Source of the DNA: Muricea muricata
Taxonomy: Eukaryota > Cnidaria > Anthozoa > Malacalcyonacea > Plexauridae
Direction: 5' to 3'
Length of the DNA stretch: 64,000 nucleotides
Assembly (NCBI GenBank): GCA_963855995.1
Contig: OY979723.1
Location: forward strand, 1,741,001-1,805,000
Part shown: positions 1 to 64,000 of the stretch, in pieces
Numbering within the stretch: position 1 is the first letter of the stretch
Layout: every line of letters begins with the position of its first letter
Program-made: the position numbers and the translations under genes
The notes under the pieces: model-generated
The model's database searches: none
Told to the model about the DNA's origin: nothing
The model's input: the letters and a program-made list of their open reading frames with translations, nothing else

Positions 1-1565
1 ATAATTCGTGTAATTATGGGCTTGGTTAAATAATGACAAAATTTGTACATATTTAACCAAAGTTATAAAATCTCTGAAAACAGTAACTTCAATCCTTATA
101 ATAACATTTTCCAACACTAAAGACACAATAATTCGTGTAATAATGGGCTTGGTTAAACAATGACAAAATTTGTACATATTTAACCAAAGTTATAAAATCT
201 CTGAAAACAGTAACTTCAATCCTTATAATAACATTTTTAAACATTAAAGACAAAATAATTCGTGTAATAATAGGCTTGGTTAAATAATGACAAAATTTGC
301 ACATATTTAACCAAAGTTATAAAATCTCTGAAAACAGTAACTTCAACCCTTATAATAACATTTTTAAACATTAAAGGCACAATAATTCGTGTAATAATGG
401 GCTTGGTTAAATAATGACAAAATTTGTACATATTTAATCAAAGTTATAAAATCTCTGAAAACAGTAACTTCGATCCTTACAATAACATTTTCCAACACTA
501 AAGACACAATAATTCGTGCAATAATAGGCTTGGTTAAATAATCACAAAAATTGTTCCTATTCAACCAAAGTTATAAAATCTCTGAAAACAGTAACTTCAA
601 TCCTTATAATAACACTTTTAAACATTAAAGACAAAATAATTCGTGTAATAATAGGCTTGGTTAAATAATGACAAAATTTGCACATATTTAACCAAAGTTA
701 TAAAATCTCTGAAAACAGTAACTTCAATCCTTATAATAACATTTTTAAACATTAAAGACACAATAATTCGTGTAATAATGGGCTTGGTTAAATAATGACA
801 AAATTTGTACATATTTAATCAAAGTTATAAAATCTCTGAAAACAGTAACTTCGATCTTTACAATAACATTTTCCAACACTAAAGACACAATAATTCGTGC
901 AATAATAGGCTTGGTTAAATAATCACAAAAATTGTTCCTATTCAACCAAAGTCATAAAATCTCTGAAAACAATAATTTCAATCCTTATAATAACATTTTC
1001 AAACACTAAATACATAATAATTCGTGTAATAATAGGCTTGGTTAAATAATGACAAAATTTGCACATATTTAACCAAAGTTATAAAATCTCTGAAAACAGT
1101 AACTTCAACCCTTATAATAACATTTTTAAACATTAAAGACACAATAATTCGTGTAATAATGGGCTTGGTTAAATAATGACAAAATTTGTACATATTTAAT
1201 CAAAGTTATAAAATCTCTGAAAACAGTAACTTCGATCCTTACAATAACATTTTCCAACACTAAAGACACAATAATTCGTGCAATAATAGGCTTGGTTAAA
1301 TAATCACAAAAATTGTTCCTATTCAACCAAAGTTATAAAATCTCTGAAAACAGTAACTTCAATCCTTATAATAACACTTTTAAACATTAAAGACAAAATA
1401 ATTCGTGTAATAATAGGCTTGGTTAAATAATGACAAAATTTGCACATATTTAACCAAAGTTGTAAAATCTCTGAAAACAGTAACTTCAATCCTTATAATA
1501 ACATTTTTAAACATTAAAGACACAATAATTCGTGTAATAATGGGCTTGGTTAAATAATGACAAAA
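1..1565. repeat. 127-bp satellite array with 381-bp higher-order period
   Basis: The word AATTCGTG recurs at 3, 130, 257 and 384, giving an exact 127-bp monomer. About twelve copies are present and the array runs off the left edge. Monomer variants recur every third copy: one variant has ATCACAAAAATTGTTCC near 541, 922 and 1303, a spacing of 381 bp. This is a three-monomer higher-order repeat. The array stops abruptly after GACAAAA at about 1565. Minus-strand open frames of about 65 codons in every monomer are a by-product of repetition. Confidence 0.95.
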
Positions 1566-2053
1566 GTTCACTCAACGAACCAGCAAATACATATCATAGG
1601 TTGTCCCATAGAAGCTATTTTCCTCATAGCTACGTTTTCAAACGATAAAACAGTCCCCTTAACAATATATATAAAATAAATTGCGTTTCAATGATCGCCA
1701 CACAACGAAAGTTGTACGCGCAAAAATGTAAATGAATTGTGTTGATGTCTGTTACATAGAATTCACATAGAATTCACACAGAAATTCGTCTTCTTCCTCC
1801 TATTACATAGAAATGATCCTCTTTGAGTGTCTGCCTGCCGTCAGCATCGGCGAACGCCTGCAACCACTTTGGTGCTGACTGCATCATTCGCTTGCCCAAC
1901 CTCTTCTCCTGGCCGATCTCTCTCTGCCTCTTATTGACCTCTTGAGTCTTCACACAGTCATGCCCGCAGTTTTAATGCCACCTGATTTTTCTGTCCGTGA
2001 TCTCCCACTCCTTGAACAACTTCACGTTGCGGTCAGCGAACTGGAACACAATC
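1566..2053. other. No gene seen
   Basis: Unique-looking AT-rich sequence follows the satellite. A C/T-rich stretch from about 1785 to 2000 has short open frames but no recognisable protein. Confidence 0.5.
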
Positions 2054-2061
2054 CCTTTGAT

Positions 2062-2469
2062 CAGGGGCGTAGCCAAAGGAGGGTGGTCGCCCCCCCCTCT
2101 CCAATGGTCCGAAAAACCATTTTTTCAAAACGTTGAAATCCGGGTAGAAAATTTTTTTTTGGGGGGGGGGTTATCTGATAGTGAAAGAAGACCAATTTTG
2201 GAATTGATCGCCAAATTAAGCGATTATTCGCTTATATCTAAGGCAAATAAAGAATTACTAAAAAAGTCATAGTCCATTTTGTATCAACTTGATGCTGTCG
2301 TGAATTCTTCCTGCCCAAACTTCCAGAATGGGGGAACCCCTACTTTCCAGAATTTTAAAAACCCTATATAGAATTTTAAATTTTCTCGGTGGGGATGTCG
2401 CCCGACACCCCTTAAATGAGCTCGTCCCCGTCCCCCCCCCCAAAACTGAGGGCCCTGGCTACGCCCCTA
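2062..2469. mobile_element. Non-autonomous hAT-like element with 8-bp target duplication
   Basis: Terminal inverted repeats are CAGGGGCGTAGCCA at the left and its near-complement TGGCTACGCCCCTA at the right. They are flanked by a perfect 8-bp direct repeat, CCTTTGAT, at 2054-2061 and 2470-2477. An 8-bp duplication with CAGGGGCG termini is typical of the hAT superfamily. The 408-bp interior contains C-runs and a G-run (about 2161) and no intact transposase. Confidence 0.85.
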
Positions 2470-2477
2470 CCTTTGAT

Positions 2478-3302
2478 ATGGTTGAGTCTTGGTCACTTCA
2501 CCATCTCTGTATTACAAATACCTGCCTTCTTCTTTAGTAGACAAATTTGGCTAACGTTTGTTTATACACAATTCACATTTAAGATCACTCACATGCCTAG
2601 TTACTATTATATTAGCTTGCGGCAGCGTAACGGAGAACAAAAGTAACTACGCATTTAGAAGTATGGACATGAGTGAATAACTCGTATTCATCATTGGTAT
2701 GCCTGATTACTTTTGTCCTAATTTACTCTTCCGCAAGCGAGAACAATGGTATCGAACCACACGAATAATCCAAAGTTGGGAATTGGGTGGCAACGGAAAG
2801 AACATTGTTAGCCAAATTTGTCCAATGATTTATTAAATAATTAATTAATTTGAATAAATTACGCGTGGCTCCGGCACCGTGTATCGTTGTATCGCTTTTT
2901 AGTAGTGGCCACGATTTACTGCCTTTGGGAATGTCAAATGTCATGCAGGCCATAGGCAGTGCCAAATGTCGTCAAAGAGTGCCACAAAGAATATTGATAG
3001 CTAATTTTTAGCCTCTTACAATCGAGCAACGAGAGTTTTCTATTACAATCTTTTAATTGTGCTAATGCATGCACAACAATATTTTATGACAAATTCGTTC
3101 GTTTGTGCTTGTACAGAATTTCACTAATGTACAATACAAAGCTGATTAACGTACTACTGGGCTCGATTTACTTTGACAAGTTTTATTGGTTGAGCATACA
3201 GACGGGCAAGCATGCTTAGCTAATTTTTCTACGACAAGTGCACTTGTTGAAAAGCTAGCATTTTGAACAACTGTACTTGTCATAGAAAAGAATGGAAAAG
3301 TG
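2478..3302. other. No gene seen
   Basis: AT-rich sequence with short open frames in several phases, none resembling a known protein. Near 3214-3290, GACAAGTGCACTTGTTGAAAA and a later CTGTACTTGTCATAGAAAAG form a small imperfect dyad. Confidence 0.4.
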
Positions 3303-3310
3303 GCGCAGAC

Positions 3311-3513
3311 CAGTGGCGGATTCAGGGTAAGTCAAAATAAATTATAGCAGCTCAATTTTAAATTCAAAATAACTTTATAACAATGTCATAGGTTATGAAT
3401 TTCAAAAGAATAAAATCTAACCAATGAAGTTGCTTTGAAGGTATTTTAAAATGTAAATATATCCTAGAATGAGCTGTGGTAATTTATTTTGACTTACGCT
3501 AGATCCGCCACTG
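3311..3513. mobile_element. 203-bp hAT-like MITE with 8-bp target duplication
   Basis: The ends are CAGTGGCGGATTCAG and its complement CTAGATCCGCCACTG. The inverted repeats continue inward through GTAAGTCAAAATAAATTA. A perfect 8-bp direct repeat, GCGCAGAC, flanks it at 3303-3310 and 3514-3521. No coding capacity. The termini and duplication length fit a hAT-derived miniature element. Confidence 0.9.
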
Positions 3514-3521
3514 GCGCAGAC

Positions 3522-4057
3522 GAGCGAAAAAAAATGGCATGCGACACGATTAAAACTTGTCATTGTTAAACATGTCTTTACTTACCCTTTGTCTATGGCC
3601 ATAAAATTCGGATATGCGAAATGTCATACAGGTGTTATCTAGAAAACGATAACTCTGAACCGAGGCGGGGCAAAGAGCAATTAATTTTTTCCTTCCTTAG
3701 CTAGAAAATATGGGAATTTATTAACGGTCATTACATTACACAGTTAGCACACAATTTTACATACAGATCAACCCAATTTCTCTATATGGCTCAGTTTGTC
3801 TTATGTATAGAACTATCCTTTTGTGATTTCTCTTGAAATATATACACACAATTTTGCATGAGAAATGCTCTTATTTAGTTCAGCACGACCACTGCTGTAA
3901 TATACATTTATCTACATCCAATCAACATGGCGGTCAATAACGCTACACGCATGCGGCCGCGTCTTAGAAAACGGCGGGAAAAGTACGTGTAAATTGTATA
4001 CAAACGAGAGTAGACTAAAACAACATCAAAGATAGGTTAAAGGTGTCAGATATTCAG
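3522..4057. other. No gene seen
   Basis: AT-rich sequence. Two matches to the YY1-like word ATGGCG lie in or near it (3928 and, inside the next element, 4149), but no start exon with a good donor follows. Confidence 0.4.
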
Positions 4058-4581
4058 TTAAAGGAGCAGTGTCACATTTCACGCATATGCTTCTACACAT
4101 AATAAACTTGAAAGCGTTGGGCCAACGTTTTCAAGTTTAGAATCCAAGATGGCGTCCTCAAAGGAGGGCGAGTATTGTCTGAAATCCGATATTTCCGGAA
4201 GATAAAAAAGAAACAGAATGACACTTTCACAATTTATAAATCATTGTAAATAATAAATATACCCGTTGAAGGCTACGGACTGGTGGCCGAAAGCTCGTAA
4301 ACAAATAAATATATTTTAGTCAGAGAACGTCTCACCTTTTTCATTTAAGAATTTATTTGGTATACAATGTATTTAAGGCACGGAGAATGCAAAAATGGAG
4401 GTGGGATGTAACCGTTGGAATTGCAGCGATTTCGCCGCACATCTATTTTCTCTTGAATACATAAGAAGGTAAAAACAATGCAATTTATGTTCTTTAATCA
4501 AACTGAATCTACATGAAATTCGTAAAATAGTGAGAAAATAAAGAAATGAAATATGCGTGAAATGTGACACTGCTCCTTTAA
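4058..4581. mobile_element. TTAA-flanked foldback element, 524 bp
   Basis: TTAAAGGAGCAGTGTCACAT at the left is matched by its reverse complement ending in CTGCTCCTTTAA at the right. Inverted repeats are at least 31 bp and perfect over most of that length. TTAA at both outer edges fits insertion at a TTAA target, as for piggyBac-like elements. The superfamily is inferred only from the target site. No transposase is visible inside. Confidence 0.8.
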
Positions 4582-4654
4582 GACAGCAATTGAAAATATA
4601 GGGTACAGAATTCTTCACGAGTATTTTCCTTATCTTATCCTCCACTGGCAGAAA

Positions 4655-4990
4655 CGCAACAGGCTTGATGTAAGTTGTGGATTTTACCTGCTTGATGCAA
4701 GTTTGACATCAAGTTGCATCAAGCCTGTTGTCTCTATCAAGTTGCATCAAGCCTGTTGGCTTCATCAATTAAGTTGCATCAAGTCTGTTATCTCTATCAA
4801 GTTGCATCAAGCCAGTTGGCTTCGTCAATTTTCAGCATGTTGGCTTCATCAAGTTGCATCGAGTCAGTGAAAATCAGACTTGAAGTAACTTGGTATTTGC
4901 AGACTTGCTGCAAGTTCTTGAAACAACTTGCATCAAGCTTGTGAACAAAGAGCCTTGACAATCAACTTGCATCAGGCCTGTTGACAGCAA
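4655..4990. repeat. Degenerate tandem repeat of CAAGTTGCATCAAGCC words
   Basis: About a dozen irregular copies of words such as CAAGTTGCATCAAGCCTGTT, with variable spacers. Related CAACTTG-rich arrays occur at 11600-11890, 15100-15260 and 20990-21215, so this is a dispersed family. Confidence 0.8.
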
Positions 4991-5050
4991 TATGCAGCAG
5001 ACTTGTCATCATCCAGCCCGAGAGCAAGGGATGTGAACGCATCCTGATAT

Positions 5051-5273
5051 GGGGCCGGTTGTATCAAAGGCGTTTAGCTTAAACCGTGGATAAGAGAAAT
5101 TCAAAAATCACTTTTACACCTAGTACGGAACCGAAATTATGAGTTTAATAGAATAAATATTTAGTTTTTATATACAATTGTTCTTCTCAGGTCAAATAAC
5201 TTTAGCTGGCTTGTTTATACAGCATGCAAACTTGTTTTATAGTTTTGACTTATCCACCGTTTAAGCTAAACGC
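5051..5273. mobile_element. Truncated copy of the GGGGCCGGTTGTATC MITE
   Basis: The body matches the intact element at 60680-60921 almost base for base, from GGGGCCGGTTGTATCAAAGG through TTATCCACCGTTTAAGC. The last part of the right inverted repeat is missing and runs into unrelated sequence after AAACGC. It lies just downstream (3' side) of the Roco-like gene. Confidence 0.85.
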
Positions 5274-5426
5274 TCACGGCAGACTTGCTGCAATTTGAAA
5301 GTTTCTGACCATGTACTTTTCACTAACTTTTCCTCGGTCTTCTTACAGCTGTTGTGCTGGGCTCGAACACAACAACTAGCGCATGCGCAAACGTTTAAAC
5401 GCAACGATCATCCAATCATATACTTT

Positions 5427-6135
5427 CTACAAAATAACACAAGTTTTGCTCTTCGGCGCTGGATCGAATCCATTTTCCTTTTGTTTCGACATAGTGGCCA
5501 AATTATCTACGATTTTGACAACTTCATTCAAAGCGTCCGTGGCGGCGTCAGCGTCCCCAATTGCAACCGCCCGCGCCACACTGGCAGTCGCATTTGCAGC
5601 CCGTACGCCCGCTGAACTCGCCTTTCTGTTCCGACTCAAATGTTCGGCCGCTGCCCCGACCACTGCAGCCGCAACAGTACACGCCGCTAATGGTTTGACC
5701 TGATCATCCACTGTCGTCATCTGATCACCCTCGAATTTCACGTGATGTTTTTTCTTCGGTTCGTTGGCCTTCCGCTGACCAGTTTCCATCGCGGGCTCGT
5801 ACGAAACCTCCGACCGTGATGAATTATTGTTCGCGGGCTCGGAACTCTTCACCGAGTTCAAATCGCCGATAGCGCCGGATACGAGTCCTCCTGTGTCCTC
5901 TGATGGCGGCTCTATGTCTCCGGTGCCGAAAATGAGATTACGACATTCGCTAATGAGCGTTTGCAGCTGCTCGACGTTAAATATGTGTGCACTGCCTACC
6001 CCAGAGCCGGCGCTAAGCGGTGTCGTGATAAGCAAAGAACAATTCAAGTCCTCTTCAAGACAGGCGCCAATCAGTGATTTGTTGAGCCCGCCAAAAAATT
6101 TAATATTCTCTTCCAAAATCGGATCTGCAATATAC
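5427..6135 (-). CDS. Exon 14 of the Roco-like gene: rest of TIR-like module, Ala-rich tail, CAAX
   Basis: Acceptor TGCTTTCAG. Begins YIADPILEENIKFFGG, continuing the TIR-like module to about LISECRNLIFG. A low-complexity acidic and serine-rich stretch, a basic patch (KANEPKKKHHVKF) and an alanine-rich helical segment follow. The last residues are PKSKTCVIL and a TAG stop at 5427-5429. Confidence 0.88.
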
Positions 6136-9100
6136 CTGAAAGCATAATGTTCATGTTATGATACAGCGTCTTGCCGAAATGGCTCATTTGAATCGTATCA
6201 TTAAGTGTAATAGACCGACGTCGCGAACAAATAAGTGAAGACAGCTACCTGCAACGAAAAACAAATATCAACCCACGTCAAATATGGATGAGACTTCAAA
6301 ATTCCGCTCAGGTCTGTCTGTCAACACGCCGCGACATTCGCACGCTTGCAAATTGACAACAGCTTCAATTTGCTGTGCGAGTAGTAATATTCACTCAACA
6401 TTGAACAACCCTATGTAATTCTTGCTCTGGGGCGACCAGGGCCTGTGTTCCCTATAATGGACATTATTATCAACTTTCGTAAGCTCGAATACAACTCTCG
6501 TTCGTGTTTGAACGGAAAATCTCATCAAAATCTCTCGCTTGTCAGCTCTCATCCAACTCTTGTTTTCGCTTCACCACGGCATGCGAGCTGAGAAAACTCT
6601 AATACAATTAAGTCTTGCTTCTGAGTTCTCATCTCAGACAACTCTTTTTTTCGTTTGACGACGATATACGAATTGCGAAAACTCTCACACGAACTCTCGC
6701 TTCTCAACTCTCAAGCAATGAGAACGGCAGTTTACATGAGAGTTGAGAAAGCGCTCATACAAAATTCTCGTGCCAAGACTCTCACCAACTCTCGTGTATC
6801 TCTTATTCATGTTTGACTGAGACCTAAGCGTTGAGAAAACTGTCGTACAAACTCTCCCTTCGCAACTGTCGCACAACTCTTCTCCTCGACCTTTTTACCA
6901 AGACATGAGCCAAATCTCGCTTCTCGACTTTCATAAACGCATATAACTTCGGTTTTCGAGAAGAGAATAAGAAAAACTCACATGCAAACTCTCGTAACTC
7001 TCTCTCGCCAAAACTTAATGACAGGCATGCCACAGATTACAAGCATTCAAAAGCCTACTTTATTTACACCCTTAAATGTTTCATTCCCTCGACCAACTTT
7101 GAATAAAATCATTATATGTTATTTATATTACCTTGATAAACATAAACTGAACTCGTGCAATCAAACTGAAACAGTTCAAACAGGCAGCGGCGCAAATAAC
7201 AGTAGTATTGCACAGCAAAGCATCGGGCAATTCTTTTACATTGTTTAGAATTCGATCGCTTTTAATGACTTTTATTACTCGAGGCTAACCAATCATAAAT
7301 AATTGAATGAAAAAGCTCATTTTAAAATTAAATTAACGGCAGAAATAGAGAGTTCAAGAAAAAAGTCATTAAATGTTATTGTTTTGAGCGTCATGTGTGG
7401 AATTCAGGGCGAAAACGCGCATAAATAAATTTAAAAAAATGAATTTACGAAATCCACTAAATTGCCGTGGTTTATGCCTGGAGAGCATTCGTTTCAAAGT
7501 TTAGTAAATACATCAGATCCTTTTCAGATAACTCAGATAAAAGCCGCACAACTACCTACACTAGACAACCACGTTTGAGATATCTTTTTCAGATAGTTCA
7601 GACACAAACTACGACAGCTTATTGTAGAATACTACATACACTGGACCACCACGTTTGAGATATCTTTTTCAGGTGGTTCAGACACAAACAACGACAGCTT
7701 ATTGTAGAGTACTATCCACACTAGAACACCACGTTTAAGATATCTTGTTCAGATAGTTCAGACTCAAACTAAGACAGCTTATTGTAGAATACTACCTACA
7801 CTGAATCCTTTGCTACCTTTGAAGTACTTTTAGTAAAATAATGGACTTACGATTTTGTCAAAAGAATTATCACAGCAGAACACTGCTGTTCATTGTTCTC
7901 CGTATCGGAAGACGCAAGTTCCGAAGACTGCAGATGAACAATGAATCCAGATTTTTCCAGATTAGTACCCAGGACTTGTGCCTCCTCTTTATGGCTTTCT
8001 TCATGGTTGATACATACACTGGATTGAGCTGGAAGACAAAATTAAAGTCAGATGCATTGTTTATTTTAGATTCGCTCAACTACGGATGACACACAGATAA
8101 CAAAAGAGTTGCCAATCCGTTCTCCTTTCTAAAGTCTACATCCAGTGGTATGTAGCTAACCTACTATGCCAGTTTCATATGTACTTTCATTATTGATTTC
8201 TTTATAAATTGATTGCTTTCACAGCCTTGGAACGACCAAATCGTCGGGCTACTGTCTACATGTACATTGAGATTACACCACCAACTCTTGTCGATGTTTT
8301 CAAATTTTGAACTGATTTGGCAAGAGTTAGAAGGCTTCTGTGTGTCACAGTCATCTCTCAACAACTTTCAGGCATTTTTTGTACCTGTTTCACGAGGGTA
8401 AGGGAGCCAAAGAAACTCTTATAAACTCCCCCTGGCCTTCCCAATTAATCACAGCCCTTATTATTTACAATAACAATAGGCTGTCAACCTGATAGGTTTT
8501 TCATCCAGCTTAGTAAATCTACTGGGACAAATATTTCTTCCTTCTTCTGAAAATCTAAAACAGAAAAAAATTACTAAAATGAATATAAAAACTTCAAATT
8601 ACAGTATGTATCAACGATAAAATATATCCAGGATTATTAATATGGTAATACGACTAACTACTGTTCTTCCTAGAGGTCCAGTAAGGATCATCACTTATTG
8701 ATCCAGTGTCACTACAGGAGGAAATCTAAACTAAACTAACTTTATTTATACTGGGTAGCTCTATCAGTTCTAAACTGTTCTTCCTAGAGGTCCAGTAAGG
8801 ATCATCTCTTGTTGATCCAATGTTACTACAATGAGAAGGAAACCTAAACTAAGAAAAACAAGTGAACTTACTTATTGGAGGAATAAGCCAAACATTTTTC
8901 TCGCAATTTTCAGTTTTTTCGATAAAATCTGTGAGTAAATGGTAAACGCTTCTGGAGAAATCGTTTACTGTCGATGGACTGCCAAACTACAATTACAGAG
9001 AAGACGTTATAAGTTCCTTGTATGTTTGCATGGTGAATATCAAATTAAAATATAATTTTGTGGAAACACCACGTAAGTTTATTATCGCAAAGCTTTTGAT

Positions 9101-12100
9101 CCATAAGCTCGGATCTTCATCAGTGCTAATAACAATAATACCTTTGCGATAATAAACTGATGTGGTGTTTTCACAAAATTATATTTTGATTTTAATCTAA
9201 AGAGATGCTATATCATGACTGTATCATAATGCCATCAAGCCTGAAACAAGTGCTTAACAGCATGCTCGAAACTTGTACAACAACTGGGAATAAGCAATGC
9301 GAACACAACCTGTCGATTGCTTGTGAACAAACACATCACTGCTATTAACCACTGAGCTTTATTTTTATCTAAAGCAAAGCCTTAGGACTAACTCACCCGA
9401 TAGTACAATCCAGGAAAATTTGACAAATAACATTCAGTGATGTGCACAAACTGGGCTAGAGCTGCCCAAGCAATACTCAGTGCTTGCTTGGTACCGTTTG
9501 TGACTTTACACCGAGCAATCATCTGCAACAATCGACATTTTGAAGACATCATGATGTCAACAACGCCAAGTCTGAAGACCAGGCCGGTACGCCAATGAGC
9601 GACGATGATTTTCGATGGCTTGAAGTTTTTGCAAGCAGCCAGGATACACAGCGCCAAGTCATCGCAGAAACCTTCCTGGAAGTGATAGTGCCATTGGACA
9701 GATACTGTTGAGCCCGGGGCTGTGTTTGGCCATACTCCAGGCTGAAAAAGTTTACTTTATGTACAGTTGCATCATAGGTATACGTACTGTATTAGAACCG
9801 ATAGAGCTTCTGTATCCACAATAAATAAAATTAGTTTAGGATAGGTTTCCTCCTGTAGTAACACTGGATCAATAAGAGATGATCCTTGCTAGGCCTCTAG
9901 GAAGAACAGTTTAGAACTGATAAAGTTACCCCGTCTAAATAAACTCAGTTTAGTTTACGTTTCTTCCTGTAGAAACACTGAATCAATAAGAGATAATCCT
10001 TACTGGACCTCTAGGAAGAATAGTTTAGAACCGATAGAGCTATCCCGTGTAAATGAAGTTAGTTTAGTTTAGGTTTCTTTCTATAGTAACACTAAATCAA
10101 TAACAAATGATCCTTACTGGACCTCTAGGAAGAACAGTTTTTAACTGATAGAACTATCCAGTATAAATAAAGTCAGTGTAGTTTAGGATTCCTTCTGTAG
10201 TAACACTGGATCAATAAGAGATGATCCTTACTGGACCTCTAGCAAGAACAGTTTAAAACTGATAGATCTATCCAGTATAAATAAAGTTAGTTTAGTTTAG
10301 GTTTCCTTCGGTAGTAAGACTGGATCAATAATAAATTATCCTTACTAGATCTCTGAGAGGAATTGAATAGAACTGATAGAGCTATCCAGTGTAAATAAAG
10401 TTAGTTTAGTTTAGGTTTCCTCCTGTAGTAACGCTGGATCAATAAGAGATGATCCAAACTGGACCTCCAGGAAAAACAGTTTAGAACTGATAGAGTTATC
10501 CAGCATAAATACAGTTAAATTAGGTCAGATTGCCATGTTACTTACGGGAGGATCGTTTGGCAACTTTAAAAAGAGTGGCAGGTGGTATCGTTTAGTAACA
10601 GAAAGGTTTTTAAAATAAGATAACGCCAGTTCAATCTCATAGCCAGCTTTCGGTGCTCCATCAACGATGACTCCAAGTTTTAGCAGGAATGGAAGGAGTT
10701 GTTTAATATCGTCTTCGTTCATGTTCCAAACCTGTAAAACAAGAAAAATAACTTGAATTGATTTAAAATCAGTTTTAGAAAATGGCACTTCACGAATGTC
10801 ACTCTGCATAATCTAACCATACTTAACTCAGCAGTGAATTTTGTACAACATCAGATCACTTTAAAGGCCTGTTCAAACGAAGCCAACATTTTGGTCCAAC
10901 ATCACCCAACATTGTTGGATGCAACATGTTGGCCTCGTTTGAACACCATGTTGGATGATGTTGGCTTAATTTTAAACTTGCTTAAAATTTCGTCCACCAT
11001 CATGCAACATTGTTGGGCCAACAATGTTGCATGATGTTGGCTTCGTTTGAACAGACCTTAAGATAGCTCGCATTCAAGAGCATGTACGACCTCTGCATGA
11101 TCTAGCCATGCTTAACTCAGCAATGAGTTCTGTACAACATCAGATTACTTTAAGATAGCTCGCATTCAAGAGCATGTACTTCTTCTGCATGATCTAACCA
11201 TGCTTAACTCAGCAATGAGTTCAGTACAACATCAGTCGCTTCAATCTAGCCCACAAACTACAAAATAGACGCCTACCTGCCAACACAGAGGCAGAAATGA
11301 CTCTCTAATCATGCCTCTGTTAACAACATCTTCGATGGCCGATCGTAACGTCCAGTCGTTAGGCCTGGTCGACGTCGGCCAAAATCGTTGAACTAATGTG
11401 GATTTCTGGAGTTTGTTCACAAAATCCTGTGGGTTTTCATCTCGGTGTATCATTGCACATGCGTTGGCAAAACAACATGGATCGGTGATGATAAGCGTGT
11501 CTTCTGGATCGTCTAACGTTCCCGGAATATTCACCCGCGATAACACCCCCTGAAATATGAAAGTTTGCACGATAGCATAGTTGAAATATTGTGTGTACAA
11601 AATTGACGTAAACAGTCTTGTCGCAAGTTGTCAATTTTACCGCCTTGTCAACAAGTTGAAACAAACTTGTCAATTTCATCAAGTTGCAACGAGTCTGTTA
11701 AAATCAGGCTTGTTGCAACTTGTCATTTGCAGTGTTGTTACAACTTGCTGAAACTTGACAACCAAATTGCAACAGACCTGTCGTCACCAAGCTGTCGCAA
11801 GGCATGCGAACACATGCTAATATCGGCTTGTTGGTCAAGCTTTTGTGCGAAGTCAACAGGCTTGTTGCAACTTTCGCGTTTTTGACTGTGTAATCGAGTA
11901 TCATACTTCTATCAAATGAATGTTTCAAAGCCTGAAAACAAGCCATCTTGTCAAGCAATGTTAGAGGCATTCTACATATTTCGCAGCCATCCTCAGAGAT
12001 ATGAAAAACTAGATCCCATTAATCTGATGATGGTTATCAAATAGAATTGAGTACTCGCAGGAAAGCGTTAAGTCGTCACGCAAATATTTCGTGCACTTAA

Positions 12101-15100
12101 ATTGGATCGCCACCAATCCCACTCTGCCCCATATAACAATTGGTAGAGTGGCGGTCTAGAAACCTTAGGATGCGAGTTCAACGAATTTTTCGTATCCACG
12201 CTTGAATGCTTCCATGTTTGCCCAATTCGGCACAACATCGTTGCGGAAACAAAATTTGCTTCCGTGCAACCCAAAATGTTTCCGAACAAATCGAAAAATA
12301 TTTCGGGAGCACAAAATTTAAAATACAGACGGGTACCTTTTTGGTCAAAGTTTGGGTCACCGACTCCAATTCTTCGTCGCCATGACAACCAAGTGCTGAC
12401 GTCATCGTTTTGTAATCTCGACCGGACATGACGATTCCCTTTCCGTCGTGCAACGGGCGCAACTTCTTCATTACACCCAACTCCTGTTCCGTGAAATGAT
12501 TCGAGTTCGGCGATCTTTCAGGGTCAAAGAAACGCTTTAGTATCGCGTGCCGAAGATCTGAAAGCCCCTAGAAAAATATGTGAATACTATAAGATTTCGC
12601 CATATTGCCACTCGAGAGCAGAAGACATATAACCTTTCGAAACGTTACCTCCTCAATAAACTAACCTTTCGAAACGTTACCTCCTCAATAAACTAACCTT
12701 TCCCGTAACGGCGCTGGTTAGATAAACGGTTGAACATACATTGGGTCGATTTTCAACAATCTTCTCCAACTTTTCAATGCGAGCTTTTATCCATACATTC
12801 GACTGCAGTTCCCTGTTGGTACATCAGATAAGAAATACCATTGAAATCATTTGGTCTTCTTCATTTCAGAGCATTCACAATCTATATGACTGTTTCATTG
12901 TAAAATACCGGTGCTGCTTACACTAGTTCAGATACAGACCATGGCAGCTTATTGTACAATACTACCTACACTGGACCACCACGTTTGAGATATCTTTTTC
13001 AGGAAGTTCAGACACAAAACACGACAGCTTATTATAGAATACTATCTACACTGGACCATCACGTTTGAGATATCTTTTTCAGGTAGTTCAGACACAAACC
13101 ACGACAGCTTATTGTAGAATACTACCAACACTGGACCACCACGTTTGAGATATCTTTTTCAGGAAGTTCAGACACAAACCACCACAGCTTATTTTGGAAT
13201 ACTACCTACACTGGACAACCACGTTTGAGATGTCTTTTTCAGGTAGTTCAGACACAAACCACGACAGCTTATTATAGAACACTACCTACACAAGACCACC
13301 ACGTTTAAGATATCCTTTTCCAGGTTGTTCAGAACTGGACAATTACACTGCATGCAAATCACGACCAACAAAGCCTAGTGATATTTCAAAAGAAACAAAC
13401 CTCAACGATACGATCTCTTCGTTAATTTCTTTGAGAACTCCCTCTTCCATCTTCTTAATCTCGTCCAGAAGATTTTCGCATGGGTCTTCGGAAACCTCGC
13501 AGTTACTGGCCGCTAGGATTATCTCTGCACTGGGACACTGAAGACAGAGAAAGACATAGGATCTACCTTTAAAGGGCGATGGCAACAAAAAAAACTGTTT
13601 GCTAATGTGAAAGAGCTTTTGAAATAACTACCAAAGCCAGTTATGTCTTTCTCATATCTTACTTTATCCTTGAGATATTCGGAGTGAAACATGCGACATA
13701 AAGCCTGGGCTACATGTAAATGTTACTTTTGCATATGTTAGTTAGCTTCACTGCTAGCTCCCTGTGTGCAGGTGGATTTTACTGAGTTTTGTACGTCATG
13801 CAAGCTTTTCTCTCACATTAAACATGTTTGATACACAAGAAAAGGTTGCATGAGGTAATTAACTCAGTAAAATTAATCCTGACTAACGTCACACTGCGTC
13901 ACACTGAAGTGCCTTTGTTCCGAACGTCAAACTTTGCTTACGTATATCGGTTCTGTTCAAGGTATTGAAAGATCACACGCCAGTTTTTCTGCGCATAAAG
14001 CCGACTTTTTTGTAATGGATAGCCTGTCTCATCTGCCATTGCTTTAAGCAAGGAAGAGTTTATAAACTAATCACGGCCATCTGAAAATCAACCTTTTTAT
14101 TTTCCACATAATTTTTATCATCGTTTTAGTTTAGTTAGGGCGAGGTTGAGATGTTACCGTGTCAAAATAATTGTAAATAATAATAGTAAATAATTGTAAA
14201 TAACTCCGTGGGGAAGTGATGATGATGTCTGTCTTACAAGGTTGTCCTACACCGAACTTTCTTACGGGGCTTCGGCGGTGTATTGGTCAGACTACTCGCC
14301 TTCACCTCTGAGTTTTCGAGTTTGATCCCCATCTTAATATGGACTTGAACCCAGTCTTCATGTGAAATGAGTACAGTCAACGCTCTGCCGAAAATCGTGG
14401 GTTTTCTCCGGGGACTCCGGTTTCCTAATTCACCTTCAAGAAGCACTGTATCATCGATTTACACAGGAAAATGCAGCACGCGAGTTGCAGCATACCTGCA
14501 GACAATTTATAACAAGTCTGCTCAAAAGCTGTTGAAAGTTGTTTTCGCACTGCGTGTTCCAAGTTGTTGGAAAAAGTTTGGAGCAAGCTGTTAAAGTGGC
14601 TATGAAACAAAATTTTGTCCAACTATTTATGGATTGCATTGCAAAGATCGCTTAAAATCACAGGGTAACATCTTTTATAGAATTCCTCTTATTCTTTTTC
14701 TTCTTGATATATTCAACTTTATTGGATATGCAAATTGCACAACTTATGACATCACAGTGCATAATAACTTTTCAAAAATATCAGTAATTTGCAATGTGAT
14801 CAATATATTCCGTACAAAAGTGCATGCACTAAGCGATCAATCGTAGACTGCATATACTTACAGCACAGTTTTAGCTGTTCCTCGTTGTCATATGCCACAA
14901 AATTAGCAATCTCAGATACTCATTATGCACAGTGATGTCATAAGTTGTGTAATTTACATATTGAATAAAGTTAAATATCTCGAGAATGAAGAAAGATAGA
15001 GAAATTGTACCATTGTCATCTTAAGGGATCGTTACAGCGCAATCAATAAATAGTTGCACAAAATTTCGTGTCACAGACACTTTAACAACTTGTGAGAAGC

Positions 15101-16267
15101 TTGATGGGACTATCAGAGTATATTGTTACAAGGTTGCTCCAACGAGACTGTGATAGAGTCACAATATGACAATATTGTTACAGGGCGACTTGTGTTGTCA
15201 ACTTTGTGACCATCTTGTTACAAGAGGTCTGTATCAGAGTTGTTTGAGACAACCTTGTAACAAGTCTAATATTATCCATAATATACAGCTCAAGATAAGA
15301 CTACAAAAAAAAAAACAAATTCCGAAAATAGACATCTTGCATTCTCGATATTCAAGAAAAAAACAAGAAAATGACGGAGTTGGTTAATATATTTCATGTT
15401 TATTCCAAAGAGCTTGTCTACCTTAGCTTGAATAGTTTGAACCCACTGCGGCACAAGTCCGGCATCTCTTGGATTGCGAACGTTGAAAATCAACACAAAC
15501 AATGCTGTCTCGGGAATACACAGTTGTTGAATGGTCCACAAAGCCTAAGGAGAAACCGTCACAATGTTTATTGGCATCATAAACCTGAATCAATCAGTAG
15601 TTAATGCCATAATAATAAGGTTTATCATTCAATACCTCATGCCCACAAGTGTCCCAGACTTTTACACTGCCATCCAGGTCATCCTCTGTTAGATTGTCGT
15701 TAAAATATTCCCGACACTCTTTGGCAACTAAAAAAGAGACATTTGGTCAGTTCATAGATATTAGAAAAAGGGATGGATTGGCAACTCTTTTGTTATCTAT
15801 ATTTTATCTTCAGTTGAGAACACCGGAAGCAAACATTGCCCAACTTGTATGGTAATTATGCTCATGAACTCAATTTCGTTTATGCGCATAATTACCATAG
15901 CGAGTTGTGCAATGTTTGTTTCCAGTTTATTCAAAATAGCTGAACCGAAGATCATGTATAGTATTGAATAGCGTTGCCAATCCATTCCCCTTTTCTAATA
16001 TCTATGGTCAGTCAATCTGTTGGTCATATGTCATAAGTATCTCTCTTAATTACCACTGCCTAGACAAAAAGCTATTGCCCAAAACTCACCAGGACTTTCA
16101 TTACTGAACGGCCTCCAATCCTCGACCAGTAACGAACAGCCAGGGCCATCGGTGACTTGAGGGTTGGGAGATTTCAAACATTGATACAAGCTGGTCTTTC
16201 CGCTTCCTTTACTGCCTACAAATACGACATGGCCACGTCTAATCTGTGGTGCTTTATCTGTGCCCAT
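5427..16267 (-). CDS. Roco-family protein: Roc GTPase, COR, TIR-like module, CAAX box (14 exons)
   Basis: Spliced model: 16267-16090, 15727-15636, 15544-15422, 13537-13401, 12812-12698, 12567-12337, 11549-11277, 10731-10546, 9741-9397, 8986-8872, 8554-8489, 8354-8223, 8028-7851, 6135-5427. All introns are GT-AG and all phases agree, giving 959 aa. Residues 1-215 are a Roc GTPase domain: P-loop GSKGSGKT at 18-25, DTCG at 85-88, TSAVTG at 209-214; the G4 motif is SNCE (142-145). Residues 293 to about 600 fit COR, with YHLPLFLKLP near its centre. Residues about 665-794 resemble a TIR fold (VCINH, a helix ending SGF, VIILLTKSY). An acidic/polar linker and an alanine-rich segment (about 874-930) follow, and the protein ends in CVIL. 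Roc-COR proteins are GTP-switched dimers; a TIR module suggests innate-immune or NAD-linked signalling, and CVIL predicts geranylgeranyl anchoring to membrane. Function is inferred. An in-frame TGA three codons before the ATG supports the start. Exon 12 is the least certain. Confidence 0.8.
6480..7010. repeat. Degenerate AACTCTCG-rich tandem repeat
   Basis: In the last intron of the Roco-like gene, words such as CAACTCTCG, AACTCTCGCTTCTC and GAGAACTCTC recur at irregular 35-60 bp intervals. No coding content. Confidence 0.7.
7490..7810. repeat. 80-bp minisatellite, about four copies
   Basis: The word ACGACAGCTT or a one-base variant recurs at 7611, 7691 and 7771, an exact 80-bp period. Each unit contains CACGTTTGAGATATCTTTTTCAG. 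The array begins about 40 bp after the exon 13 donor in the direction of transcription. The same family fills an intron at 12920-13340. Confidence 0.92.
7851..8028 (-). CDS. Exon 13 of the Roco-like gene: TIR-like N-terminal half
   Basis: Acceptor TTGTCTTCCAG, donor GTAAGT. Encodes SSVCINHEESHKEEAQVLGT, then NLEKSGFIVHLQ and CSAVIILLTK. The order strand, helix with GF turn, strand, then a 'VIxLLS'-like strand is that of a TIR domain. Exits in phase 2; the split serine codon is completed by exon 14. Confidence 0.75.
8223..8354 (-). CDS. Exon 12 of the Roco-like gene (uncertain boundaries)
   Basis: Open without stops over 132 nt, phase 1 at both ends, donor GTGAAA. The acceptor (GTTGAGAG) has no good pyrimidine tract, so either the left boundary or the exon itself is doubtful. 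Skipping it would keep the frame. It encodes a polar linker ending TIWSFQG before the TIR-like module. Confidence 0.45.
8489..8554 (-). CDS. Exon 11 of the Roco-like gene (66 nt)
   Basis: A very good polypyrimidine tract, TTTTTTTCTGTTTTAG, precedes it; the donor is GTTGAC. Phase 1 at both ends. Encodes FQKKEEIFVPVDLLSWMKNL. Short but phase-compatible with both neighbours. Confidence 0.6.
8660..8850. repeat. About 115-bp repeat, two copies, inverted relative to 9830-10520
   Basis: Units contain GTTCTTCCTAGAGGTCCAGT and GATCCAATGTTACTACA, the reverse complement of the array at 9830-10520. The pair starts about 20 bp into the intron after the exon 10 donor. Confidence 0.88.
8872..8986 (-). CDS. 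Exon 10 of the Roco-like gene
   Basis: Acceptor TAATTGTAG, strong donor GTAAGT. Encodes FGSPSTVNDFSRSVYHLLTD and then FIEKTENCEKNVWLIPPI. Phase 0 in, phase 1 out. It completes the region after COR; no motif by itself. Confidence 0.7.
9042..9192. repeat. Foldback element with 51-bp arms and a CTGATGA-containing loop
   Basis: The left arm 9042-9092 and right arm 9142-9192 are complementary with only a few mismatches (shared core TTTATTATCGCAAAG). On the minus strand the 49-nt loop reads CTGATGAAGATCC, eight bases, then GGATCAAAAG. A CUGAUGA box followed by a short GATCC/GGATC stem recalls hammerhead ribozymes, but the expected GAAA box is altered. Confidence 0.75.
9397..9741 (-). CDS. Exon 9 of the Roco-like gene: COR C-terminal half
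   Basis: Acceptor CTTTTTCAG, donor GTGAGT. Residues 446-560 have the HWRTGLVFRLG strand seen in the second COR lobe, then CRLLQMIARC and a helix ending LYYR. 115 codons, phase 0 at both ends. Confidence 0.87.
9830..10520. repeat. About 115-bp tandem repeat, about six copies
   Basis: Units run from AGGTTTCCTCCTGTAGTAAC through CTGGATCAATAAGAGATGAT and CCTCTAGGAAGAACAGTTTA to AGTTAGTTTAG. The array fills most of the intron between exons 8 and 9 and starts about 25 bp after the exon 8 donor. Confidence 0.92.
10546..10731 (-). CDS. Exon 8 of the Roco-like gene: COR
   Basis: Acceptor TTGTTTTACAG, donor GTAAGT. Residues 384-445 include LLPFLLKLGVIVDG and YHLPLFLKLPNDPP, matching the COR pattern of a helix, a short hairpin and a strand ending in 'P-x-L-P'. 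Confidence 0.87.
10803..11240. repeat. 92-bp tandem repeat interrupted by a TTAA element
   Basis: TCTGCATGATCTA-type starts lie at 10803, 11092 and 11184. The last two are 92 bp apart; the first interval is 289 bp because a transposon sits inside that copy. Each unit contains CTCAGCAATGAGTTC and ATAGCTCGCATTCAAGAGCA. Confidence 0.92.
10861..11061. mobile_element. TTAA-flanked MITE inserted in a tandem repeat copy
   Basis: The ends are AGGCCTGTTCAAACGAAGCC and its inverted counterpart GGCTTCGTTTGAACAGACC, with TTAA at 10861-10864 and 11058-11061. The interior is a chain of ACATGTTGG/CCAACATTG palindromes. The neighbouring repeat unit has ACTTTAAGATAGC uninterrupted, the empty site. The extra length of the interrupted copy (197 bp) equals the 193-bp element plus one 4-bp target duplication. 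Confidence 0.95.
11277..11549 (-). CDS. Exon 7 of the Roco-like gene: start of COR
   Basis: Acceptor TATTTCAG, donor GTAGGC. Residues 293-383 begin GVLSRVNIPGTLDDPEDTLI followed by ITDPCCFANA, which resembles the COR winged-helix start (a GxL turn, then 'dPxWL'-type strand). Ends ESFLPLCWQ. Confidence 0.85.
11600..11890. repeat. Degenerate CTTGTTGCAACTTG repeat
   Basis: Irregular copies of CTTGTTGCAACTTGTCA and CAAGTTGAAACAAACTTGTC, part of the dispersed CAACTTG family, in the intron between exons 6 and 7. Confidence 0.8.
12120..12182 (+). repeat. Possible tRNA-derived SINE head
   Basis: ATTGGTAGAGTGGCGG resembles a pol III A box with D-arm, followed by TCTAGAAACC and then GATGCGAGTTCAACGA where a B box would lie. 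Spacing fits a tRNA, but the B box is imperfect and no complete cloverleaf is drawn. Probably a SINE relic, not a functional tRNA. Confidence 0.3.
12337..12567 (-). CDS. Exon 6 of the Roco-like gene: Roc to COR linker
   Basis: Acceptor TTTTTCTAG, donor GTACCC. Residues 216-292 begin GLSDLRHAILKRF, the last Roc helix, then a charged linker. 77 codons, phase 0 at both ends. The frame stays open for about 50 codons past the donor, but the donor is needed for the phase of exon 7. Confidence 0.82.
12631..12702. repeat. 32-bp tandem unit covering the exon 5 splice donor
   Basis: AACCTTTCGAAACGTTACCT begins at 12631 and 12663, and AACCTTTC again at 12695, an exact 32-bp period. On the minus strand the unit carries AAAG|GTTAGT, so the authentic donor is repeated 32 nt downstream. 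Use of the second donor would add 32 nt and bring in an in-frame TAA. Confidence 0.92.
12698..12812 (-). CDS. Exon 5 of the Roco-like gene: G5 motif
   Basis: Entry phase 2 completes AGG (Arg 177). Ends with CSTVYLTSAVTGK, the G5 strand and SA motif of the Roc domain. Its donor GTTAGT lies inside a 32-bp tandem unit, so a second copy of the donor lies 32 nt into the intron. Confidence 0.88.
12920..13340. repeat. 80-bp minisatellite, about five copies
   Basis: ACGACAGCTT-type words at 13021, 13101, 13181 and 13261 give an 80-bp period. Same family and same orientation as 7490-7810. It starts about 60 bp after the exon 4 donor. Confidence 0.93.
13401..13537 (-). CDS. Exon 4 of the Roco-like gene: altered G4 motif
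   Basis: Acceptor TGTCTTCAG, donor GTTTGT. Encodes residues 132-176. AEIILAASNCEV occupies the place of the usual V-G-(N/T)-(K/H)-x-D strand, so the base-specifying lysine and aspartate are not conserved. An acidic helix rich in E and K follows. Confidence 0.87.
13938..14066 (-). other. Orphan exon-like open frame (42 codons)
   Basis: Between exons 3 and 4 of the Roco-like gene. It encodes FINSSLLKAMADETGYPLQK followed by SRLYAQKNWRVIFQYLEQ, which looks protein-like, and GTAAGC overlaps its stop as a possible donor. Its phases do not fit between exons 3 and 4, so it is not in the model. It may be a remnant of another gene or a transposon. Confidence 0.3.
14240..14450 (-). repeat. Dispersed repeat with GTGGGTTTTCTCCGGG core
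   Basis: GTGGGTTTTCTCCGGGGACT at 14396 recurs with small changes at about 46280 and 59197. The flanking words CAACGCTC(T/C)(G/C)CC also recur at 59180. A dispersed, probably retroposed family; orientation not established. Confidence 0.5.
14591..15085. mobile_element. TTAA-flanked foldback element, 495 bp
   Basis: TTAAAGTGGCTATGAAACAA at the left opposes GTGTCACAGACACTTTAA at the right. The complementarity continues inward (CAACTATTTATGGATTGC) and reappears deeper inside (GCACAACTTATGACATCAC). It lies in the intron between exons 3 and 4. Non-coding. Confidence 0.8.
15100..15265. repeat. TTGTTACAAG-type degenerate repeat
   Basis: Words such as TTGTTACAAGG, CAACGAGACTGTGATAGAGT and CCTTGTAACAAGTCT recur, belonging to the CAACTTG-like dispersed family. 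Confidence 0.6.
15422..15544 (-). CDS. Exon 3 of the Roco-like gene
   Basis: Acceptor TCTCCTTAG, donor GTAGAC. Encodes residues 91-131, with ALFVLIFNVRNP, the hydrophobic strand after switch II in Roc domains, then a helix ending WVQTIQAK. 41 codons, phase 0 at both ends. Confidence 0.88.
15636..15727 (-). CDS. Exon 2 of the Roco-like gene: G3 motif
   Basis: Acceptor TTTTTTAG, donor GTATTG. Encodes residues 60-90 ending VWDTCGHE, the Walker B / G3 switch II motif of Ras-like GTPases (DxxG). Confidence 0.9.
15752..16007. repeat. Foldback element in intron 1 of the Roco-like gene
   Basis: CATAGATATTAGAAAAAGGG pairs with CCCCTTTTCTAATATCTATG. Inner segments AAACATTGCCCAACTTG and TGGTAATTATGC pair with GCATAATTACCAT and CAATGTTTG. 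A partial copy of one end lies at 8090-8140, in the intron between exons 12 and 13. Confidence 0.85.
16090..16267 (-). CDS. Exon 1 of the Roco-like gene: P-loop
   Basis: Encodes residues 1-59 and one base of codon 60. The P-loop GSKGSGKTS is preceded by a hydrophobic strand, HVVFV. It ends at a strong donor, GTGAGT (plus strand 16084-16089), in phase 1. Confidence 0.9.
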
Positions 16268-17925
16268 AACACCTCACACAAAACTCTCGATGATTTGCAA
16301 GCGACTTTTAGGTTCACTTTAATCTATCACAAACTTACGTAGAGTACATCGATGCCTGACTACATGATTGAAATTGTGTTGAAGTTTGTTTTAATTTGTT
16401 TCATTAAATTCCACAAATTCTCTGCTAAAATCAGGTGAAGTTATCCATTCTGTTGGACTGATGGTAATATCAATGGCAACAAATTCCACGTTCTATCGTT
16501 CAACGCAATGACTTAATTCAACCATGAAACTCTTTGTTCTCTTTCTGAAATAAAATAAAACTCGAGTCAATAGAGAAGAAATTTATTATTTAGAATTAAT
16601 AAAGAGTAATTGTTAGCTATTAAATTCAGCCTTCAAAGTTTGCAAGGATGATGATATAGTGTTGTTTAATGGTTTAAAATCATAAAAACAGGTCTGGATG
16701 TCTTTCTGGATTCATAGCTGTTTTCGACTTCAAACCAGAAATGCAGATCCTGTGCCTGCCATATCTTGACAACTGCTTGTTAGATTTCTGGGCTGTATAA
16801 AGTTAATGTATTTGCCTTAATTTACTTAATCAGACACCCCACGATGCCAAAATTGATGAAAATTCATGAGAAATGTCTAGCACAGATATCCTGTCTGAGG
16901 TGACCATCAGCTGGCACATAATGCTCAAACTGTCTCCCAAGAACATTGCCATCAACTGTGATAAAATATTTTCAAGGCTATAAACATGCCTTGTGATACA
17001 GTGCAACATCTATACTAGCTGTGCAACGCTGGATGAACAACAGCATTCAAGACACTGGCATCTGCTAAAACCAGCTTTAAACAGTTGTCGACAAGATCTT
17101 AGGGGCACAATTAAGCTACACGACATAGCAATTTCATGCACAAAATATCTTGCCCTTCAGAACATTTGACTGACACTTCCTCTCGTAAAATAAGCCTTTC
17201 CATAAACGATAACATGGTCTAATAGAATTAAAAATGAAATCTAAAACATTTATGTCTTCCCCCAAAAAGTTGTACATTTCAAAACTACAAAATCAAAAGA
17301 TTATGGATTTACGGTACATCCTGGCCTTTTAACCGCTGGCGAAATGTTTATAAATAATAACTTCAAAATACGACTTTTTTCAAAATTTATTAATTGTAAC
17401 GTTACCCTTCCAAACAACATTGGGAATGGCCGAAATGGCAACATTAAGCTCTTCTCCGAAACGAGAACAAACTTCCAACAAATACATTCGATATGTTACG
17501 ATAAATTTTAATATGCCTTAACGAGCAGGTAGCGAGCTCTCGCTAATATATAACACAGACTTTAAACAATATCCGCTAATCTCCGGAGAACAAACATGGA
17601 AACATTAGAACGAAATTTACAGATCAACTGCCTACCTTAGAGTATCAATTCCGTGTGTTTTGCTCCGTTTAATCTCGCTTCTTGCACGATTTTCTCGCCC
17701 TTAACTCATAACTAATTAATGGTAGAAGTCCCTAACGACAAGAGTGTACACGTACATTACGTTGCTATAGACTTGGGAAGGACACAATAGGAAATTCTAA
17801 AAGCTCTTTTCAAAATTAGCATTTCTGCTTTGTTTGAGCAGCTGCTTTCGTTTAAATTTTCGGGTCGTTTTGCGGGTCAACCGCGAAATCGGGCGATCTT
17901 GGGGGTGGAGGGGAGGGAGGTTGCA
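16268..17925. other. 5' region of the Roco-like gene; no other gene seen
   Basis: AT-rich. On the minus strand, TCTAAG|GTAGGC at about 17633 could be the donor of a non-coding first exon, but no acceptor partner is proven. A promoter is not visible by eye. Confidence 0.4.
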
Positions 17926-17929
17926 CTAT

Positions 17930-18020
17930 TTGTAGGTAGTGGTCTTGAAATACACGTCCTTTGTGGTAGATTCCCACTAGTTTAAACTTCAAGCTGTTGT
18001 TCTCAGTGTAGGTAGTGGTC
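17930..18020. repeat. 78-bp repeat family, one and a fraction copies
   Basis: GGTAGTGGTCTTGAAATACA and CTAGTTTAAACTTCAAGCTG followed by a second GTAGGTAGTGGTCTT. The same unit forms an array at 19500-19765 between the two BTB genes. Confidence 0.85.
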
Positions 18021-18320
18021 TTAAAAAACAAAACCATAAAAATGACATTCAATTTCTGTAAAGTTAAGAGCAGCGACCCCAACGGCCCCTCAAACTCCTA
18101 CTTGGAACTTCTCTAAACTACTCCAAACAGGTTTTGCAATATTCTCTTCCATATTACTTTCGCTTACGAAAGAGAAAGCTAGCTACTTCAGTCGTTTAAT
18201 AAGATCATTTAACTTCTTTTACGAAGCCAAGAATCATCAATCATACATTTCGTAAAATTTGATTGTTTAGAACTATAATTGCGGTGATTCGGCGACAAAG
18301 ATTAACGAAACGCTTTGAGG

Positions 18321-18370
18321 TTTAACGAGATTGTTGACAGCGAGCGAGCAAGTTTATAACGGAAGTTAGC
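18321..18370 (+). pseudogene. Decayed N-terminal coiled-coil sequence in the 5' UTR of the first BTB gene
   Basis: TTTAACGAGATTGTTGACAG aligns with TTTAGCGAGATTGTAGAGAG in the coding N-terminus of the paralogue (about 20045). Here the frame reads FNEIVDSERASL and then TAA, and it is out of frame with the downstream ATG. The first gene therefore appears to have lost the coiled-coil segment that its paralogue keeps. Confidence 0.75.
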
Positions 18371-18402
18371 AAAAACTCGGAGAACGAAAATTATTTACCA
18401 AT

Positions 18403-19284
18403 ATGAACAACGATGATATCATAAATCTGAATGTCGGTGGAACAAAGTTAACTACACTGCGCTCAACGTTATGTCAGGTCGAAGATTCCTTGCTGGCTGC
18501 GATGTTCAGCGGACGATGGGAAGATAACATTAAGCGAGATCAAGATGGCGCCGTCTTCTTCGACTTCAATCCGCAATATTTCGTTTTGATTTTAGACTAT
18601 CTTCGCGAGAAGAAAATTTCAACACTAGAGAATCCTCCACCACTGCCAAGAGTACCTGAAGATCAGGAGGAAAGTTTCTACAGACTTGTGCAGTATCTTG
18701 GTTTGAGCAATGAAATCAGTATGCCCTATGAGAATACCAGAACACCGCAAAGCGAAAGATTCAGTTTGTTAAAGCGCAGCCATGGAACTAGTCTTGAAGA
18801 AGGAAGGAAGGTTGCTGTTTGCGATAAAACAGGACCTGAATATGTTCTGGGAGAAAACGTTTACAATGGAGGAACTGTGAATATGACGCTGGAGTTACAG
18901 TCACATCAAAGCGTGTTTGTTGGTATAACGGAAGGCGATCTCAGGCTATTGTCTCAAAATATGAACGCTTTGTCCACCATAAAAAGAAACCTTTCTTGTC
19001 GATGGCCTGGCTCTTATGGATGGGCATTAAATATCGATCATTATCGTATGACAGTTATCACAGTGTACCAAGACGGGTCGTGTACAACAAACACAAACTC
19101 ACAGAGGTTTGTAAGACTACCGACACCATATACGGTAAAATTAGTCTTGGAATGCGAGAAAGGGAAGCTGTCATCTACCATTGGAACTGAGATATGTAAC
19201 ATTGATATACCGAAGAGAAAAATGTGGAGACTGGCTGTAACTTTGTATGATGAAAATCAGACAATACGCATTATGGATGATTAA
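18403..19284 (+). CDS. KCTD-type BTB protein with SPRY-like C-terminus (paralogue 1)
   Basis: Intronless, 293 aa. Residues about 5-100 are a BTB/T1 domain of the KCTD class: IINLNVGGTKLTTLRSTL, then LLAAMFSGRW and FFDFNPQYF(V)LILDYL. Such domains oligomerise, and in many KCTD proteins recruit cullin-3. The C-terminal half (about 128-293) has the order FVGIT, GSYGWAL, YTVKLVLECEKGKL and MWRLAVTLYDENQTIRI, which resembles a SPRY/B30.2 beta-sandwich; that call is weaker. The start ATG directly precedes the BTB core, and an upstream N-terminal extension is decayed. It lies head-to-tail with its paralogue. Substrate and cellular role are unknown; a cullin-3 adaptor is an inference. Confidence 0.88.
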   Translation: MNNDDIINLNVGGTKLTTLRSTLCQVEDSLLAAMFSGRWEDNIKRDQDGAVFFDFNPQYFVLILDYLREKKISTLENPPPLPRVPEDQEESFYRLVQYLGLSNEISMPYENTRTPQSERFSLLKRSHGTSLEEGRKVAVCDKTGPEYVLGENVYNGGTVNMTLELQSHQSVFVGITEGDLRLLSQNMNALSTIKRNLSCRWPGSYGWALNIDHYRMTVITVYQDGSCTTNTNSQRFVRLPTPYTVKLVLECEKGKLSSTIGTEICNIDIPKRKMWRLAVTLYDENQTIRIMDD

Positions 19285-19455
19285 CAAGCAACAACTCTAT
19301 AGTTTTGGCTCTGGTTACCACAAGTGAATAGAAAGTAAACAACTTGATTAATTCATAAGAATATAAAATATAATCTACAAAAATATATAGTCCACAACAC
19401 GCTAACTTATGTAACTTAGCTTAGTACATTGTTTCACAAAAATTAATCTATATGA

Positions 19456-19461
19456 AATAAA
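19456..19461 (+). terminator. Candidate poly(A) signal for the first BTB gene
   Basis: AATAAA about 170 nt after the stop codon, before the 78-bp repeat array. Confidence 0.5.
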
Positions 19462-19499
19462 CTATGATAGATTTGTGGGGGTTTTTCGAGTTTTTTAAA

Positions 19500-19765
19500 C
19501 TTCACACTGTTGGTTCTCAGTGTGGGTAGTGGTCTTAAAATACACGTCCTTTGTGGTAGATTCTCGCTAGTCTAAACTTCAAACTGTTGGTTCTCAGTGT
19601 GGGTAGTAATCTTGAAATACACGTCCTTTGTGGTAGATTCTCACTAGTTTAAACTTCGAACTGTCGATTCTTAGTGTAGGTAGGCGTCTTGAAATACACG
19701 TCTTTTGTTGTAGATTCTCACTGGTCTAAATTTCGAACTGTACTTACTGGTTCTCAGTGTAGGTC
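19500..19765. repeat. 78-bp tandem repeat, three to four copies, between the BTB genes
   Basis: Units contain TTCTCAGTGTGGGTAGTGGT, GAAATACACGTCCTTTGTGG and TAGATTCTCACTAGTTTAAA with a period near 78 bp. The same units lie upstream of the first BTB gene (17930-18020), so repeat and gene may have been duplicated together. A lone diverged copy is at about 46890-46970. Confidence 0.9.
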
Positions 19766-19984
19766 CTGTCTAAAAGTGGTCTGAATAGTAACTTAAAATG
19801 CATTGTATTGAAATTTGACACCTAAGCATTTGCATAATCCGGAAGAAATTTCACAATATTTCATTCCCTGAAATAGGACCCTTTCACTTACGAAAAACAA
19901 ACAAACTAAGTCTGTTGTTTGGGTGCTTTGTTTTCTTTTACGAAGTTAAAATTACTGTTGCTTTACTTATCGAAGAAATCAAAC

Positions 19985-20974
19985 ATGGACGGGGAGAATC
20001 TGTTGACAAGATTTGACGAGATGGTTAAGAAATTCAGACATGAATTTAGCGAGATTGTAGAGAGCGAGAGAGCAAAGATCAAAGCGGAAATTGAAGCTTA
20101 CAAAGCAGAGAAGGAAAGAATCGAAGCCGTGAATGTGAGAGATGATGATCTTATCAATCTAAACGTCGGTGGGACAAAGATAACTACGACCAGATCGACG
20201 TTATGTCAGGTCGAAAATTCCTTGCTGGCTGCCATGTTCAGCGGACGATGGGAAGATAATATTAAGCGAGATCAAGAAGGCGCCGTATTCTTCGACTTCA
20301 ATCCGCAACATTTTATTTTGGTTTTGGACTATCTTCGAGTGAAGAAAATTAAAACGCCAGAGAATCCTCCACCACTTCCCAAAGTGCCTGAAGATCAGGA
20401 GGAAAGTTTCAACAGCCTTGTGCAGTATCTTGGTTTGAGCAACGAAATCATTGCACCGTCTAAAATTATGCCAAACGAGAAATTCAATTCGTGCAGCCCT
20501 GGAGTCAGTCTTCAGGAAGGCGGCCTGGTTGCTGTTCATGATCAAACCTCAAAGCATAAATATGTACTCGGAGAAAATGTGTACAGCGAAGGGACAGTGA
20601 ATCTGAAGTTAAAGTTGGAGTCTTTTAAAGACAACAGGTGGACCTTTGTTGGTGTAGCCCAAGAAGATATTAAACGTCCACTAGATTTACACGGCCACGA
20701 ATCATGCGGGTGGTCTGGTTCATATGGATGGGTTCTCGGGCAGGAGGGTGGTCGAGTGTGTAAAAACAAGTCATGTACAATAGACGAAACTTTAATGAAT
20801 GTTTCAAAGCAAGGTGATACGGTGAAACTGGTCTTGGATTGCAAGACAGGCAAGCTTTCATTACATTTACCTACTGGTCAGAAATTTCACATGGATATAC
20901 CAAAGGGGAAAACCTGGAGACTGAATGTAACTCTCTATTCTCCAAATGATAAAATACGCATTGTAGAGGATTAA
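19985..20974 (+). CDS. KCTD-type BTB protein with coiled-coil N-terminus and SPRY-like C-terminus (paralogue 2)
   Basis: Intronless, 329 aa from the ATG at 19985; upstream in-frame codons lack another ATG. Residues 1-52 are a charged coiled coil (FSEIVESERAKIKAEIEAYK). Residues about 55-155 are the BTB/T1 domain (LINLNVGGTKITTTRSTL, LAAMFSGRWEDNI, FFDFNPQHF). Residues about 190-329 resemble SPRY: FVGVAQED, SGSYGWVLG, DTVKLVLDCKTGKLSL and WRLNVTLYSPNDKIRIV. The BTB DNA is about 90% identical to paralogue 1 by eye while the C-terminal halves differ greatly. The coiled coil could set oligomer state. A cullin-3 adaptor role is known for some KCTD proteins and only inferred here. Confidence 0.9.
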   Translation: MDGENLLTRFDEMVKKFRHEFSEIVESERAKIKAEIEAYKAEKERIEAVNVRDDDLINLNVGGTKITTTRSTLCQVENSLLAAMFSGRWEDNIKRDQEGAVFFDFNPQHFILVLDYLRVKKIKTPENPPPLPKVPEDQEESFNSLVQYLGLSNEIIAPSKIMPNEKFNSCSPGVSLQEGGLVAVHDQTSKHKYVLGENVYSEGTVNLKLKLESFKDNRWTFVGVAQEDIKRPLDLHGHESCGWSGSYGWVLGQEGGRVCKNKSCTIDETLMNVSKQGDTVKLVLDCKTGKLSLHLPTGQKFHMDIPKGKTWRLNVTLYSPNDKIRIVED

Positions 20975-20984
20975 TGTGCCACAA

Positions 20985-21215
20985 CTGGCTTGCAACAGCT
21001 TGTTGATGACAAGTTTGTTGCAAGTTGTCAACACTGTCAAAACTTGTTATCCACAGGCTTGCTGCAAGTTGTTTCAACAAGTTGTAACAAGTCTGCAAAT
21101 GACAAGTTGCAATAACCTTGATTTTAACAGACTTGTTGCAACTTAATAAAACTGACAAGTTTGTTGCAACTTCTTGACAAGTTGCAACAAGGTGGTAAAA
21201 TTAACAACTTGCAAC
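20985..21215. repeat. CAACTTGTTGCAAG repeat after the second BTB gene
   Basis: Irregular copies of TTGCAACAGCTTGTTGA, ACAAGTTTGTTGCAAGTTGT and CAAGTTGCAACAAGG start just after the stop codon. The 3' UTR of the gene probably runs through it. Confidence 0.85.
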
Positions 21216-24200
21216 AATATTTTTGGCTGCATGTAACTGTAGATGTCTATAAAGTCACACAGGTAGTGCAGTCAAACCACACAGAAACATAGGATGTTTT
21301 GAGAACTTTACACTCTTTATTATTATAATTAATTAGTTAACAATCTTAAGTCATTTGTTAAGTCTTATAAATAACTTATATAATATCCAACCTGTATTAT
21401 GTTGTCAACTCCATTATTTTGATGTTTCCTTGTCTTGTATAAAGACTGTAAACTCTGTCCCCAGCATGTTTGTTGTCTTTTCTCATGGCTGGACATATTT
21501 CCCAAATCTCACCATCAATACCAAATGGTCTGTATAGGAGTGATACAAACTCCACTGGGCACTCATTTTGAATTTAATTTCTTCCCCTAAAATCCAGACT
21601 TTTGTCACTTAACATTTTGCAGTGTTAAAGCAAGAGTTGCACTAAACATGCATAAGTTTTTTTTGTCATTATGCTGTCTATTTCATTCGTTATTTCAAAA
21701 TTATTTCAACTAATTTTACAACATGTTTTGAATGCTTGAGAAGATTCCCTTCATGACCCCTTAGGATATAAAAAGTTTATCAACCCTGTTGGATTTAATG
21801 TTTAGAAGTGACCCAATGTGATATCTTGCTAACTTCCATTGGAAATTGCCCCCACCTGGATACTAATTTTCTTCTATATTTTTATAAATTCCTTAAGTTA
21901 CCCGCATAGTAAGTTTAAAAAAACAATCCCCTCCCTCAATGGGGGGGGGGGGTCAACTCAAGTCACTTGCTAATTTATTTGTAAATTTGTACTTACTTTT
22001 TCAGTGGTTTGATTTAGGAAACCATTAAACAATGAACTCAACATCTTTGGTATTAAAAATCTAAATTTTTAAAATATTAATTCACTTTTTGAAATATATG
22101 AACCCGCACAAATAAAGATCAGCAGCGTTCAGTTAATGACGTCATTACAAGGCGATGGCTATCAGCTCTATATAAATCTGGACAGTCATCCGGCCCCTGA
22201 AAAATGAGGCCCCTGATAGGGTTTTATTGGTTTTAGGATTATTTGGGTATTTTACAAAGGATTACGGATTATTTGAATCCGAAACAGATTATGGACTATT
22301 TAGACTAGTATATATATTGATTATCATAGTTTCCTCAATTAATATTTTTAGTGAAAATCCTTGACAGGGCTCAAAATATTTCAAACATTTAAAGAAATGT
22401 AAAACATTTTCCGTATTAACAGGCAGTTATATCAACACGAATGGGAATTAGAAAAACGGGAAATTGTCATGTTCATGAGATGTATATACACTCAAAAGAC
22501 TGTCGTCTCGATTATTAAGTTGCGAAAAGTATTAAACAAAGCCCCAAGCGAAGAATGTCAGATTGGAAGTGCTAGCTACAGCTCTTAATGTTTAGTTAAA
22601 TTCTTCCATTTAATTCCCTTTACAGTTTGTATGTTGGCTAGGAGTGTACACTGAAAGAATTAGACAGCTCGGCCTTGTGGTACGCCGGGTATTTGCGAGG
22701 GTGATCATCCAGATATTCGCGAGTTCTGCGCGACAAATTTCTTTTCAAAATCGACTAGATTTCTGTATGTTTCCTTCTCGCATTTTTAATCAACCAATTA
22801 TTCTCACGTGCAATTGCAGTCGCCTGAAAAAAGGCATGCACAGTTTTGAACCGCTCCGCTAAAAACGTTATCTCCGCGCTTTCTGAACAGTGCTGTTTGT
22901 CCATGTCAACTTTTTGCCCATATCATTTCAAAACGTAACTGGTTTGAACCATACGGGGTAAAAGCAAAAATATTTTTAAACTTTTTTGATGATTCCCTGC
23001 GTATAAAAAGTCAATTCCCAGGGGAGCCCTTAACTGGCTTCGCTGACATTGTTGAAAGCCAGTTGTCGTCTCACTGACGGCACTGCTTTGTACTATCAAA
23101 ACCGACTTGAAAATGATATTCAAGGAGTTTGTCTTCTTTCCTCGTTCAAATAAACTGAATATATGTTACAGCTAGAAGCTATTATAGGTTTATTAGCGTA
23201 TTACCATCCTGGCGAATTATTGTACTATGGCCTCAATATTATAATAATTTAGTTTTCGCCTGTTGAAATCTCAGTGCCGGTGCTTGCTTTATATTTCTTT
23301 TTTTGTTCATTTTTGGTGATTTTTGATAGTCGAGTGGTGATATTCAACTATCTAGGTACAATTTACCGTTAAAAGCAGATCTTTTGAAGAAGTTTTGGAA
23401 AATATGGAGTGATTTTGAGCGAGAAAAATGTGCTTGGTTTATAGTTTGAAAATAAATTATCATAATTTCTATAACAATGATCAGTGACGTTTTACTCTTT
23501 AACCAATCAGGTACAGAATGACCAGTTTTACGCCAATCAGAGGTGGGCATGATTTACCCGCCATCGTAGCACTGCTGGAGGCCCCGAAGTCAGTTTTTTT
23601 CGATGCCCCGACGAGAAAGGTGCTTTGGAAGCTTAGCGTCAAAAAGTATTCAACAAATTATACAAAAACTTCAAGTTCATATCAAAGGATGTCGCCATTA
23701 GGTAGAGAAGGTATAAATTCATGTTTTCCCCGTATTTTTGTACATATTTATTGTAAGCCGACGGAATTCTTAAACGTTCGTCAAAGGCGCCGGTCGAAAT
23801 GTAGTTTGTCAGTTGTGCTCTTTTTTTGTTGTAGATTTCAGAAAGGCAACATTGTTTTAAGCAGAAAAGGTAAATGTTTGACGATTTTTTTCAACTTTTT
23901 GGCTCGTTTTGACCTCGAAATCCCGTGTGAAGTTATGTCGGCCTCTTTTTGCTGACCCAAGCAAGTTTAGTCGCTTTATATAAGCCTTGGGTATTTCTAA
24001 AGTGTTTTAGCATTGATTTGGAAGCAATTTGTTCTCATTTTTTCTGTACTTAAACAAAAAAGCGTATTTGATCCAAATATCGTTTGCTAATTTTGTAATT
24101 TCTTGCTGTTTTTAGACTTTCGGACACTCGAACCGTTCGCTGTCAAGTTACGGTCAACTTTATCTACAAACAGGTAGAATCTTAAGTATTTCTTTGCGTT

Positions 24201-24805
24201 TTGTGCCATGCATGTTTCCTGCTATTTTGACTTCGAATCTTTCATGAAACCTTTGAAGTCTTGCCGCCGTGCTTTGGCGTTTAGCCTGAATTCTACTTGA
24301 ACTTTGTGGCAAAGCTGGTTCATTTACTTCGCTAATTTGAACTATAGAAACCTATTTAAGTCAATATCGACATTCTTGAGGATTTTTTATCGATTTCGAG
24401 TCAAAAACCTTCTAAAAAAACTCGCTGACCTTAACTTGTTTACGAGTTTCTATGAGACAGTCAGTCGCCTGTGGGAATTAAAAGTGACAAAGGCAAAGCT
24501 TTTAGGCGGCGAGAATCACCAGAGGTTTCATAAAAAATATTTTTAGTATTGCTAGAATGAGCTTTTAAACGCTTTAGAACGCCAGTTATCAATATTAAAT
24601 TTTGCACGTGGAGTTTATACTTGCTATGCAATGTGTGTCTGTCTCTGTATGTAAAAAATATACAAAAGCGCAGGATTTTTGGCAGATAATAAAGTACGGA
24701 TAATCAGCGCTCAAATTAAAGAGGAAAACTTGAAATTTCGGTAGAAAAAACGTCAGAACTTTGCCTTGAAGTGAAAGCCTGAAATTTTCTCAAAGAAACG
24801 TACCT
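21216..24805. other. No gene recognised
   Basis: AT-rich with a G-run at about 21943. The longest open frame (23518-23955, plus, 145 codons) has no domain and a composition typical of non-coding DNA. Confidence 0.45.
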
Positions 24806-25048
24806 GGGCCGGTTGTTCGAAGCTTGCTTAAAGCCTTAAACTGTGGTTAACCTCACAACAGAAACCAAGTTTATAGATTCATTCAACAACCAAACTAAAA
24901 GTTTTGAACCTTAATAGAATGATTATGCTTACAACTACATATTTACTGCAAAATAATTAAGTTAACTGTTTAACGAGTGATGTAAGAGTGTTATTTAATT
25001 TTGACTTATCCACCGTTTCCGCTAAACTGGCTTTGAACAACCGGCCCC
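24806..25048. mobile_element. Diverged GGGCCGGTTGTTCGAAGC MITE
   Basis: GGGCCGGTTGTTCGAAGC at the left opposes GGCTTTGAACAACCGGCCCC at the right. The right part, TTGACTTATCCACCGTTT, matches the elements at 5051 and 60680, so this is a related subfamily of about 243 bp. Confidence 0.85.
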
Positions 25049-25547
25049 AGCCCCAGAAAAGTATTCTCATAAATTTTGAGTTGGACCCACTGAGCAATAC
25101 TAGTGTTGGACCATTTAATTTGGGCGCTGATACAGACCAGACAATTCATGATCAGGGACAGATTTTCATGGAGTGGGGGCGTGGAAAATTTTAGGACAGG
25201 GGTGTCGGGGCAACATATACTGTTTTTTACTTGAAATACAATGTCAATGCCGGTCAAAAGACTGGTGTAACTTGCACTTTTTTAGAGGGAGGGGGGGGGG
25301 TGCAAAAAAATCTGTGGGATCACCCCCTCCCCCAATAAAATCTGTTCCTGGTAGTCTAATAGCTGAAAGAGCATTTGTGTTGATCTTACCATAATGCTGT
25401 ACAAATATGTGCTGTGCATTAAAAACCAACCATGCTCAACTTATTTTCTGTCACATTAACCCTTGTGCATAAAAAAGCTAGGGAGCAGATATTTTTGAAT
25501 TCAGCACAATGTTTGCATGCAAATTATGGTAAAATCAATTAGCATTG

Positions 25548-25719
25548 GGTTGTTCCTAAAAAAGATCCATAACCCACCTACAGAGGAAATTTCTGCAACC
25601 AAGAGAGGGGGGGGGGGATTGTCTAAAGAATGTCTTAAATTTGTACAGGATGCATAGGGAGGGAGGGGGCATTGTGAATTTTCACTGTAGGGGGGAGGGA
25701 AATCTTTTTTGGAACAACC
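25548..25719. mobile_element. Small foldback element with GGTTGTTCC ends and G-runs
   Basis: GGTTGTTCCTAAAAAAGATC opposes ATCTTTTTTGGAACAACC. The interior holds several G-runs of 5 to 11. Flanks CATTG and TATTG may be a decayed target duplication. Confidence 0.6.
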
Positions 25720-25739
25720 TATTGTCAACTGGTTATGGA

Positions 25740-26900
25740 TTCTCATCTAGTTGAGGATTTTGTCATCTACAAATTGATTTATTGTCTTGAAGTATCGTTT
25801 AACGTTATGGCGGTTAAATATGGCGGCCACCGACTATTGAGCAATGATGGCGGAAAAGATAAGATACCTTGAGCAGAGCTCTAGACTATACATAACGGGA
25901 GTAATAGTTACACAGGCACTGAATTTCAGCAAATTTTGATTTTGGCATACATTCACAGAAAGGCAGTAAAAAAAATTGATTATATCAGGATACACCATTT
26001 TGGGTGATTTTAAACCTTGAAATGTGTAACAGCTTGGTATCCCTGAATATTATATTTTAATAGCAGCCCAGTCAGGGGTTACATATTGGAGGGAGGGGGT
26101 GACACCCCCTGTTTGAATTTTAAATCTATCCTAGTCTATGTATACTATGTACTCCTGTCATGTAATGTGCTCTGTAGTGAATGACAGCTTAAGACATACA
26201 GATTTTTTGGAATTGCTATACTTTGGCAAATAGATTTTGTCTCTAAATTGTCTTTTCTGTTCTAAAAAATTGTGTTGCTATACTTATTAAGAATGAGAAA
26301 ATTTTTATATTCCTAAGGCTATATAAGTTTGGGATGATTTTGTACATACATTGTTATAGCCGAATAGTTGCGTAATTGCTTATGGTATACTTATATTGGT
26401 TTCAGATTGCAATCCTGCTGCTTGAGTGACCTGGGATTATATATTTCCTACTTTGTAAACCAAAAAGTTTCAATATTTGAGTTAGTTTACAAATTAAAGT
26501 TAACAGATTTCAGTTCAACTTTTTTAATTAATCCAAAATTGCATGTAACAATTGAAGCATTAGAAAATGAATTAACAGCCATTCTCCTCACACACTCCTA
26601 CAATAGAGATTGATGTTACACTTTATACACAAAATTGTATGTAAATAGTGCCTAAATATGGGGGGAAGGGCAGATCAAACCCATGTTAAACCTTGTTGGA
26701 ATGTATTGCTGGTAATTTGTGAAAGAATTAATGCACCTAATCGATGTTGCCACCTTCTGTTCCTTCAAGTATAGAGTACCATTTTGTGCTCAATGGATCA
26801 TCATATTTCACTTTGACGTGCCTGGAATGCAATAAATAAATCAAGAATTAATTGTAAGATTAACATAGTTTGCTGAATCATCATTGGTCGTCACCTTTGT
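25740..26900. other. No gene recognised
   Basis: AT-rich. Three ATGGCGG words occur at 25807-25853; the frame from 25846 is open for about 30 codons (MAEKIRYLEQSSRLYITGVI) without a convincing donor. Confidence 0.35.
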
Positions 26901-26939
26901 TACCTATATACTGTCCACCAAATATACTAATGAAGTTAC

Positions 26940-28850
26940 TCAGGTTATTCGTTACCAATTAAGTTATTGTTGCTTAAGCATGTGGTCATCAATGGTTCAC
27001 TGGTTTTAAGTTATGCCGATCTAGTACATCAAGTTCCTGGATGCTACCAAAATATACTATTGAGGTTAATCAAGTTATTAGTCACCAATAAAGTTGTCAT
27101 TTAGTTATTAATTGACACATTTGATCAATTATACTTAGTTACCAGGTTCTAAACTAAACTATGTAGTCACCAATGGTACACTGGTGTAAAGTTGTGCCGA
27201 TCAAGTACATCAAAGATTCATGAAATTGGATGCTACCAAAATATACTATTGAGGTTAATCAAGTTATTAGTCACCAATAAAGTTGTCATTTAGTTATTAA
27301 TTGATACATTTGATCAATTATACTTAGTTACCAGGTTCTAAACTAAACTATGTAGTCACCAATGGTACACTGGTGTAAAGTTGTGCCAATCAAGTACATC
27401 AAAGATTCATGAAATTGGATGCTACCAAAATATACTATTGAGGTTAATCAATTTATTGGTCACCAATTAAGTTGTTATTTCTGTAATTAATTACCAAATT
27501 CAATCAATTATACTTAGTTACCAAGCTCTTAACTCCTTGAACTAAAGTACATGGTCACCAATGGAACTTCACTGGTTTAAAGTTGCTCTGATCGCCATGC
27601 AAGATTTTTGTCAAACATATTACTGGATCAACCAAATGTATTATTGAAGTGAATCAAGTTATTAGTCACCGATGAAGTTGTTATTTCAATTATTAATTAA
27701 TATATTACATCAATTATACTTAGTTACCAGGCTCCTGGTGCACAGGTTTAAAGTCACTCCGATCATTGTAGAATATCAAAGCTTCATGCATTAAAATGGA
27801 TGCTAAATTGGAAGAATATTTCTTAAACATGTTGGACCTGTAATGGATTATCTCCTAGTACCTAGATCTCTTTCTTATAACTTATTTATAATACTGCCAT
27901 TAAGTTATATGGCTACTAACAAAACATGATAATACATAACCTGCAATATGATTTACCATTACACTGATACCAGCACAATACAACAGTGTATATTTACCAT
28001 ACACTAACCACTGTTACCATATTTCATTATGATATTAATAAACATAATATGTCAAATATACCATTGCAGTTAAGCTAAAGCTATTAGTCACCAGTCAGGT
28101 TGTTATTTCAGTAGGTTTAGTTACCAGGCTTGATTTACTTATTGAACTAAAGTATGCAAGCCATGGTCATCATTGGACTAACCAAATATACCTTTGAAGC
28201 TAGTCAAGTTATTAGTCACTAATTAAGTTGATATTTCAGTGATTAATTACCACATTCGATCAATTACACTTAGTAACCAGGCTATTAACTTATCGAACTA
28301 AACTGTGTGTTACCAGTGGCTCACTGGCTTAAAGTTATGCAGATCCAGTACATCAATTAAAATGGATAGTACCGGTACCAAAATGTACTATTGAAGTTAA
28401 TCAAGTTATTAGTCACCAAAGAATTAAGTTCTTATTTCAGTAATTAATTACCAAATTCAATCAAATATACTAAGTTACCATGCTCTTGACTTATTGAAGT
28501 AAAGTACGTGGTCACCAATGGAACTTCACTGGTTTAAAGTTACCGTACTCGTATCATCATGCAAGATTTTTTGCTACACATATAGGATCAACCAAATATA
28601 CTCTAATAATTGAAGTTAATCAAGTTATTAGTCATCAGTTACCATATTCAATTAATATATACTTAGTTACCAAGCTCTTAACTTATTGATCTAAACTATG
28701 TGGTCACCAATGATCCAGGTTAACTCCACCATCTAGGACGTCAAAGCTAAATTAAACTGGATGCTACCATGCAAGATTCTTTCTCAAACATGTTGGACCA
28801 GGAATGGATTATTTTGCCAGTAACAAAATGTAAAGCTCTTTCTTATTTAC
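26940..28850. repeat. About 189-bp tandem repeat, roughly ten degenerate copies
   Basis: ATGCTACCAAAATATACTAT lies at 27041, 27230 and 27419 (189-bp steps). Units contain AAGTTATTAGTCACCAAT, TATACTTAGTTACCAGG and TGGTCACCAATGG. Later copies to about 28800 are more diverged and of uneven length. Confidence 0.88.
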
Positions 28851-29489
28851 AGCTACCATTCAGTTATATAGCTACCGTAAAGACATAATAAAAGTTACTA
28901 TGATACCAACAGGATAAGACAGTGTGCTACCAGTACTTGCACACAAGCTGTAACCATAACTATTGGATTATGATATGTAATAAACAAGGTAATTTCTCAA
29001 CAATGATATTTCTCCATTACCGTCGAAACATTTTGCTAGCCTTCAAGGAAAGTCCTGCAATGGATCTTAACTGGAACAATGGAAAATCTGCACTGGCTCA
29101 ACATCCTGAAAATTTATATACAACCAGTCCTGAATAAATGCTCAAAATGTTCTGTAAAATTCCCACACTTTTCTTTCAGATATGTGCTTGCAGTGACCAT
29201 CTGAAACTACATGATTCAAAACTACACATGTACATAGGGCAGTAAATATTCTATTAACGCATGCTTGATTTTAACAGAATTATACAAGGCAAGGACTATA
29301 TATAGCCAAAGTATACACCCAGGTGATTACATTGAAGCAGCAGAGCAGTATATTATACTAAACCTGCATCAGTATATAAACCTCAGTGTGAGAGGGTGGT
29401 ATATAAATCTCTGTACTACATATCTTTACAATTGTGAAGTATCACGAAACCTGACATGCATTCATTATAAGCTGATAGACCAGAGCTGT
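28851..29489. other. No gene seen; transition into the next satellite
   Basis: AT-rich unique sequence. The first partial units of the next satellite (GTATATAAACCTC) appear from about 29370. Confidence 0.5.
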
Positions 29490-32300
29490 ATATAAACCTC
29501 TGTGTTACAGGGTGGTATATAAATCCCTGTACTCTATTTATTCACAGCCGAGCAGTATAATAATAAATGCATACAACATAATAATATTGTTACACCAGAG
29601 CTGTATATAAACCTCTGTGTTACGGGGTGGTATATAAATCCCTGTACTCTATTTATTCACAGCCGAGCAGTATAATAATAAATGCATACAACATATGTTG
29701 TTACACCGGAGCTGTATATAAACCTCTGCGTTACGGGTTGGTATATAAATCCCTGTACTCTATCTCATCACAGCTGAGCAATAATAAATGCATTCAACAT
29801 ATGTTGTTACACCAGAGCTGTATATAAACCTCTTTGTTACAGGGTGGTATATAAATCCCTGTACTCTTATTTATTCACAGCTAAGCAGTATAATAATAAA
29901 TGCATTCAACATATGTCAACATATGTTATTACACCAGAGCTGTATATAAACCTCTGTGTTATGGGGTGGTATATAAATCCCTGTACTCCATTTATTCACA
30001 GCTGAGCAGTATAATAATAAATGCATACAACATATGTTGTTACACCAGAGCAGTATATAAACCTCTGTGTTACAGGGTGGTATATAAATCCCTGTACTCT
30101 ATTTACTCACAGCTGAGCAGTATAATAAATGCATTCAACATATGTTGTTACACCAGAGCTGTACATAAACCTCTGCGTTACAGGGTGGTATGTAAATCCC
30201 TGTACTCCATTTATTCACACAGCTGAGTAGTATAATAATAAATGCATTCAACATAATATTGTTGCACCAGAGCTGTATATAAACCTCTTTGTTACAGGGT
30301 GGTATATAAATCCCTGTACTCTTATTTATTCACAGCTGAGCAGTATATATAATAAATGCATTCAACATATGTCATTACACCAGAACTGTATATAAACCTC
30401 TGTGTTACGGGGTGGTATATAAATCCCTGTACTCTATTTATTCACAACTGAGCAGTATAATAATAAATGCATTCAACATAATAATATTGTTACACCAGAG
30501 CTGTATATAAACCTCTGTGTTACAGGGTGGTATATAAATCCCTGTACTCTATTTATTCACAGCTGAGCAGCATAATAACATTGTTACACCAGAGCTGTAT
30601 ATAACCCTCTGTGTTACAGGGTGGTATATAAACCCCTGTACTCTATTTATTCACAGCTGAGCCGTATATATAATAAATGCATTCAACATATGTCATTACA
30701 CCAGAACTGTATATAAACCTCTGTGTTACGGGGTGGTATATAAATCCCTGTACTCTATTTATTCACAACTGAGCAGTATAATAATAAATGCATTCAACAT
30801 AATAATATTGTTACATCAGAGCTGTATATAAACCTCTGTGTTACAGGGTGTTATATAAATCCCTGTACTCTATTTATTCACAGCTGAGCAGTATATATAA
30901 TAAATGCATTCAACATATGTCATTACACCAGAGCTTTATATAAACCTCTGTGTTACAGGGTGGTGTATAAATCCCTGTACTCTATTTATTCACAGCTGAG
31001 CAGTATAATAACATTGTTACACCAGAGCTGTATACAAACCTCTGTGTTGTGGGGTGGTTATAAATCCCTGTACTCTATTTATTCACGGCTGAGCAGTATA
31101 ATAACATGGTTACAGCAGAGCTGTATATAAACCTCTGTGTTACGGGGTGGTATATAAATCCCTGTACTGTATTTATTCACAGCTGAGCAGTATAATAATA
31201 AATGCATTCAACATATGTTGTTACACCAGAGCTGTATATAAACCTTTTTGTTACAGGATGGTATATAAATCCCTGTGCTCTATTTATTCACAGCTGAGCA
31301 GTACAATAATAAATGCATTCATCATATGTTGTTACACCAGAGCTGTATATAAACCTCTGTGTTACAGGGTGGTATATAAATCCCTGTACTCTATTCATAG
31401 CTGAGCAGTACAATAATAAATGCATTCATTATATGTTGTTACACCAGAGCTGTATATAAACCTCTGTGTTACAGGGTGGTATATAAATCCCTGTACTCTA
31501 TTTATTCACAGCTGAGCAGTATAATAAATGCATTCAACATATGTTGTTACACCAGAGCTGTATATAAACCTTTTTGTTACAGGATGGTATATAAATCCCT
31601 GTGCTCTATTTATTCACAGCTGAGCAGTACAATAATAAATGCATTCATCATATGTTGTTACACCAGAGCTGTATATAAACCTCTGTGTTACAGGGTGGTA
31701 TATAAATCCCTGTACTCTATTCATAGCTGAGCAGTACAATAATAAATGCATTCATTATATGTTGTTACACCAGAGCTGTATATAAACCTCTGTGTTACAG
31801 GGTGGTATATAAATCCCTGTACTCTATTTATTCACAGCTGAGCAGTATAATAAATGCATTCAACATATGTTGTTACACCAGAGCTGTATATAAACCTCTG
31901 TGTTACAGGGTGGTATATAAATCCCTGTACTCTATTTATTCACAGCTGAGCAGTACAATAATAAATGCATTCATCATATGTTGTTACACCAGAGCTGTAT
32001 ATAAACCTCTGTGTTACAGGGTGGTATATAAATCCCTGTACTCTATTCATAGCTGAACAGTGCAATAATAAATGCATTCATTATATGTTGTTACACCAGA
32101 GCTGTATATAAACCTCTGTGTTACAGGGTGATATATAAATCCCTGTACTCTATTTATTCACAGCTGAGCAGTATAATAAATGCATTCAACATATGTTGTT
32201 ACACCAGAGCTGTATATAGACCTCTGTGTTACAGGGTGGTATATAAATCCCTGTACTCTATTTATTCACAGCTGAGCAGTATAATAATAAATGCAATCTA
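29490..32300. repeat. About 110-bp satellite with two TATA-box-like words per unit
   Basis: Roughly 25 units, each with GAGCTGTATATAAACCTCTG, GGTGGTATATAAATCCCTGT and ATTCACAGCTGAGCAGTA. Unit length varies around 108-115 bp. From 31147 to 32130 units fall into three-unit blocks spaced 326-329 bp. The array ends near 32300 with an inverted CTGCTCAGCTGTGAAT. Open frames seen in some copies are by-products of unit lengths divisible by three. Confidence 0.95.
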
Positions 32301-32589
32301 CTGCTCAGCTGTGAATATCAAATTACTAGCAAATGTAGGTGACTGGTTTGTTGAAAACACCATATCAAACATGATTGCAAATAAACATAAAATTAATAAA
32401 AAAATTAACTAAATGACTTAAAAAAAAATTTATAATAATATGAAATAAAACATATTTATAAAAAGAAAACAAGATTGTTCAATACTTGAACAAGATCGTG
32501 TGCAGCATATAAAATTTAATATATAAAATATATCTCAAAATTATAATTTTTAATTTCAAGATATATTGAATATTGAATTTAAATATATG

Positions 32590-32700
32590 CATGCTTGTGT
32601 GTGTGTATATATATAGTGTATATATATAGTGTATATATATATAGTGTATATATATAGTGTATATATATATAGTGTATATATAGTATATATATAGTATATA

Positions 32701-32776
<76 letters not shown>

Positions 32777-32945
32777 TTATATATATATATATATAGCCCA
32801 TGCATATATGTATAGTATATATATATATTTATATATATATATATATGCAGTGCATATATATAGTACAGTGTGAATATTATGTATATATATACAGACATAA
32901 TATATATTATATATATTATAATATATATTAAAATATGCATAATGT
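32590..32945. repeat. TA-rich microsatellite
   Basis: Long TA dinucleotide runs with interspersed TATATAGTG and TATATGCA words. Assembly length here is unreliable. Confidence 0.95.
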
Positions 32946-33119
32946 ATTATATAACTCCATGATATATATTTCCTATATGAAATATATAGTTATAAATCTT
33001 AAGTATATTTAAAATTTTGCAATCATGATACATATATGGTGTTTTTTCATACTAATCATCTATGATTTGCCACATTTACGCATTTTAGCCCAACGATATA
33101 TGACATTGAAATATTTACA

Positions 33120-33700
33120 TTCATAATGAGCTGTATACAAATCTGTTACAGGAAAGTACATAAATCCCTGAATTATGATACATACAGAGCTATGGTACAT
33201 AGCACATAAATAACAGGCCTTGCATTTACTACATGTGATTGTGAATGCACCACAGAGCAGAAAATACTGTTAAAATCTCTGTACCGCCGGTAATAAGTAG
33301 AATAGGCACCATATAAATCCCTGGGCAGGTATATATTTAGTATAATGCATGTGTACACAGAGGGTACATAGCACATAAATAACAGGCCTTGCATTTAATA
33401 TATGTGAATGCACGACAGAGCTTATTATATAAACCTCAGCTGTGTGTCACTGGATAGTATCAGGGCACCATACAAAGCCCTGGACTGCTAGACAGGTATA
33501 TTTATGAAGTATAATGCACACATAAAGTACATAGCATACAAATAACAGGTCTAGCTGTATTTGACATATGTGAATGCAGAGCTTATTATATAACCCTTAG
33601 CTGTATTACTGCATTGGTAGTATGAGGACCATATCAAGCCCTGGAGTTGGACAGGTTATATTTGTGACCTATCATTCACATAGATACATAGCACGGAGAA
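33120..33700. repeat. 165-170-bp repeat, three diverged copies
   Basis: AGCACATAAATAACAGGCC-type words at 33201, 33370 and 33533. Units also hold ATATAAATCCCTG and GAGCTTATTATATAAAC, so they look like distant relatives of the 110-bp satellite. Confidence 0.8.
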
Positions 33701-34250
33701 ATAATTATATCAGTTTGAAAGCACAATATTCAATAACATTTGTTTATGCGTAAAACTGTTTTAGCAAATATTTTTTATAAACATGGAATTCAAAAACTCT
33801 GCATGATAGGATTCATATCTTGCAAAATTAATTACTATTATCTAACAATTATAGGAAGTTAGGAACATATACATTCAAACCACTTACATGTCTTGATGTA
33901 ATTTAAATGCTCCTCGCTACACTTATGTCGCTAACGTAAGAAATATTGTGTTTAGGGTAAGGAAATAATAGTAAACGTGCCAGCGAACGACGAACAAGGA
34001 CTCCACAAAGTAGACCATCGAAGTATATCAGTGCCACGGAAATGAGCGAATTATGTGTGGTATCACGTGTCAGAAAATAGCGCTAAAATAAATTATACAA
34101 TGTTAAGATAAATTATAACATTTACCACGGTATTTATGTTAATTACTTAATTTTAAACCTCATTGTTCATGTTTTTTGCACTATATACATACAGTATCTA
34201 CATATCAACGAGCTAGCATATGCGTAATATATATGTCGTACAAGATGAAA
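33700..34250. other. No gene seen
   Basis: AT-rich unique sequence separating the 33-kb repeats from the purine-rich satellite region. Confidence 0.5.
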
Positions 34251-34254
34251 AAAA

Positions 34255-37200
34255 AATATAAATTGTGATAATGGAAGCAAGAAAGATTAAAACCAAATAT
34301 GAACAATCAAACTGAGAAGACAGATAAGATGGAGAGAATAGAGGAATTTGAAATTGTTAGAAAAACTAGAGGTAGAAGGCAAGCACGCTTGAAATTGCAA
34401 GATAAAAGTTGGAAGATCTTTAAAGTACCACTAGAGAGATGAAAATATGGAAAGTAGAACAGAAGATTTGGAAATTGTTGACCACAGCAGAAGCAGGACT
34501 GAAATTACATAATAAAAGTAGGAAGATGTTGAAAGAAGAACAGGATAATTTGAGATTGTTGGGTAGTAACTGAAACATTGGAAAATAATCGTAGGAAGAT
34601 GTCGAAGGTAACAACAGAAAGATGAAAATATATTTTGAAAATCGCAATACAACTTCTGGAAAGGAATCAGGGCCGAATATGAAGAAGCAGCCTGAAAAGA
34701 TGGAAAGAAGCTGAAAAAGATAGAAAGGGAATAGAAGAGTTGGAAATCATTGAGAAGACTACAGCTAGATGGGGAATGTTGCAATAAGAAGATGAAAAAT
34801 AGATTGAAAATTGTGAGAAAAGACTACTGGAAACAAGGTCGGGACCGAATATAAAGATACAAGAAAAAGAATCGAAGAATTGGAAATCGTTTAGAAGACT
34901 GCAGCTAAAAGACTGAAATTGAAAAATAAAAGTCGGGAGATGAGGAACGTTGCAATAAAAAGATGAAAGTAGATTAAACATTGTAAGAGAAGAGTAGTGG
35001 AAACAAAGTTAGAACCGAATATAAAGAAGCAAGAAGAAGAATCGAAGAATTGGAAATCGTTGAGAAGACTACAGCTAAAAGACTGAAATTGAAAGATAAA
35101 AGCAGGAAGATGGGGAATGTTGCAATATCAAGATGAAAATTGATTGAACATTGTGAGAGAAGACTACTGGAAACAAATCAGATTCGAATATAAAGAACCA
35201 AGAAGAAGAATCAAAGAATTGGAAATTGTTGAGAAGACTACAGCTAAAAGACTGAAATTGAAAGATAAAAGCAGAAAGATGAGGAATGTTACAATGTCGA
35301 GATGAAAATTGATTGAACATTGTGAGAGAAGACTACTGGAAACAAATCAGATTCGAATATAAAGAACCAAGAAGAAGAATCAAAGAATTGGAAATCGTTG
35401 AGAAGACTAGAGCTAAAAGACTGAAATTGAAAGATAAAAGCAGAAAGATGAGGAATGTTACAATGTCGAGATGAAAATTGATTCAACGTTGTGAAAGAAG
35501 ACTACTGGAAACAAAGTCAGATTCGAATATAAAGAAACAAGAAGAAGAATCGAAGAATTGGAAATTGTTGAGAAGACTACAGCTAAAAGACTGGAATTGA
35601 AAGATAAAAGCAGAAAGATGAGGAATGTTACAATGTCAAGATGAAAATTGATTCAACGTTGTGAGAGAAGACTACTGGAAACAAAGTTAGAACCGAATAT
35701 AAGGAAACAAGAAGAGGAATCGCAGAATTGGAAATCGTTGAGAAGACTACAGCTAAAAGACTGAAATTGAAAGATAAAAGCAGGAAGATGGGGAATGTTG
35801 CAATATCAAGATGAAAATTGATTGAACATTGTGAGAGAAGACTACTGGAAACAAATCAGATTCGAATATAAAGAACCAAGAAGAAGAATCAAAGAATTGG
35901 AAATTGTTGAGAAGACTACAGCTAAAAGACTGAAATTGAAAGATAAAAGCAGAAAGATGAGGAATGTTACAATGTCGAGATGAAAATTGATTGAACATTG
36001 TGAGAGAAGACTACTGGAAACAAATCAGATTCGAATATAAAGAACCAAGAAGAAGAATCAAAGAATTGGAAATCGTTGAGAAGACTAGAGCTAAAAGACT
36101 GAAATTGAAAGATAAAAGCAGAAAGATGAGGAATGTTACAATGTCGAGATGAAAATTGATTCAACGTTGTGAGAGAAGACTACTGGAAACAAAGTCAGAT
36201 TCGAATATAAAGAAACAAGAAGAAGAATCGAAGAATTGGAAATTGTTGAGAAGACTACAGCTAAAAGACTGGAATTGAAAGATAAAAGCAGAAAGATGAG
36301 GAATGTTACAATGTCAAGATGAAAATTGATTCAACGTTGTGAGAGAAGACTACTGGAAACAAAGTTAGAACCGAATATAAGGAAACAAGAAGAGGAATCG
36401 CAGAATTGGAAATCGTTGAGAAGACTACAGCTAAAAGACTGAAATTGAAAGATAAAAGCAGGAAGATGGGGAATGTTGCAATATCAAGGTGAAAATTGAT
36501 TAAACATTGTGAGAAGACTACTGGAAACAAAGTCAGAACCGAATGTAAAGAAACAAGAAGAAGAATCAAAGAATTGGAAATCGTTAAGTCTTCTACAGCT
36601 AAAAGACTGAAATTGAAAGATAAAAGCAGGAAAATGGGAAATGTTGCAATAACAAGATGAAAAATAAATTAAACATTGTGAGAGAAGCTAGACTACTGGA
36701 AACAAGGTTAGAACCGAATATAAAGAAACAAGAAGAAGAATCGAAGAATTAGAAATCGTTGAAAAGACTACAGCTGAAAGACTGAAATTGAAAGATAAAA
36801 GCAGGAAGATGAGACACGTTGCAATAAGAAGATGCATGAAAAATAGATCGAACATTGTGAGAGAAGAATACTAATAGAAAAAAGGTTAGAACCCAATATA
36901 AAGAAGCAAGATGAGAAGATGAGAAAATGCAAGAAGAATCAAAGAATTGGAAATTGTTGAGAAGCCTATAGTAGAAAACGGACTGAAATGGGAAGATGAA
37001 AGTTGGAAGGTGTTTGCAGATGAAATAATGAAACGGAATGATAAAAAAGACGTAAAGAAAAATAGAAGAATTGGACGTTGTTGAGAAGATTACAGTAGAA
37101 AGTAGAAAAGGAGAAATAAAAGATGAATATGTATTGAAAATGGTAATGTATTGAACACTAGAAGCAAGGTTAGCAGTGAATGTAAAGAAACAAATTGAGA

Positions 37201-40010
37201 AGATAAAGATGAATTCGAAATCGTTGAGACGACTACAGCAAAAAGATTGGAAGATAAAAGCACAAACATGAGGAGAGAAGCAACATGAAGATGAAAAACA
37301 TACTGAAAATTGTCGCAGAGAGACTGGGAAGGAAACAAGTTTAGAAGCAAATATAAAGAAGCAAGCTGAGAGAATGGAAAAACGAATAGAAAAACTGGAA
37401 ATTGTTGAGAATACCATAATAGAAAGCGAACTGAAATGAAAAAATAAAAGTTGAAAGGTGTTGATGAGATAGATGAAATAAAGAGATGGAAAGAAGAATA
37501 GAAAAAATTGGAAGCTGTATAGAAGATAAAGTAGAAAGATGAAAAATAAAAACACGGTGAATATTTATTAAAAATTGCAAAAAGACCACTGGAAGCAAGG
37601 TTAGCAGTGAATGGTAAAGAAGCAAATTGAGAAGACGAAAAAGATAGAAAGACTAGAACAAAAGAATTGGAAATCGTTCAGAAGTCTAGAGCAGAAGCAG
37701 AAGGATTTTCATTGCAAGATAGAAGTAGGAAGATGATGAAAGTTGCAATAACAAGATAAAAATAGAATGAAAATTGTGAGATGACTGCTTGAAGTAAGGT
37801 CAGACCAAATATAAAGAAACAAGCTAAGAATATGAATGGAAGGATTAGAAGTTGTCGAAAAGATTATAGTTGAAAGATAAAAGTAGAAAAGTAGCAATAA
37901 AAAGATGAATAAATAGGGAAATTTTGAGAAGACCACTACAGAAAAAGTTCGAAGTGAATGTAAAAGAGCAAATTGAGAAAATGAAAAAGATGGAAAGAGG
38001 AATAGAAGAATTGGAATGGAACTGAAATTGGAAGATAAGTGGGAAGTGTGGAACGTAGCGAGAGGAATAAGAAAACGTTTGAAAAATGAGAAAACGTTTG
38101 GAAACAAGCTTAGAACCGAGGATAAAACAAGCCAAGAAGTTAGAAAATATAGAAGAAAAATAGAAGAATAGAAGAATAAGGAAATTGTTGAGAAGACTGT
38201 GGTAGAAGAACTGAAATAAGTAACAACAGAGAGATAAATAGATGGGAAAGATAGAAAGAGTAATAGAAGAATTGGAAGTTGTGGAGAAGACTGTAGTAGA
38301 AGCAAGCTTGAAATAGGAAGATGAAAAAACATCAAAATGTGGGAAGAATAAATGTTGGAATTACCACTGTAAACAAGATTTGAACCGAATATGAAGCAAG
38401 CTGAGAAGATAAGTAAATATAGAAAGAAGAATTGGAATTGTATAGAATTGGGTAGATGGAGAACTGGAATAGAAAGATAAAAGAAGCAAAATGTGGAAAG
38501 GTAGAAACAAATAGACGAGCAATATATGTTGAAAATTGTGAGAAGAATACTGGAAACAAGATTTAAATCGACTATGAAGAAGCAAGCAGAGAAGATGAAA
38601 AAATATGGAAAGACAAACAGAAGAATGTAGAATTGCTGAAATTAAAAGACTGTAGAAGAGGGAGATTTGCAATAGGAAAACAAACGAAGCAAATGTGGAA
38701 AGGTCGAAAGAGAAAGACGAAAAATATATATAAAATTGTGAGAAGACCAGTGGAACCAGGGCTAAAAGCGAATATAAAGAAGCAAACTGAGAAGATAAAA
38801 AAAGATGGAAAGAGAAGAGTTGATAATTGTTGAGTAGACTATAGTAGAAGCAGAACTGGAAGACTGGAATTAGAAGATAAAAGACGCAAAATGTGGAAAG
38901 GTCAAAACAAAAAGACGAAAAATATATTGAAAATTACAAGAAGACAACTGAAAACAAGTTTAGAAGCAAATATGAAAAGCAAGTTGAGAACATAAGAAAA
39001 GATAGAAGAACAGAAGCCTTGAAAATTGCTGAGAAGACTATATATAGTAGAGGGAGGACTGGAATAGGAAGTTAAGTTAAATGTGGAAAAGTACCAGTAG
39101 AAAGACGAAAAATATAATGTTGAAAATTGTGAAAATACCACTAGAATCAAGATTGGAACCAAATGTGAAGAACCAAGTTTTATATAAACTTTTGATACAC
39201 GTCCTCGTTTCATCTAGACCATCACTTATTGACTATACTTAAAAGTTATTTACATGAGTATTTATACAGTTCTTTTGGGTATTTTACATTAGTAACACAA
39301 CAATACTAAATTAAATCTAATCGAGTATTCATTAATGTAATAAACTCGAAACAAGTTTAGTGTCAAAACAAGTGAATACGAAGAAGCGAGCTGAGAAGAT
39401 AAGATAAAAAGAAAAATAGAAGAATTAAAGACTATAATAGAGGACGGACTGGAATAGGAAGACAAAAGCAGCAAAATGTGGAAAGGTCAAAACAGAAAGA
39501 CGAAACATACATGTTGAAAATTGCGAGACGGCCACTGAAAACAAGGCGTGAACTGAATTAAGAAGCAAGCTGAGAAGATAAGAAAGGATAGAAAGAACAT
39601 TTAGAATTGTATAGACTATAGTAGTAGAGGGACAGATAGTATAGTGGAACAGAGAGATAAAAGAAGCAAAAAGTGGCAATGTAGCAACAGAAAGACGAGA
39701 AAGATATTTCAATCGACTATGAAGAAGAAAGCAGATCAAATAAGAAAAGATGGAAAGAGGAATGGAAGATTGGAAATAGCTGAGAAAACTAGAGTAGAAG
39801 CAGGATCGAAATAAAAACAAAATTCTAACCGAATATGAAAAAGCAAGCCGAGAAGATAAGATGGGAAGACAAACAGAAGAATTGGAAATGCTGAGAAGAC
39901 CATAGTAGAAGTAGGACTGAAATAGGAAGATAAAAACAGCAAAATGTGTATAGGTTGACACAGAAAGATAAAAATATATTGTGGCAAGATAACTACCAGA
40001 TGTAGATAAT
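34255..40010. repeat. Purine-rich satellite, 169/170-bp monomer, 678-bp higher-order unit
   Basis: ACAGCTAAAAGACTGAAATT-type starts at 35071, 35240, 35409, 35579 and 35749 give a 169-170 bp monomer. The four-monomer block 35071-35748 is repeated almost exactly from 35749 (678 bp). Copies outside 34.9-36.8 kb are increasingly diverged. The plus strand is dominated by A and G throughout, so the minus strand lacks stop codons and shows long Phe/Ser/Leu-rich frames (for example 36749-37555). A short normal stretch lies at 39190-39360. Confidence 0.92.
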
Positions 40011-43000
40011 AGAAGATACATGAAGCAAAGTTGAAATCAAAGACAAATAAAACAAGTCAGGAGGGCGTTCCAATTTTGATATTTGGTGATTTAATGATGC
40101 TAGAAAGAGATGAAGAAGATGAATATTGTCCAACGAAGAAGATGATGATAACGAGAGGTGACAAGGATCAAAATAATGAATGTTAGACATCGTGAAGAAG
40201 ATCGAGGATTCCAGAAGTAAAGTTGAAATTGATGATGAATGCTACAGGCCTAAAGATCACTCTACTTTTTATATTTGATGATAGAAATGACGACACTGTT
40301 GAAAGAAGAATGTTAGATATTTTGGAGAAGTATCAGAAGCAAGGTTGTGAAATCGAAGAGCAATTAAACAAGCTGGAAGATCATTGCAATTCTGATATTT
40401 GATGATAACAAGAGATGGCACACACGAAATTGTGGAAAGAGGGGATTAAAAAAGTTCGACGGATATTTTGGAGAAGATACCAGGATCGAAGTTGAAATCA
40501 AGGATGAAAAAATCAAGCCTGAAGATCGCTCCGATTTTGATCTTTGATGAAGTTAGCTAGAAATGAGAAGGACGAGAATTGTTGACAGGAAAAGATAAAG
40601 AATAGTGGATATTTTAGAGAAGAATCAAGTTAAAATTAAAGATGAATAAATTAAGCCTGAAGATCGCTCCAATTTTGACATTTGATGATGCCTGCAATAG
40701 ATGACCAAGACGAAAATTGTTGTTGAACGATGAGGATGAAGTGTGGTGGATATTTTGGAGATCGTACCAGAAGTAATGTTGAAGTCAAAGATGAATAAAA
40801 CAAGACTGAAGATCATTCCCATTTTTATAGTTGATTATGATGGCAAGAGATGACAAAGGCAAGAAGATGAAGAATGCAAGATATTTTGAGGAAGACACAA
40901 AAAGCAAAGTTGAAATTCAAGAGGGATAAAACAAGCTTCCAGGTCACTCCAATTTTGATACTTGATGAAGTTAGCTAGAAATCAGAAGGACGAGAATTGT
41001 TCACAGAAGAAGATGAAGAATGGTGGATATTTTAGAGAAGATACCAGAATCAAGTTAAAATTAAATATAAATAAATTAAGCCTGAAGATCGCTCCAATTT
41101 TGATATTTGATGATGCCAGCAATAGATGACCCAGACGCGAAAATTGTTGTTGAACGAAGAGGATGAAGTATGGTGGATATTTTGGAGATCGTACCAGAAG
41201 TAATGTTGAAGTCAAAGATGAATAAAACAAGAATGAAGATCATTCCCATTTTGATAGTTAATTATGATGGCAAGAGATGACAAAGGCCGGAAGATGAAGA
41301 TGTCAGATATTTGAAGAAGACACAAAAAACAAAGTTGAAATTAAAGAGGAATAAAACAAGCTTCAAGATCACTCCAATTTTAATATTTGATGAAGTTAGC
41401 TAGAAATGAGAAAGACGAAAATTGTTGACAGAAGAAGATAAAGAGTGGTGGATATTTCAGAGAAGATACCAGAACAAAGTTAAAATGAAAGATGAATAAA
41501 TCAAGCCTGAAGATCGCTCCAATTCTGATATTTGATGATGCCAGCAATAGATGACCAAGACGAAAATTGTTGTTCAACGATGAGGATGAAATGTGGTGGA
41601 TATTTTGGAGATCGTACCAGAAGTAATGTTGAAATCAAAGATGAATAAAACAAGACTGAAGATCATTCCCATTTTTATAGTTGATTATGATGGCAAGAGA
41701 TGACAAAGGCAAGAAGATGAAGAATGCAAGATATTTTGAGGAAGACACAAAAAGCAAAGTTGAAATTCAAGAGGGATAAAACAAGCTTCCAGGTCACTCC
41801 AATTTTGATACTTGATGAAGTTAGCTAGAAATCAGAAGGACGAGAATTGTTCACAGAAGAAGATGAAGAATGGTGGATATTTTAGAGAAGATACCAGAAT
41901 GAAGTTAAAATTAAATATTAATAAATTAAGCCTGAAGATCGCTCCAATTTTGATATTTGATGATGCCAGCAATAGATGAACCAGACGCGAAAATTGTTGT
42001 TGAACGAAGAGGATGAAGTATGGTGGATATTTTGGAGATCGTACCAGAAGTAATGTTGAAGTCAAAGATGAATAAAACAAGAATGAAGATCATTCCCATT
42101 TTGATAGTTGATTATGATGGCAAGAAATGACAAAGGCCGGAAGATGAAGATGTCAGATATTTGAAGAAGACACAAAAAACAAAGTTGAAATTAAAGAGGA
42201 ATAAAACAAGCTTCAAGATCACTCCAATTTTGATATTTGATGAAGTTAGCTAGAAATGAGAAAGACGAAAATTGTTGACAGAAGAAGATGAAGAATGGTG
42301 GATATTTTAGAGAAGATATCAGAATAAAGTTAAAATTGAAGATGAATAAATCAAGCCTGAAGATCGCTCCAATTCTGGTATTTGATGATGCCAGCAATAG
42401 ATGACCCAGACGAAAATTGTTGTTGAACGAAGAGGATGAAATATGGTGGATATTTTGGAGATCGTACCAGAAGTAATGTTGAAATCAAAGATGAATAAAA
42501 CAAGACTGAAGATCATTTCCATTTTGATAGTTGATTATGATGGCAAGAGATGACAAAGGCCAGAAGATGAAGAATGTAGATATTTTAGAGAAGATACCAG
42601 AATCAAGTTTAAATTAAAGATGAATAAAACAAGAGGGAATGAAGAATATTAGACATTGTGGAGAAGATCGATGATGCCAGAAGCAAAGTTGAAGTTTGAA
42701 AACGAATAAAAGAAACCTAAAAGATCACTCCAATGTTGATATTTAATAATGAGAGAAATGAGAAAGACGATAATGTTAGGTTGAAAGAAGAAGATAAGAA
42801 ATGTCAGATATCTTGGAGCAGATACCAGAAGCAAGGTTTATAATCGAAAAGTAATAACGCAAGCTTGAAGATCACTCTAGTTTTGATACTTGACGTTGGC
42901 AAGAGATGACACAGACGAAATTATGGAAAGAGCAGAAAGTTGGGTGGATATTTTGGACAAGATACCAGAATCAATGTTGAAACCAAACTTAAAGAAAACA

Positions 43001-43400
43001 GGCCTAAAGATTACTCCAATCTTAATATTTGATGATGATATCAAAAGATGACGAAGACGAGAATTGCAGAGCGAAGAAGATGAAGATTAGTGGCCGGATA
43101 TTTATGAAGAGGTACTAGAATAAACGTTGAAATCAAAGACGAATAAAACAAGCCTGATGATTTGCACTTACATTTGACGATATCGAGAGATAACAAAGAT
43201 CAAAAATGTTAAAATAGGAAGATTAAGAAAAAAGCAAGGAAACTTGAGGGTCACTCCCATTTTTATATTTCATGATAGCAACAGCTGACAAAGACGAAAA
43301 ATTGTTAAAAGAAGAAGATAAAGAATAATGGATATTTTGGAGATGATATCAGAAGCAAAGGAAATGGAAGATGGAATCTTAATACAATTTCAATATGTAA
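40011..43400. repeat. Purine-rich satellite, about 142-bp monomer, 850-bp higher-order unit
   Basis: Units contain AAGCCTGAAGATCGCTCCAA, TTTGATATTTGATGATG and GGTGGATATTTTGGAGA. The block near 40982-41831 recurs almost unchanged 850 bp later, about six monomers. It abuts the 169/170-bp family and shares words such as GAAGATGAAGAATG and the purine bias. Confidence 0.88.
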
Positions 43401-44685
43401 TCAATCAAATGAAAAAAAAAATTATGCAATTGAAAAAAGAAAGATTAGATATTAGGCAGAAATATTTTAGTAAATCTATTGTAAAGATGTGAAATTAGAA
43501 ATCAGGGTTTGGATTGATACCAATTTTAATATATCCAACGTTAACGCTGAAACAAATTGTGGAAATACTGGACATGCAAAGAGAGCGAGAGAGATGATCC
43601 CCAGAGCTTATCGAAAAAAAAACAGAAATCGAAGATTACGAAGAAAGCTTGAGAGTACCATTAATCAACTAATATAGGAAGACGAAACACATAACGAGAC
43701 TGGTCCCAGATAACAAGAACGAGATACTTCCCGTCCTGCTAATTTTCTAATGCTTCTAATAAAAATATTTTCACGGAAAAGTTTTCAAATTTCTAAACGT
43801 TTTCGGATTTCATAGATTTTCAAATTAGAGAAATTTCAAAATTCATGTGTGCAAAGTCGGATCAAAACGTCTCAGGTAACCATTGCGGATTTTTACAAAT
43901 TGTCAACTGGTAATGCGATGGCGAAGATGGAGAACGGATAAGCCATTCTTATATCTGGTTATCTTGCACTGGTCGAGGTAGTCATATGGAAGCACCTATC
44001 TAATATGTACTTGTCATGTGTGCATGCATGTGAAGGCGTGACTATGTTTGATTTTGGCCGATGTAAAATTCAGTTTTTCGTTGTACAATTCTGGTGGTCA
44101 TACATTAGCATGTAGCGTGCCATGTTAAAGTGCGTGGGGTCGTGCTAATGTTAGCAATTAAAGTTGAATAACTGCCAACGCAAGTACTTAGGAAAATTGT
44201 TAAACGCTTAAGTCAAGATATTCACTAGTCAGCGCTGTTGTTTTGTTACAATGACTACTTAATTATGAAGTTGCAAACAGAAACTAATGATTAAGCAAAA
44301 CGTATAAGAGGATATTGGTAAAATGTGTACAATACAACGAGCTAGTACAGCATATCCAAGTACGTCATGTTACCAGAAAATTTAAATGATTGTTTCATGG
44401 TATAATATCGCTGGTTTATAAATTTAATGTTGTACACAAAAATTACCACAAAAAATTGAAAAAAAGGAAAATGCAGTTATTCAGCTTTAATTTAGGCGTA
44501 TATATTTATTGAAAGCAGTATGCTTTGTAACATTCCTTGTGGTAGAAAGGAAGTAGAAGAAAATATAGTTTTAGTAGAAATTAAGTAGTGTTGCTCGAGT
44601 TTTGGCACTGGTGGAAGTCGTGTGGTCACAGGAGATTGGTTGATTCGATCGACGCACGAGATTGGAGGATTAGAACAACACAGGA
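43401..44685. other. No gene recognised
   Basis: AT-rich sequence with short open frames only, including 43489-43677 (plus), rich in N, R and K and without a motif. Confidence 0.4.
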
Positions 44686-44689
44686 TATT

Positions 44690-44800
44690 AGTGGATTCGA
44701 ACAAGGCAGGATACTAGTGGATTGGAACAACGCAGGATACTAGTGGATTGGAACAACGCAGGATACTAGTGGATTGGAACAACACAGGAGACTATAGTGG
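44690..44800. repeat. 26-bp minisatellite
   Basis: ATACTAGTGG recurs at 44711, 44737 and 44763, unit GGATTGGAACAACGCAGG plus ATACTAGT, about four copies with diverged flanking units from 44640. Confidence 0.93.
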
Positions 44801-44962
44801 ATTTGATGGATGCTGGTAAAGGTAAAATATTGCATGCGGGGGCCCCTATAGGTTAAGTTAGGTTTGCATATGTCTATCTTTCCTCTAGGTCTGCTCCTGT
44901 GGCCTGAAGACGTCGTGCTGTGATTTCTATTATATTTAATTTTCTATTTTTAATTGGATCGT

Positions 44963-45094
44963 TCCAGGAAATATCCATTTCTATATCTCCTCACGGAGGA
45001 ATTTAACACACTACCCTCCGCTGCACACTGCAGTTCGATGTAGCCAACATGTCGTCGTTCTCTGCGTGAAGCACATGGCCGGATATTTCCTGGA
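44963..45094. mobile_element. Small inverted-repeat element, TCCAGGAAATATCC ends
   Basis: TCCAGGAAATATCC at 44963-44976 and its exact complement at 45081-45094 enclose about 100 bp of GC-richer sequence. Non-coding; likely a MITE. Confidence 0.65.
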
Positions 45095-45099
45095 GCAAC

Positions 45100-46260
45100 C
45101 CCACAGTAGTTTATATTTCTACAATAGGTATACTATTTCTTTACAGTACTATAAGATTATATTTTGACCACCAGAATTATCAAAGAAGTGCAAAATTTAA
45201 CATAATGTTTAAAATTTGCACCTCTTTGAAACGGTTATAGAATCAGTACTGATTGCAGCTGATTTATTCAGCTACTAAGTAGATAATTTTCAAAAGCAAG
45301 ATTACCCTGACATCAGAAGAATCGTTGAAGTAAAGTCTCGGCTGTGAGGAAAAGTCAAACAACCGAACCAAATAAGAAAGCAAATAACGTCAATTTGTTG
45401 AAAACGCCACGTATCATAGAAAGTAAAAATAAAATAACTAGTAAAAATTAAAGTAAAATATCAAACAGATAGGAAAATCAGTTAGGGTAGATTAAATAGC
45501 GAGATTAAATTTTAAATATTAGAGTTAACCGTAATTATTAAAGTATATGCTAATTCAAATATACTAAACATAATCTTAACATATAGTTTTTATTTTATTA
45601 TTCAAGTGGTGTTTTCACAAATAAAGTTATCAGTATTGTTATACGATACTACAATACAAACATTTTTTAAGTTATATTTAAAATGCATGGGCATAGATTG
45701 CTTTTGGAAATTTGTGATATTAGACGCTATAGCTTGTAAATAATACCCTAAATCCTCTATCTACTATGGCTCTATGCAAGAATTCCAAAAATAAGTTGTC
45801 TTTTTCTCAAAAGGATATAACAATAATGCAATGCACTTTGTTCAATTGGGACCTTCCCTCTTCGTTCGAACCATGGCATCGAAGAAGAGGCAAGAGTTAA
45901 GATAGAGGGTTTACGGTAAATCAGAAGTTAGCATTAGCATTAATTATTTCAAACATAGATAAGGATGTATAAAAAAACAGTACTTTTTAAACTGCTACAT
46001 TTTTAATGGCAAGGTTAGCGTCAAGTCATAAGCTCAGTGTTTCTACTTGTTAAGGTCCCTGGCCGCATTGGGACGAGAAACGCTGAGTGGCAGTGTTTAT
46101 GCTTAAAGATATTTACTATGAAAGATCTTCAATGTAATTTAGTTTAGGCTGACTAGTGCGAATGACCATTTGCTATGCAGCTATGGTTAACATTGAGTAA
46201 GGTTGCTGTGATTATTAGAGCAGCACACCTTATTCATTTCGATCCTATAATCAATACGCA
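45100..46260. other. No gene seen; one strong hairpin
   Basis: AT-rich. At 45193-45229, CAAAGAAGTGCAAAATTT opposes AAATTTGCACCTCTTTG with a short loop, a stem of about 16 bp. No gene recognised around it. Confidence 0.45.
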
Positions 46261-46267
46261 TGTATTA

Positions 46268-46312
46268 TGACTGCAAGAGGGTTTTTCTCCGGGAACTCCG
46301 GTTTCCCTCTGA
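46268..46312 (+). repeat. Copy of the TTTTCTCCGGGnACTCCGG dispersed repeat
   Basis: GGGTTTTTCTCCGGGAACTC matches the cores at 14396 and 59197 with few changes. Confidence 0.6.
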
Positions 46313-47007
46313 AGTTCAATTTCTTGTTTGGACAAAGGTCTGTTTTTTATTTTTTCTCAGTACAATTTGAATCTTAGCATGATTGATATTGATGGATCAA
46401 AAAAACAAAACAAAAAAAAAGAGTGACCATGTTTGGGAGTTGTAATGCTCATTGGGTTAGAATCCCAATTCACTCTTTAATTAATTAAATACTTCAGAAT
46501 ATGGCGACGTTCAGGTCAGATGCCATTAGGCACCGAAAAATTCGAGTATTAAGAGCACTTCTTAAATTAATCTTTACATGTTGTAATTCAGATAGTAGGA
46601 TTAGTGTAAAAATCATGAATTCTTCGCTTTAGTTTCAAGCAAAAATATAGAAACGGTGCGACATAATCAAGTTAACAGATATTGAACTTGCAAGAGATAA
46701 AAAGTGACTTTATGCTGACCTTTAATTAATATGGGTGTTACCGGCTACTGAACATGCTTAGAAAGATTAAGAGATTGACTATCCGCTGGATAGCGCTATT
46801 CGCATTTCGTGAAACCGAATACAGGTCCAAAAAGGCCGTAACAAAGACTAAGATTGCGATTTTGAATATTTTTTCTAGTCTGACCAGTCGAAACTTCAAA
46901 CTGTTGGCTGTTAGCTCTGACAATAGATGGTGGTCTCGAAATACACTTGCTTAGTGTTAGATTCCGAACAAACTCTAGAAGTTACTTTAATATACCAATT
47001 CCATAGG

Positions 47008-47075
47008 TTGGCAAGAGAGAGAGAGAGAGAGAAAGAACCTAAGAGTCTGTTAGGGTATAAAAAGAGAGAGAGAGT
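47008..47075. repeat. GA microsatellite
   Basis: Two AGAGAGAG runs around 47012-47035 and 47062-47076, near a diverged copy of the 78-bp repeat (46890-46970). Confidence 0.9.
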
Positions 47076-47079
47076 GTTA

Positions 47080-50000
47080 TCTTTCTAGTACAAACCAATA
47101 ACAAGATAGGAGACTTCTTTTACGTCAAGGAAATCTTCAGACGCACTTACGATTAGGAAATGCCAAAAATGGTAAAATTATCCTACACGAATCTATACAT
47201 GTAATTCGTTCGCTCATTTATAATAAATAAGTGCCCTTACATATGAAGTTTTAGGTTTAAAAATTTCTTCTAAACATTACATGCACTGTGTTAATTACAT
47301 GTGATCAACAAAGCAAAGTGTAACTTGTTGGCTAAAAATCAATCACTTTTTTTTTATAAATACCAAATCTATAATTACGTCAGTTCTGGAAGATTCGACT
47401 GCGCATGTTCACGGCACAATGGCCAATAATCACCTCTTCTCTTGACCTACAGTTAGTTCTTTTTCTATCTGGACACACTACGAGGCTCGATGTTATCTAG
47501 GTAATAGACGAATGTTCTCTTTTGACCAGGTCACGAAAGTTAGAAAACTCTCATGCAAACTTCGCTTTGCTGTCATCAACTCCCATGCATGTCCTCGTTC
47601 TTGTGAACTGGACCACATCAGTTGAATCATCCATTCATTTCATGCGAAACCATACGCAATCCAGTGCTTAACATTAAATAATGCAACTATTACAGTGAGA
47701 ACTTTGCTTAACTGTAATATGCATTTCAAAAGAAATAACAACTGATTAAAAAATAATTGCTTTTTTGTTAACCTTTATTTGTTTTCTGAATAACGTTGTG
47801 GTCAACCATTGACATACAAGTGGCATTACCTGAATTAGAGGCAATTTTTGTCGCTATTTTCGATCATTTACTTTTAATGACAAATGGAGTTAGACTAAGA
47901 ATTAGATAGAAGGCGAATGGATGTTAAACTATGCAACTTGTCTCCCAACTCGTCTTGCAATTTTGTTGCGACGCAGGTTGCCAGCGTTGCGAGAGGCATT
48001 GCACGAAGTAGAATCACGTTCTACTTTTCGCAACGATTGCCGCAACGCTGCAACGCATTTTGTAGCCATGCATGGCACTGTGTAACACGTATATCCCTCT
48101 TGCAACTTGTCTCGCAACATGTCTGTCCAGCAGCCAATAAAAACTCCCTATCCATAAATAGATCTCAGCCTCAAAATCAAAGATGGCGACCACGTTATCG
48201 TTCCAGTCTTATATGGAGCTCACTTCTTTCGTGATACCTCCACGTCGCTTGACTGTTTCCAAACTCCTTCAGACCATGCATATTCTTAGTCACCCTAAGC
48301 ATATTATTCTCCCAGATTGTTTATAAACGTTTCTAGAAATATTATCTTAAGGAATGACCGACATTCAAATGCCAAAACTCTAGGTGTAGCACAGCAAATA
48401 ATATCTGTATAATGAAAAATATTTTCCAGTTCTTTCTGTGAATATGTTCTACCGTTTCGTTGGAGGGGGGGGGGGGGGGGATTTTCCCAGCGTTGTCCTA
48501 CTAACCTTTCCAGTCTGCCACCTATCGCTGAGCGACCTAAAGCACGCTCAAATTAAGACCTGGTTTTAGGGACAAATTCCAATGTTTATAACTGGTTTTG
48601 TTAGTTCAAGTATACGAGCTTTCAAACATTCGGGGACAACCCTTCCGGTCTGGAAACCAGCTTCTCAAATTCAACGTCACTCGCGGCAATTAATGGCTCT
48701 CCGAGATGCCAGGAATTAATTAAAGCTACTTATGACAGTCTGACAGACTGCAGCGTTTGTAGTACACATTGGCTGGACTCGGTAACGCCTGTTCCGCAGC
48801 TTCTCCCAAAGCATCGCTCGTTGCTTGCCATACGCTCGCAAATTCCAACGCAGTCACATCGAGAGCGCAACGCCTGAAGAATTTCATATTGAGGAGAGTT
48901 CAAAGACAAAGGTAACAATATAGAGATATTTATCTGGTTCACCGAGCTGTATAATTATTTTTATCTGTCTATATAACGTTGTCTGTTCGTCAAAGAATAG
49001 ATATGCTTCGATTTTGTGACTAAAACTTGATGCAATCCGTTTTGCGGAGATTGTCATTCCCCAATGAACATTACATAGTATGCTAAATTGCGACAATTTA
49101 GAACTTTTCTCGGGCGTAAGGGTTTATGACGTGAAATATGATATTTACAGAAGCACAAACACAATGTTTTGGGTAGTAGATATATAGATTGTCATGTGAA
49201 AGGTTTTGTTGCGTAGAACGTGCAAGATTTTGGCAATTTTTCGCGCGGCGTTGTGGCTTGAAAGTCACAAAAGGAGATAATATCGATTGCTCATTCATTT
49301 ATTAATATTTCGCGAATTGTATTATTTATAATTATATATAGACTGTCAACAAGCCAGGGTTTAGACGTACAACGATCACATTATCAATATGAATTCACCG
49401 AAATCTTGTGGATGTTTGAAACAGTGTCCTTATACAATTTTCGCAGTTAAATTTGAGTATCAAATTTACTGAATATATTTGAATCACATCTTAGGGACTT
49501 GGCTTGGGACTTTATAATAATACGTGTTTAAAAATTCCACTTCAACGCATCTTTTTTACTTGGCAAAACACTAACATCAGAGTAGCCACAAACCTATATA
49601 ATTGACTAATTTTGAGGGTCCTACCGCAAACAAGTTCTCAATATCTTTTGTGGTCGATTGTACAGAATAATATACATTATAGTTAATAGGCAAACAATTA
49701 TTTCTGTCGTTGCGTGTGATCACCAAAATGTGGGCTGTGCTGGCCGCATTTGAAACGAGAAGGAAAAACAAATATTTAGTTATCGGGCAGGATAAGCCGG
49801 ACATATATCAACTGAATGTCTGTCGTTGGCCTTCTCTTACCAAAATGCAGTTCTATGAAGCCTGGGTTGCTAGGTTTAGACGCTTCTTTGTATCAATGGA
49901 TGTTAGTCTAGAAGTTCTGCGCTACAAAGCCAATATTGAAGGAACATGAATTTCATAATAGGCTGGTTTGTTCTGCACCGTTGCGGTTTGTGCAGGATTT

Positions 50001-50250
50001 GACCTTTGACCTGGCTTAGGAGATTGCACGAGCGCATTAGATTATTGTTGATCGAATGAAAGAGCCGGAGTTGCTTTTATGGTAAAAGTTTCCATATTTG
50101 AAGTGGTTGCAAATCTGGTTGTGATATCCGATGTAGCAGCGCTGTCCGTGTTTTCTGACACGGTTTCGAAAACTAACGTTATCAGTGTAGGTAGTGCAGT
50201 CAAAAGCACACGTAAGATATAGGTTCTTCCTCTACCTTAAACGACAAAGT
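47080..50250. other. No gene recognised
   Basis: Mixed AT-rich DNA. A GC-richer stretch (47930-48130) has repeated TTGCAACTTGTCTCGCAAC words like the dispersed CAACTTG family. A G-run of about 18 lies at 48463-48480. An open frame at about 49710-49949 (plus) is protein-like in places (RRKNKYLVIGQDKPDIYQLN) but matches nothing I know. Confidence 0.35.
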
Positions 50251-50257
50251 GAAAAAT

Positions 50258-50338
50258 CAACGTTTCGATCGAACAAAGGCCCTTCGTCAGGAAGCCATAC
50301 TAACTGCCCGACGAAAGGCCCTCTCTCGAAACGTCGAA
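50258..50338. repeat. Foldback with ACGTTTCGA / TCGAAACGT ends and CTTCGTCAGG loop-side word
   Basis: CAACGTTTCGATCGAACAAA and GGCCCTTCGTC oppose GACGAAAGGCCCTCTCTCGA and AACGTCG. The CCTGACGAAGGGCC and CGAAACG words on the minus strand recall a hammerhead-like core, as in Penelope-like retroelements; this was not folded. Confidence 0.55.
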
Positions 50339-50339
50339 T

Positions 50340-51374
50340 TCTGTTTTCACCGTTTTAGGTGATGAAGAGCGGCCTGTCTTTATTTTTGCATGTTTTCTCA
50401 ATCCGTTCCACTAAGCCGCGATATTGTAACGAATGCAGCAGTCACATACGAAAACTGACACAAAAATAAACCAGAATGGGCCAGACACACGGCAATTTTC
50501 AGGTACTGATAGCGATCTAGAATTAGCCCAGTAATTACTTAAACGGTCAGAAGGTAGTGATAAAGTTCTCGCGCGGGGACGTGTTGACATGAATTTCGTG
50601 AATTTTCGCACCTTTGGGTAAATATGGTAACATTTTGAATTTATTTTTTCCGTTTAAGTCCTGTGTGTACATATAGGGTGGCGTGTTGATGCCAAAATAT
50701 TTGGGTATGTTTTGACGATAGGTTGACGAAATTGGAAACGTTGTTTCAAATCTGTGCAGAGCTGAAAGATGCATGGCTTGAAAGTGGCTCCTCAAAGCCT
50801 ATTATAGTTCTCGCACATCGCGACTCGTCGGTAATTATCAGTGACCTTTATTTGGAAAAAGTATGTAGAAAGGATTTTTTTCGACGAGTAACCACAGACT
50901 AGACATCCTTGCTGATGTCTACGGTTAAATAGTAAGCTAAACGCACCAGGCTTTGTTAGTGATAAGATTTTAAAACAACGACTAATTTTTCATCTAGGCG
51001 AGTCTTTCACAACTAGTAGAAACGATGAGTAAAACTGCAAAGTTTGTTTGCTAAATGTTGTAAAATGCGGAAGATATAGCCGCGCGAAGATTGCAAATTT
51101 TGTGTGGAGAACTATGTGTCCAAAGTGTAACCGAACTCGAAACGTAATTATAACTGCAGGTCAACATTTCCGTTTGTTTCTTTGTTTCTTGTAACTGTGT
51201 TGTGTATTTGTCCAGGGCCCACAGTAATAAGTTTCTGCGGTTGTGGTGGCCCCGACAGTGTGTATTATTGTTATATGTAATGTTGTCATGTGTTTTCCGT
51301 AGGGAATGTAATTTGTTCGTCAGAGTATTTCTACTTTAAATTTTGCTGGCAAAGTGAAATAATTGTCCATTTAA
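50340..51374. other. No gene seen
   Basis: Short open frames only. No motif, no strong donor or acceptor pairs recognised. Confidence 0.4.
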
Positions 51375-51489
51375 CAATTAGATTACGAGCTCGAGATTTC
51401 TATGCGGTGATAGTTGATGAGGGCGAAGCCTGAATCAACCATGAATCGACTAACAACGCATAGAAATTTCAGAGCGAGTAATCTAATTG
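51375..51489. mobile_element. 115-bp foldback MITE, CAATTAGATTAC ends
   Basis: CAATTAGATTACGAGCTCGA opposes AGAGCGAGTAATCTAATTG, with TTTCTATGCG/CGCATAGAAA further in. The loop contains GAGGGCGAAGCC. The element at 62562-62702 has the same CAATTA-type ends and a GCCGAAGGCGAG loop, so the two may be one family. Confidence 0.85.
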
Positions 51490-52039
51490 TTTTATTAGAA
51501 TCTGTGATAAATAACTGATTTTTAAGTCATTTTGCTAAAAAAACTATTACAAGCTGTCTTTGAATTTAAAAAAATACACCAGAAAAATTATTGTTTTGCT
51601 ACTCGCCATCTATCGAGCAATAGATAGCGAGTAGAGTAGCCAATAAAGTTACATTATTAGCATTAGTATGCAAGTAGGATTCTACTAATTCAGTTTAGTT
51701 GTTGTCTTTCTTTGTTAACGAACCACTCACGTGCGATCAGTAAGCTTTAAGCCTGTTGGGCACGAGAGCTATCGAAGTTACTCGTGTCTCGACTGGCTCA
51801 GCCGATAGCTCGGCGTGTGCTGGTGGATTTTACTGAGTTTTATACCTCGTACAAGCTTTTCTCGTGGTGAATCTCTCTTTTGGAATATGTGAATAAGTAG
51901 ATTTGGTACGGCTCTTCGAATTGTGGGATTGGTATAAACCATCGACGAGACTTGGGTAGAAACCTTTCGGCGCAAATTTGCAGCCAAAATTTACAGCTAC
52001 ATGCTCTAAACAGGATTGATTACAGATGTTTTGCTGGCC

Positions 52040-52141
52040 ACATTGTTCATGGTTGTCAACAACCTTGAAGAATGTTTCTAATTAAGCCTCTATCCCATGT
52101 AACGGTGCTGGACAATATTGTTGACAACTGTGAACAATGTG
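52040..52141. repeat. Short inverted repeat, CACATTGTTCATGGTTGTCA
   Basis: CACATTGTTCATGGTTGTCA and ACAA at 52040-52063 oppose TTGTTGACAACTGTGAACAA and TGTG at 52118-52141, spacer about 54 bp. Possible MITE. Confidence 0.7.
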
Positions 52142-52149
52142 AGTGTAAA

Positions 52150-52869
52150 ACACTGTCCAGTCCTGTTTTCATCGACGACGAGACGAGCGGTTCATTTCTC
52201 AGCCCGGTGAGTGAATTCACCACAATTTCAGTATATTACAAGAATCGTAGCAAATATATGTACGGAGTATTTATTAATTGTCATATTATTACAATAGTGA
52301 AGACTATCAATGCTGCAGGAAAAAGATCAATCTGATCATGCAACTAAAAAACAAATAGTAATATTGAGAAATATTTTAACGTGCTATACACAAAACTCTT
52401 TTGAAATCAAACAAGACGCCTGCTAAGGCGTTCACTCCGCCTGCCAAACGAAAATGGGCACAAGGCCAGGCAGGGCTGTAAGTAGAGAGTTCATTGGGGG
52501 TGGGGTACATTCACTTATTTCTGTTCTGTCCAACTAATTCCTTTTTAAATCAATTATTATTAGGGTACCTTCCAAGGCATTTTAAGACATTGCTAGCACA
52601 TCTTATGCAATCACTAAGATAACCAAAAATCAATGTCTGAGTGACCTGCCAGGCACTCTGTCCAGAGTCCTAGTAGGATTGCATTTTTTAGAATTTAATT
52701 TAGATTAAAGACTTTAATAGTACATATGTTAAACGAGATTCTTTTGCCATAATGCCACCAACAAATAGCTGTTTTATTTTGCAAGTAAAGAAAATTTTAC
52801 TAAAAGTGTATACAATACATCAGTCTATTAAATCCATCAATTTATTAAATCTATTCTGTAGCACACTGC
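52150..52869. other. No gene seen
   Basis: AT-rich sequence without a recognisable coding region. Confidence 0.4.
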
Positions 52870-53819
52870 CTGAAGTCTCCACGATATAATTTGTTGGGAA
52901 AATGTTGGCTAGCCTTTTGATATATTGACCAGCTTTGAATTAGATATTTGATGTGTTGATAAGGTGTCAGGTAAATATTTGGCATGTTTATAAAATGTTG
53001 GTAAGGATTTTGACTAGTTGACAAGTTTTCGAGCAGACTTTTGACATGTTGATAAGATCTGAGTTAGTCTTTTGATATGTGGACAAGCTTTGAAATGGAC
53101 TTTTGACATGTTGATATGCTCCTAGTTAGATTTTTGGCATGTTGACAAGATGTCGGTTAGGTTTTTGGCTTGTTGACAAGATGTCAGTTAGGCTTTTGGC
53201 TTGTTGAAAAGATGTTGGTTAGGCTTTTGGCTTGTTGACAAGATGCCGGTAAGGCTTTTGGCTTGTTGACAAGATGCCGGTAAGGCTTTTGGCTTGTTGA
53301 CAAGATGTCGGTAAGGCTTTTCACTTGTTGAAAAGATATCAGTTAGGCTTTTGGCTTGTTGACAAGATGTCGGTTAGACTTTGACCTGTACATGCCCACA
53401 AGTTGTCAGTTAGACTTTCGACATGCTGACAAAGTATTTACTTCCAGAAAGCTTCAGGTGTCAGTTAAAACATTGGTATATAGGCAGGGTGTCTGATAAA
53501 GTTTTGGCAAATTAAGAAAGTGCCAGTTGAAATTTTACTAAATTTAAGTTAAATTTTGTTCTTTTTTTTATTTTGCATTTTTGAGTTTTTTTCTTGCTAT
53601 TTTAATAATTATAGCAACAATCTTTACAGTAATCGACTTAAAAGTATTTCTGTGATCTGTATTTTCTGTGATATCCAATTTGAAATCCTTTCTCTGAGTC
53701 AACTATTCAACGTGACGTTCTAACAAAACAAGTATTAAAATCGCTCATAAAAACAACAAAAATTAAAAATTAGACTAAGCTATTAAGTCTGAAGTCTCCA
53801 CGATATAATTTGTTGGGAA
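52870..53819. repeat. 31-bp minisatellite bracketed by an exact 31-bp direct repeat
   Basis: From about 52910 to 53440, GGCTTGTTGACAAGATGTCG and GTTAGGCTTTT recur with a 31-bp period (for example 53169 and 53200). The sequence CTGAAGTCTCCACGATATAA plus TTTGTTGGGAA occurs at 52870-52900 and again at 53789-53819, on either side of the array and 919 bp apart. Confidence 0.9.
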
Positions 53820-54401
53820 CTTTAGACTAACATATGTATTTCTGGAATTGGAATGTAAAATGTCTCTTACCTTTTATTTGCCGTTTTAAAACATTTCTGG
53901 AGCAATTTTTTGATAAAGAACCTTCCTGTCCCTTTTTGTTGACTATTACATGTTAAAAATTGTGTTTTGTATGTAGATATTTCAGTAGAATTTGCGTTTG
54001 ATTCTTGTGTAGAAATTTCTAAATTTCCTTAAAAGTAGGAATACAACAGAAAATGACGGAAGCACGCTCTCATCGCTCCTCGGTAAAGTTTCGCGGTGGA
54101 ATTTGTCGTTTTAAAACATTTTACATGAGAATTTTTGCACGTAAAACCTTCTTGCGGTTTAGATGTTCTAGCATACATGTTAAAATGCGTGTTTTGTTGA
54201 CATATTCCGCTGAAAATTGAGTTTAAACGACGTGTTTAGGTCGGCTCACGCGGCTTGTGCCCAGCGGTATCACCCATTAGCGGCGGCACCGACTTCTGAC
54301 ACCGAAAAAAAAAAAAAAACAGAAACCGGGCGAATTTAAAACTCCGCCTCGCCTACGGCAAAGAGTAGAGACAGCTTCTTCTGAATCAGGAACAAGGAAC
54401 T
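53820..54401. other. No gene seen
   Basis: AT-rich, with two similar stretches (CCGTTTTAAAACATTT at about 53881 and GTCGTTTTAAAACATTTTAC at about 54105) that suggest an old tandem duplication. An A-run is at about 54306. Confidence 0.45.
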
Positions 54402-54923
54402 TGCTCGGAGCATAGACAATCAATAGAATGGACTGGAAACGCAAGCTAAAGTGTCAATGTTGCTGACGCGACATCCGTGATACGGCCTGATATGCTATAC
54501 TTTGGAACCCTGTTACTTCACTTTAAATATACTTCAGGACTTTCTATTTACATATTTTAAACAAGAACGGCAATCTCTAAGGAACTATCGACTTTTAAAA
54601 CTCTTTATGGATATAACAAAGCTAAAACCCAACGCTGAATGTTTGCATTCTTTTTGACTGCAGAAATGTCGCCATTGTTGTTGTTGAAAAAGGTTTACGG
54701 AAACATTAAATGGTGATTTTCCGCCTCGTTTATCTCTCTGAAAAGTTTTAAAAGCCGATAGTTCCATTCACATCTCTGTTCTTGTTTAAAATATGTAAAT
54801 ACGGAGTCCTGAAATGTATTTAAAGTGAAGTTACAGGGTTCCAAAGTAAAGCGTATCACGGATGTCGCGTAAACTTTAGCTTGCGTTTCCAGTCCATTCA
54901 TTAGATTGTCTATGCTCGGAGCA
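54402..54923. repeat. Long foldback with arms of about 190-200 bp
   Basis: Left arm 54402-54605 and right arm 54738-54923 are near-complementary. Both outer ends carry TGCTCGGAGCATAGACAAT; further in are GGAAACGCAAGCTAAAG, CTTCACTTTAAATA and TTAAACAAGAACG. The spacer is about 130 bp. Transcription through it would give a long double-stranded RNA. Confidence 0.9.
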
Positions 54924-54929
54924 TGTCGA

Positions 54930-55575
54930 CACAAAGTGGTAGTTTCGGCGTTCCTCGGAATTCGTCGGTTTCCGACGCTGCTCGAAGATTTTCCGAATAC
55001 TATTTTTTCAAAATTTTTCTCTAGCTCGAAGATTTTGCTCCTTGAAGGTCCTCTAAATTTTCATGCATCCTAACTTTGTTTTAAGGTAATATGCTTTATT
55101 TTCTATCATTATTTGTAGCAAAGTACTTAGATTGTGCATAGAGATCGATTTTTGAGAGATCAGACTGGAAATAAGTACAATTTTCGAGTATTGTAAGTTT
55201 GCTTTCCAAGCATGGCTATGGTCGCATGTAAAATTAAGGCTACCGTTTTCAGTTGAAGTTGGTTCGATAATAATACCATGAAATCCGCTATAGAAACTGA
55301 ATGAGGTCTTGAATTGTTGAGATTGTCGAAGAAAGTATGCTGAGACAGTTCTATGTATAGAGTTGGTTCTGGTTCAAATTTATTGAAAAAAGGCAATTTA
55401 ATTTTAATTTTGTGAATTTCGATTACAAAACATGCCTTGGACTGTCGACCAATTGATTTCGTCAGGCGATTACAGACTTGTGAGAGGAGGGGGGTAGCCT
55501 AATTACTAAAATGTAGTGAAAAAAGGACTTTCCATCTAATGGTGGGAGCAGGTTGGCGGGAACACTGGAGAATAA
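54930..55575. other. No gene seen
   Basis: AT-rich with short frames only. Confidence 0.4.
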
Positions 55576-56081
55576 AGGTCCTGTCACAATGCAATTTTTC
55601 TTGCAACTTGAAATGCAATTCTACTATTGGGAGATGTAAAATTGGCAAATGCAAGTTTCCATCACAGTTTGCTGGGGTTTTTTAACGTACCAAACATTTG
55701 TCACAAATTTACTTAAGAGTAGATTTTCCCTGTAGCAAAAAAGATGGCAAATGTCGATTTTACCAGAGTGCATGGTAGTCTGAAATTGTTTAAAAAGGCA
55801 AATTAACGTCTTTTGAAGAACAGACAGAAGACAATAGGTTATTTTCACACTTGTGTTAAAATTTCAATCCAGTAGCTTTGTTTCTTGTCATCTTTTCCCA
55901 CGTATTCTTTCTTGATACCTGCAATGCATTCTGGTAAAATCGACATGTCGCCATCTTTTTTGCTACGGTGAATGCAAGGAAAAGTGCACCGTGTGACAGG
56001 GCCTTAAGGGTAAGAGGTGGATAGAGAAGGAGACGGAGCAGTTACAAGTGCAAGAAAAATTGCACCGTGTGACAGGGCCTT
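55576..56081. mobile_element. Inverted-repeat element with AAGGYCCTGTCAC ends, containing a second MITE
   Basis: AAGGTCCTGTCACAATGCAA and TTTTTCTTGCA at the left oppose TGCAAGAAAAATTGCACCGT and GTGACAGGGCCTT at the right. The right end is present twice in tandem, about 77 bp apart (GTGTGACAGGGCCTT near 55991 and 56067). A different MITE (55732-55966) sits inside. Confidence 0.75.
55732..55966. mobile_element. 235-bp MITE, GTAGCAAAAAAGATGGC ends
   Basis: GTAGCAAAAAAGATGGCAAA and TGTCGATTTTACCAGAGTGC oppose GCATTCTGGTAAAATCGACA and TGTCGCCATCTTTTTTGCTAC. A second copy is at 61423-61652. The ends carry the AAGATGGC word that matches YY1-type sites. Confidence 0.9.
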
Positions 56082-56089
56082 GAGGGTGG

Positions 56090-59000
56090 GAGGTGGATAG
56101 GAGGAGACGGAGCAGGATGTGGGAGTCGTGCAAGGTCGGGAGGTTAAAAAAGAACAAGGAATGTTATGTTTTTAATGCCTTTTAGACTTTTCTTGAGGCA
56201 ATTAAAATTCAAACTGTCAAATCCAAACACTGTACAGAATGGCCGACTTTACGTGGTCTTTAGTTTTTACACAACCACTTGCATTGTTATCTTTTGCAGT
56301 TTGTTTACCATTTCAGTTATCTATCTTCAATAGAATTCTTTGAAATTTGTTTGTAGATCGACAAAATGCTTAACCTCCTCTCAACAACTGGCAGATTATG
56401 AAAAATGAAATTGTTAAAGGTATTGGAATATTGCATGTACAATATTGAATATGGGACAATTTGGGACGGTATAATTTTGGACATGACGGTTTCATTCTCA
56501 CCTAATTTGACGATTATTTTGTGGGTACACATACCGTGGAATCTCATGTGCTCCAGAAGCATTTTAATCTTAGAAAAAGTCAAATAATGATGAACTGTGT
56601 TTTAAAAGAAAGTTAGAATCTTATTTGGTTCAAATCAATTGAATTATGGCCCAAGAGTTCATGAAAACACATACAAAAGGCTTTCTTAAAAAACTGAAAT
56701 ATCAAATCTAGCAATTTTATATGTTATGCCTCTAAACAACACAATTCTGTTTCTAAAAATTGGTACCCTACTAGACCTATATGCATGATTATACTAATTT
56801 GGACATATTTATTTTTACCCATTAAAATATAAATTTGTGTTTAATCATTCGTGTTTGTCATTATTTGACTTTGTAATGTTGGTTAAACATAAGGAGATTG
56901 AGGTGACTTTGCCAGAAACAAAAACATCCATTATTATACTAAAATTTCAATATATGTAGCAATTAAAACTAACCACAGGAAATATATTTCTACTTTTTAA
57001 TTGAAATGTTTCTGTTATATGCACTATATCATATTTTTGATAAAAAATTACAACACCTATGTTATTTCCTGGTTTACTATCTCAATCATCTTTTGTTTAA
57101 GCTGGCTTTGAGTGTTCATTTGAAAGTTTGGAAAGTTCATTTGAAAATCACAATAGTTCTCAATGTTATATTGGACCCTTTAAAGTTAAAAAAATACTTT
57201 GTAATATTTTATACTACTGGTAATTTATCTTAGATAAAGACTTTGTGATTTTGTACTAGAATGTTGACTTTCAAACTTTAAGATGAACTACTTATTAAGG
57301 ACAAAATAAGCTAGCATATTGTCTTTTGTTTACAAAGTGGAACTTGTTTGGAATTGAGATGAACTGATGCCGTTGTTCTTTAACTTTATCAATTAATTAC
57401 ATATCTTAAATGAAAAAGAAAACCACAACTTGCCAAATAAATTCTGTGGGCTCTTTTTATTAGCAAAGAAAAGATGTGGCAGATGTAAGAATTTAAGAGT
57501 AAAAAAGTTTCCTTGGACTAAAAAAATTGACAGTATGCCAGATTTTCTAGATAAACAAGCAGTACAGATGTTGGCCAATAATAAGTATAAGTAACTACAA
57601 TTTTTAATTTTAAAAGTTTTCTATTGATGCCTTGATACAGTAAATACTTTACCAGAGTTCTTCGTATTACATCGACTTGAAAAAGTTTTAAGTCACATGA
57701 AGCTTTTAGTTGATACTATGCAATTTCAAATTTTACAGACTTCTTAATTAACATGCCAAATTTACCTTGTTGAACATAAGGTCTTTCCTGAGAAAAAGTA
57801 AAACTGTCTGGCATTATCTGGAGTAGAATAATTTAAATTAGTTTGAGACTTTGATTTGATAACAATTTTGATTTGTACTATTTACAATACAAGTGACCGG
57901 GTTGTATCGGATATAGAAACCCAAGCTGAAGGCGAGATATCTGACATACACAGATGCGAATGTTGTAAATGGCTTGTGAAACTCGTCAATTTTATACATC
58001 AGATCTATAGCAAAGTGATTTTGAAAATACCGATTCTGTAAGATGAGAAAATGATTTCTTTTGTGTTTCCTGTATGATTTATTACTTTATAAGTTTCTTA
58101 ATTAAAATTACAACATATTGCCTACTGGAACTTTTTATATTGTTTGGTTGTGGTGAATTTGTATTTTGGCAATTGAAATATTTCTGAATTTGTATGTGCA
58201 TTTCCTTTGCTTCAGTTCAAGTTTACATTTCAAATATTCCACTTTGTAATACTTGCGTGGTAATAATAATATAAGAAAACAGATTTACATGGCTCTTGAA
58301 TATAGTCTTTTCAACAAGTAAGTAAAGATGAATTTATACTTCAAAGAGATATGTTCCTAACCTGACAATGGTACCTTCCAAAAAGACTAAATTTAAATTG
58401 ATTCTTCGAATAAATTTTTTACTTTTCAATCCAAGATCAATCTAAGTTATGTATTTCTACTTTTATTTTGGTCTCTTTAACACTGAAACTATCAATTGTA
58501 TATAAAGCAACTTCACTATCGAGTGACTTCATTAGTTGCTGGGCAAAGCCAAAGCATTGATTTTTCGGCTGTTTTCAATGAAAAATAGAATTTTGCCCAA
58601 AGTTATCTCAAATAAATTATCACAATTTGAACAAAAAGCTTCTGTTCTTGTGCCCACCAGAAAAATGAGATGTCTGAGACTTTCTTTGTATTTTTTTGCG
58701 AAAAATAGATCGCATGCACTGTTATGCAAAGAAAAGTGTAAGAGATTGGTTTCTGAAAAATGTCGTGCTACACACAATATTCTAAAAATGCTTGGTTTTT
58801 ATTCTATGTATTTTTGAATTTTTTGTTAAAAAAAAAATAAAGGTAGCAATGTTTAGTGCATTTCACATTGTCAGGTTAGAAACGCAATAAGAAAAATGTG
58901 GCTCCGAACATTACAGCTTGGTCAATTTGGAATTTATAAAAAAATCGTTTCTTCGTTGTTTTTCGACGTTTTGAAGGGTTGTTTCGAGTACAAAAAAGTA

Positions 59001-59140
59001 TTTTTAGGAAGAATTATGTGCCCACGTTACATGTCTCAAAGCCATCAAAATTCGTTGGTAATTCGTGCATGTATTTTTTCTGACTTATAAAAGCACAATT
59101 GATTAAAAATAATATTTTTCTTTTGACAAAAATACCTTTC
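56090..59140. other. No gene recognised
   Basis: Very AT-rich. Open frames up to about 93 codons (58536-58817, plus) have no motif and overlap equally long frames on the other strand, as expected by chance. Confidence 0.4.
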
Positions 59141-59174
59141 TTCTGTGAGGCTGGCTGTATTTGAAAAAGCGTTG

Positions 59175-59232
59175 GTCAACGCTCCGCCAAAACTCGTGGG
59201 TTTTCTCCGGGTACTCCGGTTCTTCCCACTGG
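59175..59232 (+). repeat. Copy of the GTGGGTTTTCTCCGGG dispersed repeat
   Basis: CGTTGGTCAACGCTCCGCC and CTCGTGGGTTTTCTCCGGGT match the copy at 14373-14420. Confidence 0.65.
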
Positions 59233-59727
59233 GAGAGTTGACAGTTGACATATGGTTATAAAAATGTGACTAACTTTTGAAAACCTTTCTACTTAGACTT
59301 GTTAAGCCTTCTCGTCATCTCTATCAGTTGCATGTTTTGAGCCACATGTTTTTCTTTGTAATTGTGAAACAACTCGTTATATGCTGGGTAAACCTTTGCA
59401 AAACTCTCAAAATTTATCACTTCAAGTTGTTTCATTGTTATAATATATTTTGAAGTATAAACATTTACTTACGTTGAAAAGACCCAAGTTTTTTAGGACT
59501 TTGTTCATTCACTTGTGTTATTGTTCTCTCTGCCATGTTCTGTTTTCTTTTGTTGTTATTTTAATAAGTACAATGTGTGGTAGTTAATCTCTTTTTATTG
59601 TTATTCAAATTGTATGTAATCTTTACAAATTTTTTCAATAAATTGTTTACAAAATTTACTTGTGACCCCTTTTTAATTAAAAATTCAATTCCCATGGGAA
59701 TTGAGAAATTGAATAAAAAAAATCCCC

Positions 59728-59845
59728 CTACCCCGGCCAGCTCCCCAAGTGCCACTTCCACCTAAGTAGAAGTACTTATACATGTAGTACAAGTACTTCT
59801 ACTTATTCACGGTGGAAGTAGCACTCGGAGAACTGGCCGGGGTAG
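59728..59845. mobile_element. 118-bp foldback MITE, CTACCCCGGCCAG ends
   Basis: CTACCCCGGCCAG and its complement CTGGCCGGGGTAG close a stem that continues through GTGCCACTTCCACC and AAGTAGAAGTACTT. Nearly the entire element folds on itself. Confidence 0.88.
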
Positions 59846-59849
59846 CCGG

Positions 59850-60679
59850 CAAAGAGAAGACCAACTTTGCAAGTGCTAATACAATTGCTAAGTTGATCTT
59901 CCCTAGAGAGCAGCCGCGCGTACCTAACAAATTAAAACAACAAACGTTAGTGACTTAAGTACTTAGCATGCAAATTTGATTCCCAAAGCCAAAATGTCAA
60001 GTGCCCCCCGCTGATCCTACCAACTGCCTACCTGCCTCAGTTCTAAGCTGTCTTCCTCAGTTCTAAGCTCCTGCATTCCATTCGTTACCTTCACTTTCCT
60101 CACCATCGCACAGTCACTCACAGCTGATAAACCCGCATGCACCACCACCACCCCGACTGCCACCCAATTTCGAAAATTAAAAGAGTTAAAATTTCGGTAA
60201 AGTATGCATTTTAAATGCAATTTATTTGGATATTTTAGATCAAACGTAAACAGAAAAAGCTCGTACATAAAAACAGGTGAGAATTCTATTTAAAATTTGC
60301 TTGCAAAATATAAAACTTAATTCGCATTTTTCTTAGTTAATAGTATAGATCAATTTAGTTGATGTTGAAACCTACTCTTAACTGTTTTGTTAGAAGTGAC
60401 GACAGATTTTGGTTTTTAAGCATACTTTCAAAAATTTTAATTCCTTTAATAAACCTAACCCCATGCAACTTACACACGGCGCACACCCTCGCAGTCCATA
60501 CATTTAGCTAATAAATTACGTTATAAACAAAAAAGCAAAATAAAAAGATAAATTACGTTATCTCTAGCTACTTAAACCCACTTAGACTGAGTTTTTGATT
60601 GAATTTTCAAACGTAAAACCTTAGCTGAATGGGCATGGGCTTTTCGTTGTGTTAACTGTTCCGGAGTAAATATAAACCT
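59850..60679. other. No gene recognised
   Basis: A duplicated word TCAGTTCTAAGCT occurs at about 60037 and 60058. A minus-strand frame at 60017-60268 has no motif. Confidence 0.4.
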
Positions 60680-60921
60680 GGGGCCGGTTGTATCAAAGGC
60701 GTTTAGCTTAAACGGTGGATAAGTGAAATTTAAAAATCAGTTTTACACCTAGTACGGAACCGAAATTATGAGTTGAAATAGAATAAATATTTAGTTTTAT
60801 ATATAATTGTTCTTCTCAGGTCAAATAACTTCAGCTGGTTTGTTTATACAACATGGAAACTTGTTTCATATTTTTGACTTATCCACCGTTTAAGCTAAAC
60901 GCCTTTGATACAACCGGCCCC
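60680..60921. mobile_element. Intact 242-bp MITE, GGGGCCGGTTGTATC ends
   Basis: Perfect inverted repeats of about 43 bp: GGGGCCGGTTGTATCAAAGG then CGTTTAGCTTAAACGGTGG, mirrored at the right. CTG on both sides (overlapping the G-run) may be a 3-bp target duplication. Master copy for the truncated element at 5051-5273 and related to 24806-25048. Confidence 0.93.
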
Positions 60922-61422
60922 TGATACTTACCAAAGTCCAAGGCTGGGTCAAATAAGCATGAGAATTAGGCAAAAATAAAAAGCAATTGAAACTCAACAG
61001 ATTCACTAAAGTTGTTTTTTTTTTGGCAACTTATATCCTTAAGTGTAGATGACATGCAATTTTTAATGCCGTAATTCTCACACTTATTTAACCGAAACGC
61101 CTTCATTTGCATGGTACCTCGCAGCTGCTCTCAAACCACCTTCGTAATTTGCTTTAGTGTACACAAACAATGACTTCATTGTTCCTGCTTACCAAAACAA
61201 ATCTGAAAGCGCCAAGATACTTATCATATTAATAATCAAAGAGGATTCGCATTATGCAGTAATTACCATAAACAGACGCATCACCATTGAAACAAAGCAT
61301 GCTGTATTCCCATGGGAATTTAAAATGCACAAAAAAATATAATGATCCTACTGATTTGCATGGATGTATGAACCAAATTAGCTAAGAAACAAAGAAATGA
61401 TATATTCCCTTGGGAATTTAAT
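60922..61422. other. No gene seen
   Basis: AT-rich. CCCATGGGAATT-type words at 61310 and CCCTTGGGAATTT at 61407 recur close together; a similar CCCATGGGAATT is at 59691. Confidence 0.4.
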
Positions 61423-61652
61423 GTAGCAAAAAGATGGCGGGTGTTGATTTTACCAGAATGCCTTGCGGTCTGAAATCGTTTAAAAACTTAAGGTAAATTA
61501 ACCTCGTTTGAGGAACAGACAGATAGGTTATTTTGTCACTTGTGTTAAAATTCCGTCCATTAGCTTATGTTAAATATCATTTCACTGCTATTCTTGATTG
61601 ATACCCGCATTAAATTCTGGTAAAATCGACATGCCACCATTTGTTTTGCTAC
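61423..61652. mobile_element. Second copy of the GTAGCAAAAAGATGGC MITE
   Basis: GTAGCAAAAAGATGGCGGGT and GATTTTACCAGAATGCC oppose TCTGGTAAAATCGACATGCC and TTTTGCTAC; the interior aligns with 55732-55966. Confidence 0.88.
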
Positions 61653-61654
61653 GG

Positions 61655-62560
61655 TGAATTGGAATACAAGTCAAATTTTCTCGCTTTTTAACCAGAGAAC
61701 ACATTCTTTAAAGGTAGAACGACGGAATTGATCGTTTACAATCGACGCCATCTTTGTTGACGTTTGAAACACATGGCAACCACAAAGTATCTATTCATTA
61801 TATCTGATCCTATCGAGCCATACATCTTTAAAGTATCATTCATAATACGCTAAAACTAACGATGAAATAGTAAATTGACACTAGTGTTTCGCTGTAAACA
61901 GCTGAAGTAATCTGCAGAGTCAACCAAGATGGCGCCCAATCACACGAAATGACGGCATGTGCAAACCAAAAATAGTGACCAAATCCATCAACTATAATTT
62001 AGTGGCATTATTACGAAACTTATTTTTGTAAAACGTTCAATCCTACATGTTATTTTGTTTTGTTTTTAGAAATATCCAAATCCAAATGTTAGAGACGAAA
62101 TTTCCAGGCGTTAAGGTATTGTTTCTTTAAAAAATATTGTCGACATTTACCATATTTTTACCTGTTTTTTGACTCGAAAATTGACTGCCAAACTCCTAGG
62201 TATTCTATTTAATTATTTTGTTGAATGTATTTGATATCAATGTTATTTCAATCCAATTTTTTTCACTTAATTTGCTGTCTTCTCTTTTTCATTAACGAGA
62301 AATATCTATTAAATCCTCTTTGATCCCTCAATAATAAGTATCTTGTTTTCTACTAACTTGCACATTACCACTACTTTCTATTACAATGTCGTGTCTTCTC
62401 ATTCTTGTGGATTGTTGTTTTGTGGGTCTTGTCGTCCAGGATCGTTCATTCTTTTCTTTTCTTGTGCGTTTTTTTCACATCCCATCACCCTTTGCAATAG
62501 TAGAAAGAATTAAATCATGAGATGATAGTTACGAGTAATTTATAAACTATAACATATTAA
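61655..62560. other. No gene seen
   Basis: AT-rich. ATGGCGCC at about 61930 and GACGCCATCTTTGTTGACG at about 61744 are paired, inverted YY1-like words; no exon follows clearly. Confidence 0.35.
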
Positions 62561-62561
62561 A

Positions 62562-62702
62562 CAATTATAGGATGAGGTTTTTGTGATATGCGGAATTATC
62601 AATGTCGAGGTAAGAGTTATCAGCCGAGCCGAAGGCGAGTCAGATAACTCTTACCGAGAGATTGATAATTTTGCATATCACAAAAACCGAATCCGATAAT
62701 TG
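62562..62702. mobile_element. 141-bp foldback MITE, CAATTATAGGATGAGG ends
   Basis: CAATTATAGGATGAGGTTTT and TGTGATATGCGGAATTATCA oppose TGATAATTTTGCATATCACA and AAAACCGAATCCGATAATTG. AAGAGTTATC and GATAACTCTT close the inner stem around GCCGAGCCGAAGGCGAG. Confidence 0.9.
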
Positions 62703-62884
62703 CTTTATTATACATTTTAAGTCTTTTTCCTCGAGCAATTGACGCATTTCGCCCTCGGAAGAGCTTAAAAAGGAAGATGCCATAACATGAAACAGAAAAT
62801 ATCGAAAAAATGTTGTTGCCATGCCAACCATTGATGCCAACGAATACCGCATACTGTAATAATCTGCACCGTAGGCTCAACATC

Positions 62885-62926
62885 CAGATAACTCAGTTAT
62901 CTGCTAGCAGATAACTGAGTTATCTG
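62885..62926. repeat. Perfect 42-bp palindrome
   Basis: CAGATAACTCAGTTATCTG, then CTAG, then CAGATAACTGAGTTATCTG: self-complementary over all 42 bases with no spacer. Each arm is itself nearly palindromic around CTCAG. Confidence 0.97.
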
Positions 62927-62929
62927 CAG

Positions 62930-63657
62930 ATTGTGTGATAGTCGCATTTATCTGCATACAACTGATCAATCACAACGCATAAAACAACTGCAATGTATAA
63001 TAAAATAGTTTATTAATTAGGCCGGCCAAATTATTGTGTAAGCTGTTAATATGAAATTTTTTTATTAAAATGTCGAGAATCATTAGTAAATCGTGAACAA
63101 AACACAAAAGAAAATCATAGCCGTGAAGGAGTCTTTATTTTTCACACGCACACAACTTGCAGCTACCCTAATTTATGATTTTAAATCAAAATATCTCGAG
63201 AATTAAACAACACGTAAGGAATGTGTAAATTCTTAAAGCTCTTTCGAACAATAAAAATTAATATCTCGCACTAATCTCTCTCAAAAGCTCTCTCAAATTT
63301 ATTACCAATATCTCTTCAACTATTACTTTGCAGGTGAAATGTAACTTCTATCAAAACTAGCTTACTTCAAGTTGTTTGGGAATTAAGATTTTACGTGTCA
63401 ACGAGATCAAATATGAATCTAAGATGGCAGACAGCGCATTAAATTTCTATCTTTACGACCAACTCCCCAACGAAAGGCTTTAAATCGCTCGAAAGTCGAA
63501 TTTTGTTTTTTTATTGTTTAATGTAGTGAAAGATCCTGTGTGCTTTTTACAGCACTGCCAACACTAGCAACGTTAGTGCGAGATGTTAATTTTTATTAAA
63601 ACGAAAGCTGAACTGCTAAAGAAAATAGAAACGACAAGATAAAATCAAAAAACTTAC
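62930..63657. other. No gene seen
   Basis: AT-rich. An ATGGCAGAC start at about 63424 (plus) opens only 19 codons. Confidence 0.35.
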
Positions 63658-63747
63658 TTTCACTCTATCTTTGGATCTTCTTGGCTTCGGTTGTTCTCGT
63701 TTCATCATGCTGTTTATGGTTTCATCTGGTTGGCGCACTCTCTTCAT
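63658..63747 (-). CDS. Possible first coding exon of a further gene (partial)
   Basis: ATG at 63747-63745 is followed by 30 codons, MKRVRQPDETINSMMKREQP then KPRRSKDRVK, and a consensus donor GTAAGT (plus strand 63652-63657) in phase 0. A TGA lies three codons upstream, so the ATG would be the start. The peptide is strongly basic, as in nuclear or RNA-binding N-termini. No second exon was found within the window, so this is tentative. Confidence 0.4.
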
Positions 63748-64000
63748 GGAACATCACGCCGGTCCAGTAGGTAACTAGCTCACTCGTGTCCAGTCAACCA
63801 ACATAAAATAAGGAGAAAATTAATGTTACAAAATATTTTAGAATATAGGACACTAAGCGTTAATTGAAATTGACTTTAACAAACCGTACATTGTGATAGT
63901 ATTTGCATCTTAACATCTGATGGAGACGGCTTGTGATTTACTTCTTATGTCGATGTGAATTCTTTCCCATCTTGTTGCGTCATTAGTTGATGGTTGTTGT
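63748..64000. other. No feature recognised at the right edge
   Basis: AT-rich. Could hold the promoter and 5' UTR of the candidate exon to its left. Confidence 0.3.

Follow-up and report, generated by a model that had tools for sequence, protein, structure and literature searches.

A multi-exon gene on the minus strand of Muricea muricata contig OY979723.1, spliced from the sequence of a 64,000-nucleotide stretch (the whole of which we call the window), runs from position 16267 to position 5427 and contains an open reading frame of 915 aa in 13 exons. The frame begins with a Roc GTPase domain that lies near those of Roco proteins, includes a partial match to the TIR_2 family, and ends with the residues CVIL. 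Our favored reading, held tentatively and with somewhat less than even confidence, is that of a Roco-related animal protein in which the Roc domain is followed by a diverged COR-like middle, a TIR-like scaffold, and a CAAX-type box that would anchor the TIR-like part at a membrane. The exons and the parts of the protein to which they correspond are as follows.

Exon 1, 16090..16267, minus strand: start ATG and P-loop (G1) of Roc, aa 1–59
Exon 2, 15636..15727, minus strand: Roc, with DTCG (G3)
Exon 3, 15422..15544, minus strand: Roc core
Exon 4, 13401..13537, minus strand: Roc, with degenerate G4 SNCE (aa 142–145)
Exon 5, 12698..12812, minus strand: end of Roc, with G5 TSAVTGK (aa 209–215)
Exon 6, 12337..12567, minus strand: post-Roc segment, called from open frame and splice sites only
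Exon 7, 11277..11549, minus strand: COR-A-like by eye, without support in tests and with no Pfam match
Exon 8, 10546..10731, minus strand: COR-like by eye, without support in tests
Exon 9, 9397..9741, minus strand: COR-B-like by eye (HWRTGL ... FPGL), without support in tests; low-confidence model
Exon 10, 8872..8986, minus strand: inter-domain segment
Exon 11, 8489..8554, minus strand: inter-domain segment
Exon 12, 7851..8028, minus strand: first half of the TIR-like segment, aa 621–680, with Pfam TIR_2 match
Exon 13, 5427..6135, minus strand: second half of the TIR-like segment, aa 681–750 (6134–5925), then linker, alanine-rich part, CVIL (5441–5430), and stop

Judged from its sequence, this looks like a genuine animal gene. 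All 12 introns have GT-AG ends and matching phase, as had been claimed for them, although roughly one donor in two is weak past the GT (GTATTG, GTAGAC, GTTTGT, GTACCC, GTAGGC, and GTTGAC). The exons have a G+C content of 46.7%, against 37.2% for the introns and 35.6% for the window; an in-frame stop begins 9 nt 5′ of the exon 1 ATG, and candidate poly(A) signals are located downstream of the gene at 5149, 4498, and 4357. The original prediction had 14 exons and 959 aa, for which an additional 132 nt would be needed. A scan of the gene for an extra in-phase exon of 90–200 nt with good splice sites found none, and under looser criteria three open segments had exactly the required length of 132 nt, with donors that fit 2 to 4 of the 9 consensus bases; the predicted model of 13 exons is retained over that of 14. 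Repeats of 80 bases in intron 4 (12924–13333) and intron 12 (7551–7802) look like one unit. When the exon 12 frame is run on into intron 12, a TAA is present directly past the split codon (7850–7847, minus strand), and a transcript retaining this intron would therefore encode 680 aa with half of the TIR-like part.

Published GTPase–TIR proteins and the CVIL terminus

The CVIL terminus was correctly predicted: the four residues (aa 912–915) are in the spliced frame at the end of the protein, are followed by TAG, and constitute a CAAX-type motif. A terminal leucine (CaaL) suits geranylgeranyl transferase I (GGTase-I), and the motif predicts that the protein may be lipid-anchored and thereby tethered to a membrane. 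The possible membrane anchor may be the only unusual feature of the protein.

It had been assumed that Roco proteins lack TIR partners, and the architecture was accordingly presented as a distinct one. The premise is mistaken, with passages of three papers describing Roc/COR together with TIR in sea anemones and others (PMC5094078, PMC9334734, PMC11378527), and the claim of a distinct architecture fails as written because a GTPase and a TIR in one protein are already published, in the passages concerned, for actiniarian NG1 and NG3, Aplysia, oyster, Trichoplax, a red alga, and bacteria. There are several points of comparison. First, Novel Gene 1 (NG1), which is present in all actiniarians examined and absent as an orthologue from vertebrates, is described in the relevant section of PMC5094078 as having leucine-rich repeats (LRRs), Roc/Ras, and TIR_2, plus a COR that is detected at low threshold some 300 aa downstream. 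The likeness, as far as that text description goes, is that a single protein combines a Roc-type GTPase, TIR_2, and a COR region that is at most weakly detectable; the two are set apart by description in that NG1 has LRRs whereas the Muricea protein has none, and the NG1 section makes no mention of a CAAX box. (The search for LRRs, with Pfam at E up to 10, covered the 915 aa from the ATG, upstream of which a spliced exon is possible.) Second, Novel Gene 3 (NG3) of sea anemones is described in the same source as having kinase, death, TIR, central Roc/COR, and SH3 domains (PMC5094078); it shares the presence of Roc/COR with TIR, the COR of the Muricea protein being putative, but its kinase, death, and SH3 domains have no Pfam counterparts in the Muricea protein. 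Third, Aplysia TLR-like, MyD88-like, and TIR proteins carry Roc and/or COR according to passages of PMC9334734 and thus share TIR with these domains, but they differ in having LRR, EF-hand, MBT, or death-like partners. Fourth, the TPR-ROCO-TIR protein named for Chondrus crispus in a passage of PMC11378527 shares Roco and TIR but differs in its TPR repeats and its red-algal host. Finally, TIR_2 with GTPase domains is reported in bacteria, oyster, and Trichoplax in the passages of PMC5094078; our own analysis found no bacterial relative. What may be new is thus a variant that lacks leucine-rich repeats and ends in a CAAX box.

In favor of a functional rather than an incidental CVIL, the motif matches a CaaL-type site for GGTase-I and is located right at the close of a last exon that is open for 709 nt. 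Nonetheless, the motif is only four residues long and is read in one species, a literature search of titles and abstract openings yielded none that describes a comparable prenylated protein of the Roco or TIR type, and CAAX goes unmentioned in the available NG1 text (PMC5094078) and Aplysia passages (PMC9334734). The protein could then be a soluble NG1-like Roco-TIR relative with an incidental CVIL, its TIR-like part acting as in cytosolic adaptors, an alternative that we consider unlikely though by no means negligible.

The TIR-like segment and the exon 12–13 join

The segment at aa 621–750 is likely a TIR, half-matched and below the curated cut-off. Pfam TIR_2 matches aa 625–686 when the whole protein is searched (15.7 bits, E = 0.021) and aa 625–689 when the segment is searched alone (20.5 bits, E = 7e-4), and because both scores are below the curated cut-off of 28 bits we refer to the segment as TIR-like. 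TIR_2 is the sole family reported for it, and among nine machine shuffles of the segment none gave a TIR and three gave other families (E of 0.032 to 0.18). There was no TIR match in PDB sequences, PHROGs, PADLOC, or NCBIfam, the last searched with the whole protein. The TIR that was originally assigned to residues 665–794 therefore moves to aa 621–750, its first half borne out by TIR_2 at a score under the cut-off and its second half having no sequence match.

The TIR_2 match spans profile positions 1–70 of 122 and stops almost at the exon 12–13 join, and therefore it barely tests that join. Since intron 12 is also long at 1715 nt, the gene model could fuse two things, with transcripts that stop soon past exon 12 and an exon 13 that is part of another or an alternative transcript, such that neither the second half of the TIR nor the CAAX box would be in the Roc protein. 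This is quite improbable, in that the exon 13 acceptor and phase both fit and the structural model of exon 13, although of low confidence (pLDDT 41), starts with helix-strand-strand-helix, a succession of predicted elements compatible with the latter half of a TIR.

TIR domains with NADase activity have a catalytic Glu in alpha-C. In a by-eye alignment the corresponding position is occupied by Asn, with a Glu one residue earlier (YIADPILEENI), and we infer that the TIR-like part is more likely a scaffold than an enzyme; the description of the protein as an effector is thus left without support.

The Roc domain and the region that follows it

The G domain matches Pfam Roc (PF08477) at aa 14–144 with 35.3 bits against a cut-off of 27 (E = 1.6e-8), and the spliced frame carries all three of the motifs that had been noted, the P-loop GSKGSGKTS (aa 18–26), DTCG (85–88), and TSAVTG (209–214). 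The motif for guanine specificity, G4, is NKxD/THxD. Here it is SNCE (aa 142–145), with Glu in place of Asp, and because of this degeneracy any guanine specificity is putative; the proposal that the protein is GTP-switched is a reading of motifs.

The affinities of the G domain were examined in trees that set it among other G domains encoded in the Muricea genome, the class names being our own reading of the rows. In a tree of 26 rows the window domain joins four Roco Roc domains (L031, from an LRRK-type gene, together with L033, L038, and L041) with support of 89/93. In a second tree of 23 rows, from which L026, L029, and the long row L036 were left out after the first tree, the window domain and the same four Roc domains are separated from 18 Ras-, Rho-, and Rab-like rows with support of 96/92, and constraining the window domain to the ten Rho-like rows of this set gives a p-AU of 0.040, values that are to be read with the long branches in mind and with a Rho group chosen only once the first tree had been seen. 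There is thus moderate support for the G domain belonging with Roco proteins and not with Rho, Rab, or Ras, and the Roc assignment of the original prediction is upheld by both Pfam and tree. A non-Roco identity, as a large GTPase of the Rho/Ras type whose middle is unrelated and whose end is a Rho-like CAAX box, would account for the best PDB sequence matches of the G domain (RhoU at E = 4.5e-7, RhoB, and Rac2, with a range of 4.5e-7 to 8.2e-7), for a Pfam Ras score of 33.1 bits that is close behind that of Roc, and for a COR that is undetectable, but is very improbable in view of this grouping and the outcome of the Rho constraint.

A COR region is expected by position after Roc, and the sequence here is COR-like by eye; its assignment is unproven. 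Neither a Pfam search of the protein nor a PDB sequence search gave a COR match, the hhalign score for COR (16.1) is lower than the ten best of 100 shuffles, and a COR-B model scores −1.6 bits, a value reached by 157 of the 914 shuffles that were scored. Of the COR-like region proposed earlier, then, the by-eye likeness stands, without support in Pfam, PDB, hhalign, or the COR-B model.

Profile searches of the genome (453 Mb in 74 contigs) identified at least 97 Pfam Roc matches, with 150 of 199 candidates scored, and 14 COR-A matches at E up to 1, nine of them over the cut-off. The window gene is in neither set because its Roc is split across several exons. Seven long single-exon frames of 652–689 aa contain Roc and COR (L038, L039, L040, and L050 on contig C9, and L041, L042, and L044 on contig C4) and represent a Roco family that is expanded in this genome; in the three that were compared with Pfam, Roc is over the cut-off in all and COR-A in two. 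There are also LRRK-like genes, L031 and L052 with L054, which have Roc, COR-like, and kinase-like frames (the kinase by eye, not by Pfam), and a third gene, L053, with Roc and COR-A. The LRRK-type genes share Roc with the window gene, and the L031 G domain is on the same side of the tree; L031 differs in having LRRs ahead of Roc and kinase-like frames after it (as read by eye).

A possible membrane-bound TIR scaffold

The COR region, dimerization, prenylation, membrane location, and TIR recruitment that we infer for the favored Roco-related scaffold would be connected as follows. The N-terminal Roc GTPase and the strongly diverged COR-like middle would be parts of one signalling protein, whose CAAX-type box would permit geranylgeranylation and so bring the TIR-like part to the membrane. 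Nucleotide state and COR-mediated pairing would draw the TIR-like modules together there, and these would serve as protein–protein scaffolds that, once gathered, would bring in further TIR proteins from an immune pathway.

Roc GTPases with TIR are already published, and no tested function came up in the published passages. Should the CAAX box prove genuine and conserved, this gene would provide a testable member in which a single TIR-like protein carries both a GTP switch and a lipid anchor, and such a member could reveal a coupling of Roco and TIR signalling outside LRRK2 and Toll receptors. A broader proposal, which we think rather unlikely, is that there is a conserved subfamily of LRR-less animal Roco proteins in which a TIR scaffold under GTP control is fixed to membranes through a C-terminal prenyl anchor; such a subfamily would, if it exists, be a membrane TIR signalling platform independent of Toll-like receptors.

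Elsewhere in the window, two adjacent long open frames on the plus strand (18370–19281 and 19910–20971) each match BTB_2 over the cut-off and have similar C-terminal parts, and are likely a local duplicate pair. Long tandem arrays are present at 1–1565, 29372–32295, 34767–36911, and 40489–42633, with units of about 127/381, 111, 170/339, and 425 bases.
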